Positions 1-64,000 of a stretch of DNA of 64,000 nucleotides are shown piece by piece. A model generated the notes under the pieces. That model was not told where the DNA came from. It saw nothing but the letters and a program-made list of their open reading frames with translations, and ran no database searches. The stretch's first letter is position 1, and each line of letters opens with the position of its first letter. Made by a program: the position numbers and the translations under genes. Source of the stretch: Beroe forskalii (lineage: Eukaryota; Ctenophora; Nuda; Beroida; Beroidae). The DNA lies in contig WFMF01000005.1 of NCBI GenBank assembly GCA_011033025.1, positions 372,001 through 436,000 of the forward strand. Direction: 5' to 3'.

Positions 1-109
1 TTCGTCATAAACGTAATTACAACCATTCTGCAGCTCAATTTTTAAGGGCTTCACACGACGACATACCGATCGCCGTGAAACTCGTTTTATAGCTAAATCT
101 CGAGATCTA

Positions 110-1110
110 CAGGGTGTTTCAAGACTCGTGTCCATATTTTGAATAGCTACAATTTTCAGACCAAGGGAAAGGGCAGTTTCGTTTTATGTTCAAAATGCTG
201 TCATTGTATTACAATTCAGGTTAGTAAATTCAAATTTGACCAATACTTCAATAATTTCTCTCGAACCAAGCCCCCTTTCTTGAGGCCAAGTTTTGCACTC
301 TTGGTAGCATGTTATCCATGGCTGATTTCACTGTATCGAGACTTAGTTTCCTTACCTACCATATAATGTTATTTTTCAGCAGCCCAGTTGTTCTGGGGAT
401 GGGGTTGGCATAAACACGCTCTTTAAGGTAGCCCCACAAGAAAAAGTTGCAATGATTTAAGTCGTGCTGTCATTTGGCCATTCGAAATCAGTTCTCCTGA
501 ATATCACCTTATCCTCAAATTACCCCTTCAGCCAAGTGATACTTGCTGTGTTGGTATGTGGGGGAGCACCATCTTGCTGGAAATAGCAAGAGTCAAGTAT
601 CTTCTTCCTTTTTGGCAGTGAGATGAACTTATTCCGAAGCATGGCTAAGTAGTTAGCTGTTTTGATAGTCTCAGCCTTCCCATCACCATCTTCAAAAAAT
701 GGGTTCCGAAAACCCCTTGATGACTGAGACCCATCCAAACTGAATTTTTCAGTTGTTTTAGGTCCCTCATTAACCGCATATGGTTAATCATGTTTGATAG
801 ACCCTCTGCAACTCTGAACCAATCCCCAGAACAAATGGGCTGCTGAAAGAGAACATCAGAAGAGAGGTGAAGAAGCTAATTCTCGATACAGTGAAAACAG
901 CTATGGATAACATGCTACCAAGAGTGCAAAACTTGGCCTCAAGAAAGGGGGCTTGGTTCGAGAAATTATTGAAGTATTGGTCAAATTTGAATTTACTAAC
1001 CTGAATTGTAATACAATGACAGCATTTTGAACATAAAACGAAACTGTCGTTTTCCTTAGTTTGAAAATTGTAGCTATTCAAAATATGGACACGAGTCTTG
1101 AAACACCCTG
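110..1110 (-). mobile_element. Tc1/mariner-superfamily relic with ~300-bp inverted arms
   Basis: The ends are inverted copies of CAGGGTGTTTCAAGACTCGT and each is flanked by TA (108-109 and 1111-1112), the target duplication of the Tc1/mariner superfamily. The arms (about 110-408 and 815-1110) match over roughly 300 bp. The minus strand at 520-738 reads a transposase piece ending in the family motif FQQDGAPPH. Read on the plus strand, the right arm (about 812-995) encodes a Lys/Arg-rich stretch like the C-terminal end of such transposases, and the left arm carries the same sequence on the minus strand. The element therefore looks like a transposase 3' half plus an inverted duplicate of its own end. 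It is too short and broken to be autonomous. Confidence 0.85.
520..738 (-). pseudogene. Transposase fragment, mariner/IS630 type DDE core
   Basis: This 72-codon open stretch lies between the inverted arms. It has the FFEDGDGKAET block and the CYFQQDGAPPH block that surrounds the second catalytic Asp of DDE/D transposases found in invertebrate mariner-like elements. The N-terminal DNA-binding domain and the first Asp block are absent, and the C-terminal part in the left arm is broken by stops. It is a dead fragment of an enzyme that would cut and join element ends in the nucleus. Confidence 0.8.
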
Positions 1111-1112
1111 TA

Positions 1113-1983
1113 AAAGCAAAATATCGAAGTAAAACATATTCCGATGAAAACTCTCTGAGTTAGAGATGTTCAAAGTATCGTAAAATAGCGTTTAATCGCA
1201 AAATACGATATTTTAGTGGTTTTACGCGATTTTGATGACGTCATCACAGCACCCAAATAGGCTCAAACCAACTTCCCATATAGCCTATGAGACAATTCTG
1301 CCTTAGTACAACATACTTTGACCGGTCTCATCTCAAGATAAGTCACAGTTCTTGACATCTCACTCGTTTCAGTTTTGTCCTAAGATTTCGACATCGATTT
1401 TTCATCGTACCTCAGGAAATCGCGTATATCTCGATGAAAAATCGAGATAACCCAATGATCCGTATGATTTTCTGAAAGCTCTTTAAATTTCCAACCAACG
1501 ATTTTCAAAATTTTTTGAGCTAACTCCATCACTCCTTCTTGGTGAAAAAATGCGCTCGAAAACGACCTATTTTCGCTAAAAAAGCAGTAAAATTTCGCTA
1601 AGTTGATGACGTCATAATGACGTCACCAGAACTTCTCTTATAGCCTATTACATTTTCCCATCTTAGATCTACAAAACGTGACCTCGATCATGTCTCTACC
1701 ATTTGTGGAACTTGAGATCTCATCGATTTAAATTGAGTCCCAAATTATCTTCATATTATTATTAAACTACTGTGACACCGAATTCTCTCATATATAAGTA
1801 TATAGCCCAGAGCCCTGGCCGGTTACGTTACTGTAGCGCCCGATTTAAGTATACGCGTATCTATAACAACGGTTGTTCTAGACCTAAAATTTTACGACGA
1901 ATCGTTCTAGATAGGTCCCGACTCTCTATTTCTTTTTATTTTTCTGATATGCAGGGGTTACCGCCCTGGCCAGGGCGGGAATG
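1113..1983. other. No gene; palindromes and the edge of the duplicated block
   Basis: No coding exon is seen. The stretch holds several TGACGTCA palindromes (near 1237, 1607 and 1618) and an 18-bp perfect palindrome, CCGCCCTGGCCAGGGCGG, at 1961-1978. Similarity to the upper dynein copy begins about six bases after that palindrome (1983 here, 24774 there). The next dynein exon after exon 13 is not found here, so the lower exon set ends at this edge. Confidence 0.6.
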
Positions 1984-2003
1984 ATCACTTCAAGACCACT
2001 GAC

Positions 2004-2197
2004 CTGCTTGGGAGAGACCCTTGTAGATGTTACCCACAGACTTGTAGTCCATCTGCTCAGAGCAGTTGAACACGTATACCATGATACCCAGAGCTCGACC
2101 CAGATCCTTCGTGGTCTCAGTTTTACCCGTTCCGGCTGGTCCAGCAGGGGCTCCGGACATCGTCAAGTGAAGGGATTGTGTCAGGGTGATGTAACAT
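2004..2197 (-). CDS. DNAH9/11/17-like: Dynein exon 13 (lower): AAA1 Walker A
   Basis: The exon carries [17 protein letters not shown], the AAA1 P-loop that binds the ATP driving the motor, followed by the conserved [11 protein letters not shown] block. It ends CAAGCAG before gtcagtgg, a good donor. The acceptor is cccag before ATGTTACATC. It has the same 194-bp length as the upper copy (24795-24988). No exon 14 follows before the block ends. Confidence 0.9.
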
Positions 2198-2245
2198 CTG
2201 GGGGAGGGCATTGTGTCAGGGTGATGTAGGATGTTGGGGAGGAGA
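2198..2245 (-). repeat. Tandem copies of the exon 13 start
   Basis: Just upstream of exon 13, in the intron, the first bases of the exon (GATGTTACATCACCCTGACACAATCCCTTC) recur with a unit of about 34 bp. The upper copy has the same repetition at about 24962-25053. Each repeat carries its own pyrimidine tract and cag-like acceptor. Confidence 0.65.
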
Positions 2246-2399
2246 GTGTTTTGATTCATCGCATGGGTTAACCCATTCTTCCATTTTAGTTATTGAAATG
2301 CCGCTCAATCCGATGTTCGTAATTCCAAAATCCACCAAATTGACCCACTCATTGAAAGATAAGAGTAAATGATAAGAAGGAGTCAGGGTGATGTAGCAT

Positions 2400-2513
2400 C
2401 TGTCAGTGAGAGGGGTAATGACGAGACGAGGGGTGTTACCAAGGTACTCGTTCGAGTAGGTGAAGATAGCATCGCAAATATCCACGAAACACTTCGTCTG
2501 CTTCTCGTCCCAT
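2400..2513 (-). CDS. DNAH9/11/17-like: Dynein exon 12 (lower): entry into AAA1
   Basis: The exon reads [26 protein letters not shown] and then [12 protein letters not shown], the conserved approach to the AAA1 P-loop. The acceptor is taccctcag before ATGGGACG, and the phase from exon 11 completes an Arg codon. The 3' border is doubtful: the expected join falls after GACAG, but the next bases are atgctacatc, not gt. The true end may lie up to 15 bases further on. Confidence 0.85.
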
Positions 2514-3943
2514 CTGAGGGTAGGATGTCATTATACCAGTGTGTTGAAATTCAATTTCACAAGGTACTCTAGCATTTAAAGCGAGCGAGATACAACATTT
2601 TACACAGAAGTTCAAGCTAGTGGGGACCTAAGTCCCCAAGATTTTTTTTTCTAGGGGGGGGGGGCATTTAAAACTTAAAGCTTAAATTTCTATCAGCAAA
2701 ATTTCATCACTCAGAACCCCAAGTTTCGTGTAATCAATCTGAAGAGAAGGAATTGTGATTTAACATGTTACACTCTGACCGTGCGATAACTGTGTACCTG
2801 TGCCTTAATCATGTCAAGCTTGAAATGCGTGGAAATTGACAGTGAAACCTTGCATTAGAAAAAATCCATTTAACTGCAATCTGCATCGTTTTATCACCGA
2901 ATCATAATTTTAAAATGTGTTTAAAAATAAAAAATTCTAGTACACTATCATTCGTCTACAAATCTCTCCATATTTTAGTTAATCTGATGTAGATTTAATC
3001 TAGATTAACTAAAATATGGAGAGATTTGTAGACGAATGGATACGCTAGAATTATTTAGCAACTGAATCGAGCTTTCCGCGAATCTGCGACTTATATCATT
3101 AAAACTTCCGGCTGTAACGCCTTATGAAAATCTTTCCCATCACTGACCAATGACCAACATGATCAATCAAACTCGCCGGCACAATGAGTCTTATAATTTA
3201 GGGCGTCTTATAATTTAGGGCGTTTTTACAATCCCTAAGTCCACCAGCTGGCATGATAGAGGTGACGAATAAGATCTATAGGCGTCCGGGGATAGAGCCT
3301 TATATCATAGTTCTGGGTGATGTGCCAGGAAATTAAAGCTGTTAATATTATTTGCGTGTAATTTGTGGGTGGCTCCGTTCGACAAAACACCATTAAACCA
3401 GGGAAAGGACACCAGGTGTGATCGTCATGTTGCAATCAGCGAGGGCTTCCCGTACATATAAGACAGTGCTCAGACCTCCTAGGCACAGTCATTCTTAGTT
3501 TCTATACTCTCCTAGAACTAAGAATAAACCCGGCTTAGCTTGCAGGATACTTGATTAGCACTTTGTTTCAACGAAGTTACTACATCCAGTCGTACAGGTC
3601 CCGTGCCCCGGCTGTAACCCAAAATTTTCTAACCCAAAGTTCCCTTACCCAACCTAGATAGTTCCCAGAAACCAACCTAGAAAGTTCCCTAACCCAACCT
3701 AGATAGTTCCCGGGATCCAACGAAGTCTTTATGTCCGATTGTCTGGTTTAACATAGCCGGCAGCTTTAACCCTACATCAGTTCCCTGATACAAGCTAAAT
3801 AAGTTCCTTTACCCAAGTGAAACTGAGAAATCACCTCCATGATAATATGCAAAATGCAAATCAGCATAATATTGCCATTTAAAATCAATTTCAATAAGCC
3901 AATTTAACGGTAATTTAATTCCCCATGTTTAGGATATAATCAG
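2514..3943. other. Intron sequence with hairpin and promoter-like region, lower copy
   Basis: This is the intron between dynein exons 12 and 11, nearly identical to 25339-26745. It contains a poly-G/poly-T patch (2641-2665), a hairpin (2938-3047), the repeat TCTTATAATTTAGGGCG near 3190-3225, a TATA-like site (3454-3462) and tandem AACCTAGATAGTTCCC-like repeats near 3640-3715. No dynein exon lies here. Confidence 0.6.
2938..3047. repeat. Near-perfect hairpin, lower copy
   Basis: Inverted arms start and end with CTAG and share TTCGTCTACAAATCTCTCCA and TATTTTAGTTAATCT around a short loop. The same hairpin is in the upper copy at 25807-25922. It resembles a very short MITE or an end remnant. No target duplication could be fixed. 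Confidence 0.7.
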
Positions 3944-4235
3944 AATGTTCCTGGCAATTGTCTCGACTGTACTCCTGGTATGTTCTACCTTCCACGGAAC
4001 TGACGCTATACGCCCCGGAGGCACCAGAATGAAGCTTGCCCCTTGACTCGCAACAAGCAGTATGCAAGAAATGTCAGGAAAAGAATTTCGATGAGTACAT
4101 GAAGTATTTGACCCAATTGGTAATGGTTGGTGTGACTTCGTTGCATGTGACCGTGCAGGGTACTTCGATGAGTCCTGCACGGAAAAGAGCTTCAGATGGT
4201 CTGCTGCAGAGTGCGATGTTCTTCTAGCTCAATAG
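3944..4235 (+). pseudogene. Frame-shifted copy of the small secreted protein gene
   Basis: This copy aligns base for base with 26746-27033. Relative to that copy there is a one-base gain near 4027, a three-base gain near 4080 and a one-base loss near 4101, so about 25 central codons are out of frame while both ends stay in phase. The signal-peptide start and the C-terminal end are kept. This may be a decayed duplicate, or the indels may be consensus errors in an identical gene. Confidence 0.6.
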
Positions 4236-4518
4236 AAGATAGGGATGGAAAACGGAATAGATAACTGCAGAGAATTAGATACCAGAGTACAGATACGATC
4301 CAAGGACAGTGCAGACACAATCCACAACCTGGACGATGCCTCCACATGGGTGGATGAATCACTTGGATGGTTCAATTTCAAAACATTATATAAGTTATAG
4401 ACATTGATAAGATTGTAATATTTCAGTTTTAGACAAAGTTCAACCATTAGTTTGTATAATTTTGTTGATAATTTCTCCTTCAAGAGTTCAAAGTAAGCAC
4501 CGCTGTCAATCAAAAATT

Positions 4519-5503
4519 CCAACAAGAATTGCGCCTGCACCGACACAATCATTGTTGTTCCCGTAGGCCGTATGCAGGCGCTTAATTTCCCTCCCCCGCG
4601 GTGCTTGATGTAACCTTAGCATCATAATAAGATAATACAAAACGCAGTCGCTATAAAGTAATAAGAGTATAAATACTGTTCCCGATGTGCGTGCTGCGCG
4701 ACCACCGAGGATACGAATTGGCACGTGCCATTTCTTCTAAAATTCTTGCGCGCGCGTTCATTGTTGTACTCAGTTCGTTGTAGATTTCGCGCCATTTTGT
4801 TGATTTGGTTTACGTTTCGCATCAAATTGTGTCACCGTTTATTCACGCGATGTATTTTCTTGAATGTTTATACTAAGTTGATATCAATTTTATCTGACTT
4901 CCAAATTTCGTGCTTATGTATTCTGTTTCAATGCTGTCTTTTGTTCCAAAAAGCAATATTCGCCTTTCACAGAGTCACAGCGAATAGTATTTAAATCAAA
5001 CTTTGTCGAATCCAGCAGAAAGTCTAATAGTTATGCAGTTTTTGTACTAAAACTAGTACAAACCGAAACCCTTTCCTCAAATCTACCGCCCAACTCACAC
5101 CTAAGGTTTTAACTTTTTAAGACACGAATTCTTCAACAGCCTAATTAATTTTAGAACTTATCATAATTTAGGAATTCGAGCATGCGGCACTGATGGGCCA
5201 GATCAACCTATAAGATTTATACTTTGACAACCGACAGCTCCATGAATTAAGAAATTCGTTATTTTGAAGATTTATGTGACATGGGGACGGAGGACGGAGG
5301 GACAGAGGACGGAGGGACGGAGGGGAGGACATTTTCGCGACTGATATTATAAAGGAGCAATCCGGGCACTTTCAGAAATTACAGTAGTTGTATTGCAAAA
5401 CTGGACCTGATATACACATATTCTATTTCTCACCCTCCCAGACCACGATCTCTGCCAACCCTCTCATTTGCCTTTTTGTATTCACAAATAGACCAATGGG
5501 GAG
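4519..5503. mobile_element. ~985-bp insertion present only in the lower dynein copy
   Basis: The two copies of this intron align directly up to AATCAAAAATTCCA (4518, and about 27322 above) and resume at AAATTTTTCATTTTAAT (about 5504, and about 27327 above). The extra 985 bp is unrelated to the flanks and holds a GGACGGAGGGACAGAGGACGG-like microrepeat at 5283-5330. No transposase, clear terminal repeat or target duplication was recognised, so it may be an insertion or a deletion in the other copy. Confidence 0.55.
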
Positions 5504-5584
5504 GGAAAAAATTTTTCATTTTAATAAGCTAAGACTGGCAGAGCTTGTGCAGCTTCAAAACAGAAAATTTCGTTACACAGGGCC

Positions 5585-5735
5585 CAGTTAGTTGGCGGGG
5601 TAGGGGTTTATCGATCAATCAGTGGGGCTGGATTTGAGTAGGGGTTTATTGATCAATCAGTGTGGCTGGATGGGAATAGGGGTTCATTGGCCAATCAGAG
5701 AGGGGCTTGATGTGAGGGATTACTGGGACCCATCA
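5585..5735 (+). repeat. Three tandem ~45-bp units with ATCAATCAGTG
   Basis: Units of the form GTAGGGGTTTATTGATCAATCAGTGTGGCTGG repeat three times. The last contains ATTGGCCAATCAGAG, two opposed CCAAT boxes. The upper copy has the same array at about 27415-27530. It is intronic, and no promoter function is shown. Confidence 0.6.
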
Positions 5736-6347
5736 GCTCATTTCATGTTTATAAACCGCATTTAAAGAGCTACTTCTTTTTACAATCCCGCTGGGAATTT
5801 GACTCTAGGGCGGCACTGCACCATAGAAAGAGCAAAAGAGCGCAATTCTCCCTTATTAGCATCACGGACAATTACTCAGCTGAAGAGCCCACGCGTGCTT
5901 AAAATAACTTTTGAAGGCATTACAGTCTATTTTTGAAGGTTTGAATACCCTGACGACAACCGATTAATACCGACCGTCTTGGGAGGTCTTTAACGATACA
6001 CTAGTTAGGATATCGTAATAGCGTGATAGTTGCATCGTATTTGAAAGACCGACATTATTCAGCATTTATTAAATGTTTTTCAGCATTCGAGCAATTAATC
6101 TAATTCTTAGTTTTCCAGTTTGCAACGAAGTCGAATGTCTATTTTAGATCAGCACTGTTTAGTGACTTTCAGTTCCTTCGACGCGACGATTATCAATTCG
6201 TGGGAGTTACATATTCAACGAAATTACAAGACGTTACAACATACGGACTCAAGGACATTCGACTGAAATCTTCTCTTAAGGGCACCCCTTTACTCCCCAC
6301 TTCTATACATGGCATTTCATCTCTTTACACCTTCATGAACCACTGAC

Positions 6348-6526
6348 CTATGTTTGAGCTGTGAGAGCCAAGCGAACTCCTGAGCGTTCTCAGCCTTCAT
6401 GCTGATCAACTTAGCGACCACGTCCCTGTTGTGCACGTCAATCGTACAGATGGTACAGATCTTCTGACGGTCGCCCTTAGTGAGCTCACCCACCAGCAGT
6501 TGGATGAGTGTGATCAGCTGGGCTAC
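6348..6526 (-). CDS. DNAH9/11/17-like: Dynein exon 11 (lower): end of linker region
   Basis: The exon reads [20 protein letters not shown], then [20 protein letters not shown] and [12 protein letters not shown], the conserved stretch between the linker and AAA1. It has acceptor caacag and donor AG-gtcagtgg, is 179 bp long, and is the same length as the upper copy. Confidence 0.9.
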
Positions 6527-6886
6527 CTGTTGAAGGGAACTTCAGTTATCTACTCGAAAACATTTATGTAGAAAAATGATTATTGGGATTAGGTCATTTG
6601 GCCTGACTGGACATTTGGCCTAACACTGGTTAGGGTCAGGGCAGTGAGATAAATTCATAATTGTGTGAGTTTTCAGCGTTAGGCCAAATTTCCAGTTGGG
6701 CAAATTATGGAGGTTGTAATTTGGGGATTTTTCGGAAAAATCTCCATTTTTTCAAAATGACATCATTATCATATGTTAACTAGAATAATTGCTTGAGAAA
6801 GATCCCCAAATTGCACCCTACCATATTTCTAAACACCATAATCTAACTCCACATAAAAACACCTCCTAAGGTTTCTAAACTCTAAC

Positions 6887-6955
6887 CTGTTTCTTGTTGT
6901 AGTCCTTCAGAGCGTTTTCGTAGCCCTCCTCCAGACGACCGAAGGCGATCTTAAC
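6887..6955 (-). CDS. DNAH9/11/17-like: Dynein exon 10 (lower)
   Basis: A 69-bp exon reading [20 protein letters not shown] and then KKQ, in frame with exons 9 and 11. The acceptor tract on the minus strand is extended by a CTCCTCTCTCCTAACTCCCC-type repeat (next entry). Confidence 0.88.
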
Positions 6956-6956
6956 C

Positions 6957-7112
6957 TGAGGAGCAGAGGGGAGTTAGGAGAGAGGAGGAGAGGAGCAGAG
7001 GGGAGTTAGGAGAGAGGAGGAGAGGGGAGTTAGAAGAGGGGGGAGGGGAGTTAGAAGAGAGGAGAAGAGGGGAGTTAGAAGAGAGGAGAAGAGGGGAGTT
7101 AGAAGAGGGGGA
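6957..7112 (-). repeat. Expanded polypyrimidine tract 5' of exon 10
   Basis: On the plus strand this is GAGGAGAGGGGAGTTAGAAGA in irregular copies. On the coding strand it is a 150-bp pyrimidine-rich tract leading to the exon 10 acceptor. The upper copy (28626-28660) has only a short version, so the array length differs between copies. Confidence 0.7.
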
Positions 7113-7603
7113 GGTCATTTCTAGGAGAAAACAGTAAGCGTAGAGCACACTAAGGAACTAGTTAGACAAAAATCTCACTCGAGAATTTGTAATCTCTTCT
7201 ACTTCTATTGTGATAAACTGAACATGGATTTGGTAGTTCTGTCGATCCCGTGATCCACGAAGCTATAACTCAGATAACTTCATGTTTGTGTCAGTTCCAA
7301 AACCAGTTTTGTGAAGACAATTAATGAGTGACCAGGAGTCATAACTTCTTAAATTGAGAGTCTTAGCAGTAAAGTACTCGATACGCATAACTTCATAACT
7401 CTTAGAACTACGAGGTAAATATGGCTCATTTAAAACTCAGATATTCTTCGAGAGATGGGCCTTTTAAATCTGAACGGCGCAAGCTTCGCAAATCACAAAG
7501 CTTTAATAAACTGTTCAGACAGATACGAATTCTCTCAAGAGATAACCCATGGAGACCACTTCACCATTCTCTGGCACACTTACCTCACCCGACGACGATA
7601 ATC

Positions 7604-7672
7604 ACATGATTTTCGAGAGCTTTTGATTACAATTCTCTCGTATCAGTTATCTCGTTTAAATTTCATTCTCGG
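7604..7672. repeat. Dispersed ~65-bp repeat
   Basis: The sequence around GATTACAATTCTCTCGTATC and AGTTATCTCGTTTAAATTTC recurs at about 14492-14555 in another dynein intron, and in altered form at 29230-29295. It is an interspersed repeat of unknown class. Confidence 0.55.
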
Positions 7673-7682
7673 GCCCACTTAC

Positions 7683-7940
7683 CTCAGTACTCCACCAGAT
7701 CTGGTTGCCAGCCAGAGCCACCTGGGCCGCGTGGTCGAACAGCCACAAGTCCCTGGCCTTTTCTTCGTAGGTCACCACACCATCGGACACGTTGGTGTTG
7801 ATGGTCGTCTGACTCTCCTCCATGATCTTGTTAAGCCAGGTCTCAACCGGTCCGGTACACCAGACAGGTTGCTTGAACTCAACGTACTCGTTATCACCGG
7901 AGTACATGCCAACTGCTTCCTTAGTCTCTTCTTCTCCTTC
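7683..7940 (-). CDS. DNAH9/11/17-like: Dynein exon 9 (lower): linker
   Basis: Eighty-six in-frame codons include GMYSGDNEYVEF, the conserved PVETWLNKIM segment and ARDLWLFDHAAQVALAGNQI, all typical of the dynein linker domain that swings during the power stroke. The acceptor is cccag and the donor GAG-gtaagtgg. The upper copy (29306-29563) has the same length. Confidence 0.92.
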
Positions 7941-8087
7941 CTGGGAGAGAGTGAGAGTTGGTCGCTGTGTCAGAGAACGAGTCATGTCTACATAACGTAT
8001 TCAAAGAATGTGGCAGTAGAATGCAACTATTATCACAAAAAATAATTAGCAGTATCTAAAATCCTTGCCCTTTGCTCGTGCCATTAC

Positions 8088-8276
8088 CTTCTTGAACTCG
8101 AGTCTGTGGAGGTTATCGAACAGTTTGGAGAGATGTCTGGCGACGAGGAGGGGCTGGTTACCCTTGGACAGGATGTCCAGCAGATCAGCAGACGAGATGA
8201 AGTAGAACCGGGGGAAGGCGAGACGTTTCGTTTCCAGGTACTCAGCCAGAGCCTTCTCACAGAGTGCTAGTCGGTC
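8088..8276 (-). CDS. DNAH9/11/17-like: Dynein exon 8 (lower): linker
   Basis: Sixty-three codons carry [20 protein letters not shown], then [17 protein letters not shown] and [12 protein letters not shown], among the best conserved linker blocks. Acceptor cccag, donor AAG-gtaatgg. The upper copy at 29697-29885 is identical in length and open. Confidence 0.93.
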
Positions 8277-8432
8277 CTGGGAGAGGGTAGGAGGGTTTAG
8301 TTGGGGATTTAAACTGGGGGTTATCGATAAGTGCACATATTTAGAGTGGCTAAATTACTAAATGGTAAAGTTCGCTATTTCTATCTAAACCGTTACATGA
8401 CAGATGATACTCAACAAAATCCCAGTTCATAC

Positions 8433-8744
8433 CTGAATGTCCTCGAGCAGAGCAAAGAGCCCTTGTTTGTTGGTAGCCTCGATGACATTGGGGGTCTTCA
8501 CTGCATCCTCCATAAGGCCCTTGAAGTCGCTGTCAATACCGTCAAACCTCTTGGAGTCATCCGGCAGCTGTTTCCTGATATCCTCGGAGCCAATGAAGAT
8601 GGACTCCAGATGAGACCAGGTCCTCTGGACCTCGAACCAGATGGAGATGACACTGTCTGCGGTAGACAGCTTGGTCTGCCAGCTGGATACCTCCTCCAGG
8701 AAGTAAGCGATGTACTTGCTGGTCATCAAGTTCTGGAGTTGCAC
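8433..8744 (-). CDS. DNAH9/11/17-like: Dynein exon 7 (lower): linker, intact
   Basis: One hundred and four codons read VQLQNLMTSKYIAYFLEEVS, then ISIWFEVQRTWSHLESIFIG and [19 protein letters not shown], diagnostic of axonemal outer-arm dynein linkers. Acceptor ctctag, donor CAG-gtatgaac. The upper copy of this exon is cut off in the middle at 30226 and has several single-base losses. Confidence 0.93.
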
Positions 8745-8873
8745 CTAGAGACGAAGAATGGGGATGAAATGGGGGATGGAAATGGGGGTTAGAAGTGGTG
8801 GGAGTAGGGAATGCAAATGAGGTTAAAATTGATGGGGCAGGCTATGAAATAAGTAAGGAAGGAAATAAATTAC

Positions 8874-8996
8874 CTGGTTATCCTCAAGAGTCTCAATGAG
8901 TTCCTCAGAAGACCTGAGCAGTGGGGTCTGAGTACGGAGATGGTGATCGTTCTCGAACTCCATGACACTCCAGGTGGAATCCAACTCTTTGAGAAT
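8874..8996 (-). CDS. DNAH9/11/17-like: Dynein exon 6 (lower): linker
   Basis: The exon reads ILKELDSTWSVMEFENDHH and then PLLRSSEELIETLEDNQ, in phase with exons 5 and 7. Acceptor ttgtag, donor CAG-gtaattt. There is no second copy in the window. Confidence 0.9.
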
Positions 8997-9179
8997 CTAC
9001 AAGAGAGTGAAATAAATGGAGTGCTTTCTGTTGGAGATACTAAAATACTAAAATATACAGATCTCCATGATAGAGACAGTCATAAGGATTAAGGGTCAGT
9101 TAAAATTAATTATGATAATTGATTAAATCAAGAATGATGCCAGGGTTATTCATGATAATGAAGTAGCTAGATCAATTAC

Positions 9180-9302
9180 CTTCTCCATGTTAAGCTCCTT
9201 GGTAGCTTTGTCCACGATGTTCCTGACTTCGTCCTCGAAGTTGTGAAGGTTGAGGGCCAGAAGGTCGTTGAGGGTCGTCGAGTCGTCCATAACGAACCGC
9301 AC
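9180..9302 (-). CDS. DNAH9/11/17-like: Dynein exon 5 (lower): linker
   Basis: The exon reads [20 protein letters not shown], then [20 protein letters not shown]. Acceptor gccag, donor AAG-gtaattg. It is single-copy in the window. Confidence 0.9.
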
Positions 9303-9733
9303 CTGGCAATGAATTATCATTAATCATATTAATCCCATACGAATGAAACACCACAGTTGTTGTTATGAGGTGAAATTACCTGCAAGGAAGCCTTTATCAG
9401 ATATCGACTGGTAAAATGGCTGAGAATAACAAATGGCTAATTTGATGAAAATGACAATCTGATGAATGCAAATTTGATGAAAATGGCTATTTGATGAATG
9501 TTAATCTGATGAAAAGCTAGTCATAAGAAACATGGTCCAGCTATCTCCTATCAATCTAACGAATCGATTCATCAAACTATTTTGCTATTTTAAGACCATT
9601 TTTAATAGAGATCAGAGGTTTCAACCCTGCGCGATATAACTGTTGTCGTAGAACCAAAAAACCTAGCCCAAATAGTCAAAATATAATGGCGGAACAGCCT
9701 AGTTTTAGGGCTCGCCATCTTATCATCCCATAC

Positions 9734-9845
9734 CTTTGTGGTCTGCATGAGTTGTAGCCAATGCCTCTCTCTGATAGCGGGGTTCTGGAGCTCAGTAACG
9801 GCTCTCAGCGAGGTTACCATGTTCTTCACGTTACTTTCCAAGCCA
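9734..9845 (-). CDS. DNAH9/11/17-like: Dynein exon 4 (lower): linker
   Basis: The exon reads [20 protein letters not shown] and [17 protein letters not shown], the latter a hallmark of dynein linkers. Its first base completes a Ser codon from exon 3. Acceptor ttgcag, donor AAG-gtatggg. Confidence 0.92.
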
Positions 9846-11310
9846 CTGCAACACAATTATACCGTCAAATACTTGTGAATTGCTGATTTATTGTTATTTT
9901 GATTGTTTAGCGATATTTGTTATGGATTATTCTACTAACTTAATTTTATCATGAACAGAGAGACCGTTGGCGTTAATCTGGGTTTTTAGTGGGTGTCACC
10001 CCCACAGCATGGGTCTCAAACCACGCGTTTCACTTTGTTGAATATATGGTTTGAAATATATGGTTATTGGTTGTAACACGTCGTGTTAAGCGTCAAATAT
10101 ATAGGGTGGATTTACCAATTCAAAGAAAATTACTTATTAGAGATTACTTAGAGTTCGATTTATTGCTTCATTGTCACAATTCTCCGAAATACTTTACCAA
10201 GAATTCCTTCAGTTGTTTGAAACTCGAAAGCATATACTCATATTATATTTATTTCAAATTCCTTTACGTTAGTTAATACTTATATGACGAAAAGTTGGTT
10301 TTAATTTCTTGATTCTTGAACCCTGATGTTGTTTAGCAAAACTTTAAAGTGTTCGTTAACCTCAACAAAATATTATCAAGAATATAATATTTTATTGAAG
10401 ATTTGATTGCTGCGTTGTAACCTTCATGGGGCTACGTAAGAAGATTGGACATATATCGTTTGTTTGAACCTGGAAGTTGCTCTGATGGATAGAATGGGAA
10501 CAATGCACTGTCTTCAAGTGACACCATCATACCCGGACAAATAATTTGATTACATAGACAAAAGCAGGGGCATTTGAGTGCATGGTGGTCAATTCTAGAG
10601 AATCCCAACAACTTTATGACCCTGTCGATGCAATCAGCCTCGATTAATTAAATGACAAGAATGCGATTGGTAACATTGGTGTATATGCAAATGAAGGAGA
10701 AGTATAGTGTAAGGAGTCCCTCTTTTATAACGCACATGTCTCGCTATAAGAATATAAGATGGTTTATAATTCCATTCGCTGAGAGAGTTGTGCGTCTCAT
10801 TTGGTTGACAATAAAAGATCTGTTATTAACGTGATTAACAAGACGCCTGTGAGGGAGCTTGAGAGGACACCCCCATTATCAAGTTTGAGGGGAACGTGAC
10901 TGTCACCCTCAAGCATGGAATGAGGCTGTTTGATGCCATCTTCTGAGTGCGTTTAAGACTCATAATGACGTCATTCTGATCCGCCTATTGTTAAGACACT
11001 CCCCAAACCAACTACCTACTTATAAACCAACTCTTGTTCCACGTGCATTTAGGAGCATTAGCACTGCCGTGTCACTTGTTCAGGGTTCTTGTTTAGAGTC
11101 ACATTTCACAGTTACGTCTTAAAATTCGTAGCATTTGAATTTGTTGTTACAGCTCTTTACAGTTTAACAGGGCGGTTGTGGTGTAGCATGCTGTAGGTAG
11201 CTAGTGCTCTAGTGTCCATAGTCAAGAAGTCGCAAGCACATGGTTTCTTTCTCTAATATTATTGATCTGAATCAAGAGAATTTTTCCTAAAAAAAACGCG
11301 GCATCGCCCT
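9846..11310. other. Intron between dynein exons 4 and 3
   Basis: AT-rich sequence with no recognised exon or domain. Open frames at 10067-10276 and 10652-10834 show no family features and no splice support. A TGACGTCA site lies near 10971. Confidence 0.55.
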
Positions 11311-11312
11311 CG

Positions 11313-11853
11313 CCTGTAGGCGTCCCATGTCCTCATCTCCTTGTCCATACCCCGGATCTCACCTGTTTTCGCCCCAGGCCCTCATCTCCTTGTCCATGCC
11401 CCGGATCTCACCTGTAGACGTCCCAGGCCCTCATCTCCTTGTCCATGCCCCGGATCTCACCTGTAGACGTCCCAGGCCCTCATCTCCTTGTCCATGCCCC
11501 AGATCTCACCTGTAGACGTCCCATGCCCTCATCTCCTTGTCCATGCCCCGGATCTCACCTGTAGACGTCCCAGGCCCTCATCTCCTTGTCCATGCCCCGG
11601 ATCTCACCTGTAGACGTCCCAGGCCCTCATCTCCTTTTCCATGCTCCGGATCTCACCTGTAGACGTCCCAGGCCCTCATCTCCTTGTCCATGCCCCGGAT
11701 CTCACCTGTAGACGTCCCAGGCCCTCATCTCCTTGTCCATGCCCCGGATCTCACCTGTAGACATCCCATGCTCTCATCTCCTTGTCCATGCCCCGGATCT
11801 CACCTGTAGACGTCCCAGGCCCTCATCTCCTTGTCCATGCCCCGGATCTCACC
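11313..11853 (-). repeat. 49-bp tandem array copying the exon 3 end and its splice donor
   Basis: About eleven near-identical 49-bp units run directly out of the 3' end of dynein exon 3. On the coding strand each unit repeats GGCATGGACAAGGAGATGAG, GGCCTGGGACGTCTACAG and then gtgagatccg. Every unit therefore carries the last 40 or so exon bases plus a functional-looking GTGAG donor. Since 49 is not a multiple of three, use of a more distant donor would normally shift the frame. Confidence 0.9.
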
Positions 11854-12013
11854 TGTAGACGTCCCAGGCCCTCATCTCCTTGTCCATGCCCCGGATCTCC
11901 TTGACGAACTTCTTACACTCGACCTCCATACTCTCCACGTCAATTGCTATCCAGAGAGTGGTCTTCCAGTCGTCGAAACAACTCGTAACCAGTTCCGTCA
12001 TGTCCCAACACGT
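11853..12013 (-). CDS. DNAH9/11/17-like: Dynein exon 3 (lower): linker
   Basis: The exon reads CWDMTELVTSCFDDWKTTLW, then DVESMEVECKKFVKEIRGMD and KEMRAWDVYS, matching the N-terminal linker of outer-arm dyneins. The acceptor is ttcag. The first donor, TACAG-gtgagat, is set at 11853, where the unique exon meets the tandem array. This choice joins exon 4 in phase. Confidence 0.88.
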
Positions 12014-14138
12014 CTGAAATATACGAGGGTCACGTATTTACATGATACTACTGTACTAGGACAAGTACGTCATTCTACGTTTCATGCTCGGTGATATATC
12101 TGTGTGGAAATTCTACGTTCTCTGAGATCTTGATCCTAAGATGGAGGGTGTGATCATGTGACTGCATCAAAGGGAAATGAAATGAATTAGTTGGCGAAAT
12201 ATTATACTTTTATAACAATTTTCGTTTTCTATAATGAAATGCGATATATTAGATTATAAGTGACATTCTTATGTGAATTTGCTGCCAAAATCGATTATTT
12301 ACTGTGAAGGGAGTGTCATAATAGGTGAACTATGAAATTGTCAAATACGGTAATACTCAACAATTGATTGTGTAGAGTCACGAGTGGCATTATTGAACTT
12401 GTTGCACGAGGCGTAGCCGTGGGCTAATTAATGTACAGATCACTCATAGCAAAGCCGAGTGTCAATCATAAAATCAACACTCGGCCACGATCAGGCGGCC
12501 ACCGAGTGCAAAGAAATGCAAAAGTACCTCTCTTGAGCCAAGTAGCGTATTGTACCACGACTCTACTGTCATGCTACACGGTTGGTTGCGTGCCAGTGAT
12601 ATTTGCTTGGGTTTTGAACAATGTTCGTGCTTATCTTTCTCATAGGTTATTGCTTGTTTAATCTTTCAATGCTTACAACAGTATTTATCGTTCTGATGAT
12701 AGGGCAATGCTTATTTAATGCTTAAACTGTCAACTCAACTAAAAGCACGATTGGGATGAAGACGAAGGGCAGGGCACGCATAGCGAGGTTTTCATAACCC
12801 GACTAGACAGTCAATTTAAATTCCAATTTCTTGTGAAAGTTAGAAAGATATCACGATTCAAATTCTAAGAAATGCGCGTGGTGATACGAGCTTCGTGATG
12901 TTGTTAATACCAACATTATCATTTCATTCAGAATTTCTTAGTTCCAAAACCAATTCCACTAAAAGTCCAACTTTCATTCAATGTAAAACTTTAATCTACG
13001 TATTTTAGATTAAATATTTTCATGCTTTCGATCATTAAATCAATTATTAACCCCATTCCAAAATCTCGATTATCGTATGAACCTACTTGAACATTTTATG
13101 ATTTGTTTAAAAAACTACCCATCAAGTGATACTACTGTGATAGTGTGGGTAGTTTGAATAATACCAACAACCCACGTCAAAGTTCTAATTCTGGTCAAGA
13201 TTTGAATATATCACTCAACAAATAAGTGGTATTTAAACCACTCTCCAGAACGTCTAAGATTATTTGTCTCATCATCATCTCATCTGTGCTTTGATTTTAT
13301 CTGTTTCATACTATTTTACTTTTTATCTGTTCGTTTATTCTTGTGAATCTTCTATCGCTATCTTACCATCTGTTATAGTTCATGAAATTCTTGATTTTAT
13401 CTGTTTATTATATTCTGCCATTATATTATGTTTGTTTCATACCCATGTCAAAAGGATGAATCTCAGTCAGTATTAGGCCATGTCGAGACAATTCATAATG
13501 TTCATTTAATGGAGCATTTATTTTAAGCATTTTGAAAGACTGAAGTATTAAGACGGACCCGAAGTTAGATGGAAGTCTGGCGAACTAGCTGCACCTTGCA
13601 GCTCGTACGGGAATTACAGTGCTATCACGTGACCCAAATGACGTTAAATTAGTGGATTTCATGACCTATTCTAACCCGCATGACAATTGCTTTCTGAATA
13701 CTCTCACGTCAATCCTTTCCACGCGCCATATTATAGAGCTTTTTAATTGAGCGTGCAATTCATAAAACGTACATTTCAGTCGCTTCCAGACGGTTATAAA
13801 AACCTTTAGAATGTTTCGTTTATATTTGTATATTTATTAAAGCTTCGCGGGTAAATCATGCAACGTTTCTGTAGATTGACGTTTTATGAATTTGAATGGT
13901 TATCATGTCATAGTATTGCGCGTCAAAAGGAGTCCTATACTCACTGTTAAATATTTGTGAATTTGAGACTTCCAATAATATTCATATGAAACGAAGAATC
14001 ACATGATTTCCTTTCTATGTCAGCAATAAATAGGAAATTATTAGTTTAATAAAATTACAATATAGTTTAATAAAAAATCATGATTTAATTTTTTTAAATA
14101 CGTAACAATTTCTGCGAAAGCCTGCACATGCCACATAC
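12014..14138. other. Intron between dynein exons 3 and 2
   Basis: AT-rich, with no exon recognised. A segment near 12450-12510 has a CCGAGTG / CACTCGG inverted motif. Open frames at 12431-12661 and 13264-13476 look like chance. Confidence 0.5.
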
Positions 14139-14331
14139 CTTGAGAAGCTTGACTTCCTTGCGACACTGCTTCAACTGTTTGAACTCTGGCATGTTGACCT
14201 CGAATAGGGAGGCGCTGTCAGCCAGTTCCTTCATCTCCGCCTCCATGTCCTTGATCTTGATGTGCATGTCGTCCAGGTTCTCGTAAACTCCCATGCTGTC
14301 GTACTTGAACGGAGCGTCCTTACGGAACTGC
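14139..14331 (-). CDS. DNAH9/11/17-like: Dynein exon 2 (lower): start of linker
   Basis: The exon reads QFRKDAPFKYDSMGVYENLD, a DMEAEMKELADSASLFEVNM block and FKQLKQCRKEVKLLK, all conserved in DNAH9/11/17. Acceptor ctccag, donor AAG-gtatgtgg. Confidence 0.92.
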
Positions 14332-15327
14332 CTGGAGGAGAGAAGGGTGTTAGCAGGGAGAGAGAAGGGTGTTGTTATATTTTGATTTTCTCGTCACAAC
14401 TGCCACCCACGCGACAGTCTTTACCCTCCCTTGGCACTCAATCACTCATATTTAAACACCCCTCCATACTTCACTCTCAAAAAATATAAGAATTTCGAAA
14501 GCTTCTGATTACAATTCTCTCGTATCAGTTATACCGTTTAAACTTTATTCTCTTGGGAGAAGGGTGTCGGACTGTCGGAGTGCTTGGAATTCAATCAATA
14601 TGTTAGTAGATCAACACCTGATCATTCAACAGAATGTCTTAATTTCACTGTAGTGAAGCGATGGTCTTTGAACTCCTGTCGCTTCACCTTAAATGATATG
14701 GTTTTCCTATATAATACTGGACAGTGAGTGGAGTAGGCAACTTGAAGGAAATGTCAAGAAGTTTGAGTATGTGGTTTGAGTATGTGGGTCTCAAGGTGTC
14801 ACAAGGCACGTGATACCTTAAACCGAACTGTGATTAATATGACGTTTGAACATCATGAGCGTTTGGCAGGTGATTATCTTCGAAATATCAATGCTAATGC
14901 AGTAATGCGCTAGTTGCTTAGTTGACGTTTCTTCGCTATTCTTGACTTCCACAAAATAACATAATATAATCAACGTCACTGCTAGTTGTATCATTAAGCG
15001 ACATTCACATCGCAATAACAAAAAATATGCGACACGAGAGCACGTGCGTCTCAAATTCTCTGAGGTAGTGGTACTAATACCTCCCATGGAGTCAGTTGAG
15101 TCACAGAGTTGGGTGGCGTCGTAAGAGATGGCTTCGTGTCCTCTTATTCTCGGTGATTAGTTAGTTAGATACCCGTGGTGTTCGCAATCGTTTAAGGAGT
15201 GTTATAAACGACGTTTATAAGCGTGACCAATTAGAGTGCGACTAAATCTGAGCTCGCGTTTTGATTGGTCGAAGCTTCAATACTCCGTGACGCATTTTTC
15301 TTATGGTATTTGTTTAAGGGGGCAGAT

Positions 15328-15505
15328 TTTTGATTTAGGTCTTTAAACCTAAAATGGGGGGGATGAAGCCCAAAAAAAACCAAAAAAAACCAAAAAAAAC
15401 CAAAAAAAACCTAGCCCAAGAATCGGAAAAGTAGGGTAGGCCTTGGTTTTTTTTGGTTTTTTTTGGTTTTTTTTGGGTTTTTTTGGGTTAGGTTTTTTTC
15501 AAAAA
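15328..15505. repeat. Hairpin element with CCAAAAAAAA arms
   Basis: Tandem CCAAAAAAAA units (15368-15412) face tandem GGTTTTTTTT units (15443-15500) around a core, AAGAATCGGAAAAGTAGGGT. The same core between the same kind of arms recurs at 19890-19985. Two copies with a shared core argue for a mobile hairpin rather than chance low complexity. Confidence 0.7.
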
Positions 15506-15664
15506 TTTTGACTTTTTCATGCCAATATGGATTGTTGATGCTATTAATGTGTTGTTATTGATATGGTTATGGTTTGGAACAATATTCGGCAGTTTTTAGA
15601 GATGTTTTGGGTGATTTATGGTGCTTTATATGACAAAATCAGTACGTCAAGGCCTTTTTTGGTG

Positions 15665-16770
15665 AACTATCAGTGAACCACTGCTCCAGAGTTGCCGAGG
15701 GTCAGCCAGCATGGATCAGCAGGGGTTCATAAGGGTCAGACTTGAATCACCAGGCCAGGAGGCCACTCAGTGCTGAAATAAGGACATAGGGGCCTGCAAA
15801 CTGCCAGGTGCTAGTGAACCAGGTGGTTTCTCAGGGCTCACTGGTTCGCTCCTGGCTGATAAAGTTCGGACTAGTGTCTTCTGATATTAACAGGGTGTTT
15901 TGCACTGGAAGAGTCACCATGTTAAAAGATAGCCAAGGGTCGCCAGGGAGTAAGTCACCTATGATTGCCCAATATCAGGTAAATGTCAGCAGGATCCAGG
16001 AGCCAGGCAATGGGTTCCCATGCTACCATGGGATCAAAAGGCTTGAGGCAGGGAAGAAGTCGGGTGAGAGCAATCAAGACATCACTCATTCAGCCAAGGT
16101 TCAGCACGAAGTCAGCCAATGGTCATAAAGGGACCACTATTGCAGTCAGAAGAGGCGAGAAGGTCACTCAGGTTTTTACTTGCTAACTTGCTAGGGGTCA
16201 GTAAATTATCAAATAGGTATCAGAAAAGGGTCAGTCGTTTCCTTTGGGGTAGGTAAGGAGGTAAGGGTTTACCAGGGATCAACCAAGTGCAGTTTCACCC
16301 TTGACTCACCTACCTTCCAAAGCACAAGGAAATATTTCCTGTGTGCTGGCGGTATATATGCAACTTATGTCCATGGAAGAGTGGAGAGAACCTATATGTC
16401 TATATGTCTTGCCTGGCTCAATGCGGTGGATGTCCTAGCTGCATGGCTCATTAAACAAGGAACTGAAACCGCAGGGCTCCAAACAGGGTTAGCCCTACAC
16501 CTTCTGGTAATAAAGTAATAATGTTGCAATGTATATGCCTCTAGTTGTAATATGCTGTCTGCTGAAAAGGGTCAGGAAAGGGTCTGTAAAGTATACCCAG
16601 GGGTTAGGGGCACTCAGTCAGCTAGCCAGGTGAGATAAGGATATGATTGGCCTTGGTTCAGCAGGGAGGAATGCAAATGTAAGGTCCAGGACTCATTAAA
16701 GCGATAAAGCTGAGAATCAGCCTAACTTACTAGGCAGCCTAAGTAAGTACGTAAAATACAATTGACAGGA
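15665..16770 (+). repeat. Degenerate GGGTCAG minisatellite
   Basis: Irregular units built on AGGGTCAG, CCAGG and GATCAGCAGGG fill this stretch. The opposite strand of the same motif appears at 17765-17900 (CTGACCC) and the plus form again at 19180-19445. Two DNA elements have inserted within the block. Open frames here are by-products of the repeat. Confidence 0.6.
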
Positions 16771-16913
16771 AGCTCACTTAGGCCTAAGCATCACCCCTCA
16801 CAAGACGAAATATGTTACATATGAAATTGCAGGATCAATAATCCAACTTCTATGAATTCAATCGGAGTATAGAAAGATAAGAAAATAAGTATTCCCCTGA
16901 TATATGTCGTATA

Positions 16914-17759
16914 GGGGAGCGATGGGGCAAATGGGATAGTATACCAAATGGGACCCTTGCCATTTCAAGGAATTTACATTGGTTGGGACTAAAAGTTTTG
17001 TTGCTGCTGAATGTGTCACCGAGATAGTTCAATTAAACCATGAATTCATTGTGGTAATTCAATCAGGCTCTTCTTCACACACGTTCTTCCTTACACCAGA
17101 TGATGAGTAACGATGCTGCTTGTTTTACTCCTATCATGACATGATTTGTAGCGGAACTAGATCCTCAAATTTGATTGTATTTGGTTCGTCATCATGTATT
17201 CTCCAGTGATTGATGGGTTTTTGGTTGGTTAATGATAGTCTAATATGTTAATTAGCCATAAATCGAATTGCCATATAGATTTCAAAATGGGATACTCATG
17301 AATTTGTAATATGGGATATCCCATTTGGCCATTTTACTATATCCCATTTGACCAACTAAGGTTTTTCTAATTTTCTATTCAATTGGGACATGGTTTAAAC
17401 TTTATCATCTTACCGTTAAAATGTATTCCTATTTCATTCGCACTTTCCAGGCATCCAAAAATTATAGTTTAAATACAAGATGTTAAATGGGATACTGGGA
17501 GTTGGTCAAATGGGATATCCCATTTGGGCTATTTAGGTGGGTCCCATTTGACATACTTTCACAGGAAAATCAAACGAGGGTTGGCCAAATGGGATGAGGC
17601 CACACCCACAAAATGGGCGCGGAATGGTGAAGTTTGGTGTTAGTACACCAATCTACAGGCAATAGCGAGTATCTATGCAAAAAATTTCATGGAAATCGAC
17701 TAAAATGAAAACTCTACAGACTTTAGAATTTTAGGGTCCCATTTGCCCCATCGCTCCCC
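16914..17759. mobile_element. TA-flanked 846-bp non-autonomous DNA element
   Basis: Terminal inverted repeats GGGGAGCGATGGGGCAAATG (about 23 bp in all) are flanked by TA on both sides (16912-16913 and 17760-17761). The interior has no transposase but repeats the AAATGGGA motif of the terminus about ten times in both orientations, including palindromic ATGGGATATCCCAT. TA flanks suggest Tc1/mariner mobilisation. The repeated end motif could be a reiterated transposase-binding site, which is inference. Confidence 0.75.
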
Positions 17760-18562
17760 TACCTCCTGGCCCTGATGACCCTTGCTGACTCCCTGGTTGT
17801 CGGTTGACTCTCGTGTGACCCTTGGCTGACCTGTTGCCTGGTGAATGATCCCTGGATCAGTGACTCACTCTAGACTGATAATTATTTAACGACACTATGT
17901 GTGACTGATTTGACATGTAGTATTGACTTTTATTAATCATTGGCTGGCCTCTCCTGACCAATGACCTTTCTATTATTTTTTCAATCAAGTTTTATAGTCG
18001 TGCATAGTGCATACATTGTATAGATGAGCTTTTAACTTTAGTATACTGACCATGTTCAAACAGTTTGATAAACAGGTAGGTCCTACAACAGTAGGATGAC
18101 CCTTTTGGCAAAGCTCATATGGGACTGACCTAGAAAAAGTACCCTCCAGACTCCAGAGTAAGGAGTTAGGGAGATTTTCAGGTTCAGATTTAGTATTAGG
18201 GATTAGGGTCCCAAAAATGCTTTGAAGACTAACAACTGGGGCCATAGTTACTTAGTTAGGGTTAGGGATGGTGTTATACATTAGACATTAGTGAATGCCT
18301 TCATAAAAAGTTTCTCTTTGGAATCCATTCTCACCTTACTAACCCCAGAACCCCCTCTCAGCATAGGACTATTGGCTATTCATTTTATTTCTTGGCCAAC
18401 AAAGGGATCAACAAAAAGCCATAAATGATCTTGTTAATCTATTAGGCCTTTCAGTGTGTGCTTTATAAATGGGTGTTTTAATGAGTGTTATATGAATTAT
18501 TTAACCTTTATTGAAGCTATTCAAATATCAACATCAAAACTTTTATAAAAGTTCATCATTAA

Positions 18563-19166
18563 AGGCCCCCGAACGCAAAATTTTGACTTTGGCTAATTCC
18601 AGAGATCTTAGGGCGTGAAGTACAATGTACTATGTCCCACCCTCTAACTCTAATTAGTTTAGCTGCTATGAGCGATTGAAAATAGGTCGGGCAGCAGAGA
18701 ATCCATGTTTACATACCATAATTTGAATAAAAGGATATCTTTGATGCCTCATAAGTAGACTTCTGAATAATCAATTTTGACCAACGTTTTTTTTGGTCTT
18801 TAGGTCGGAATGGTGTCTAAAAGATTAAGTGATTTGCCGAGTATGTCAAATCATTTTACCGATCAATAATTGCATTTTGATTTACTGCTTGAATATTCGC
18901 TGTTGCCCTGCATATATTTTGTTAGAATAACATGCGACATGCACTGTAATGTGATACGTATCATCATCACGTTCGGGGAAATATCCGCTGTACTACTGGG
19001 AAAATTCTGCTGCCCTTTGAGGAATTTCGTAACTAAATTAGCTATTAGCGGCTTGGGCATCATATTGAAATAGTTTTCGCCCTTATTGTTCATACTTTAC
19101 CTATAAGAACACATTCCGCCATAAAAAATGAAAAATTAAAATTTGAAATTTCATGGTCGGGGGCCT
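18563..19166. mobile_element. TTAA-flanked 604-bp non-autonomous DNA element
   Basis: Inverted ends AGGCCCCCGA and TCGGGGGCCT are bordered by TTAA at 18559-18562 and 19167-19170. TTAA duplication is the signature of piggyBac elements; a TA-flanked reading (TAAAGGCCCCCGA) is also possible. No coding capacity is seen. The element sits within the GGGTCAG repeat block. Confidence 0.65.
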
Positions 19167-19889
19167 TTAAGTGATATGTGTGAGGACTGAGGTGCCAGGT
19201 AGGGTCAGTCAATGTTTACAAGAGGTCAGAATCCAGTTTAAGTTGTAAGAATTTATTGAAACACAGTCATAAATAGTGTTAAGTGTTAACATAGTGGATC
19301 AGTCGATGGTGACCAGTTACCACTGACCAAGGGATCAGCCTTGAAAGGTGCACTAGGAATTCAACTAGGGGTCAGTAGGGACAAGGGGAGACCCCTGAGA
19401 GAACTGCAACGTGTCACTTGGGGTTCACACAGGGCCCTGGGATCAGCTCTTATATATTATAAATGGCAGCTTTTACTTGAATGACTACTATTGGAAGTCC
19501 TTATGACAAGAATGCCTGTTGCCTAAGAATGCAGTTGAAAAACTATAGGAAAGAGTAAAGGTACCTATTGGAAATGATACTATATACTTGATGAAAAATC
19601 TCTGCAAGTGTCTTAATAACAGAGGAATTTTAGTAGTGACATCCCAACAATAGTAAAATGTCTTTTTGCAAATCAACAAAACAGTCATGAACGTGAATTT
19701 GGAATAATTGGACCAATTTCAGAAGGATTAGATGAGCGAAAATATTTATTTATATTCTGTAAATTACACAATTATAGGTCGTTTATTCTACACACCAAGC
19801 TCCTGTGGATCTACAGACACATATTAGACATCATGAAACAATCGCATTTTAACTTAAAATCGTTTGGAAAGGTGCTAGAAATTACTAAA

Positions 19890-19985
19890 ATGTAACCCAA
19901 AAAATAAAAAAAACCAAAAAAAACCTGGCCAAGAATCGGAAAAGTAGGGTAGGGCTTGGTTTTTTTGGGCTTCCCTAAAATATTC
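19890..19985. repeat. Second copy of the A/T-tract hairpin element
   Basis: CCCAAAAAATAAAAAAAACC and AAGAATCGGAAAAGTAGGGT are followed by a GGTTTTTTTGGG arm, matching the core of the element at 15328-15505 in a shorter form. Confidence 0.65.
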
Positions 19986-21064
19986 AATTTTGAAATTACA
20001 AACCTGCCAAAAATCATCAAAATTTGGCACCTCGAAATTTCAAAATCAAATATTTTCGGTTTAAGGTCTTAATCAAAAAATCTACTACTAAACAAATCTC
20101 TTCATCCCTAGAACATTATATCTGGAAAGTTCAAGACGATTTGGGAGGAAATAGATTTTTGAGATCATTTTCGGCAATTCGCGAATAGCGACAGAAGTTT
20201 GCGCATGTAGGTATTTTAATAACAGGCAAATTCCAATTCTCAAAATCGCATAACTCAAGCAAAGTTTTTCTGGTAGCTAGGATGCTCCTCAATCATTTTT
20301 GTACGTGCGCGAGTCACAATTGCAGACAATGCAAAGATGCCCTTTTTCGTATGATCAGAACTCGATTTTTCTGCCTCTCAGCACATTCTCTATCCCTCCG
20401 CTCTGATATTAATTTCAAATAACCCTTTCTTCATGTGGGTTATTTACGCAAAAAGTGCCTGGCGTGCAAAAGGAGAAAAGGGTTTAAAATACATGTCTGC
20501 CGCGTCCATTTTGGATTCTTCCTGATGGCGTAAGCCCGAGGGATGTATCCGGTTGAAGCAAATGTGTATGCATTGATCATTATAGACCCGCATGAAAACG
20601 TCAGAGCTAGAGGGTTCTATAAATTCCTAAATTCCTTGGAATTGAAATTCCTCGTAAAAGCGCGCGGTATAAAAGATCCATAATTAGACAACCGTGGCTC
20701 TATAATTTGATTATTGACGGGTTGATTATAGTGACAGGGCATAACACCTGGAATACCTGCCATAGAAAGACGGGACATGATGTAGGAAGATGTGACTCAA
20801 TGAAAGGTGACAAAAAGTCATGAAGTGACAGCTCATTATGACATTCTACAGGTTGGCACGGCAATGCAATCGGCATATAATTATAATACCGATTGCCAAG
20901 CAGCTCAAATACTCAAATGTCGTTCCATTTGTACAATTTGCAACATTCTTGCCCATGATGATGCGGTTATTTCCAACTTCTTATCCCACCAGTGCGACAT
21001 ATGCCAGCATAACTAACTAACTAACTAAGTAAGGATTTTCGTGTTCCGCTTAATTATGACTTAC

Positions 21065-21204
21065 TCTCGGAATTCGTGTTGCTTGACATCGAATGAGGTA
21101 CACTTCCTGCGGATGATGGCAACCTCGTTTGCTTGCAAAGGAGCAACCTGTTGCTTCACCATGACACCCTGCTTCTTGACGTTGTTCCACTGCTCAGGCA
21201 GTTC
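21065..21204 (-). CDS. DNAH9/11/17-like: Dynein exon 1 (lower): first linker exon seen
   Basis: The exon reads ELPEQWNNVKKQGVMVKQQV, then APLQANEVAIIRRKC and FDVKQHEFRE, the conserved start of the outer-arm dynein linker. Acceptor ttccag, donor GAGA-gtaagtca. Tail exons (DHC_N1) should precede it but are absent. Instead the AAA2 exon of the upper set lies only 0.6 kb upstream, which is the wrong order for one gene. Confidence 0.92.
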
Positions 21205-21802
21205 CTGGAATCAGGGATTATGTTTAATGTTAATAAGTCGAGAGCGCTTCATTCCTGACATTTGGAGTCTATCATTCGAAGTTTAGATAGTGCCATTGAA
21301 CGTTATGAATGATAAATTCGACAATTCAGAGTCAAGGATACTTTTCGCGCATATAGGACACTTATTCGTGGGAGACTTTGTCTTATTGAATGCGCTGAAT
21401 ATTACAATTGTCTATGATGGCAAGTTTCATACAATATTCTGTTCTCAGGAAGATCTTTACGCTAAATGGTTGGACTTCTAGACTTGAATATAAATATCAG
21501 ACAAAGGTTCCTATCTATTTTCAGTACGAGACGTCGGTCAGTTCCTAAAAACGTCGCATAGTTGTTCCTCTGAATAAAGACCAGAGAAATAATGCTTGCC
21601 AAGAATAAATAGTTTGTGTTTAAATATGCGATGATGATTTGATATTGAGTCAGAAAGGGGGGGGTTTTTGGGGGGGAAAGGGATTATTTTTCTTATTTTG
21701 AACATTTTCTTCACGCTAGTTTATCGAAATCAGCATCAAAATTAGTTCATTTTAAGGATTTTTGGTATCAATGTAACGAAATATCAACAGTTAAATAGTC
21801 AC
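21205..21802. other. Junction between upper and lower dynein sets
   Basis: No gene. The segment has a run AAAGGGGGGGGTTTTTGGGGGGGAAAGGG-like patch at about 21652-21685, unlike ordinary intron sequence and typical of a poor consensus. It separates an AAA2 exon from a linker exon that should lie far upstream in any dynein gene, so a contig join here is plausible. Confidence 0.55.
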
Positions 21803-22397
21803 CTTGATTTGAGGGTATCCAGGCAAGTGGGCACGTATTTCTCGAAGAGGATGATGAGGTTAGCCTTCTCTGACTGCACTTCCCTGGTGTCAATCCAGGA
21901 AGTAACGAAGGGTTCACCCCAAGTCAGCGGGGTTGATGTACAGAATACCCCCTTGATACAGTAGCAGGGGTGGCTGCCTTCAGATGCCCGATCTCAAACA
22001 CCAGTCTCATGGCCGGGGTCAGGGGAACACGCTCATTCGACGCCAGAGTCAGGACTTTGTTGTCGTCCATGACAGTGTTCAGGGACTCAATCCACATGGG
22101 ATCAATGTCACCGTCCAGCACGATCCACTTAGGACCGTCATGTTGGATGTTACTCTGGTCCCTCATGATGCTGGAGAATAGACCGTCCTTCCCACTCCCT
22201 GGTCGACGGGGTTGATGTAACCGAACAGTTCCGTCATTCGTCACAGCTTTAGGGTTCAGATCAGCCCCAGACTGGCTTGCAGCGAGGTTCGAGTAGGTCC
22301 TAAAGAGCGTCTTACAGAGCTGAGTTTTACCGGTTCCAGCGTTACCGATGACGAAGACGGAATGCCTGACAGCCAGCAACTCTTCAAACTGGACAAC
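21803..22397 (-). CDS. DNAH9/11/17-like: Dynein exon 17 (upper): AAA2, with frame breaks
   Basis: The exon opens [20 protein letters not shown] followed by [10 protein letters not shown], the AAA2 P-loop, and later has [20 protein letters not shown] and [17 protein letters not shown], the AAA2 Walker B region. Near 22195-22245 about three extra bases throw roughly 15 codons out of frame and then restore it. Near 21940-21965 further single-base changes create stops before the [10 protein letters not shown] block resumes in another frame. Donor AAG-gtgacta. Either the copy is decaying or the consensus is faulty. Confidence 0.85.
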
Positions 22398-22896
22398 CTG
22401 ACGGGAAAAAGTTTTTATTGGAGATTGCTGATTCACAGTATCTTATTTAAGTGCCAGAATCTTATCAGCTGACAGATACCTTATCACATCAAACTTAATC
22501 TGCCGACTGCCTGTATAATTAATTCGTCGCAATAGCAAACAGATAGGTATCGAACTATTCATGCGACAGAAATGACGTAAACTCATCATAACTCTGACGC
22601 ATTAGATCTTTATCACATAAAATGGCAAATATACTGCCATTTAAGGCTTTAAATTTGAGGTGAAGTCAAATTAATGATCTCGCAGATCACAAAACTTCTT
22701 ATGTTTAACCCAGCGAAACAATTAACATTTATTGCCTCTGTCAAGGCAAGGCAAGTCACAAGACAATATCTGATTAAATTTTGTGGCATGTTATAACTGT
22801 GACATATTTCTGATACTCTGATATATTCAACGTTAACTCATAAATAAATCCCCAAGTATCAACATAAGAAATATAACCACAGTTTGCACTCCATAC
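22398..22896. other. Intron 16/17 (upper)
   Basis: AT-rich intron with no repeat or gene recognised. Confidence 0.5.
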
Positions 22897-23184
22897 CTTG
22901 AGAATGAACTGGTCCTCAGGCTGGAGCTTGAGATCCAGGGCAGCCCGTTTGATGGCAGCCTCATTCTCCAAATCCCTCTTCCTGGGAACATCCAGGGCCG
23001 GGAACAGATCTCCGATGAGACCCATGAAGACAGGCATGTCATCCGTGATAATCTTAGGGATGTTGAAATCCCTGAGGGCTCTCATGAGCACTTCAGTCTC
23101 GGGTCTGTCTCGGTCACCTCTCTTGAGGGCACCAGCCACCACAAGCACTGACTTGATGGCTCGGAGACCCCAATCGTAGTGATC
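22897..23184 (-). CDS. DNAH9/11/17-like: Dynein exon 16 (upper): AAA1-AAA2 link
   Basis: Ninety-six codons read [20 protein letters not shown], then [20 protein letters not shown] and [12 protein letters not shown], the highly conserved segment between AAA1 and AAA2. Acceptor tctcag, donor AAG-gtatgg. It is fully open. Confidence 0.95.
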
Positions 23185-23940
23185 CTGAGAAGGGGGTTAA
23201 AGTGTCAAGTACCTTCTCAAATACTTTCACATCAAATCTTATATCTTAGTGAGTTGTTGAGTTAACGCCAAGCTTTTAATGCCATTGGACATATATGAAT
23301 TGGAACTTAAATAACATTTTTAATGTCCTTGGCTATGATAACCAAACACATTAAAGTAACAGGGAACAAATTACTTAAACTGCTGTGCAACTCTACGACA
23401 TCCTTGACAGCATGAAGGTTCTTTTCACCAATTGATATTGGTTTTAAAGCATATAAACTGCTCGAACTTCATAAACAGGGAACTTTTAATAAAATTTGCA
23501 CTGTTTATCGCGTCGATATGACTTTTTTTCCAAGAATTTTGTCAAATTTGCAAGTCATAGGCATAAAATTATTATAGCTATTAAAATAGCTATATCGATA
23601 TTACCTTTCCGGTTTAATAACAGCTTGATCATATAAATATTTGCGATGATAGTGATAAAGTCAATGATCTATGACAATTGTCCGTGGACTATTATCTCCT
23701 ATGCTCGTCATTGATCTTACACCTACCACGGATCACTATACTTCAATAGAATGGTAGGTGAACAGATGCAGTGAATTCACGAGAGATTATCAAATTCATG
23801 ACTTGGTGTAACACAAGGCAATTACACTGCAGAAAATTTTACTGAGTTGTTATTCGGAGTGGTTTTGTAACAGCAAGAGAGATTCAAAAATATTACAAAT
23901 ACTGTTACAAATATTTCAAACCATACCCTGACTCTCTAAC
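23185..23940. other. Intron 15/16 (upper)
   Basis: AT-rich intron, nothing further recognised. Confidence 0.5.
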
Positions 23941-24080
23941 CTGTTTAGACAACAGCTCCTTACACAGGGTGTACAGAGTAATGAACTTCCTGGCCAAGGT
24001 CCTCGCGTCAATGAAACCTTCAGACATCAACATAATCTCGCAAATCATACCGAAGTCAGGAACCACCATAGCACATGGCC
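23941..24080 (-). CDS. DNAH9/11/17-like: Dynein exon 15 (upper): AAA1 C-terminal part
   Basis: The exon reads [20 protein letters not shown], then [20 protein letters not shown] and ELLSKQ, in phase on both sides. Acceptor ttcag, donor CAG-gttagag. Confidence 0.95.
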
Positions 24081-24238
24081 TGAAATGGGAATAGGATTCT
24101 AGGACAGAGTTCATGAGAAGAAAATAAATTTTCGGATGCCCAAGATACCCATGATTATTTTAAAACATGGTCATATTAAAACATGTAAATTAAATCATTG
24201 ACAACACTCTGGCAACAGAACAATGCTCTTATTTTTAC

Positions 24239-24464
24239 CTGAAGAGAGCCTTGAGATTCTCAGGCAGCTCAGTTCGTCCGGCGTAACCAGGGTTCATGGT
24301 GATGAAGATACCGACAGTGGGAATGAGACTGATCTCTTCGCCCTGGAAGATGAAGCGAGCCAACTTGTCTCTGATAGCATCCTGGATACTCTTCACTTGG
24401 ACAGCCACCACGGATAACACCTCAATGGAGATCCTGTTGAACTCATCGAAACAACCCCACGCTC
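24239..24464 (-). CDS. DNAH9/11/17-like: Dynein exon 14 (upper): AAA1 Walker B and sensor I
   Basis: The exon reads [20 protein letters not shown], containing the Walker B FDEFNR, then [20 protein letters not shown] with the sensor I Asn. It completes the ATP site begun by exon 13. Acceptor cctcag, donor CAG-gtaaaaat. Confidence 0.96.
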
Positions 24465-24794
24465 CTGAGGGTGTGTAGGGGTTAGGAGGGGGTATTGAAA
24501 AGGGGTGGTTTGTAAGATGGAAATTGGAAATGATAACATAGCAATTTATTTGGATGGGTGGATCTAACAGTAATACCTAATCAGCCCTTATTTAACAGGA
24601 TTTTTAAACACCAACCGACCACTATAATTTACCCAGCATCACTTTAGCCGGCCCTTTGAGCCACAATGAATTTGGCCCGTAATGTCCGCTTAAATCAGGG
24701 CCGATCAGGCATATGATATATGATCATGGATAGAAAATCCACAAAATACACATGCAATATTTCTAAAACGTTGAATCACTTCAAGACTACTGAC
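24465..24794. other. Intron 13/14 (upper)
   Basis: Intron with no repeat recognised. Similarity to the lower copy starts at 24774, close to the exon 13 donor, so this intron is not duplicated. Confidence 0.6.
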
Positions 24795-24988
24795 CTGCTT
24801 GGGAGAGACCCTTGTAGATGTTACCCACAGACTTGTAGTCCATCTGCTCAGAGCAGTTGAACACGTATACCATGATACCCAGAGCTCGACCCAGATCCTT
24901 CGTGGTCTCAGTTTTACCCGTTCCGGCTGGTCCAGCAGGGGCTCCGGACATCGTCAAGTGAAGGGATTGAGTCAGGGTGATGTAACAT
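24795..24988 (-). CDS. DNAH9/11/17-like: Dynein exon 13 (upper): AAA1 Walker A
   Basis: Same exon as 2004-2197 with [13 protein letters not shown]. Here the terminal phase joins exon 14 exactly (QAG-AWGCF), which confirms the exon model. Confidence 0.95.
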
Positions 24989-25224
24989 CTGGGGAAGGGA
25001 TTGTGTCAGGGTGATGTAACATCTGGGGAAGGGATTGAGTCATGGTGATGTAAGACGTTGGTGATGAGAGTGTTATGATATTAATCGCATGGGTTAAACC
25101 ATTCTTCCATTTTAGTTATTAAAATGCCGCTCTATCCGATGATCGTAATTCCAAAATTCACCAAATTGACCCACTCATTGAAATGATAAAAGTAAATGAT
25201 AAGATTAACAGGGTGATGTAGCAT

Positions 25225-25338
25225 CTGTCAGTGAGAGGGGTAATGACGAGACGAGGGGTGTTACCAAGGTACTCGTTCGAGTAGGTGAAGATAGCATCGC
25301 AAATATCCACGAAACACTTCGTCTGCTTCTCGTCCCAT
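25225..25338 (-). CDS. DNAH9/11/17-like: Dynein exon 12 (upper)
   Basis: Matches 2400-2513. After CTCACTGACAG the sequence continues atgctacatcaccctgttaatc. The first gt lies after CACCCT, so a canonical splice would add five codons (CYITL) already present at the start of exon 13. The border is therefore uncertain. Confidence 0.85.
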
Positions 25339-25806
25339 CTGAGGGTAGGGTGTCATTATACCTGTGTGTTGAAATTCAATTTCACAAAGTACAGGGTTGG
25401 TAATAAGTTGGTAATAATGTACTCTAGCATTTAAAGCGAGCGAGATACAACATTTTACACAGAAGTTCAAGCTAGTGGGGACCTAAGTCCCCAAGATTTT
25501 TTTTTCTAGGGGGGGGGGGGAAGGGCATTTAAAACTTAAAGCTTAAATTTTTATCAGCAAATTTTCATCGCTCAGAACCCCAAGTTTCGTGTAATCAATC
25601 TGAAGACAAGGAATTGTGATTTAACATGCTAACATGTTACACTCTGACCGTGCGATAACTGTGTACCTGTGCCTTAATCATGTCAAGCTTGAAATGCGTG
25701 GAAATTGACAGTGAAACCTTGCATTAGAAAAAATCCATTTAACTGCAATCTGCATCGTTTTATCACCGAATCATAATTTTAAAATGTGTTTAAAAAAATA
25801 AAAATT

Positions 25807-25922
25807 CTAGCGTACACTATCTATTCGTCTACAAATCTCTCCATATTTTAGTTAATCTGATGTAGATTTAATCTAGATTAACTAAAATATGGAGAGATTT
25901 GTAGACGAATGGATACGCTAGA
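25807..25922. repeat. Near-perfect hairpin, upper copy
   Basis: Same inverted repeat as 2938-3047, with slightly longer and better matched ends (CTAGCGTACACTATC against GGATACGCTAG). Confidence 0.7.
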
Positions 25923-26319
25923 ATTATTTAGCAACTGAATCGAGCTTTCCGCGAATCTGCGACTTATATCATTAAAACTTCCGGCTGTAACGCCTTATGA
26001 AAATCTTTCCCATCACTGAACAATGACCAACATGATCAATCAAACTCGCAGGCACAGTGAGTCTTATAATTTAGGGCGTCTTATAATTTAGGGCGTTTTC
26101 ACAATCCCTAAGTCCACCAGCTGGCATGATAGAGGTGACGAATAAGATCTATAGGCGTCCGGGGATAGAGCCTTATATCATAGTTCTGGGTGATGTGCCA
26201 GGAAATTAAAGCTGTTAATATTATTTGCGTGTAATTTGTGGGTGGCTCCGTTCGACAAAACACCATTAAACCAGGGAAAGGACACCAGGTGTGATCGTCA
26301 TGTTGCAATCAGCGAGGGC

Positions 26320-26450
26320 TTCCCGTATATATAAGACAGTGCTCAGACCTCCTAGGCACAGTCATTCTTAGTTTCTATACTCTCCTAGAACTAAGAATAA
26401 ACCCGGCTTAGCTTGCAGGATACTTGATTAGCACTTTGTTTCAACGAAGT
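26320..26450 (+). promoter_or_regulatory. TATA promoter candidate, or solo-LTR-like segment
   Basis: TATATAAGACAGTGCTCAGA is followed about 25-30 bp later by CAGTCATTCTTAG, a reasonable initiator, and it lies about 400 bp upstream of the small secreted protein ORF on the same strand. The AATAAA about 65 bp downstream of the TATA is the layout of a retroelement LTR, so a solo LTR is a real alternative. The lower copy (about 3450-3580) is the same except CGTACATATAAG. Confidence 0.4.
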
Positions 26451-26745
26451 TATTAAATCCGTTGCCCCAGCTTTAATCCAAAATTCCCTAACCCAACCTA
26501 GATAGTTCCCGGGATCCAACGAAGCCATTATGTCCGATTGTCTGGTTTAACATAGCCGGCAGCTTTAACCCTACATCAGTTCCCTGATACAAGCGAAATA
26601 GGTTCCTTGGCCCAACTGAAACTGAGAAATCACCTCCATGATAATATGCAAAATGCAAATCAGCATATTGCCATTTAAAATCAATTTCAATAAGCCAATT
26701 TAACGGTAATTTAATTCCCAATGTTTAGGATAACGCATAATCAGA

Positions 26746-27033
26746 ATGTTCCTGGCAATTGTCTCGACTGTACTCCTGGTATGTTCTACCTTCCACGGAA
26801 CTGACGCTATACGCCCCGGAGGCACCAAGAATGGCTTGCCCCTTGACTCGCAACAAGCAGTATGCAAGAAATGTCAGGAAAATTTCGATGAGTACATGGA
26901 AGTATTTGACCCAATTGGTAATGGTTGGTGTGACTTCGTTGCATGTGACCGTGCAGGGTACTTCGATGAGTCCTGCACGGAAAAGAGCTTCAGATGGTCT
27001 GCTGCAGAGTGCGATGTTCTTCTAGCTCAATAG
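26746..27033 (+). CDS. Small secreted cysteine-containing protein nested in dynein intron
   Basis: A 95-codon ORF on the strand opposite to dynein. Residues 1-21 (MFLAIVSTVLLVCSTFHGTD and Ala) form a typical signal peptide, so the product is probably secreted. The mature part has six cysteines (40, 43, 62, 67, 77 and 89) spaced C-x2-C-x18-C-x4-C-x9-C-x11-C, many acidic residues and an aromatic-rich middle, consistent with three disulfides. I do not recognise the family and assign no activity. The start is the first ATG after the TATA-like site and directly begins the signal peptide. The lower duplicate is frame-shifted. Splicing to other exons cannot be excluded. Confidence 0.6.
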   Translation: MFLAIVSTVLLVCSTFHGTDAIRPGGTKNGLPLDSQQAVCKKCQENFDEYMEVFDPIGNGWCDFVACDRAGYFDESCTEKSFRWSAAECDVLLAQ

Positions 27034-28171
27034 AAGGTACGGATGGAAAACGGAATAGATTACAGCAGGGAATTAGATACCAGAGTACAGATACGATCCA
27101 AGGACAGTGCAGACACAATCCACAACCTGGACGATGCCTCCACATGGCTGGATGAATCACTGGGATGGTTCAATTTCAAAACACTTATTATAAGTTAAAT
27201 AGACATTGATAAGATTGTAATATTTCAGTTTTAGACAAAGTTCAACCATTAGTTTGTATAATTGTGTTTATAATTTCTCCTTCAAGAGTTCAAAGTAAGC
27301 AACGCTGTCAATCAAAAATTCCATTAAAATTTTTCATTTTAATGAGCTAAGACTGGCAGTAGCTTGTGCAGCTCTAACACAGGAAATTTCGTTACACAGG
27401 GCCCAGTTAGTTGGCTGGGTAGGGGTTTATTGATCAATCAGTGTGGCTGGATTTGAGTAGGGGTTTATTGATCAATCAGAGTGGGGGCTGGATGGGAATA
27501 AGTGTTCATTGGCCAATCAGAGAGGAGCTTGATGTGAGGTATTACTGGGACCCATCAGCTCATTTCATGTTTCTAAACCGCATTTAAAGAGTTACTTCTT
27601 TTTAGATTCCCGTTTGGAATTTGACTCTAGGGCGGCACTGCACCATAGAAAGAGCAAAAGAGCGCAATTCTCCCTTAGCACTACGGACAATTATTCAACT
27701 GAAGAGCCCACGCGTGCTTAAAATAAATTTTGAAGGCATTACAGTCTATTTTTGAAGGTTTGAATACCCTGACGACAACCGATTAATACCGACCGTCTTG
27801 GGAGGTCTTTAACGATACACTAGTTAGGATATCGTAATAGCGTGATAGTTGCATCGTATTTGAAAGACCGACATTATTCAGCATTTTATTAAATGTTTTC
27901 AGCATTCGAGCAATTAATCTAATTCTTAGTTTTCCAGTTTGCAACGAAGTCGAATGTCTTATTTTAGATCAGCACTGTTTAGTGACTTTCAGTTCCTTCG
28001 ACGCGACGATTATCAATTCGTGGGAGTTACATATTCAATGAAATTACAAGACGTTACAACATACGGACTTAAGGTTATTCGACTAAAACCTTCTCTTAAG
28101 GGCCCCCTCTACTCCCCACTTCTATACACGACAATTCATCTCTTTAAACCATCATATCATGAGCCACTGAC
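27034..28171. other. Intron 11/12 (upper), 3' part
   Basis: Matches 4236-6347 apart from the 985-bp segment missing here. It contains the ATCAATCAGTG tandem units at about 27415-27530. No exon is seen. Confidence 0.55.
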
Positions 28172-28350
28172 CTATGTTTGAGCTGTGAGAGCCAAGCGAA
28201 CTCCTGAGCGTTCTCAGCCTTCATGCTGATCAACTTAGCGACCACGTCCCTGTTGTGCACGTCAATCGTACAGATGGTACAGATCTTCTGACGGTCGCCC
28301 TTAGTGAGCTCACCCACCAGCAGTTGGATGAGCGTGATCAGCTGGGCTAC
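28172..28350 (-). CDS. DNAH9/11/17-like: Dynein exon 11 (upper)
   Basis: A 179-bp copy of 6348-6526, open and with the same splice phases. The acceptor shows a small difference (ttcccttcaacag is kept). Confidence 0.9.
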
Positions 28351-28556
28351 CTGTTGAAGGGAACTTACATTATGTACTCCAAAACCTTTATCTGGATATA
28401 TGATAATTGGTATTCGGTCATTTGGCCTTACTGGACATTCGGCCTAACACTGGTAGGGAGAGAAATAAATTCATATTTGTGAGAGTTTTCAGCGTTAGGC
28501 CAAATGTCCAGTTAGGCAAATCATCAGATAGTCTTTATAATATCTAGAACTGTAAC

Positions 28557-28625
28557 CTGTTTCTTATTGTAGTCCTTCAGAGCGTTTTCGTAGCCCTCCT
28601 CCAGACGACCAAAGGCGATCTTAAC
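28557..28625 (-). CDS. DNAH9/11/17-like: Dynein exon 10 (upper)
   Basis: A 69-bp copy of 6887-6955. The acceptor is ccttag and the long pyrimidine expansion of the lower copy is absent. Confidence 0.88.
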
Positions 28626-29305
28626 CTAAGGAGGAGAGGGGTGTTAGAAGAGATTTAGAGGGAAGAGCAAACAGTAAGTGCGGAGTACACTGACAGATAG
28701 GGGATGTAAAGAGAGTCTAACTTCAGTCCGAACAGCTATGGTGTCAAATGATCAGATACACAAAGTGTGTTTCTCAACACAACCCCAGATTGAGAATTTG
28801 TTATCGCTGCTACTTCTATTGTGATAAACTGAACATGGATTTGGTAGTTGGTTGTTCTGTCGATCCCGTGATTCACAAAGCTATAACTCAGATAACTTCA
28901 TGTTTGTGTCAGTTCCAAAGAGTTTTGTGGAGACAATTAATGAGAGTGACCAGGAGTCATAACTTCTTAACTTGAGAGTCTTGAAGGTAGCAATTCTGAT
29001 ACGCATAACTTCATAACTCTTAGAACTACGAGGCAAATATGGCTCACTCAAAACTCAGATATTATTCAAGAGAGCGGGCCTTTTAAATTCGAACGGCGCA
29101 AGCTTCGCAAATCACAAAGCTTTTAAATGAACTGTTCAGACAGATATACGAATTTCTCTCTCAAGAGATAACCTATGGAGACCACTTCACCATTCTTCAG
29201 TACAGTACCTTCAGTTCCGACGACGATAATCACATGATTTTCGAGCTTGACAGCAATTTTCTGTAACAGTTATCTCGTTTAAATTTCATTCTCTTGAACA
29301 CTTAC
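28626..29305. other. Intron 9/10 (upper)
   Basis: Diverged copy of 6956-7682 with several small indels. No other feature recognised. Confidence 0.5.
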
Positions 29306-29563
29306 CTCAGTACTCCACCAGATCTGGTTGCCAGCCAGAGCCACTTGGGCCGCATGATCAAACAGCCACAAGTCCCTGGCCTTTTCTTCGTAGGTCACCA
29401 CACCATCGGACACGTTGGTGTTGATGGTCGTCTGACTCTCCTCCATGATCTTGTTAAGCCAGGTCTCCACCGGTCCGGTGCACCAGACAGGTTGCTTGAA
29501 CTCAACGTACTCGTTATCACCGGAGTACATGCCAACCGCTTCCTTAGTCTCTTCTTCTCCTTC
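29306..29563 (-). CDS. DNAH9/11/17-like: Dynein exon 9 (upper)
   Basis: A 258-bp copy of 7683-7940, open throughout. The acceptor reads ccctgttag rather than cccag. Confidence 0.9.
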
Positions 29564-29696
29564 CTAACAGGGGAATGAGAGTTGGTCGCACGAAAACCAG
29601 TAAAAATCATAATTTTGTACGTATTAAAATATTACGAAAATAACGATCATCAACCAAAAAAAGGATCAAATCTCACATCCTTGCTTGTGCCATTAC

Positions 29697-29885
29697 CTTC
29701 TTGAACTCGAGTCTGTGGAGGTTATCGAACAGTTTGGAGAGATGTCTGGCGACGAGGAGGGGCTGGTTACCCTTGGACAGGATGTCCAGCAGATCAGCAG
29801 ACGAGATGAAGTAGAACCGGGGGAAGGCGAGACGTTTCGTTTCCAGGTACTCAGCCAGAGCCTTCTCACAGAGTGCTAGTCGGTC
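29697..29885 (-). CDS. DNAH9/11/17-like: Dynein exon 8 (upper)
   Basis: A 189-bp copy of 8088-8276 with the same coding frame and donor. The acceptor is ttccag. Confidence 0.92.
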
Positions 29886-30042
29886 CTGGAAGAGGGTAGG
29901 AGGGTTTAGTTGGAAATTTAAACAGCCGGGGTTATCGTAAAGTGCACTATTTAGAGTGGCTAAATTACTAAATGGTGCACTTCGCTATTTTTATCTAAAC
30001 CGTTACATGACAGATGATACTCAACAAAATCCCAGTTCATAC

Positions 30043-30226
30043 CTGAATGTCCTCGAGCAGAGCAAAGAGCCCTTGTTTGTTGGTAGCCTCGATGACATTG
30101 GGGGTCACTGCATCCTCCATGAGGCCTTAAAGTGCTGTCAATACGTCAAACCTCTTGGAGTCATCCGGCAGCTGTTTCCTGATATCCTCCGAGCCAAAAA
30201 GGGAAAATGGACCCCCAGATGAGACG
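30043..30226 (-). pseudogene. DNAH9/11/17-like: Dynein exon 7 (upper), truncated and frame-broken
   Basis: Matches the 3' part of 8433-8744, but homology stops at about 30226, where a dynactin-like exon begins. Against the lower copy there is a three-base loss near 30106 and single-base losses near 30125, 30131 and 30145, with more changes in A and G runs near 30195-30215. The first 120 or so bases of the exon are missing. It cannot work as it stands. Confidence 0.8.
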
Positions 30227-30227
30227 A

Positions 30228-30408
30228 CTTGGCCTCAGCAGATGGATATTTTCTAAACAATGTGGGCAATAATATGAGTCTACTTCATGTGAAACACATT
30301 TGGGGCATCTAAGTGTTACACATACGCAAAAGAATAAGTATATGAGTGGCATTGATTTTCCACAGGCACATGAATAGTTGACTTCACAGCTACACATGTC
30401 TATGCAAC
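30228..30408 (-). pseudogene. DCTN4: Dynactin subunit 4 (p62)-like exon, partial
   Basis: The minus strand reads [20 protein letters not shown], then [20 protein letters not shown] and EN. This matches the zinc-binding N-terminal region of dynactin p62, where the block [15 protein letters not shown] is nearly invariant. The family continues P-S-A-E-A-K; here those codons are present after a one-base loss that shifts the frame near 30246. The acceptor is tttcag at 30409, and the sequence GAGGCCAAG ends exactly where dynein homology starts. Dynactin p62 sits at the pointed end of the Arp1 filament in the cytoplasmic dynein adaptor. No other exon of this gene was found. Confidence 0.75.
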
Positions 30409-30551
30409 CTGAAAGGGGACAGAATTAATAAAAAATAAAGCCACAATTGTTCACTTCAAAGGAAGCCAATAAAGATTTCAGATTAGTTAAATCTTGAATG
30501 GATAGTATAGAGGCCATCCATAAAGGATGTCTGCAAAATTTCCGCTATTTC

Positions 30552-30912
30552 AGACCCAAAATTGTGGAATAGCCTTCCCTTAGAATTAAAAAGTTGTTCA
30601 TCAATTGACATTTTTAAATCTGCTCTGAAAACTTATTTATTTAAACAAGCTTTTAATATTACATAACTTACATGCTTTAATTTTCTGTATATTTGGACCA
30701 TCAGACAGTGCTTATTTATTTTAAGTTGAATTTAAGCATAAGCTCAGCTTAGGCTTTATTTATTCTGATTAACTTATTTCATCTGTTTACTTTGTGTTTG
30801 GGTGCACTGTCATAGAAGTTTTTGTTTCTAATGTTTTCGTGGCACAGCTGTGCAATTAATTAAGTTGATGTGCCACTATAATTAATAAGTTTAAATTATT
30901 ATTATTATTATT
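30552..30912 (+). mobile_element. 3' end of a non-LTR retrotransposon (LINE)
   Basis: The plus strand at 30552-30666 reads PKLWNSLPLELKSCSSIDIF and KSALKTYLFKQAF before a stop. LWNSLP...SFKS.LKTYLF is the usual C-terminus of reverse transcriptases in the CR1/L2/Jockey group. A non-coding tail follows, ending in (ATT)n at about 30896-30911, as such elements often do. The 5' part is absent, consistent with 5' truncation on insertion. Confidence 0.75.
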
Positions 30913-31117
30913 TCTGGTGAATTGCTATGTAGGCTTAGGAATCTGGTGAAATACCTGTCAAATTGATAACTATTTTCATAAACTGTGGACATCACATTTG
31001 GCCAAACACCCCCTATGTCCGCAAACATCCCCATTTGCCAGACTCCCACCTCTTTGCAGATGTCCCTTATGTATGGCCACTTAGATAATCAATGCCAGGA
31101 AATAACTTATCGTTTTA

Positions 31118-32171
31118 TGTCCGTATTACCCAACATTCAAGGTCGTCTTTAAACAAAATTTAAAGCCGAGGTGGGCTTTAAATGAATTTAAAGACGAGTT
31201 CGTATTCCCCAACAACAAGATAAAGGTGACCTTTAAATTTAAAGGTGACCTTTAAAGGTGACCTTTTAAACGGTATTAGCCAACAAATTTAAAGACGAGG
31301 TCAGCTTTAAATTCGGTAAAGTCACCTTTAAATCGTAAAATTTAAAGCTGACCTTGAGCTACTTTAAATTTAAAGGTCACCTTTAAATCCTCTTTTACGT
31401 TGTAATTTGCCTTATGTTTGCAGAATACCTATTGAATATTGATAGATCCCTGCAGTTTCTGGTGCTTACCCATTGAAGAAAAATGCACATGAATTAGGGG
31501 AAATTATTTTGAATTCTCGAATGAAATTTAAATTTTAACAATTATTAAAGAATTGGCGGCTGCTGGTGTGCCGACTTCCCTCAGAAGAAAACCTCCAGTA
31601 TTCCAAGAGTCCGAGTAATTTGGCTTGACTGTAAACATATCGGCATAAACTATGTCTAGTAACACCAACAAATGAAATGGTATATCGGAATTCTGATATC
31701 AGCTACTAAAATTCGATAGTTAGATTTTACAGCTTCGCCGAGAGCTTGATTCGTTTGATTCTTTCAGACTTGCCTCGTATCGTATTTACAATACTGTGGC
31801 ATGCGAAGCTGAAGTCTGGATGGTTTCATTATTTATCACCATGATTTCAGTCGCCTATCCGATACTCCGTAAACTGATACTCATGCATAGGAAGTAAATT
31901 CCCCATGAACTCAGAAGTGTGGGTGAAGAGAGGTCATAAAACCGGTCAAACCGGTTTTTTGATCATTTAAAGACGACCTTCGTTGGGGAATACCAAATAA
32001 GAGTCGATTTAAAGGTGACCTTTACGTAAAATTTTGGTGGACTTTAAATTTAAAGTCGACCTTAAATTTGTTGGGTAATACCTCAAATTTTTAAATTCCC
32101 AATTTTTTAAAGGTCGCCTTTAAATTTAAAGACGAGCTCGTCGTTAAAGGTCATGTTGGGTAATACGGACA
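31118..32171. mobile_element. 1,054-bp TTA-flanked element, PIF/Harbinger-like
   Basis: Perfect inverted ends TGTCCGTATTACCCAACAT are flanked by TTA (31115-31117 and 32172-32174). A 3-bp TTA duplication is typical of PIF/Harbinger. Both subterminal regions are dense in AAAGGTGACCTTTAAATTTA-type palindromic repeats, separated by unique sequence (31390-31970). There is no transposase or Myb-like ORF, so it is non-autonomous. Confidence 0.8.
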
Positions 32172-32837
32172 TTAATCATTTGTTCTGCAAAGATGAACAA
32201 TATAATTATTATTTTAAATCTGAATAGATTTAACCTCTACACATAGGCACCTATATCATTCCCCTGGCTTTAAAACGTGAGTACCAGGTTCACTTGTAAG
32301 TATAAAATAGCAATATAAACACAATTCAATATCTCAACAACAAATTTTGAGATTAAAAACGGACTAGCATCCCCAATAAATTAGTTATTAGTTTGAGATA
32401 TGAGATTTAGATCAACTTAACCGAAAATTAACGTTTTTAAAATGCTCTTTTGATTTCATATCAATGCTTTGAATGAACTTGAATTGAAAAATCAAAAATC
32501 AAAAATCAAAAAAAAATATTCAGGTTTCAATTAACCTTTCTACAGCATACAGAAACGATTATTGACCGTTCGACAGACGTTGCCCATCTTTTTCTTTTGA
32601 CGGGCAAACCGGCAAAAGCAAAAACGGGTAAAAGCAAGTGGCAAAAAGAAAATTAACGCAATTTAGGTCAATTTTGTCAACAGGTCTGACAACCTCAAGA
32701 AAGAAAAACCGAAATAAAAGAAAAAGGAGGTTGATGGATTTCTGGTGAGTCTCCCATATAAACGGGAGCCTTCATTATCTATGACAATGACGTCACTCAG
32801 AAAAATATAATTAAGCTGTAAGCGCACCTAGCGCTTT

Positions 32838-32937
32838 AAGGACTAGGGTTAGGGTCATGATTAGGGTCAGGATTTGTTAGGGTTAGGGTTAGGATTAAGG
32901 TTAGGGTTTTGGTTAGGGCTATGGATAGGTTTAGGAT
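32838..32937 (+). repeat. Interstitial telomere-like repeat
   Basis: Imperfect TTAGGG units (GGGTTAGGGTTAGG, TTAGGGTTTTGGTTAGGG) run for about 100 bp. The pattern fits the animal telomere repeat in degenerate interstitial form and is not a chromosome end, since unique sequence follows. Confidence 0.7.
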
Positions 32938-33422
32938 ACAGAAAAATTGACGTTTAGATCTGTGACGTCACTCAGAGCCGTTTATATGACACACACCTAT
33001 GCGGGCTTAGGAAATATGGGAGACATACCGGATTTCTCCCATCTGCATCCCTGCGCGCAACACTCGGAATTTTGGAGGGTCGTGTTGCATACTCCCCGTG
33101 GAAAATGTTGCGTGCGCGGCGGAGGGTAGGGTAACATCCTACAACTTACCAGGTGCTAACGCCGTTCGGCAAAGTGGATTGAAATTGAAACGACGATGGA
33201 CGACGCACAAAAAAGGTTCAAGCTTTGGTTTCCCTATTACAGTATTACCAGGGGCGTGCGGCTTGCCACGCCGCGCACTCCGTGCGCGTTGTATTGATTT
33301 ATCCCTAGCGCGCAATACTCGGAAGTTTGGAGGGGTCGAGACTGAGTGACTCGCATCGTGTTGCAGACTATGAAAAACGTTTTGTGCGCGGCGGAGTGTA
33401 ACAAAGGGTAAGTGGTAACAAG
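32938..33422. other. GC-rich repeat-laden stretch, no gene
   Basis: Contains CACACCTATGCGGGCTTAGG at 32990, repeated with changes at 33976, and GGGAGACATACC at 33019, repeated at 33738. Open frames here (for example 33098-33349) are in GC-rich repeat and show no family features. Confidence 0.5.
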
Positions 33423-33786
33423 GTGCGCGAAACCAGGGTCCTGGTTAGGGCAAAAGTTTTTGTTAAATTAAGGCGTGTTTGACGTCGTCAGACCCATTAT
33501 TTCAATTTCAAATTTTAAACTTGAGTCGTGGCGCGCGCCCTGGTTTGAGGAACCCTCGCCTTTTGTCCGACCCCTTTCACCTTTGACTTTTTTAGCGTTG
33601 CCCTTGGGGCCATCCATAAAGGACGTCCGGAAAGAGGGGAGGGGGAGTCTGGGCAATTGCAATGCGGACGTAGGGTGTAGGGGGAGCGGCTGTTTGGCCA
33701 CATGCGGACGTCCGCATTTATGAAAATTTACATGGGAGACATACCCGTCTGGCAGTTGCCCTAACCAGGACCCTGGTTACGCGCAC
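33423..33786. mobile_element. 364-bp MITE-like element
   Basis: Inverted ends GTGCGCG(A/T)AACCAGGGTCCTGGTTAGGGCAA extend over about 31 bp on each side. The interior has no coding potential and includes GGCCATCCATAAAGGACGTC, a motif also present at 30511 beside the LINE end. No clear target duplication was fixed. Confidence 0.65.
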
Positions 33787-33897
33787 AGAGTGCGCGGCAC
33801 CCCTGGTTAGGGGAAGTCTGGCAGTGGAAAGGAATTAAAGATTTAGTACTCTGACTTTTAGTTTTAGTCTAGGAAATGGAATTTGCTAAACACGTAT

Positions 33898-33976
33898 ATC
33901 CCTGTCTGCGTTGCGCGGCGCGCTTCCCGTCTGCGTTGCGCGGCGCGTGTCCCGTAGGGTAGCGCGGCGCGCGTAC
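33898..33976. repeat. GC-rich tandem repeat
   Basis: Three units of about 25 bp share GTCTGCGTTGCGCGGCGCG, CCCGT. They are very rich in CpG compared with the surrounding AT-rich DNA. Confidence 0.65.
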
Positions 33977-33999
33977 GCACACCTATGCAGGCTTAGGAA

Positions 34000-34711
34000 A
34001 AATGGAATGAATATCGAATTCGGCATAAAGATATACATGACTTTGAGCGATCGAAACTCGTGATATTTGATAACATAATAATAAGTATCCTCAGTATTAA
34101 AATTAACAAAATTATCTTTCAACTAAAAATGGTAATGGTACATTTTTGATTCGTGATTTCTGAAACATTCCACAGCTAGCAAGTGTGGTAATATTAGTAG
34201 TGAACTCTTAAAATGGACAGGTTGCTACATCGATAATATTTCTCTCATGATCACTGAGCTGACTCAAAGTCCTGCTTCATTATCATATATTCATAGCGTG
34301 GGTGCTATCTGAACAATATTAACAAGCATACAGAGAAATGTTCTGAACATTGTTCCGATGTCGCGACCCTTCCGCAATTCCTAAAGAACCCTTAGAGTCT
34401 AACACGTTGACATATGTCTTCATTGGTCGAAAGTTATGTCGAACAGGTAGAATTTTCATGTCACACTTCCCAGAACTATATTTTCCTCATCTTGATCTAC
34501 CTACCCTTTCGACCTACTTTTCGACCTTGTTGCCTTCGAACTATGACCGTGAGCACACATATCAGACAAAGATTTACAACATTTTATTAGAGATCGTTCA
34601 CATTTTTGGCCATTTTCAACCCCCCCTTCCTTCCCCCTCGCAAACAAACGTAATGAAAGCCCATCTCCCTCTTGAGGTGAATATTCGTATTAGATTACGT
34701 AGTCTAAATCA
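34000..34711. other. No gene recognised
   Basis: AT-rich. An open frame at 34350-34718 (122 codons) has no recognised domain and runs into the palindrome that follows. I treat it as chance. Confidence 0.45.
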
Positions 34712-34942
34712 TGGCTAATCGTTATATTCCCATCTCCCCCAACTTGAGTAAACTATGAATGAAATTGTTTAAATTTGTGTTCATATTGATTGTTTTAACC
34801 TTGGAAAATTTTGATGAAAATATTGTCACAATATTTTCATCAAAATTTTCCAAGGTTAAAACAATCAATATTAACACAAATTTAAACAATTTCATTCATA
34901 GTTTACTCAAGTTGGGGGAGATGGGAATATAACGATTAGCCA
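34712..34942. repeat. Large near-perfect palindrome I
   Basis: Arms of about 115 bp each meet at about 34827 (ATATTGTCACAATAT). Outer ends are TGGCTAATCGTTATATTCCC and its complement. Mismatches are very few, so the two arms are recent or are kept alike. Confidence 0.9.
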
Positions 34943-35129
34943 ATTTTTAACATTTTTGCTACGAATTATCGGTCTTTTTGGCAAAAGTGTTCCAAAACCG
35001 ACTCAATCAACATTTTTCAAAACTTTCCACAATATTATTGTGGAAAGTTTTGAAAAATGTTGATTGAGTCGGTTTTCGAACACTTTCGCCAAAAAGACCG
35101 ACAATTCGCAGCAAAAATGTTAAAAATTG
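34941..35129. repeat. Large near-perfect palindrome II, adjoining the first
   Basis: Arms of about 94 bp meet at about 35035 (TTCCACAATATTATTGTGGAA). Outer ends are CAATTTTTAACATTTTTGCT and its complement. It begins where palindrome I ends, with no spacer. Confidence 0.9.
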
Positions 35130-35211
35130 TGTCGAAAATTGGATATTTCGATTACGTAAACTGATTTAAGGGGGTTTCGGTGGTATCAAACGTTATAAGG
35201 GGTTTCGGTGT

Positions 35212-35460
35212 CACTTATGAAAACTACAAGTTTGTGCCATATTACCCCCACGAAATAGAATAGGCTTTTTACAATCAAACGTTCTTGAACGATCCTACAT
35301 TTTGATTTGTTGTAAGATTAAGAAATAGACTGGAAAACTAAAAGAATATCATCAAGTTGTTGAGTTCATCGCGTTTAGTTTTATGAAAACTACAAGTTTG
35401 TGCCATATTATCATGGTAACACTTACATTTACAAGAAATAGAATAGGCTTTTTTACTCTA
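35212..35460. repeat. Direct repeat pair of ~50 bp
   Basis: TATGAAAACTACAAGTTTGT, GCCATATTA and GAAATAGAATAGGCTTTTT occur at 35217-35272 and again at 35383-35455 with an insertion. A GGGGTTTCGGTG pair lies just before (about 35169 and 35199). Confidence 0.6.
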
Positions 35461-36057
35461 ATAAGACTTTAAGAGAATAATTTGTAATATTATTCGACTG
35501 AGAATATTTAATAAAATTTGAAAGATATCGACAAAATTTACAAAATATTTAATATCCTTTTCAAATACTACGATCAGTCTCCTTGGAACAACCGTCTGTG
35601 CATGAGACTAGGTGCCTTGTAATTTCCTTTTTTTTTGGATTGTGCAATGTGCATCTTCTCGATTTTATTGATCATGTATGATATTGAATGAATAATTGAT
35701 TGTATCGAACCTTTTAGTTTCAAAAAGTTTATTAATTTGATTGGGAAAATTACACCATCCAATGCATTAACAATAACAGCAATCCCACGCTTTTCAAAAA
35801 CTAGACCAGAGGACGACTGTCCTAATATAAAGAACTGCAATCTGCATCGAAACTACGTAAGACCAACCATGAACATTTATTCATTTAATGAGATGTACCA
35901 GAGGTAAAATAACATGGTATTTTTGCAATGTAGTGAAAAATGTTCTGTTATATCTGCCTTGATGGATAAGTGAAATGTGTGTAAAATGAAAATGACGTCA
36001 GATATGCACCGTACTATACCAATACTTGCTGATTCTATCAGTTAACCATCACAATAA

Positions 36058-36471
36058 TTAGGGGGAAAGTCGACGTATTTTTTGTTTGTTTTTTAAATTA
36101 CTCGTCAATTAACAAAAAACAAAAATTATTCAAATTTTTTTCGTCACGACGAAGGCCATAAGTATAAACGGTTTCTGGTTATACACCGAATTATATGATT
36201 GTATTCTTGAATTTGAAATCAAGACCAAAACTGTAACGAATGAAATTTGTTTTGAAAGAAATATTTATATATTTGATTTGAAAAAAATAAAACAAAAAAT
36301 GCCCTATCTAAGGAGCTACACTACCACACATATGAGTAAAATTTCTTTTCGCTGTTTCTAACTTTTTCCCAATTTTTATTTTTTATTATTTGTTTTGTTT
36401 TATTTGTTCAAAAAGTTACTATACTGCTCAGTTAACAAAAAAACAAAAAATACCAAGACTCCCCTCCTAAT
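36058..36471. mobile_element. Candidate MITE with imperfect inverted ends
   Basis: The left end TAATTAGGGGGAAAGTCG, then GTATTTTTTGTTTGTTTTT, pairs imperfectly with the right end (…AACAAAAAATACCAAGACTCCCCTCCTAATTA). No coding content. Boundaries and flanking TA are provisional. Confidence 0.45.
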
Positions 36472-36999
36472 TACCATTATCTCTTCCAGTTATTGGTAAT
36501 CTGTCAATCAAACGCTACAGTCTAGCCCAGCAACGTGTAGTGATGATAAAAAGAAATCACATAAATCACAAAAGACATCGTAGGAAACACATCTCATAGT
36601 CGACTTTCCATAAATACCAAGTCCGAAACGCCCCATTTCACTGCTATGGCGAGAACAAACGTTATCATTTCCTTGCTGTTCCATCAAAATATGACCCACC
36701 TGCCAAAGTACTGTACGAATTCTGTTACTAATTGTACTAAAATCTGTTAAGATAAAATTCCGTCCTATCAGATAAGGGGAACCAGTCTTTAAATAACTAC
36801 AAATAGGAACTAATTTTCATCATAATAGGGCAATCAAATATAAGGAAACATTTATACATAGCAGCATGTATATACTGATAAATAAGACCGAATATTAATA
36901 TGCATTATGCATGCCCTGGGAAACTGTAAGGGACAATTAAGAAATATTACAAATAATTTACAATTCAACGAAGGGCATTCTTCAGGCATAATAGCTTTA
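36472..36999. other. No gene recognised
   Basis: AT-rich, with nothing beyond background. Confidence 0.4.
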
Positions 37000-37233
37000 G
37001 GCGCCCGTAACGTTCGTCGGTCGATCGATTGAAATTGGTCGATCGATCAACTTCATTTAATCGACTGATGAGTTTTAAATAGAAAATCTTTGAGCTAGTA
37101 GGAAAACAACTAAATATTCCTCAATTTAACACGATTCACGTCAATAGGGACCAGTGAAACACATCGTTCGTTCAAATGGAGTTGATCGACCGACCAATTC
37201 CAATCGATCGACCGACGAACGTTACGGGCGCCG
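37000..37233. mobile_element. 234-bp hairpin element with GATCGATC-rich arms
   Basis: The inverted arms begin GGCGCCCGTAACGTTCGTCG and continue through GGTCGATCGATTGAAATTGG, pairing over about 55 bp on each side. The GATCGATC/GACCGACC content is unlike the flanks. It fits a MITE; a target duplication was not settled. Confidence 0.7.
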
Positions 37234-37348
37234 TATATTGTATCTAACAGAAAGTAATAACTTATGTATTGCACAAATATATCATCCTCGTCTCTCACCA
37301 AAACCACTGAAGTGAACGGTGAGCAAAGAAGCACTCGACAGAGATGGA

Positions 37349-37686
37349 TGTCACGCGTTGCTCTGACATCACGCGTTGCTCTGACATCACGCGTTGCTAT
37401 GACATCACGCGTTGCTATAACAACGCACTGCTATAGCATCACGCGTTGTTCTGACATCACGCGTTGCCAAGACAATGCACTGCTATAGCATCACGCGTTG
37501 CTATGAGTATGACATCACGCGTTGCTATAGCATCACGCGTTGCACTGACATCACGCGTTACTATGACATCACGCGTTGCACTGACATCACGTGTTGCTAT
37601 GACATCGCGTGTTGCTCTGACATCACGCGTTGCTATGAAATAACGCGTTGCTATGACAACGCACTGCATCACGCGTTGCTGTGACG
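37349..37686 (+). repeat. 18-bp tandem array GACATCACGCGTTGCTAT
   Basis: About 18 units of 18 bp, with a few partial ones (CAACGCACTGC). It lies directly after the stop codon of the ataxin-7-like gene on the minus strand, so it probably falls in the 3' UTR or just beyond. Open frames across it arise from the 18-bp (6-codon) period. Confidence 0.9.
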
Positions 37687-37814
37687 TCACGTGGCACTCT
37701 GTTCGCCGTATCCGACCATGTAAGAGAACTGGCGAGGGGAGACGACGCAGTGCTTGATGGGCGAGGAGGAGGGAGGAGTTGGGGACTTGTCCAGCTCTAT
37801 CACTTCGTACCGTC
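37687..37814 (-). CDS. Last exon (f) of the ataxin-7-like gene
   Basis: The exon reads RYEVIELDKSPTPPSSSPIK, HCVVSPRQFSYMVGYGEQSA and T, then TGA. The acceptor is gttaacag and the phase from exon e (G + GA) gives Gly. It is Ser/Pro-rich like exon d. No domain recognised. The stop lies at the edge of the 18-bp array. Confidence 0.75.
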
Positions 37815-38098
37815 CTGTTAACACGAGGTAGCATTATAAGGGGGGGATGTGAGTCATCTAACAAACAACGCGTCATCTACCAAATAATATGGCTCTGTAA
37901 CATGCCAAAAAGTCAAAAAGCAATAATACTGGTGCAGGAGGGGTATAATTAACGATAAATTTCTGCCTGATAGCTTTATTCATCCCACAATTTACCATTG
38001 ATTGGATGTAAGATTAAAACTTGGCTTTATTTTAGTTTTTGCTCCATTTGTTAAAGGGAGAAATACCACAGTAATACAGTTGACATCATGGTACATAC
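37815..38098. other. Intron e/f
   Basis: Short intron with GGTATGTACC donor and GTTAACAG acceptor at its ends; nothing else seen. Confidence 0.6.
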
Positions 38099-38156
38099 CA
38101 CGTTTAGAAGCGTATGAGGAGGTGGATGGGGATCCCTGATCTATCAAACCATTGCA
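38099..38156 (-). CDS. Exon e of the ataxin-7-like gene
   Basis: A 58-bp exon reading CNGLIDQGSPSTSSYASKR. It has acceptor tccttcag and donor GTG-gtatgtac. Phases match exon d (phase 0) and exon f. Confidence 0.7.
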
Positions 38157-38274
38157 CTGAAGGAGAAATTGTGAAAAGTGGTGGAACAATCATATCGAAT
38201 CTGAAGCCATTACTACACCTCTCTCAGACTCATTTGCCACCAATGTAAATTGTGAATTAAAAGTAGCTGAATAC

Positions 38275-38729
38275 CTTGGGCGTAAGGCACTGAGTTGAGG
38301 GAGACTTGGCTATCTTCCTCTTATTCTTCCTGGGAGCACCCCCAGCCCCACTTCCAGTTCTCATGGCTCTCAGCCTTTCCTCCTCCTTCACTCTCCGTCC
38401 CTCCTCCGGGTCGTCAAACTCAAAGACCGCCATGGCACTGTTCGTCTTGATCTGGTTGGTGTCCACCTTGAGCTTGGGAATGTTGGGCTTGTTGAGGGGT
38501 CCGCCCGGGGGCAGGGAGAAGAGTTTGTTTGAGAGTTTGTCGGCAGGGTCCCCGGGCCAGGAGTAGGTGTCTGTCAAGAACTCGTCAGTGCTCTTCTCTA
38601 GGATGTCAGGGTCGAAGAGATCGAGTATTTTCTCAGGGGAGGTCGGGTGGGAGGAGGAGAAACTGTCACAGTAGTCGTCTAGTCGCTGACTGCTACTTCG
38701 CACGCAGTGCTGCGAGTCTGACTGGTAAT
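38275..38729 (-). CDS. Exon d of the ataxin-7-like gene
   Basis: 151 codons, hydrophilic and acidic-then-basic: HCVRSSSQRLDDYCDSFSSS, FDPDILEKSTDEFLTDTYSW, AVFEFDDPEEGRRVKEEERL and APRKNKRKIAKSPSTQCL. The last looks like a nuclear localisation signal. Acceptor cccctcag, donor AAG-gtattcag. I recognise no catalytic domain. A second, truncated copy lies at 60804-60859. It is called part of the ataxin-7-like gene only because it follows exons a-c on the same strand. Confidence 0.7.
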
Positions 38730-39359
38730 CTGAGGGGGGAAGCTGGTGAGAACTGTTCTACTGTACGGTGATTAGAAAACAATGTAATTTGTAAAGAAAA
38801 TACTATATCATCAACATGAAACTTATAAATAGAACTGACCATTCCAAATAATTGGCCAATGTTGAAGATACACTAATTGGTTAATAAGATGTGGATTATG
38901 CTATGATTAATGATGGCTACCCAGTGTTGAAGACATTGCTGTTTCACTGACTAAATCCTCCGGGGACGACTTTATCTCGCTGAAGAGAGATTTAGGCGTC
39001 ATTAAATGGTTATTTCACTTCCTTCCACCCACCCTCAAGAACTCCCTAACAATATATAATTCCCTAACACCCTGCATTGTTTGAATGCTCTAATGTTAGA
39101 GTTCCCCCTATTACCCTGAAATCAGAATCCTACTATTAGAACGCTCCATTGTAATTATTCCCATATTTACCTGAAATCAGAACTTTACCATATGGAAGTT
39201 TTTTGTTCGTACATATTCTAAGTATTCAGTGTTAAATGGAATGCAGAATGAAAATTTTTGTTTCATTCTGATTTTTTTTCAATCGTTCTCAAGAAAAGTT
39301 TACACACGAATTCCACAACATCACACAATGGCACTAATATCAGCAAAATAAGGCGCTAC
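38730..39359. other. Intron c/d, copy A
   Basis: Matches 60860-61233 except for about 255 bp (about 39033-39288) that are missing there. The missing block is bounded by CTCAAGAA direct repeats, so it was probably lost by repeat-mediated deletion in copy C. Confidence 0.65.
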
Positions 39360-39473
39360 CTTGTACATCTGTGAGTTTCGCGGGAGGGAAACAGAGCGTT
39401 AAGAGCTGCCCTCAGGTTATCATTGGTCCTGGTGAAGACCAGCTGACCAGATCCAAAACTCCGCGCTCCCAAC
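39360..39473 (-). CDS. Exon c, copy A, of the ataxin-7-like gene
   Basis: Reads LGARSFGSGQLVFTRTNDNL, then RAALNALFPSRETHRCT. The acceptor gaatgtag joins exon b in phase (P-LGARS). The 3' border is uncertain: CAAG-gtagcg is the better-looking donor, but AGAT-gtacaagg gives an open join to exon d. Copies B (45216-45325) and C (61234-61347) are close matches. Confidence 0.6.
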
Positions 39474-40098
39474 CTACATTCCTGAGTGTGAAAGAGCGGT
39501 TTAGTGAAAGTATCAAATGGATTACTACTTCAATGAATTATGAGATTCGCTTCACCAAAAATTGTACCGGTTGCCTTGTCGCATCGTGATATGCAATTAA
39601 CGGCTTGAGAGTGCAGGGGTATATAAGGTGATGTACTGATATTATGACATATCATGCGACGAAGCAACCTGCAGAATTCAAATGAGGAAAGTTAATACCT
39701 TACTTCCGATCAAGTTTTGTACATTATGACATAGCAGTAGTTCCTTGAGCCCTTCCTTTGATAGTTCCTCCTAATTAAAGTATTAAGTAGAATGTGGAAA
39801 TATGCTTACCCCTAGAGGACGAGGTCGCTGATGTTGATACATCAAACCATTCCGATGTTCTGAGGTAAATGGGTATCATAATGACATAATCATAAATCAA
39901 AAGTGATCTCATGAGTGTCTGGATATTTAAATGCTATAGATCATTATATTTAACGTATTATGTATCAAACAGGCAAGAGTGAAGATTACACATAATGCAT
40001 GAACATTGAACATGACGCCACAAACAGTGATTGAGTCACATACTTGTGACTTTACCACCTTACCTCTCGTCACCTCCGCGCTGAAAATAATTGCTCAG
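39474..40098. other. Intron b/c, copy A, up to the foldback insertion
   Basis: Shared almost base for base with 45326-45950 and 61348-62008. Ends in ATTGCTCAG, where the foldback element begins. Confidence 0.7.
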
Positions 40099-40939
40099 GG
40101 CTGCACCCTGCAACGGCTTGAAGCAACATATTGACCGGTTCAGTGGTGTAGTTTTAGCCATCCCAAGTCCAAATCCGACGAGACCTATTTTTGTTAGGTG
40201 GTGGAACATGGCGCAATTGCGCCATTTAGGCGCCATGGCGCCAGAAATACTAACTTTTGATAGGAAGGTCGTAGAGACTTCTACTTGGGCTCAAACGAAG
40301 CGCAATGGCCATGTTTATATACGACTTGTTAATAAACATATGCCCTAAAATGCTCACAAACCGAGTTATGGGCCAAAACATGTTTTTAGCCCATGCGCGG
40401 GCTTGAAGTTGGTGATTCTTCATAATTTAGGCCACAAAAGTCGTAGGGACTCCGTTCATAGCTCAAAAGAATCGCAATGGTCATGTTTATATACGACTTG
40501 TTAATAAACATATGCTCTAAACCCTTTACTTTTCGAGTTATGAGGCAAAAGCCGTTTTATGGGGGATGCGCAAGGACCAAAATGTCATATATAATGGTCC
40601 AAGCGCACCAACCAAAAACGGCTTTTCATTTGATTTTTATGCACGGTTTATACTTTGGCAAAGTTTTACCACTGGAACATTACCAAGATTAGCCTCCATT
40701 AGCACCAATTAGCCTCCATGGAGGCTGAATGGAGGGTAATGGAGGCTGAGTGGAGGCTAATTTTAAAAATTAGCCTCCATGGAGGCTAATGGTTGCATAA
40801 GGCTAATTTTTGAAAAACAGCCTTTACTATGGAGGATAATTTAAGTTCAGCCTCCACTTACCTCGACTGAAGAATTAGCCTCCATTAGCCTCCACGGAAA
40901 CTGAATAAGTCATTTTTTGGGATTCTATGCTTCTATGAT

Positions 40940-41990
40940 TCTATGCTTCACTCAGCCTCCACTAGGCTCCATCCAGTCTCCAATAGGCTCCACTCAGCCT
41001 CCACTAGGCCCCACATAGCCTCCACTAGGCTCCAATTAGCCTCCACTAGGCTACACACAGCCTCCACTAGGCTCCAGACAGCCTCCACTAGGCTCCAGAC
41101 AGCGTCCATTAGGCTCCACTCAGCCTCCACTCAGCCTCCACTTGGCTCCACTCAGCATCCGCTAGTCTCCACTAGGCTCCAGAGAGCCTCCACTAGGCTC
41201 CACACAGCCTCAAATAGGCTACACACAGCCTCCACTAGGCTCCTCTCAGCCTCGACTAGCCTCCACTCAGCCTCCACCTGGCTCCACTCAGCCTCCGCTA
41301 GTCTCCACTAGGCTCCAGACAGCCTCCACTAGGCTCCACACAGCCTCCAATAGGCTCCACACAGCCTCCACTAGGCCCAGCCTCCACTAGGCCACTAGGC
41401 TCCACACAGCCTCCACAGGCTCCAGACAGCCTCCACTAGGCTCACTCAGCCTCCACTCAGCAGCCTCCACTAGGCTCCACAGCCTCAGCCTCCACTAGGC
41501 TCACACAGCCACTCAACTAGCCTCCACTCCAGCCTCCACTAGCCTCCACTAGGCTCCACTAGCCGCTCCCAGACAGCCTCCACTAGGCTCCAGACAGCTT
41601 CCACAAGGCTCCAAACAGCCTCCACTAGGCTCCACACAGCCATCAATAGGCTCCACACAGCCTCCACTAGGCTCCACTCAGCCTCAACTAGGCTCCACAA
41701 AGCCTCCAATAGGCCTCACTAGCCTACACTAGGCTCCAGACAGCCTCCACTAGGCTCCAGACCTCCACTAGGCTCACTCAGCCACCACTAGGCTCCAGAC
41801 AGCCTCCACTAGGCTCCAGACAGCCTCCACTAGTCTCCACTCAGCCACCACTAGGCACCACTCAGCCTCCACTAGGCTCCACTCAGCCTCCAATAGGCTC
41901 CACTCAGCCTCCACTAGCCTCCAATAGGCTCCACTCAGCCTCCACTAGGTTCCATTCAGCCTCCACTAGGCCTCCACAGTGGAGTCTCCA
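40940..41990 (+). repeat. 21-bp minisatellite, left arm of copy 1
   Basis: Units of 21 bp made of two similar 10-11-bp halves (CCTCCACTAGG and CTCCACTCAG). With a 7-codon period, frames read LHSASTR-like repeats, so the long open frames (for example 40943-41311) are not genes. Confidence 0.9.
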
Positions 41991-43560
41991 CTGGAGGCTG
42001 TGAGTGGGAGGCTGAGTGGAGCTCCACTGTAGAGGCTGGGCTGAGGGAGGCTGATAGGCTGAGTTTAGGCTCAGTGGAGGCTGAGTGGAGGCTGGAGGAG
42101 CCAAGGAGGCTGAGCCGTAGAGGCTGAGTGGAGCTGAGTGAAGTCCAGTGGAGGCTGAGTGGAGACAGCCTCCAGTAGGAGGCTCCTGAGGGAGCCTAGG
42201 TGGAGCTCCAGTGGAGGCTGTTTGGGGGCTAGGAGGCTGAGTGGAGGCTCCAGTGCTGAGTGGAGCCTGAGGCTGAGGCTCCAGGCTTGGTAGAGGCTGT
42301 GTGGAGGCTCCAGGCTGAGGGAGCCAAGCTGAGTGGAGCCTTGGCTGAGTTGAGGCCACTTTAGAGGGAGGCTGTGTGAGGCTAGTGGAGGCTGAGTGTG
42401 GAGGCTGGAGGAGGGTAGTGGAGGCTAGTGGAGGCTGTGTGGAGGCCTAGTGGAGGCTTGTGGGGCTGAGTGGAGGCTGTGTGGAGGCTAGTGGAGGCTG
42501 AGGAGCCTAGTGGAGGCTTCTTTAGGCTGGTGGAGGCTGTGAGCCTAGTGGAGGCTGAGTGGAGGCTGGCTAGTGGAGGCTGAGTGGAGCTTAGTGGAGG
42601 CTGAGTGGAGATAGTTGAGGCTAGTAGAGGCTCAGTGGAGGCTAGTGGAGGCTAGTGGAGGCTATGTGGATCCTAGTGGAGGCTGAGTGGAGGCTAAATG
42701 GAGCCTAGTGGGGGCTGAGTGGAGCTTAGTGGAGGCTGAGTGGAGGCTGTGTGGGGGCTAGTGGAGGATGAGTGGAGCCTAGTGGATGCTGAGTGGAGGC
42801 TGAGTAGAGGCTAGTTTAGGTTGAGTGGAGGCTGAGTGGAGCCTAGTGGAGGCTGAGTGGAGGGTAGCTGAGGCTTTTTGGAGGCTAGTGGAGGCTGACT
42901 GGAGCCTAGTGGAGGCTGAGTGAAGTCTAGTTGAGGCTGATTGGAGGCTAGTGGAGGCTGATTGGAGGCTAGTGGAGCCTAGTGGAGGCTGAGTGGAGCC
43001 TATTTGGAGGCTGAGTGGAGGCTAGTGGAGGCTGAGTGGAGGCTAGTGGAGGCTGAGTGGAGCCTTGTGGAGGCTGAGTGAAGTCTAGTGGAGGCTGATT
43101 GGAGGCTAGTGGAGCCCAGTGGAGGCTGAGTGGAGGCTGTGTGGGGGCTGAGTGGATCCTAGTGGATTCTGAGTGGAGGCTGAGTAGATGCTAGTTTAGG
43201 CTGAGTGGAGCCTAGTGGAGGCTGAGTGGAGGGTAGTTGAGGCTAGTAGAGGCTTTTTGGAGGCTAGTGGAGGCTGAGTGGAGCCTAGTGGAGGCTGAGT
43301 GAAGTCTAGTGGAGGCTGGATGGAGCCTAGTGGAGGCTAAGTAGAGCCTAGTGGAGGCTGAGTGGAGGCTGAGTGGAGCCTGTGTGGAAGCTAGTGACGG
43401 AGGCTTAGTGGAGGCTAGTGGCGGCTAGTGGAGGCTGAGTGGAGCCTAGTGGAGGCTGAGTGAAGTCTAATGGAGGCTGAGTGGAGGCTAGTAGAGGCTT
43501 TTTGGAGGCTAGTGGAGGCTGAGTGAAGCCTAGTGGAGGTTAAGTGGAGATTAGTTGGAG
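41991..43560 (-). repeat. 21-bp minisatellite, right arm of copy 1 (inverted)
   Basis: The same unit reads CTGAGTGGAGCCTAGTGGAGG on the plus strand. The right arm is longer than the left, so the hairpin is asymmetric. A unique segment (about 43560-43860), including TTTGTGCACATTTTGCCAGT, follows it. Confidence 0.9.
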
Positions 43561-44675
43561 CTGTCTGAAAGTTTGAATCTATATTTTTTCCCCAAATTTG
43601 TGCACATTTTGCCAGTTTCAGCAAGAATTTTTTTATAGAGGCTAGTTGATTTAGGCTCCACTTCGCCTCCACTCAGCCTCCACTCAGCCTTCAAATAGCT
43701 TACATGCCAGTAAGTAAGACGGTGAGACCTGATATCACTGACAGCAGTACCTCTAGGAAGCCAAGACATGCTAAGTTGCTATGCAGTTGAAGCTTTGGGG
43801 CATTGGCAGTCTGACAAAGATGTGTAGTCCACATCTATCATATTGATGGAAATTAGATTCTAGCATGAATGTTATGGACCAGAGCGCAGAAAAAAACGCC
43901 AAATCATGGCAGGGAATCAGCTATTTTACAACTTTTCAATATTTGAATGTAATTCAGTTCAAGACCAATTTATGCCACGTGGAGATACCACGTGGAGATT
44001 CCAGATTTGGGGAAAATCATCATCTGACTCTGAGTTCCAGATTTTCCCATCGTAAAGTATAAACCGTACATAAAAATCAAATGAAAAGCCGTTTTTGGTT
44101 GGTGCGCTTGGACCATTATATATGACATTTTGGTCCTTGCGCTCCCAAAAACGGCTTTTACTCATAACTTGAAAAGTAAAGGGTTTAGAGCATATGTTTA
44201 TTAACAAGTCGTATATAAACATGACCATTGCGATTCTTTTGAGCTATGAACGAAGTCCCTACGACTTTTGTGGCCTAAATTATGAAGAATCACCAACTTC
44301 AAGCCCGCGCATGGGCTAAAAACATGTTTTGGCCCATAACTCGGTTTGTGAGCATTTTAGGGCATATGTTTATTAACAAGTCGTATATAAACATGGCCAT
44401 TGCGCTTCGTTTGAGCCCAAGTAGAAGTCTCTACGACCTTCCTATCAAAGTTAGTATTTCTGGCGCCATGGCGCCTAAATGCGCAATTGCGCCATGTTCC
44501 ACCACCTAACAAAAATAGGTCTCGTCAGTTTGGACTTGGGATGGCTAAAACTACACCACTGAACCGGTCAATATGTTGCTTCAAGCCGTTGCAGGGTGCA
44601 GCACTTTTTAGAAATCAGACCACCAGGGGTCGAATAAAGGTCGGATAGAAGGTCAAATGAAAGGGGAATACTTAC

Positions 44676-44790
44676 GGCACTCGTTGGATGTACGCCTTGT
44701 CGTTCACGGAAGGAAGCTGACTTAGCAGCACTTTCAAGTCAATGTTCCCGGGTTTGAGCCCGGTGTATTAACTCTTGGGCTTTTCCCCTG
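44676..44790 (-). pseudogene. Exon b, copy A, degraded at its 5' part
   Basis: The donor end (GTGCC-gtaagtatt) and the codons for SVNEKAYIQRV match exon b of copies B and C. Upstream of about 44745 the sequence degenerates (CCCGGGTTTGAGCCCGGTGT) and cannot be read as the exon. It ends in the low-quality junction that follows. Confidence 0.6.
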
Positions 44791-45010
44791 AAAAATTTTC
44801 AAATTTTCCTTTACGGTGGGAAATGTTGGCAAAAAAAAAACCTATGTTTTTAAATCCAGGGAAACCCCCCAAAGCACTTCCTTCCCCCCACCCTAAAAAC
44901 CCCTTTAACAATATAAAATTTCCCCCAACTTTTTGCATTGTTTAAATTTTTTTCAATGTTAGATTTCCCCCTATTCCCCTAAAATGGAACCAAATTTTAG
45001 AATAAATTGT
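44780..45010. other. Garbled junction between copies A and B
   Basis: The sequence is rich in odd homopolymers (CCCCCCAAAG, AAAAAAAAAA, TTTCCCCC) yet can still be lined up loosely with about 39000-39150. This is the pattern of an uncorrected long-read consensus, not of evolution, and marks a probable artificial join. Confidence 0.6.
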
Positions 45011-45215
45011 AATTTTTTCCCCATATTTACCTGAAATCAGAACTTTACCATATGAAGTTTTTGTTCGTACATATTCTAAGTATTCAGTGTTAAAATGGAA
45101 TGCCCAGAATGAAAATTTTATTTCATTCTGATTTTTTTCAATCGTTCTCAAGAAAAGTTTACACACGAATTCCACAACATCACAATGGCACTAATATCAG
45201 CAAAATAAGGCTTAC

Positions 45216-45325
45216 CTTGTACATCTGTGGGTTTCGCGGGAGGAAACAGAGCGTTCAGAGCAGCCCTCAAGTTATCATTCCTGGTGAATGCCAGCTGACC
45301 AGACCCAAAACTCCATGCACCCAAC
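45216..45325 (-). CDS. Exon c, copy B
   Basis: Copy of 39360-39473 with a few indels. Here the 3' border is CAAG-gtaagcc, a strong donor. Codons for FGSGQLAFTRNDNLRAALNA and LFPPAK are visible. Confidence 0.6.
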
Positions 45326-46864
45326 CTACATTCTAGTGTGAAAGAGCGGTTTGGTGAAAGTATCAAATGGACTACTTCAATGAATTATGAGATTCTTCAC
45401 CAAAATTGTACCGAAGTTGCCCTTGTCGCATCATTGATATGCAATTAACGGCCGAGTGCAGGGGTATAGGTGATGTACTGATATTATGACATATCATGCG
45501 ACGAAGCAACCTGCAAAATTCAAATGAGGAAAGTTAATACCTTACTTCCGATCAAGTTTTGTACATTATGACATAGCAGTAGTTCCTTGAGCCCTTCCTT
45601 TGATAGTTCCTCCCTAATTAAAGTATTAAATAGAATGTGAAATATGCTTACCCTAGAGGACGAGGTCGCTGATGTTGATACATCAAACCGTTCCGATGTT
45701 CTGAGGTAAATGGGTATCATAATGACATAATCATAAATCAAAAGTGATCTCATGAGTGTCTGGATATTTAAATGCTATAGATCATTATATTTAACGTATT
45801 ATGTATCAAACAGGCAAGAGTGAAGATTACACATAATGCATGAACATTGAACATGACGCCACAAACAGTGATTGAGTCACATACTTGTGACTTTACCACC
45901 TTACCTCTCGTCACCTCCGCGCTGAAAATAATTGCTCAGTTAAGATGACGTAGTCTAGTCAGTTAAGGGCTGCACCCTGCAACGGCTTGAAGCAACATAT
46001 TGACCGGTTCAGTGGTGTAGTTTTAGCCATCCCAAGTCCAAATCCGACGAGACCTATTTTGTTAGGTGGTGGAACATGGCGCAATTGCGCCATTTAGCGT
46101 TATGGCGCCAGAAATACTAACTTTGATAGGAAGATCGTAGAGACTTCTACTTGGGCTCAAACGAAGCGCAATGGCCATGTTTATATACGACTTGTTAATA
46201 AACATGCCTAAAATGCTCACAAACCGAGTTATGGGCCAAAACATGTTTTTGTATGCGCGGGCTTGAAGTTAGTGATTCTTCATAATTTAGGCCACAAAAG
46301 TCGTAGGGACTCCGTTCATAGCTCAAAGAATCGCAATGGTCATGTTTATCTACGACTTGTTAATAAACATATGCTCTAAACCCTTTACTTTTCGAGTTAT
46401 GAGGCAAAAGCCGTTTTATGGGGATGTGCAAGGACCAAAATGTCATATAATGGTCCAAGCGCACCAACCAAAAACAGGTTTTCATTTGATTTTATGCACG
46501 GTTTATACTTTGGCAAAAGTTTTACCACTGGAACATTACCAAGATTAGCCTCCATTAGCACCAAGTAGCCTCCATGGAGGCTGAATGGAGGGTAATGGAG
46601 GCTGAGTGGAGGCTAATTTTAAAAATTAGCCTCCATGGAGGCTAATGGTTGCATAAGGCTAATTTTTGAAAAACAGCCTTTAATATGGAGGATAATTTGC
46701 CTCCACTAGCATCCATTAGTCTCCATTCAGCCTCAACGCAAACTTCATGGAGGCTGAAATTTAAGTTCAGCCTCCACTTACCTCGACTGAAGAATTAGCC
46801 TCCATTAGCCCCTCCTGAAACTGAATAAGTCATTTTTGGGATTCTATGCTTCTATGATTCTATG

Positions 46865-47875
46865 CTTCACTCCAGCTCCAGTCTCAATAGGCTCCACTCA
46901 GCCTCCACTAGGCCCCACATAGCCTCCACTAGGCTCCAATTAGCCTCCACTAGGCTACACACAGCCTCCACTAGGCTCAGACAGCCTCCACTAGGCTCAG
47001 ACAGCGTCCGTCTCACTCAGCCTCCACTAGCCTCCACTCAGCCTCCACTTGGCTCCACTCAGCATCCGCTAGTCTCCACTAGGCTCCAGAGCCTCCACTA
47101 GGCACTCCACACAGCCTCAAATAGGCTACAGCCTCCACTAAAACCCTCCTCTCAGCTCGACAGCCTCCCTCAGCCTCCACCTGGCTCCACTCAGCCTCCG
47201 CTAAGTCACTAGGCTCCAAACAGCCTCCACGAATCCCACAGCCTCAACCAAATCACACAGCCTCACTAGGCTCCACTCAGCTTCAACTAGCCTCCACACA
47301 GCCTCCACTAGCCTCCAATAGGCACCACACAGCCTCCACTAGGCTCCACTCAGCTTCAACTAGCCTCCACACAGCCTCCACTAGCCTACACTAGGCTCCA
47401 GACAGCCTCCACTAGGCTCCACTCAGCCTCAACTAGCCTCCATACAGCCTCCACTAGCCTACACTAGGCTCCAGACAGCCTCCACTAGGCTCCAGACAGC
47501 TTCCACAAGGCTCCAAACAGCCTCCACTAGGCTCCACACAGCCATCAATAGGCTCCACACAGCCTCCACTAGGCTCCACTCAGCCTCAACTAGGCCCCAC
47601 AAAGCCTCCAATAGGCCTCCACTAGCCTACACTAGGCTCCAGACAGCCTCCACTAGGCTCCAGACAGCCTCCACTAGTCTCCACTCAGCCACCACTAGGC
47701 TCCAGACAGCCTCCACTACTCCACTAGGCTCCAGACAGCCTCCACTAGTCTCCACTCAGCCACCACTAGGCACCATTCAGCCTCCACTAGGCTCCACTCA
47801 GCCTCCACTAGCCTCCAATAGGCTCTAGACAGCCTCCACTAGGTTCCATTCAGCCTCCACTAGGTACCACACAGT
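46865..47875 (+). repeat. 21-bp minisatellite, left arm of copy 2
   Basis: Same unit as 40940-41990, about 48 units. The turn-around is near 47875 (CACACAGTGGAGTC). Confidence 0.9.
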
Positions 47876-49590
47876 GGAGTCTAGTGGAGGCTGTGTGAAG
47901 GAGTGAAGGTGGAGGCAGTGGAGCGCCAGAGGCTGAGTGGACTGTGGAGGCTGATGAGAGGCTGTTTTTAGGGCTCTGTGAGGCTGTGGAGGCTGTGTGG
48001 AGCTGGAGAGTGGAGCCAAGTGGAGGCTGAGTTGGAGGCTACTGGAGGCTGAGTGGAGGGAGTAGTTGAGGCTTGTAGAGGCTGAGTGGAGCCCAGTGGA
48101 GGCTGAGTGAAAGTCTAGTGGAGGCTGAGTGGTTTTGTAGAGGCTGGTGGAGGGAGGCTGATAAAAGGCTAGTTTAGGCTCAGTGGAGGCTGGAGTGGAG
48201 GCTGAGGTGAGGTGAGCTGAGGTTGAGGCTACTGGAGGCTGAGTGGAGGGTAGTTGAGGCTTGTAGAGGCTGAGTGGAGCCCAGTGGAGGCTGTGTGGAG
48301 GCTGAGTGGAGCCAAGTGGATGCTGAGTTGAGGCTACTGGAGGCTGAGTGGAGCCAAGTGGATGCTGAGTTGAGGCTACTGGAGGCTGAGTGGAGGTTAT
48401 GTGGAGCCTAGTGAAGGCTGAGTGGAGCCTAGTGGAGGCTAAGTGGAGCCTAGTGGAGGCTGAGTGGAGGCTGTGTGGGGGCTAGTGGAGGCTGAGTGGA
48501 GCCTAGTGGATGCTACTTTAGGCTGTGTGGAGCCTAGTGGAGGCTACTTTAGGCTGAGTGGAGGCTGTGTGGGGCCTAGTGGAGGCTGAGTGGAGCTTAG
48601 TGGAGGATAGTTGAGGCTAGTAGAGGCTCAGTGGAGGCTAGTGGAGGCTGAGTGAAGCCTAGTGGAGGCTGAGTGGAGGCTAGTGGAGGCTATGTGGATC
48701 CTAGTGGAGGCTGAGTGGAGGCTAAATGGAGCCTAGTGGGGGCTGAGTGGAGCTTAGTGGAGGCTGCTTGAAGGCTGTGTGGGGGCTAGTGGAGGATGAG
48801 TGGAGCCTAGTGGATGCTGAGTGGAGGCTGAGTAGAGGCTAGTTTAGGTTGAGTGGAGGCTGAGTGGAGCCTAGTGGAGGCTGAGTGGAGGGTAGCTGAG
48901 GCTTTTTGGAGGCTAGTGGAGGCTGACTGGAGCCTAGTGGAGGCTGAGTGAAGTCTAGTGGAGGCTGATTGGAGGCTAGTGGAGGCAAGTGGAGGCCAGT
49001 GGAGGCTAGTGGAGGCAAGTGGAGGCAAGTGGAGGCTGAGTGGAGGCTAGTGAGTAGTGGAGGCTAGTGGAGGCTGAGTGGAGCCTTGTGGAGGCTGAGT
49101 GAAGTCTAGTGGAGGCTGATTGGAGGCTAGTGGAGCCCAGTGGAGGCTGTGTGGGGGCTAGTGGAGGCTGAGTGGATCCTAGTGGATGCTGAGTGGAGGC
49201 TGAGTAGATGCTAGTTTAGGCTGAGTGGAGGCTGAGTGGAGCCTAGTGGAGGCTGAGTGGAGGTAGTGCCAGAGGCTAGTAGAGGCTTTTGGAGGCTAGT
49301 GGAGGCTGAGTGGAGCCTAGTGGAGGCTGAGTGAAGTCTAGTGGAGGCTGGATGGAGCCTAGTGGAGGCTAAGTAGAGCCTAGTGGAGGCTGAGTGGAGT
49401 CTGAGTGGAGCCTGTGTGGAAGCTAGTGACGGAGGCTTAGTGGAGGCTAGTGGCGGCTAGTGGAGGCTGAGTGGAGCCTAGTGGAGGCTGAGTGAGGGGT
49501 CTAATGGAGGCTGAGAGTGGAGGCTAGTAGAGGCTTTTGGAGGCTAGTGGAGGCTGAGTGAAGCCTAGTGGAGGTTAAGTGGAGATAAGT
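47876..49590 (-). repeat. 21-bp minisatellite, right arm of copy 2 (inverted)
   Basis: Roughly 80 inverted units, with local block duplications, for example GGATGCTGAGTTGAGGCTAC, at about 48310 and 48365. Confidence 0.9.
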
Positions 49591-50796
49591 TGGAGCTGTC
49601 TGAAAGTTTGAATCTATATTTTTCCCCCAAATTTGTGCACATTTTGCCAGTTTCAGCAAGGCTAGTTGATTTAGGCTCCACTTCGCCTCCACTCAGCCTC
49701 CAATCAGCCTTCAAATAGCTTACATGCCAGTAAGTAAGACGGTGAGACCTGATATAACTGACAGCAGTACCTCTAGGAAGCCAAGACATGCTAAGTTGCT
49801 ATGCAGTTGAAGCTTATTGGGGCATTGGCAGCCTGACAGAGATGTGTGGTCCACATCTATCATATTGATGGAAATTAGATTCTAGCATGAATGTTATGGA
49901 CCAGAGCGCAGAAAAAACGCCAAATCATGGCAGAGAATCAGCTATTTTACAACTTTTAAATATTTGAATGTAATTCAGTTCAAGACCAATTTATGCCACG
50001 TGGAGATACCACGTGGAGATTCCAGATTTGGGGAAAATCATCATCTGACTCTGAGTTCCAGATTTTCCTATCGTAAAGTATAAACCGTACATAAAAATCA
50101 AATGAAAACCCGTTTTTGGTTGGTGCGCTTGGACCATTATAGATGACATTTTGGTCCTTGCGCGTCCCCCAAAAAACGGCTTTTGCTTCATAACTTGAAA
50201 AGTAAAGGGTTTAGAGCATATGTTTATTAACAAGTCGTATATAAACATGACCATTGCGATTCTTTTGAGCTATGAACGAAGTCCCTACGGCTTTTGTGGC
50301 CTAAATTATGAAGAATCACCAACTTCAAGCCCGCGCATGGGCTAAAAACATGTTTTGGCCCATAACTCGGTTTGTGAGCATTTTAGGGCATGTTTATTAA
50401 CAAGTCGTATATAAACATGGCCATTGCGCTTCGTTTGAGCCCAAGTAGAAGTCTCTACGATCTTCCTATCAAAAGTTAGTATTTCTGGCGCCATGGCGCC
50501 TAAATGGCGCAATTGCGCCATGTTCCACCACCTAACAAAAATAGGTCTCGTCGGATTTGGACTTGGGATGGCTAAAACTACACCACTGAACCGGTCAATA
50601 TGTTGCTTCAAGCCGTTGCAGGGTGCAGCACTTTTTTTTGCCTTAACTGACTAGACTAACGTGCAACACAACGCAATTTAAATCTCAAGTCACGAATCCT
50701 GCATGACTGTTATGGTAAGAGTTACGGCATGAGTTCAGACCATAGGGGTCGAATAAAAGGTCGGATAGAAGGTCGAATGAAAGGGGGAATACTTAC

Positions 50797-50914
50797 GGCA
50801 CTCGTTGGATGTACGCCTTTTCGTTCACGGAAGGAAGCTGACTTAGCAGCACTTTCAAGTCGAATGTTCCGGCTTTCGTAGCAGTACTAACCTTGGGCTC
50901 CGGTGACTTCAAAT
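50797..50914 (-). CDS. Exon b, copy B, of the ataxin-7-like gene
   Basis: A 118-bp exon reading LKSPEPK, ATKAGTFDLKVLLSQLPSVN and EKAYIQRV. Acceptor accgtcag, donor GTGCC-gtaagtat. Its first two bases complete an Asp codon from exon a. Confidence 0.7.
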
Positions 50915-51645
50915 CTGACGGTGAAGTGTTGTAAGGAAATCTATGATTCATCCAGTGGAACCCAAATGTTCAAAATCAGTTGTGGATGTAGCATTTTACA
51001 TTGGGTTTTCGCTTTGACCCAAATCTATGGAATGGGAAGTTCAAGATATGAACTGACGAGATAAAACATGAACAAGAGCGGTATCAGTCGAGTGGTGTTC
51101 CAAGTATGTCCTACGCGCGCAGCGACGCCGCGCAACAAACTTAGCGCAAAACGATCATATTTCACTGAGTCCATGTATTTGGCGCGCTACGCAAACACAA
51201 CATAAACAGTGCCCGTCCATGCGAAATGGGGATTATGGGTCGAATTATCTGTCCCAGTAGTAATCAAATTGTAGCCGCTTTCTCCATTTATGCGATAGCT
51301 TTAAATAACCATTCAACCGGTTATCGTATTAACGTCAAAAAGTTTCAGTTGAGGTAGGAAATTTGATATAAAAACGTGGTTATGACCATAACAATCCTAA
51401 AGAAGTAAGAAATAGTTAAATCAGAGTTGAAGATGCGTCATGCGTGTAGTTACCGATGAAAAGTCATTAGGATATACCACGGCTTTGCATGGGTATCAGT
51501 TGTTTTAATACCCAATATAATAACCTTAAAATAGAATCACGGCCATTGCCTACGCTTGTAGACGCTTTATTGATTGTATTATTATTAAAATCTTCTACTT
51601 TACCTCCAACCAGTGACAGTGATGTGAATTTTCTAACTAATTTAC
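50915..51645. other. Intron a/b, copy B
   Basis: Near-identical to 62262-62995. Contains GCGCGCAGCGACGCCGCGCA near 51117; no gene seen. Confidence 0.6.
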
Positions 51646-52089
51646 CTTTGACAGTGGTGGTTTTCCTCTTGGTAGCTTTGGTGTGTCTGGGAGGGAAGGG
51701 TAAAGGGAAGGGGGTGAGGGGGCGGGGATGCCACACTGAATGTCAGGGATTTCATGATGTTCTTATCACTCTCCTTCTCCTCTACGATCGCTTTCTGAGA
51801 CGCTGCTTTGCTCTTCGGTTGCTTCTTTGCTGCCCCCTTTTTAGGCTGTTTCTTGTTCGACTTAACCACCCCTGATGTGGAGCCCTTGTTCTGTGTTTTG
51901 GATTTGGCTGTCTTGCAGAAACCTTCCTCTTCCCTGATGATCTGCTCGATGACCTTGGGTCGAGGCGGGTGTTTGAAGAGCTTGGAAGGGGGCGTGGCAT
52001 GACGGGATGTTGTCACTGAGGACGTGACACCACTGCTGCTGCAGCCCTCCGTCTTGACACCACCTGAGGGGTTGGTGTCATCACAGCTG
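51646..52089 (-). CDS. Exon a, copy B (one-base losses)
   Basis: Same exon as 62996-63445. It has KLFKHPPRPKVIEQIIREEE and the Lys-rich KSNKKQPKKG block. Relative to copy C it has lost one base near 52070 and bases in G/C runs near 51700-51720 and 51825, so it is not open from end to end. The donor CAAAG-gtaaatt is kept. Confidence 0.65.
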
Positions 52090-52665
52090 CTGTGCTCCGT
52101 TAATTAAATGTGATGTAATCTGTAAATATACGGTGTTCCTTAGTTCATTGTAATATGAAACCCTTCGCAATATGATAAAATTGAAACTTGAAAGGAACAC
52201 CTCACGACTTACTCATACTGACTAGAATTAAAATTTGGTAATTGGTAAATTATAGTCAACATTTATTCAATATTTCAGCATCTGATTCAATATTTTCATG
52301 TGAGTTATGAAAAGCTTATACCGCAGTGAAAATATATTCATACTTTTAATAAGATTCCTAAAAACGTAAAATCACACGACAATTTAAATAACGCAAGAAA
52401 TTTGAAATATTAAATGCCTATAATTACCTGAATTTTCAATGAACTTTGGTACGAAAGCACCGGCTAGTTTTTGTTTCTGGATCATAAATTTCGTTTTTAC
52501 ATAATTTACCAAGAGTTTCGAACTTCGTAGAAAATCAAAGGATATCAAATACTTATTACTCAACAACTCACATATTTTCGGCAAGTGTCTTCAATCATTA
52601 TACAGAAACGATGGTTGAATTAAGAAATTGTACGCTATATTCTTCTATGACTGTATTTTGAAGGT
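52090..52665. other. Intron between the zinc-finger array and exon a, copy B
   Basis: AT-rich and nearly identical to 63446-64000. It meets the first satellite unit at about 52670. Confidence 0.6.
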
Positions 52666-52666
52666 T

Positions 52667-55600
52667 GAGCTTACCATGGACTTTGGAGACATGGTGAGCC
52701 AGGAAGGCTGGTTTGAGGAGGGCATTGCACATGTAACACTTACCATGGACTTTAAAGACATGGTGAGCCAGGAAGGCTGGTTTGAGGAGGGCATTGCACA
52801 TGTAACACTTACCATGGACTTTGGAGACATGGTGGGCCAGGAAGGCTGGTTTGAGGAGGGCATTGCACATGTAACACTTACCATGGACTTTGGAGACATG
52901 GTGAGCCAGGAAGGCTGGTTTGAGGAGGGCATTGCACATGTACCACTTACCATGAGCTTTGGAGACATGGTGAGCCAGGAAGGCTGGTTTGAGGAGGGCA
53001 TTGCACATGCAACACTTACCATGGACTTTGGAGACATGGTGGGCCAGGAAGGCTGGTTTGAGGAGGGCATTGCACATGTAACACTTACCATGGACTTTGG
53101 AGACATGGTGGGCCAGGAAGGCTGGTTTGAGGAGGGCATTGCACATGTGACACTTACCATGGACTTTGGAGACATGGTGGGCCAGGAAGGCTGGTTTGAG
53201 GAGGGCATTGCACATGTGACACTTACCATGGACTTTGGAGACATGGTGGGCCAGGAAGGCTGGTTTGAGGAGGGCATTGCACATGTGACACTTACCATGG
53301 ACTTTGGAGACATGGTGGGCCAGGAAGGCTGGTTTGAGGAGGGCATTGCACATGTGACACTTACCATGGACTTTGGAGACATGGTGGGCCAGGAAGGCTG
53401 GTTTGAGGAGGGCATTGCACATGTGACACTTACCATGGACTTTGGAGACATGGTGGGCCAGGAAGGCTGGTTTGAGGAGGGCATTGCACATGTACCACCA
53501 TGGACTTTGGAGACATGGTGGGCCAGGAAGGCTGGTTTGAGGAGGGCATTGCACATGTAACACTTACCATGGACTTTGGAGACATGGTGGGCCAGGAAGG
53601 CTGGTTTGAGGAGGGCATTGCACATGTACCACTTACCATGGACTTTGGAGACATGGTGGGCCAGGAAGGCTGGTTTGGTTTGAGAGGGCATTGCACATGT
53701 AACACTTACCATGGACTTTGGAGACATGGTGGGCCAGGAAGGCTGGTTTGAGGAGGGCATTGCACATGTAACACTTACCATGGACTTTGGAGACATGGTG
53801 GGCCAGGAAGGCTGGTTTGAGGAGGGCATTGCACATGTAACACCCTACCATGGACTTTGGAGACATGGTGGGCCAGGAAGGCTGGTTTGAGGAGGGCATT
53901 GCACATGTAACACTTACCATGGACTTTGGAGACATGGTGGGCCAGGAAGGCTGGTTTGAGGAGGGCATTGCACATGTAACACTTACCATGGACTTTGGAG
54001 ACATGGTGGGCCAGGAAGGCTGGTTTGAGGAGGGCATTGCATTGCACATAACACCCTGGGAGCCATGGACTTTGGAGACATGGTGGGCCAGGAAGGCTGG
54101 TTTGAGGAGGGCATTGCACATGTAACACTTACCATGGACTTTGGAGACATGGTGAGCCAGGAAGGCTGGTTTGAGGAGGGCATTGCACATGTAACACTTA
54201 CCATGGACTTTGGAGACATGGTGGGCCAGGAAGGCTGGTTTGAGGAGGGCATTGCACATGTGACACTTACCATGGACTTTGGAGACATGGTGGGCCAGGA
54301 AGGCTGGTTTGAGGAGGGCATTGCACATGTAACACTTACCATGGACTTTGGAGACATGGTGGGCCAGGAAGGCTGGTTTGAGGGAGGGCATTGCATGGAC
54401 ACTTACGGACTTTGGAGACATGGTGGGCCAGGAAGGCTGGTTTGAGGAGGGCATTGCAACACTTACCATGGACTTTGGAGACATGAGCTTTGGAGACATG
54501 GTGGGCCAGGAAGGCTGGTTTGAGGAGGGCATTGCACATGTAACACTTACCATGGACTTTGGAGACATGGTGGGCCAGGAAGGCTGGTTTGAGGAGGGCA
54601 TTGCACATGTAACACTTACCATGGACTTTGGAGACATGGTGGGCCAGGAAGGCTGGTTTGAGGAGGCATTGCACATGCAACACTTACCATGGACTTTGGA
54701 GACATGGTGAGCCAGGAAGGCTGGTTTGAGGAGGGCATTGCACATGTAACACTTACCATGGACTTTGGAGACATGGTGGGCCAGGAAGGCTGGTTTGAGG
54801 GAGGGCATTGCATGTAACACTTACCATGGACTTTGGAGACATGGTGGGCCAGGAAGGCTGGTTTGAGGAGGGCATTGCACATGTAACACTTACCATGGAC
54901 TTTGGAGACATGGTGGGCCAGGAAGGCTGGTTTGAGGAGGGCATTGCACATGTGACACTTACCATGGACTTTGGAGACATGGTGGGCCAGGAAGGCTGGT
55001 TTGAGGAGGGCATTGCACATGTAACACTTACCATGGACTTTGGAGACATGGTGGGCCAGGAAGGCTGGTTTGAGGAGGGCATTGCACATGTAACACTTAC
55101 CATGGACTTTGGAGACATGGTGAGCCAGGAAGGCTGGTTTGAGGAGGGCATTGCACATGTAACACTTAACATGAGCTTTGGAGACATGGTGAGCCAGGAA
55201 GGCTGGTTTGAGGAGGGCATGTAACACTTACCATGGACTTTGGAGACATGGTGGGCCAGGAAGGCTGGTTTGAGGAGGGCATTGCACATGCAACACTTAC
55301 CATGGACTTTGGAGACATGGTGAGCCAGGAAGGCTGGTTTGAGGAGGGCATTGCACATGTAACACTTACCATGGACTTTGGAGACATGGTGGTGGGCCAG
55401 GAAGGCTGGTTTGAGGAGGGCATTGCACATGTACCACTTACCATGGACTTTGGAGACATGGTGGGCCAGGAAGGCTGGTTTGAGGAGGGCATTGCACATG
55501 TAACACTTACCATGGACTTTGGAGACATGGTGGGCCAGGAAGGCTGGTTTGAGGAGGGCATTGCACATGTAACACTTACCATGGACTTTGGAGACATGGT

Positions 55601-58600
55601 GAGCCAGGAAGGCTGGTTTGAGGAGGGCATTGCACATGTAACACTTACCATGGACTTTGGAGACATGGTGGGCCAGGAAGGCTGGTTTGAGGAGGGCATT
55701 GCACATGTAACACTTACCATGGACTTTGGAGACATGGTGGGCCAGAAGGAGGGCATTGCACATGTACCACTTACCATGGACTTTGGAGACATGGTGAGCC
55801 AGGAAGGCTGGTTTGAGGAGGGCATTGCACATGTAACACTTACCATGGACTTTGGAGACATGGTGGGCCAGGAAGGCTGGTTTGAGGAGGGCATTGCACA
55901 TGTAACACTTACCATGGACTTTGGAGACATGGTGGGCCAGGAAGGCTGGTTTGAGGAGGGCATTGCACATGTAACACTTACCATGGACTTTGGAGACATG
56001 GTGAGCCAGGATGGTGGTTTGAGGGCATTGCACATGTAACACTTACCATGAGCTTTGGAGACATGGTGGGCGCTGGTTTGAGGAGGGCATTGCACATGGA
56101 CTTTGGGACTTTGGAGACATGGTGGGCCAGGAAGGCTGGTTTGAGGAGGGCATTGCACATGTACCACTTACCATGGACTTTGGAGACATGGTGGGCCAGG
56201 AAGGCTGGTTTGAGGAGGCATTGCACATGTGAGCTTTGGAGACATGGTGAGCCAGGAAGGCTGGTTTGAGGAGTGCATTGCACATACCATGACACTTACC
56301 ATGGACTTTGGAGACATGGTGAGCCAGGAAGGCTGGTTTGAGGAGGGCATTGCACATGTAACACTTACCATGGACTTTGGAGACATGGTGGGCCAGGAAG
56401 GCTGGTTTGAGGAGGGCATTGCACATGTAACACTTACCATGGACTTTGGAGACATGGTGGGCCAGGAAGGCTGGTTTGAGGAGGGCATTGCACATGTAAC
56501 ACTTACCATGGACTTTGGAGACATGGTGGGCCAGGAAGGCTGGTTTGAGGAGGGCATTGCACATGTAACACTTACCATGGACTTTGGAGACATGGTGGGC
56601 CAGGAAGGCTGGTTTGAGGAGGGCATTGCACATGTACCACTTACCATGGACTTTGGAGACATGGTGGGCCAGGAAGGCTGGTTTGAGGAGGGCATTGCAC
56701 ATGTAACACTTACCATGGACTTTGGAGACATGGTGGGCCAGGAAGGCTGGTTTGAGGAGGGCATTGCACATGTAACACTTACCATGAGCTTTGGAGACAT
56801 GGTGAGCCAGGAAGGCTGGTTTGAGGAGTGCATTGCACATACCATGACACTTACCATGGACTTTGGAGACATGGTGAGCCAGGAAGGCTGGTTTGAGGAG
56901 GGCATTGCACATGTAACACTTACCATGGACTTTGGAGACATGGTGGGCCAGGAAGGCTGGTTTGAGGAGGGCATTGCACATGTAACACTTACCATGGACT
57001 TTGGAGACATGGTGGGCCAGGAAGGCTGGTTTGAGGAGGGCATTGCACATGTAACACTTACCATGGACTTTGGAGACATGGTGGGCCAGGAAGGCTAGTT
57101 TGAGGAGGGCATTGCACATGTAACACTTACCATGGACTTTGGAGACATGGTGAGCCAGGAAGGCTGGTTTGAGGAGGGCATTGCACATGTACCACTTACC
57201 ATGGACTTTGGAGACATGGTGGGCCAGGAAGGCTGGTTTTAGGAGGGCATTGCACATGCAACACTTACCATGGACTTTGGAGACATGGTGAGCCAGGAAG
57301 GCTGGTTTGAGGAGGGCATTGCACATGTAACACCATGGACTTTGGAGACATGGTGAGCCAGGAAGGCCTGGCTTGAGGAGGGCATTGCACATGTGACACT
57401 TACCATGGACTTTGGAGACATGGTGGGCCAGGAAGGCTGGTTTGAGGAGGGCATTGCACCTGTAACACTTACCATGGACTTTGGAGACATGGTGGGCCAG
57501 GAAGGCTGGTTTGAGGAGGGCATTGCACATGTAACACTTACCATGGACTTTGGAGACATGGTGGGCCAGGAAGGCTGGTTTGAGGAGGGCATTGCACATG
57601 TAACACTTACCATGAGCTTTGGAGACATGGTGAGCCAGGAAGGCTGGTTTGAGGAGGGCATTGCACATGCAACACTTACCATGGACTTTGGAGACATGGT
57701 GGGCCAGGAAGGCTGGTTTGAGGAGGGCATTGCACATGTACCACTTACCATGGACTTTGGAGACATGGTGAGCCAGGAAGGCTGGTTTGAGGAGGGCATT
57801 GCACATGTAACACTTACCATGGACTTTGGAGCATGGTGGGCCAGGAAGGCTGGTTTGAGGAGGGCATTGCACATGTGACACTTACCATGGACTTTGGAGA
57901 CATGGTGGGCCAGGAAGGCTGGTTTGAGGAGGGCATTGCACCTGTAACACCATGGACTTTGGACATGGTGGGCTACATGGTTTGAGGAGGGCATTGCATG
58001 TAACACTTACCATGGACTTTGGAGACATGGTGGGCCAGGAAGGCTGGTTTGAGGAGGGCATTGCACATGTAACACTTACCATGAGCTTTGGAGACATGGT
58101 GAGCCAGGGAAGGCTGGTTTGAGGAGGGCATTGCACATGTAACACCACCATGGACTTTGGAGACATGGTGGGCCAGGAAGGCTGGTTTGAGGAGGGCATT
58201 GCACATGTAACACTTACCATGGACTTTGGAGACATGGTGGGCCAGGAAGGCTGGTTTGAGGAGGGCATTGCACATGTACCACTTACCATGGACTTTGGAG
58301 ACATGGTGGGCCAGGAAGGCTGGTTTGAGGAGGGCATTGCACATGTGACACTTACCATGGACTTTGGAGACATGGTGGGCCAGGAAGGCTGGTTTGAGGA
58401 GGGCATTGCACATGTAACACTTACCATGGACTTTGGAGACATGGTGAGCTAGGAAGGCGCTGGTTTGAGGAGGGCATTGCACATGTAACACTTACCATGG
58501 ACTTTGGAGGTGGGCCAGGAAGGCTGGTTGAGGAGGGCATTGCACATGTAACACTTACCATGGACTTTGGACACAGGAGACATGGTTTGAGGAGGGCATT

Positions 58601-59278
58601 GCACATGTAACACTTACCATGGACTTTGAGCGGTGGGCCAGAAGGCTATTTGAGGAGGGCATTGCATGTGACACTTACCATGGACTTTGGAGACATGGTG
58701 GGCCAGGAAGGCTGGTTTGAGGAGGGCATTGCACATGTAACACTTACCATGGACTTTGGAGACATGGTGGGCCAGGAAGGCTGGTTTGAGGAGGGCATTG
58801 CACATGTACCACTTACCATGGACTTTGGAGACATGGTGGAGCCAGGAAGGCTGGTTTGAGGAGGGCATTGCACAACGAACTTTGGAGACATGGTGGGCCA
58901 GGAAGGCTGGTTTGAGGAGGGCATTGCACATGTAACACTTACCATGGACTTTGGAGACATGGTGAAGGCTGGTTTGAGGAGGGCATTGCACATGTGACAC
59001 TTACCATGGACTTTGGAGACATGGTGGGCCAGGAAGGCTGGTTTGAGGAGGGCATTGCACATGTAACACTTACCATGGACTTTGGAGACATGGTGGGCCA
59101 GGAAGGCTGGTTTGAGGAGGGCATTGCACATGTAACACTTACCATGGACTTTGGAGACATGGTGAGCCAGGAAGGCTGGTTTGAGGAGGGCATTGCACAT
59201 GCAACACTTACCATGGACTTTGGAGACATGGTGGGCCAGGAAGGCTGGTTTGAGGAGGGCATTGCACATGTGACACGA
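52667..59278 (-). repeat. 69-bp satellite copying a zinc-finger exon end and splice donor (~95 units)
   Basis: The unit on the coding strand is the last part of the finger exon, TGCAATGCCCTCCTCAAACC to AAAGTCCATG, then the donor gtaagtgttac. Units differ at a few fixed positions (GTAACAC, GTGACAC, GTACCAC, GCAACAC; GGACTTT or GAGCTTT). Because 69 is 23 codons, read-through gives YMCNALLKPAFLAHHVSKVH repeated, with Cys-x2-Cys and two His kept, and few stops in any frame. Higher-order structure exists: an eight-unit block of 555 bp is duplicated (variant CACATACCATGACAC near 56280 and 56835). Confidence 0.95.
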
Positions 59279-59325
59279 CACCACCAGCAGGTTGGAAACC
59301 GAGCCCGATCCGAACAGGAAGAGAT
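59212..59325 (-). CDS. ATXN7: Zinc-finger exon, ataxin-7-like (SAGA subunit candidate)
   Basis: Acceptor gattccaccag, then LFLFGSGSVSNLLVVSCHMC followed by NALLKPAFLAHHVSKVH and donor CATG-gtaagtgt. The arrangement FG...LVV-C-x2-C-x3-(V/L)KP-x-AF-x2-H-x4-H-G resembles the N-terminal finger of ataxin-7 (Sgf73), which anchors the deubiquitinase module in the SAGA histone acetyltransferase complex. Exon a has PPSKLFKHPPRP, similar to the PLSKLY-APPPPP that follows this finger in vertebrate ataxin-7. The SCA7 domain is not in the window. The join CATG + exon a of copy C is in phase. Similarity is short, so the name is provisional. Confidence 0.55.
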
Positions 59326-60803
59326 CTGGTGGAATCGTTAAGGAAAACACATCGTTACGAAATACTTGATTTGCACTAAAGTGAAAGTTTGGTGATAGTA
59401 TCGATTCATTGAAATATCGGATTATGGTAGTGGAATATGATAGCAAAACAACATAAACTGCATTATAATATCATCTGCTATACAAGATATTATTTATAGT
59501 TAATTTATTAATGGTTTGATCGTTAAAGGATCCTATACATTGCAGCTCTGTTATCTGATTTGAAAGGGAACGCCAAGTATAGTATGTTTTCTTGGTTCGT
59601 TTCTTGAGCAATCACATTCATAGTACATAATATAATAATTATGCAAACATACAGCAGGCTACGATGCAGTTAAGTGATACGTAAACACTTAAATAATATA
59701 CTTAGCGTGATCCATACAATTAATTACCGTTTGACTGCCAAATGTTTAAAAGTACGTCAATGTTTATCATATAGTGGCATTAGCGATCGTGAAACTACGA
59801 GCAGTGGCTTACGCACTTAATCTCAATACCTGCAACTATTAATAGCTATAGGACTTAGTGTTATGGGCAACTGAGTGCCGTAAAAACACCAATATCGATG
59901 TTATTCCTTCCTAAGGTAAACAAATAGCTACATCATTGACATAAGATAATTGATATGAGAAATGATATCTTATATTATATAATCTAACTTTTTGAGAAGT
60001 AAGAACACTGTCATAACATCAATAGAAAAACATTTCAACCTCTACTATTGAAAGAGGCACTTTTATTGAAAGAGCACAGGTTTAATTAAGGTCATTTTCC
60101 AATAATACAAATATTCCACGCCCAGGCATCGATTCAGGCTTTAATAATCTTTTTTAAACACGTGCATAAAAAAACACGACCTAATTTAGATTTTACACGA
60201 TAAATAATTCAAACGAAATAACCTTTGTTCTTGATAAGTTCAATTATTTAGATAATCATATACACATGTATACAGTCTCACTCTCTAAAAGTCTAAACCC
60301 TGATTATGTCTGTAATCCTCATGCCTTTTAAGTTGAGATTATCGCTCAAGTTATGACCAAAGCTTGGAATTTAGTCCCAACCAATCGTGACTGCATCATG
60401 ACTAGTTGTTGGTAGCACAAGGCTTGATGCATCGCATCAGTGGGTCTTCTGTCTTATCTCAATTATAATTTATTCTACGAGCGCGCGCAGAAAAAAGTGC
60501 ACGTGCAGATGAATTGCGGGCTGTTTTGATTTGGTTGCTCATAAATTTTGATCTGATAGGAATTTTCACATTTTTATGCGATAAAATTGAGTTGTAAGAA
60601 GTTATGGACCAACGGGCCCGCTAGTTGTCCCGTCATATCCTATGCAGATCCATTCAATGCTTTATAAAGCAAATTTGCATTCCGTGATACAACGCATTGG
60701 ACAGAAGAACACCGTTACGCTCTCTAGAACATCAGATTATGATATACTAATTCAACACGCTCTCCTACAGGCGACATTATTAAGAGCGCGCAATAAACCA
60801 ACT
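59326..60803. other. Non-coding stretch upstream of the finger exon
   Basis: AT-rich sequence without repeats or exons. It separates the finger exon from the truncated copy C of exon d, which should lie downstream of it in a normal gene. Confidence 0.5.
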
Positions 60804-60859
60804 AGTCGTCTAGTCGCTGACTGCTACTTGCACGCAGTGCTGCGAGTCTGACTGGTAAT
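60804..60859 (-). pseudogene. Exon d, copy C, truncated
   Basis: Matches 38676-38729 from the acceptor inward for about 55 bp, then stops at 60804. One base is missing in the GCACGC stretch. This is the edge of the duplicated block. Confidence 0.75.
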
Positions 60860-61233
60860 CTGAGTGGGAAGCTGGTGAGAACTGTTCTACTGTACGGTGA
60901 TTAGAAAACAATGTAATTTGTAAAGAAAATACTATATCATCAACATGAAACTTATAAATAGAACTGACCATTCCAAATAATTGGCCAATGTTGAAGATAC
61001 ACTAATTGGTTAATAAGATGTGGATTATGCTATGACTATTCTATGATGGCTACCCAGTGTTGAAGACATTGCTGTTTCACTGACTAAATCCTCCGGGGAC
61101 GACTTTATCTCGCTGAAGAGAGATTTAGGCGTCATTAAATGGTTATTTCACTTCCTTCCACCCACCCTCAAGAAAATATTCGAATTCCACAACATCACAC
61201 AATGGCAGCAATATCAGCGAAATAAGGCACTAC

Positions 61234-61347
61234 CTTGTACATCTGTGAGTTTCGCGGGAAGGAAACAGAGCGTTAAGAGCTGCCCTCAAGTTATCATTGG
61301 TCCTGGTGAATACCAGCTGACCAGACCCAAAACTCCGCGCTCCCAAC
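61234..61347 (-). CDS. Exon c, copy C
   Basis: Copy of 39360-39473, open in the frame LGARSFGSGQLVFTRTNDNL. Donor CAAG-gtagtgcc, or AGAT-gtacaagg. The intron between it and exon b has no foldback insertion. Confidence 0.6.
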
Positions 61348-62143
61348 CTACATTCCTGAGTATGCAGGAGCGGTTTAGTAAAAGTAACGAATGGATTACT
61401 TCTTCAATGAATTATGAGATTCATTTCACCAAAAAGCAACGTTCTGAACTTAGCTCATTTGAATTTAATTGTACCGGTTGCCTTGTCGCATCGTGATATG
61501 CAATTAAGTGCAATAACTTTTGAACGGCTTGAGAGTGCAGGGGTATATAAGGTGATGAACTGATGTTATGACATATCATGCGACGAAGCAACCGATAGAA
61601 TTCAAATGAGGAAAGTTTATACCTTACTTCCGATCAAGTTTTGTACATCATGACATAGCAGTTCTTCCTTGAGCCCTTCCTTTGATAGTTCCTCCTAATT
61701 AGAGCATTAAGCAGAACGTGGAAATAGGCTTACCCCTAGAGGACGAGGTCGCTGATGTTGATACATCAAACCGTTCCGATGTTCTGAGGTAAATGAGAAT
61801 CATAATCATAAATCAAAAGTGATCTCAGATATTTAAATGCTATAGATCATTATATTTAACGTATCATGTATCAAACAGGCAAGAGTGAAGATTACACATA
61901 ATACAAGAACATGACGCCACAAACAGTGATTGAGTCACATACTTGTGACTTTACCACCTTACCTCTCGTCACCTCCGCGCTGAAAATAATTGCTCAGTTA
62001 AGATGACGTGCAACACAACGCAATTTAAATCACAAGTTACGAATTCCTCGTGACTGTTATGGTAAGAGTTACGGCAAGAGTTCGGACCCCAGGGGTCGGA
62101 TACAAGGTCGAATGAAAGGTCGGATAAAAGGTCGAATACTCAC

Positions 62144-62261
62144 GGCACTCGTTGGATGTACGCCTTTTCGTTCACGGAAGGAAGCTGACTTAGCAGCACT
62201 TTCAAGTCGAATGTTCCGGCTTTCGTAGCAGTAACTTCCTTGGGCTCCGGTGACTTCAAAT
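62144..62261 (-). CDS. Exon b, copy C
   Basis: Open 118-bp exon, LKSPEPKEVTATKAGTFDLK and VLLSQLPSVNEKAYIQRV. Acceptor accgtcag, donor GTGCC-gtgagtat. Joined in phase to exon a (VK-D-LKSPEP). Confidence 0.7.
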
Positions 62262-62995
62262 CTGACGGTGAAGTGTTGTAAGGAAATCTATGATTCATCC
62301 AGTGGAACCCAAATGTTCAAAATCAGTTGTGGATGTAGCATTTTACATTGGGTTTTCGCTTTGACCCAAATCTATGGCATGGGAAGTTCAAGATATGATG
62401 AACTCACGAGATAAAACATGAACAAGAGCGGTATCAGTCGAGTGGTGTTCCAAGTATGTCCTACGCGCGCAGCGACGCCGCGCAACAAACTTAGCGCAAA
62501 ACGATCATATTTCACTGAGTCCATGTATTTGGCGCGCTACGCAAACACAACATAAACAGTGCCCGTCCATGCGAAATGGGGATTATGGGTCGAATTATCT
62601 GTCCCAGTACTAATCAAATTGTAGCCGCTTTCTCCATTTATGCGATAGCTTAAAATAACCATTCAACCGGTTATCGTATTAACGTCAAAAAGTTTCAGTT
62701 GAGGTAGGAAATTTGATATAAAAACGTGGTTATGACCATAACAATCCTAAAGAAGTAAGAAATAGTTAAATCAGAGTTGAAGATGCGTCATGCGTGTAGT
62801 TACCGATGAAAAGTCATTAGGATATACCACGGCTTTGCATGGGTATCAGTTGTTTTAATACCCAATATAATAACCTTAAAATAGAATCACGGCCATTGCC
62901 TACGCTTGTAGACGCTTTATTGATTGTATTATTATTAAAATCTTCTACTTTACCTCCAACCAGTGACAGTGATGTGAATTTTCTAACTAATTTAC

Positions 62996-63445
62996 CTTTG
63001 ACAGTGGTGGTTTTCCTCTTGGTAGCTTTGGTGTGTCTGGGAGGGGAAGGGTAAAGGGAAGGGGGTGAGGGGGGCGGGGATGCCACACTGAATGTCAGGG
63101 ATTTCATGATGTTCTTATCACTCTCCTTCTCCTCTACGATCGCTTTCTGAGACGCTGCTTTGCTCTTCGGTTGCTTCTTTTTGCTGCCCCCTTTTTTAGG
63201 CTGTTTCTTGTTCGACTTAACCACCCCTGATGTGGAGCCCTTGTTCTGTGTTTTGGATTTGGCTGTCTTGCAGAAACCTTCCTCTTCCCTGATGATCTGC
63301 TCGATGACCTTGGGTCGGGGCGGGTGTTTGAAGAGCTTGGAAGGGGGCGTGGCGTGACGGGATGTTGTCACCGAGGACGTGACACCACTGCTACTGCAGC
63401 CCTCCGTCTTGACACCACCTGCGGGGATTGGTGTCATTTCAGCTG
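62996..63445 (-). CDS. Exon a, copy C, intact
   Basis: About 150 codons open throughout: MTPIPAGGVKTEGCSSSGVT, ATPPSKLFKHPPRPKVIEQI, the basic run KSNKKQPKKGGSKKKQPKSK and PSPPRHTKATKRKTTTVK. The basic runs suggest a nuclear protein. Acceptor gcacag before CAGCTGAAATG, donor CAAAG-gtaaatt. It follows the finger exon in phase, so copy C is the better sequence of this exon. Confidence 0.7.
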
Positions 63446-64000
63446 CTGTGCTGCGTTAATTAAATGTGATGTAATCCGTAAATATACGGTGTTCCTTAGT
63501 TCATTGTAATATGAAACCCTTCGCAATATGATAAAATTGAAACTTGAAAGGAACACCTCACGACTTACTCATACTGACTAGAATTAAAATTTGGTAATTG
63601 GTAAATTATAGTCAACATTTATTCAATATTTCAGCAACTGATTCAATATTTTCATGTGAGTTATGAAAAGCTTATACCGCAGTGAAATAATATTCCTACT
63701 CTTAATAATATTCCTAAAAATGAAAAATCCCACGACAATTTAAATAACGCAAGAAATTTGAAATATTAGATGCCTATAATTACCTGAATTTTCAATGAAT
63801 TTTGGTACGAAAGCACCGGCTAGTTTTTGTTTCTGGATCATAAATTTCGTTTTTACATAATTTACCAAGAGTTTCGAACTTCGTAGAAAATCAAAGGATA
63901 TCAAATACTTATTACTCAACAACTCACATATTTTCGGCAAGTGTCTTCAATCATTATACAGAAACGATGGTTGAATTAAGAAATTGTACGCTATATTCTT
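63446..64000. other. Intron upstream of exon a, copy C, to window end
   Basis: Nearly identical to 52090-52645. The window ends about 25 bases before the point where copy B enters the 69-bp satellite, so a second satellite array may begin just outside. Confidence 0.6.

Follow-up and report, generated by a model that had tools for sequence, protein, structure and literature searches.

The zinc-finger exon and its array

The window is a stretch of 64,000 nucleotides from a contig of Beroe forskalii. A putative zinc-finger gene lies on its minus strand, and the end of one of its exons is repeated many times within the following intron. The features at this locus are:

59212..59325, minus strand: zinc-finger exon, 114 nt, DLFLFGSGSVSNLLVVSCHMCNALLKPAFLAHHVSKVH(G), read directly; C2H2 pattern by eye, identical in a second copy
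52670..59275, minus strand: array of exon end plus donor, about 69 bp x 97 (Tandem Repeats Finder, wrap-around alignment)
52663..52675, minus strand: distal end of the array and start of the unique intron, GGTAAGCTCAACC (alignment of the two copies)
51737..52063, minus strand: exon a, the next exon, open frame GGVKTEGCSSSG..., in phase with the finger-exon donor; the 3' end at 51737 is guessed
50797..50914, minus strand: candidate further exon, LKSPEPK...YIQRV, donor GTAAGT, open frame in both copies

The limits of the finger exon and exon a were read from the sequence by eye. The finger exon is bordered by the acceptor CCACCAG and the phase-1 donor CATG/GTAAG. The acceptor CCCCTCAG/GTGGTG lies directly before 52063 and is compatible in phase, and the predicted junction reads ...SKVHG/GVKTEG.... 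Exon a occurs at 2 places in the genome, both on the contig that carries the array.

The finger exon fits by eye LVVxCxxCxxxxKPxxFxxHxxxxHG, which we take to be the Ataxin-7 finger motif. It has no match in the PDB (E 10), Pfam or the protein collection. The SCA7 domain PF08313 has no match in the genome above the cut-off (the best is 19.6 bits, on another contig). A scan of the minus-strand strips 28001-39000, 50300-52100 and 59900-92000, which could miss a split domain, did not find it either. An Ataxin-7 identity of the gene is not established. The best match of exon a in the PDB has an E of 1.4, which is not meaningful, and its lack of a match among phages is uninformative. The candidate third exon has no family match. 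A single-sequence fold of the finger exon predicts one helix (pLDDT 75.6, pTM 0.35) and is also uninformative.

The array itself is real in the assembly. The initial annotation put it at about 95 tandem 69-bp units, and wrap-around alignment from 59275 to 52670 gives 97 when the exon's own 3' end is counted as unit 0. Tandem Repeats Finder, at period 69, reports 90.9 copies in 52670-58874 (91% matches, 4% indels) and 4.5 copies in 58964-59276. The unit joins the 3'-terminal 64 nt of the finger exon to GTAAG, the 5 nt with which the intron begins. That much of the claim that each unit holds the exon end and its donor stands, but the donor is not kept by all: GGTAAG is intact in 85/97 units in the wrap-around alignment, where 65 of the 97 are exactly 69 nt without an indel. 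There are 44 distinct unit sequences among the 97. A genome search with the unit gave at least 105 matches and, among the matches listed, all are on the array's own contig.

The last unit runs into GTAAGCTCAACC, unique intron sequence that is common to both copies of the locus. Since the sequence at this distal end is shared with copy 2, it is probably the ancestral donor. Unit variants recur along the copy-1 array, with offsets of 7, 23, 24 and 32 weakly favoured; 10, 2, 20 and 50 of 1000 permutations respectively reach the observed value, and 40 offsets were tested. This hints at duplication in blocks of about 8 units, and we do not lean on it.

The second copy of the locus

The gene sits in a block that is present twice, head to tail. 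Positions past the window's end are given on the same scale:

38672..60800, no strand: D, first copy of the block (alignment)
60803-70588: D', second copy, abutting D with no gap and no N
63089..63418, minus strand: exon a, copy 2, inside the window
64445-64558, minus strand: zinc-finger exon, copy 2, past the window's end
64026-64508, minus strand: exon-end array, copy 2, 7 units, all 69 nt, past the window's end

The copy-2 array has the same limits as the copy-1 array and carries GGTAAG in 7/7 units. The finger exon differs between the copies at 0/114 nt. In exon a 4/4 substitutions are synonymous, and there is a net indel of 3 nt. The flank at 59616-60800 has 65/1180 mismatches. Judged by this difference between exons and flank, both copies of the finger exon and of exon a appear to be under constraint, although the numbers are small. 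The frame of the candidate third exon (50914..50797) is preserved, but the copies differ there in four neighbouring bases, which alter two residues.

The block also carries elements with long inverted ends of about 560-610 bp. Two are in the window (39016-44609 and 44875-50636), with cores of a 21-bp or 42-bp satellite, and another is at 64616-69375 (L017). In the alignment one element of D has no counterpart in D', and the reverse is true of the one at 64616-69375. By their structure these are fold-back-like transposons.

The number of units, 97 against 7, is the main difference between the arrays, and the copies may be alleles or paralogues. The D/D' layout would be expected both of a true tandem duplication and of two haplotypes joined end to end. 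It is worth considering whether the long array is an assembly artefact, either mis-expanded or a product of such end-to-end haplotypes. The copies differ by 2.8% over 2.5 kb, which is allele-like for a heterozygous ctenophore; the excerpt of PMC8527503 gives the heterozygosity of Hormiphora as 3.2%. However, copy 2 has an array with the same limits, the copies abut at 60800/60803 without an N, and the units are not uniform as their 44 distinct forms show. We regard an artefact as unlikely, and it is partly compatible with the explanation we prefer below. If the copies are alleles, then the array has 7 units in one allele and 97 in the other.

Reading and splicing of the array

The initial annotation argued that the frame stays open over hundreds of codons, so that n retained units would add n extra fingers. 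Stop-free stretches in the copy-1 array do reach 612 codons. The frame that comes from the exon does not last that long: 7 nt are deleted in unit 4, where it is lost, and a stop follows about 209 codons further on. At units 0-3 the donor is intact and in phase, with no stop before it. The intact donors of units 4, 6, 7 and 8 fall out of phase, and those beyond them lie behind a stop. Copy 2 has TAA stops in units 1 and 4. Since its first extra unit carries TAA, a full protein would come from donor 0 only. One finger per retained unit could thus hold for at most the first few units of copy 1, and for none in copy 2.

A length-variable protein module was one of three options offered for the array. 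In the form that the frames allow, splicing from one or another of donors 0-3 would give the long-array copy a protein with anywhere from one to four zinc fingers, and a typical unit would add CYMCNALLKPAFLAHHVSKVHGK if read through. This does not make sense of copy 2, which permits donor 0 alone, nor of the 11 copy-1 units in which the first zinc ligand has become Trp. The rest of the unit is also without constraint. Past unit 0, the distinct substitutions are synonymous in 10/29 cases for copy 1 and 3/6 for copy 2, where 22% would be expected from every possible single change in the unit and 33% from transitions. Length has changed in 32/96 units of copy 1, and in only 9 of these 32 by a multiple of three. 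The comparison of synonymous and non-synonymous differences that had been proposed as a check gives no sign of coding constraint, and the substitutions and indels look neutral. We consider the module quite improbable. The frames and substitutions speak against a coding array, which we reject.

Copy-1 indels could partly be consensus error, a concern we raise because a repeat elsewhere in the genome (L060:8580-9100) looks degraded by eye. The argument from the frame would then be weaker in copy 1, but not in copy 2 or in a second array in the same window. That array is at the end of a dynein exon:

11853..12013, minus strand: dynein axonemal heavy chain exon, end amplified (PF08393, E 3.2e-9; PDB DNAH17 chain, E 1.6e-13)
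11309..11899, minus strand: array of 49 bp x 12, each unit 44 nt of the dynein exon end plus GTGAG

Its spacing is exactly 49 bp in 11/11 intervals, and the last donor is GC. Reading beyond the first donor leads to TGA at once. From its frame this array cannot add to the protein, yet it shares the anatomy of the finger array, and a non-coding array of this kind is another argument against the protein module. The 23-codon period of the finger array looks incidental because the dynein exon has an array of the same design at 49 bp with an immediate TGA. Dynein heavy chain exons are also duplicated in part within the window (28792-30225 against 7181-8616); one second-copy exon is frame-broken and the next is identical as aligned.

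The second option was a splice-donor decoy array, or a device for intron length, in which selection would maintain the many donors because they capture U1 snRNP or delay splicing. GGTAAG is indeed kept in 84/96 downstream units. The median over the unit's 64 hexamers is 88, so the donor hexamer ranks below it and has no extra conservation. Gaps are frequent at the donor hexamer, and the 7-unit copy does without most of the donors. We reject a decoy under selection as extremely improbable. On the sequence as it stands neither the fingers nor the donors of the array show any sign of selection.

This leaves neutral satellite growth inside a gene, the third option, which the evidence favours. Judged from these features the array is probably an intronic minisatellite of the 'mirage' type, produced by tandem duplication of an exon-intron boundary and spliced out from the exon-proximal donor. 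Counting against this are the two residues altered in the candidate third exon and, as given below, the small genome-wide excess of donor arrays and the 0/8 arrays with a donor in other sequence. In this scenario the 3' end of the finger exon was copied, together with the first 5 intron bases, in a short tandem duplication, a step that can be seen in the unit itself. The overlap at the duplication junction, by eye, is 1 nt at the finger exon and 3 nt at the dynein exon. Slippage or unequal exchange would then have raised one copy to about 97 units and the other to 7. The spliceosome most likely joins the donor of unit 0 to exon a, and the whole array would leave with the intron. Its units would then drift neutrally. 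Copy 1, but not copy 2, could occasionally yield an mRNA with 1-3 extra fingers.

Other arrays and known systems

Counting arrays of this kind across the genome by a broad donor pattern was tried and abandoned, as other minisatellites dominate the count. The pattern, three donor-like heptamers at spacings of 37-67 bp, matches the genome 7264 times and its reverse 5575 times (1.3x), which implies that minisatellites in general are common and the donor excess is small. By a simple text test 4/28 array rows in a 112-kb region contain a donor, all four of them belonging to the finger and dynein exons. The same test found a donor in 0/8 arrays (period >=15, Tandem Repeats Finder score >=100) from 40 kb elsewhere, which speaks against the weaker cases that follow.

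The donor-pattern places among the matches listed fall into 7 arrays by our own grouping, and we inspected the flanks of 5/7. At C1:310597 an open exon leads into units of 30-36 bp that end in TCAG/GTGAGG, 18 of them exact. The best PDB match of this exon is TRIP12 (E 0.017, with no single stretch significant), and the stretch upstream of it has no match. It is a possible HECT-ligase exon with a donor array. The arrays at C1:1753545 and C1:1559307 adjoin open frames, by eye only. Pfam finds nothing in these three loci. At C1:1948147 and C1:2395517 the link to an exon is ambiguous. A 50-bp unit x 2.6 at L060:6262-6393 adjoins an open exon, again by eye.

Other repeats were seen in passing. At L060:1-4609 (C1:1943001-1947609) a 53-bp unit holding CACTTGCAG/GTTCAG is present in about 88 or more copies and is perhaps, from its sequence, an acceptor-type array. 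Its neighbours are a 30-bp donor-like array and a 97-99-bp array. At L060:8580-9100 the sequence next to an array decays by eye to homopolymer-rich text, like a poor consensus. At G000:C236:592172-592286 GTAAGTGTTACCATG occurs x3 at 50-bp spacing, perhaps another donor array.

One can imagine a recurrent mutational process in this ctenophore, independent of amphioxus, that amplifies exon-intron boundaries into donor arrays, making introns longer and supplying material for new introns and variable finger number. We offer this tentatively and think it may well be wrong. Two clear cases in one window, together with the possible HECT-ligase exon, suggest that introns have grown, and perhaps arisen, repeatedly by this route in animals that are only very distantly related. 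With about 85 intact copies of a single donor behind one exon, the locus also offers a natural test of spliceosomal choice among identical 5' splice sites.

Coding zinc-finger minisatellites of the PRDM9 type consist of one open exon of 28-codon fingers. They share with the Beroe array a C2H2 finger as the tandem DNA unit. The Beroe unit differs in that it contains a donor, its frame is lost at unit 4 and its changes look neutral.

Human tandem repeats at exon-intron boundaries in segmental duplications are another minisatellite at the same kind of place. According to the portion of PMC2812944 used here they vary between recent paralogues, average 30-bp units x 4, and often go with repeat-keeping transcripts or new introns. 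The Beroe finger array is much larger, at 69 bp x 97. Literature on ctenophores and exon boundaries, mostly titles and abstracts, offered no array that we recognised as alike beyond the human cases and amphioxus.

It is amphioxus that contradicts the earlier statement that no described animal gene is built this way. In the sections of PMC3087553 at hand, amphioxus 'mirages' are minisatellite-like units across an exon-intron boundary, many with AG/GT signals, in Adh3 and the globins BflGb6 and BflGb9. Their units are 10-72 bp in Adh3 and about 150-160 bp in the globins, and length differs between haplotypes, with 6 and 3 units in those of BflGb6. Parts of PMC3902484 add troponin C and imperfect repeats in PGBD5, and both sources, as excerpted, report splicing that is regular and unaffected. 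Since 'mirages' share the anatomy, the novelty claim falls as worded. The finger unit likewise spans the boundary (64 nt + 5 nt, on predicted exon limits) and holds splice signals (GGTAAG in 85/97 and 7/7 units).

Amphioxus itself as the host is rejected by COX1. The gene on the mitochondrial contig (C1134) has 4 in-frame TGA codons; once these are translated as Trp, it matches the Beroe forskalii record in UniRef at 100% identity over 507 aa. Provided that this contig comes from the same animal as the rest, the assembly is of Beroe or a close relative. The differences from 'mirages', as those excerpts describe them, begin with this apparent ctenophore rather than cephalochordate host, although the clade is no part of the anatomy. 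The 69-bp unit here is frame-neutral and lies in a zinc finger, and splicing is predicted from frames, which favour unit 0. What is new, against those sources, is the host and the size, 97 units in one Beroe copy where one amphioxus globin has 6 and 3. An exon-boundary minisatellite of this size in an apparent ctenophore, with another clear case close by, remains worth attention.
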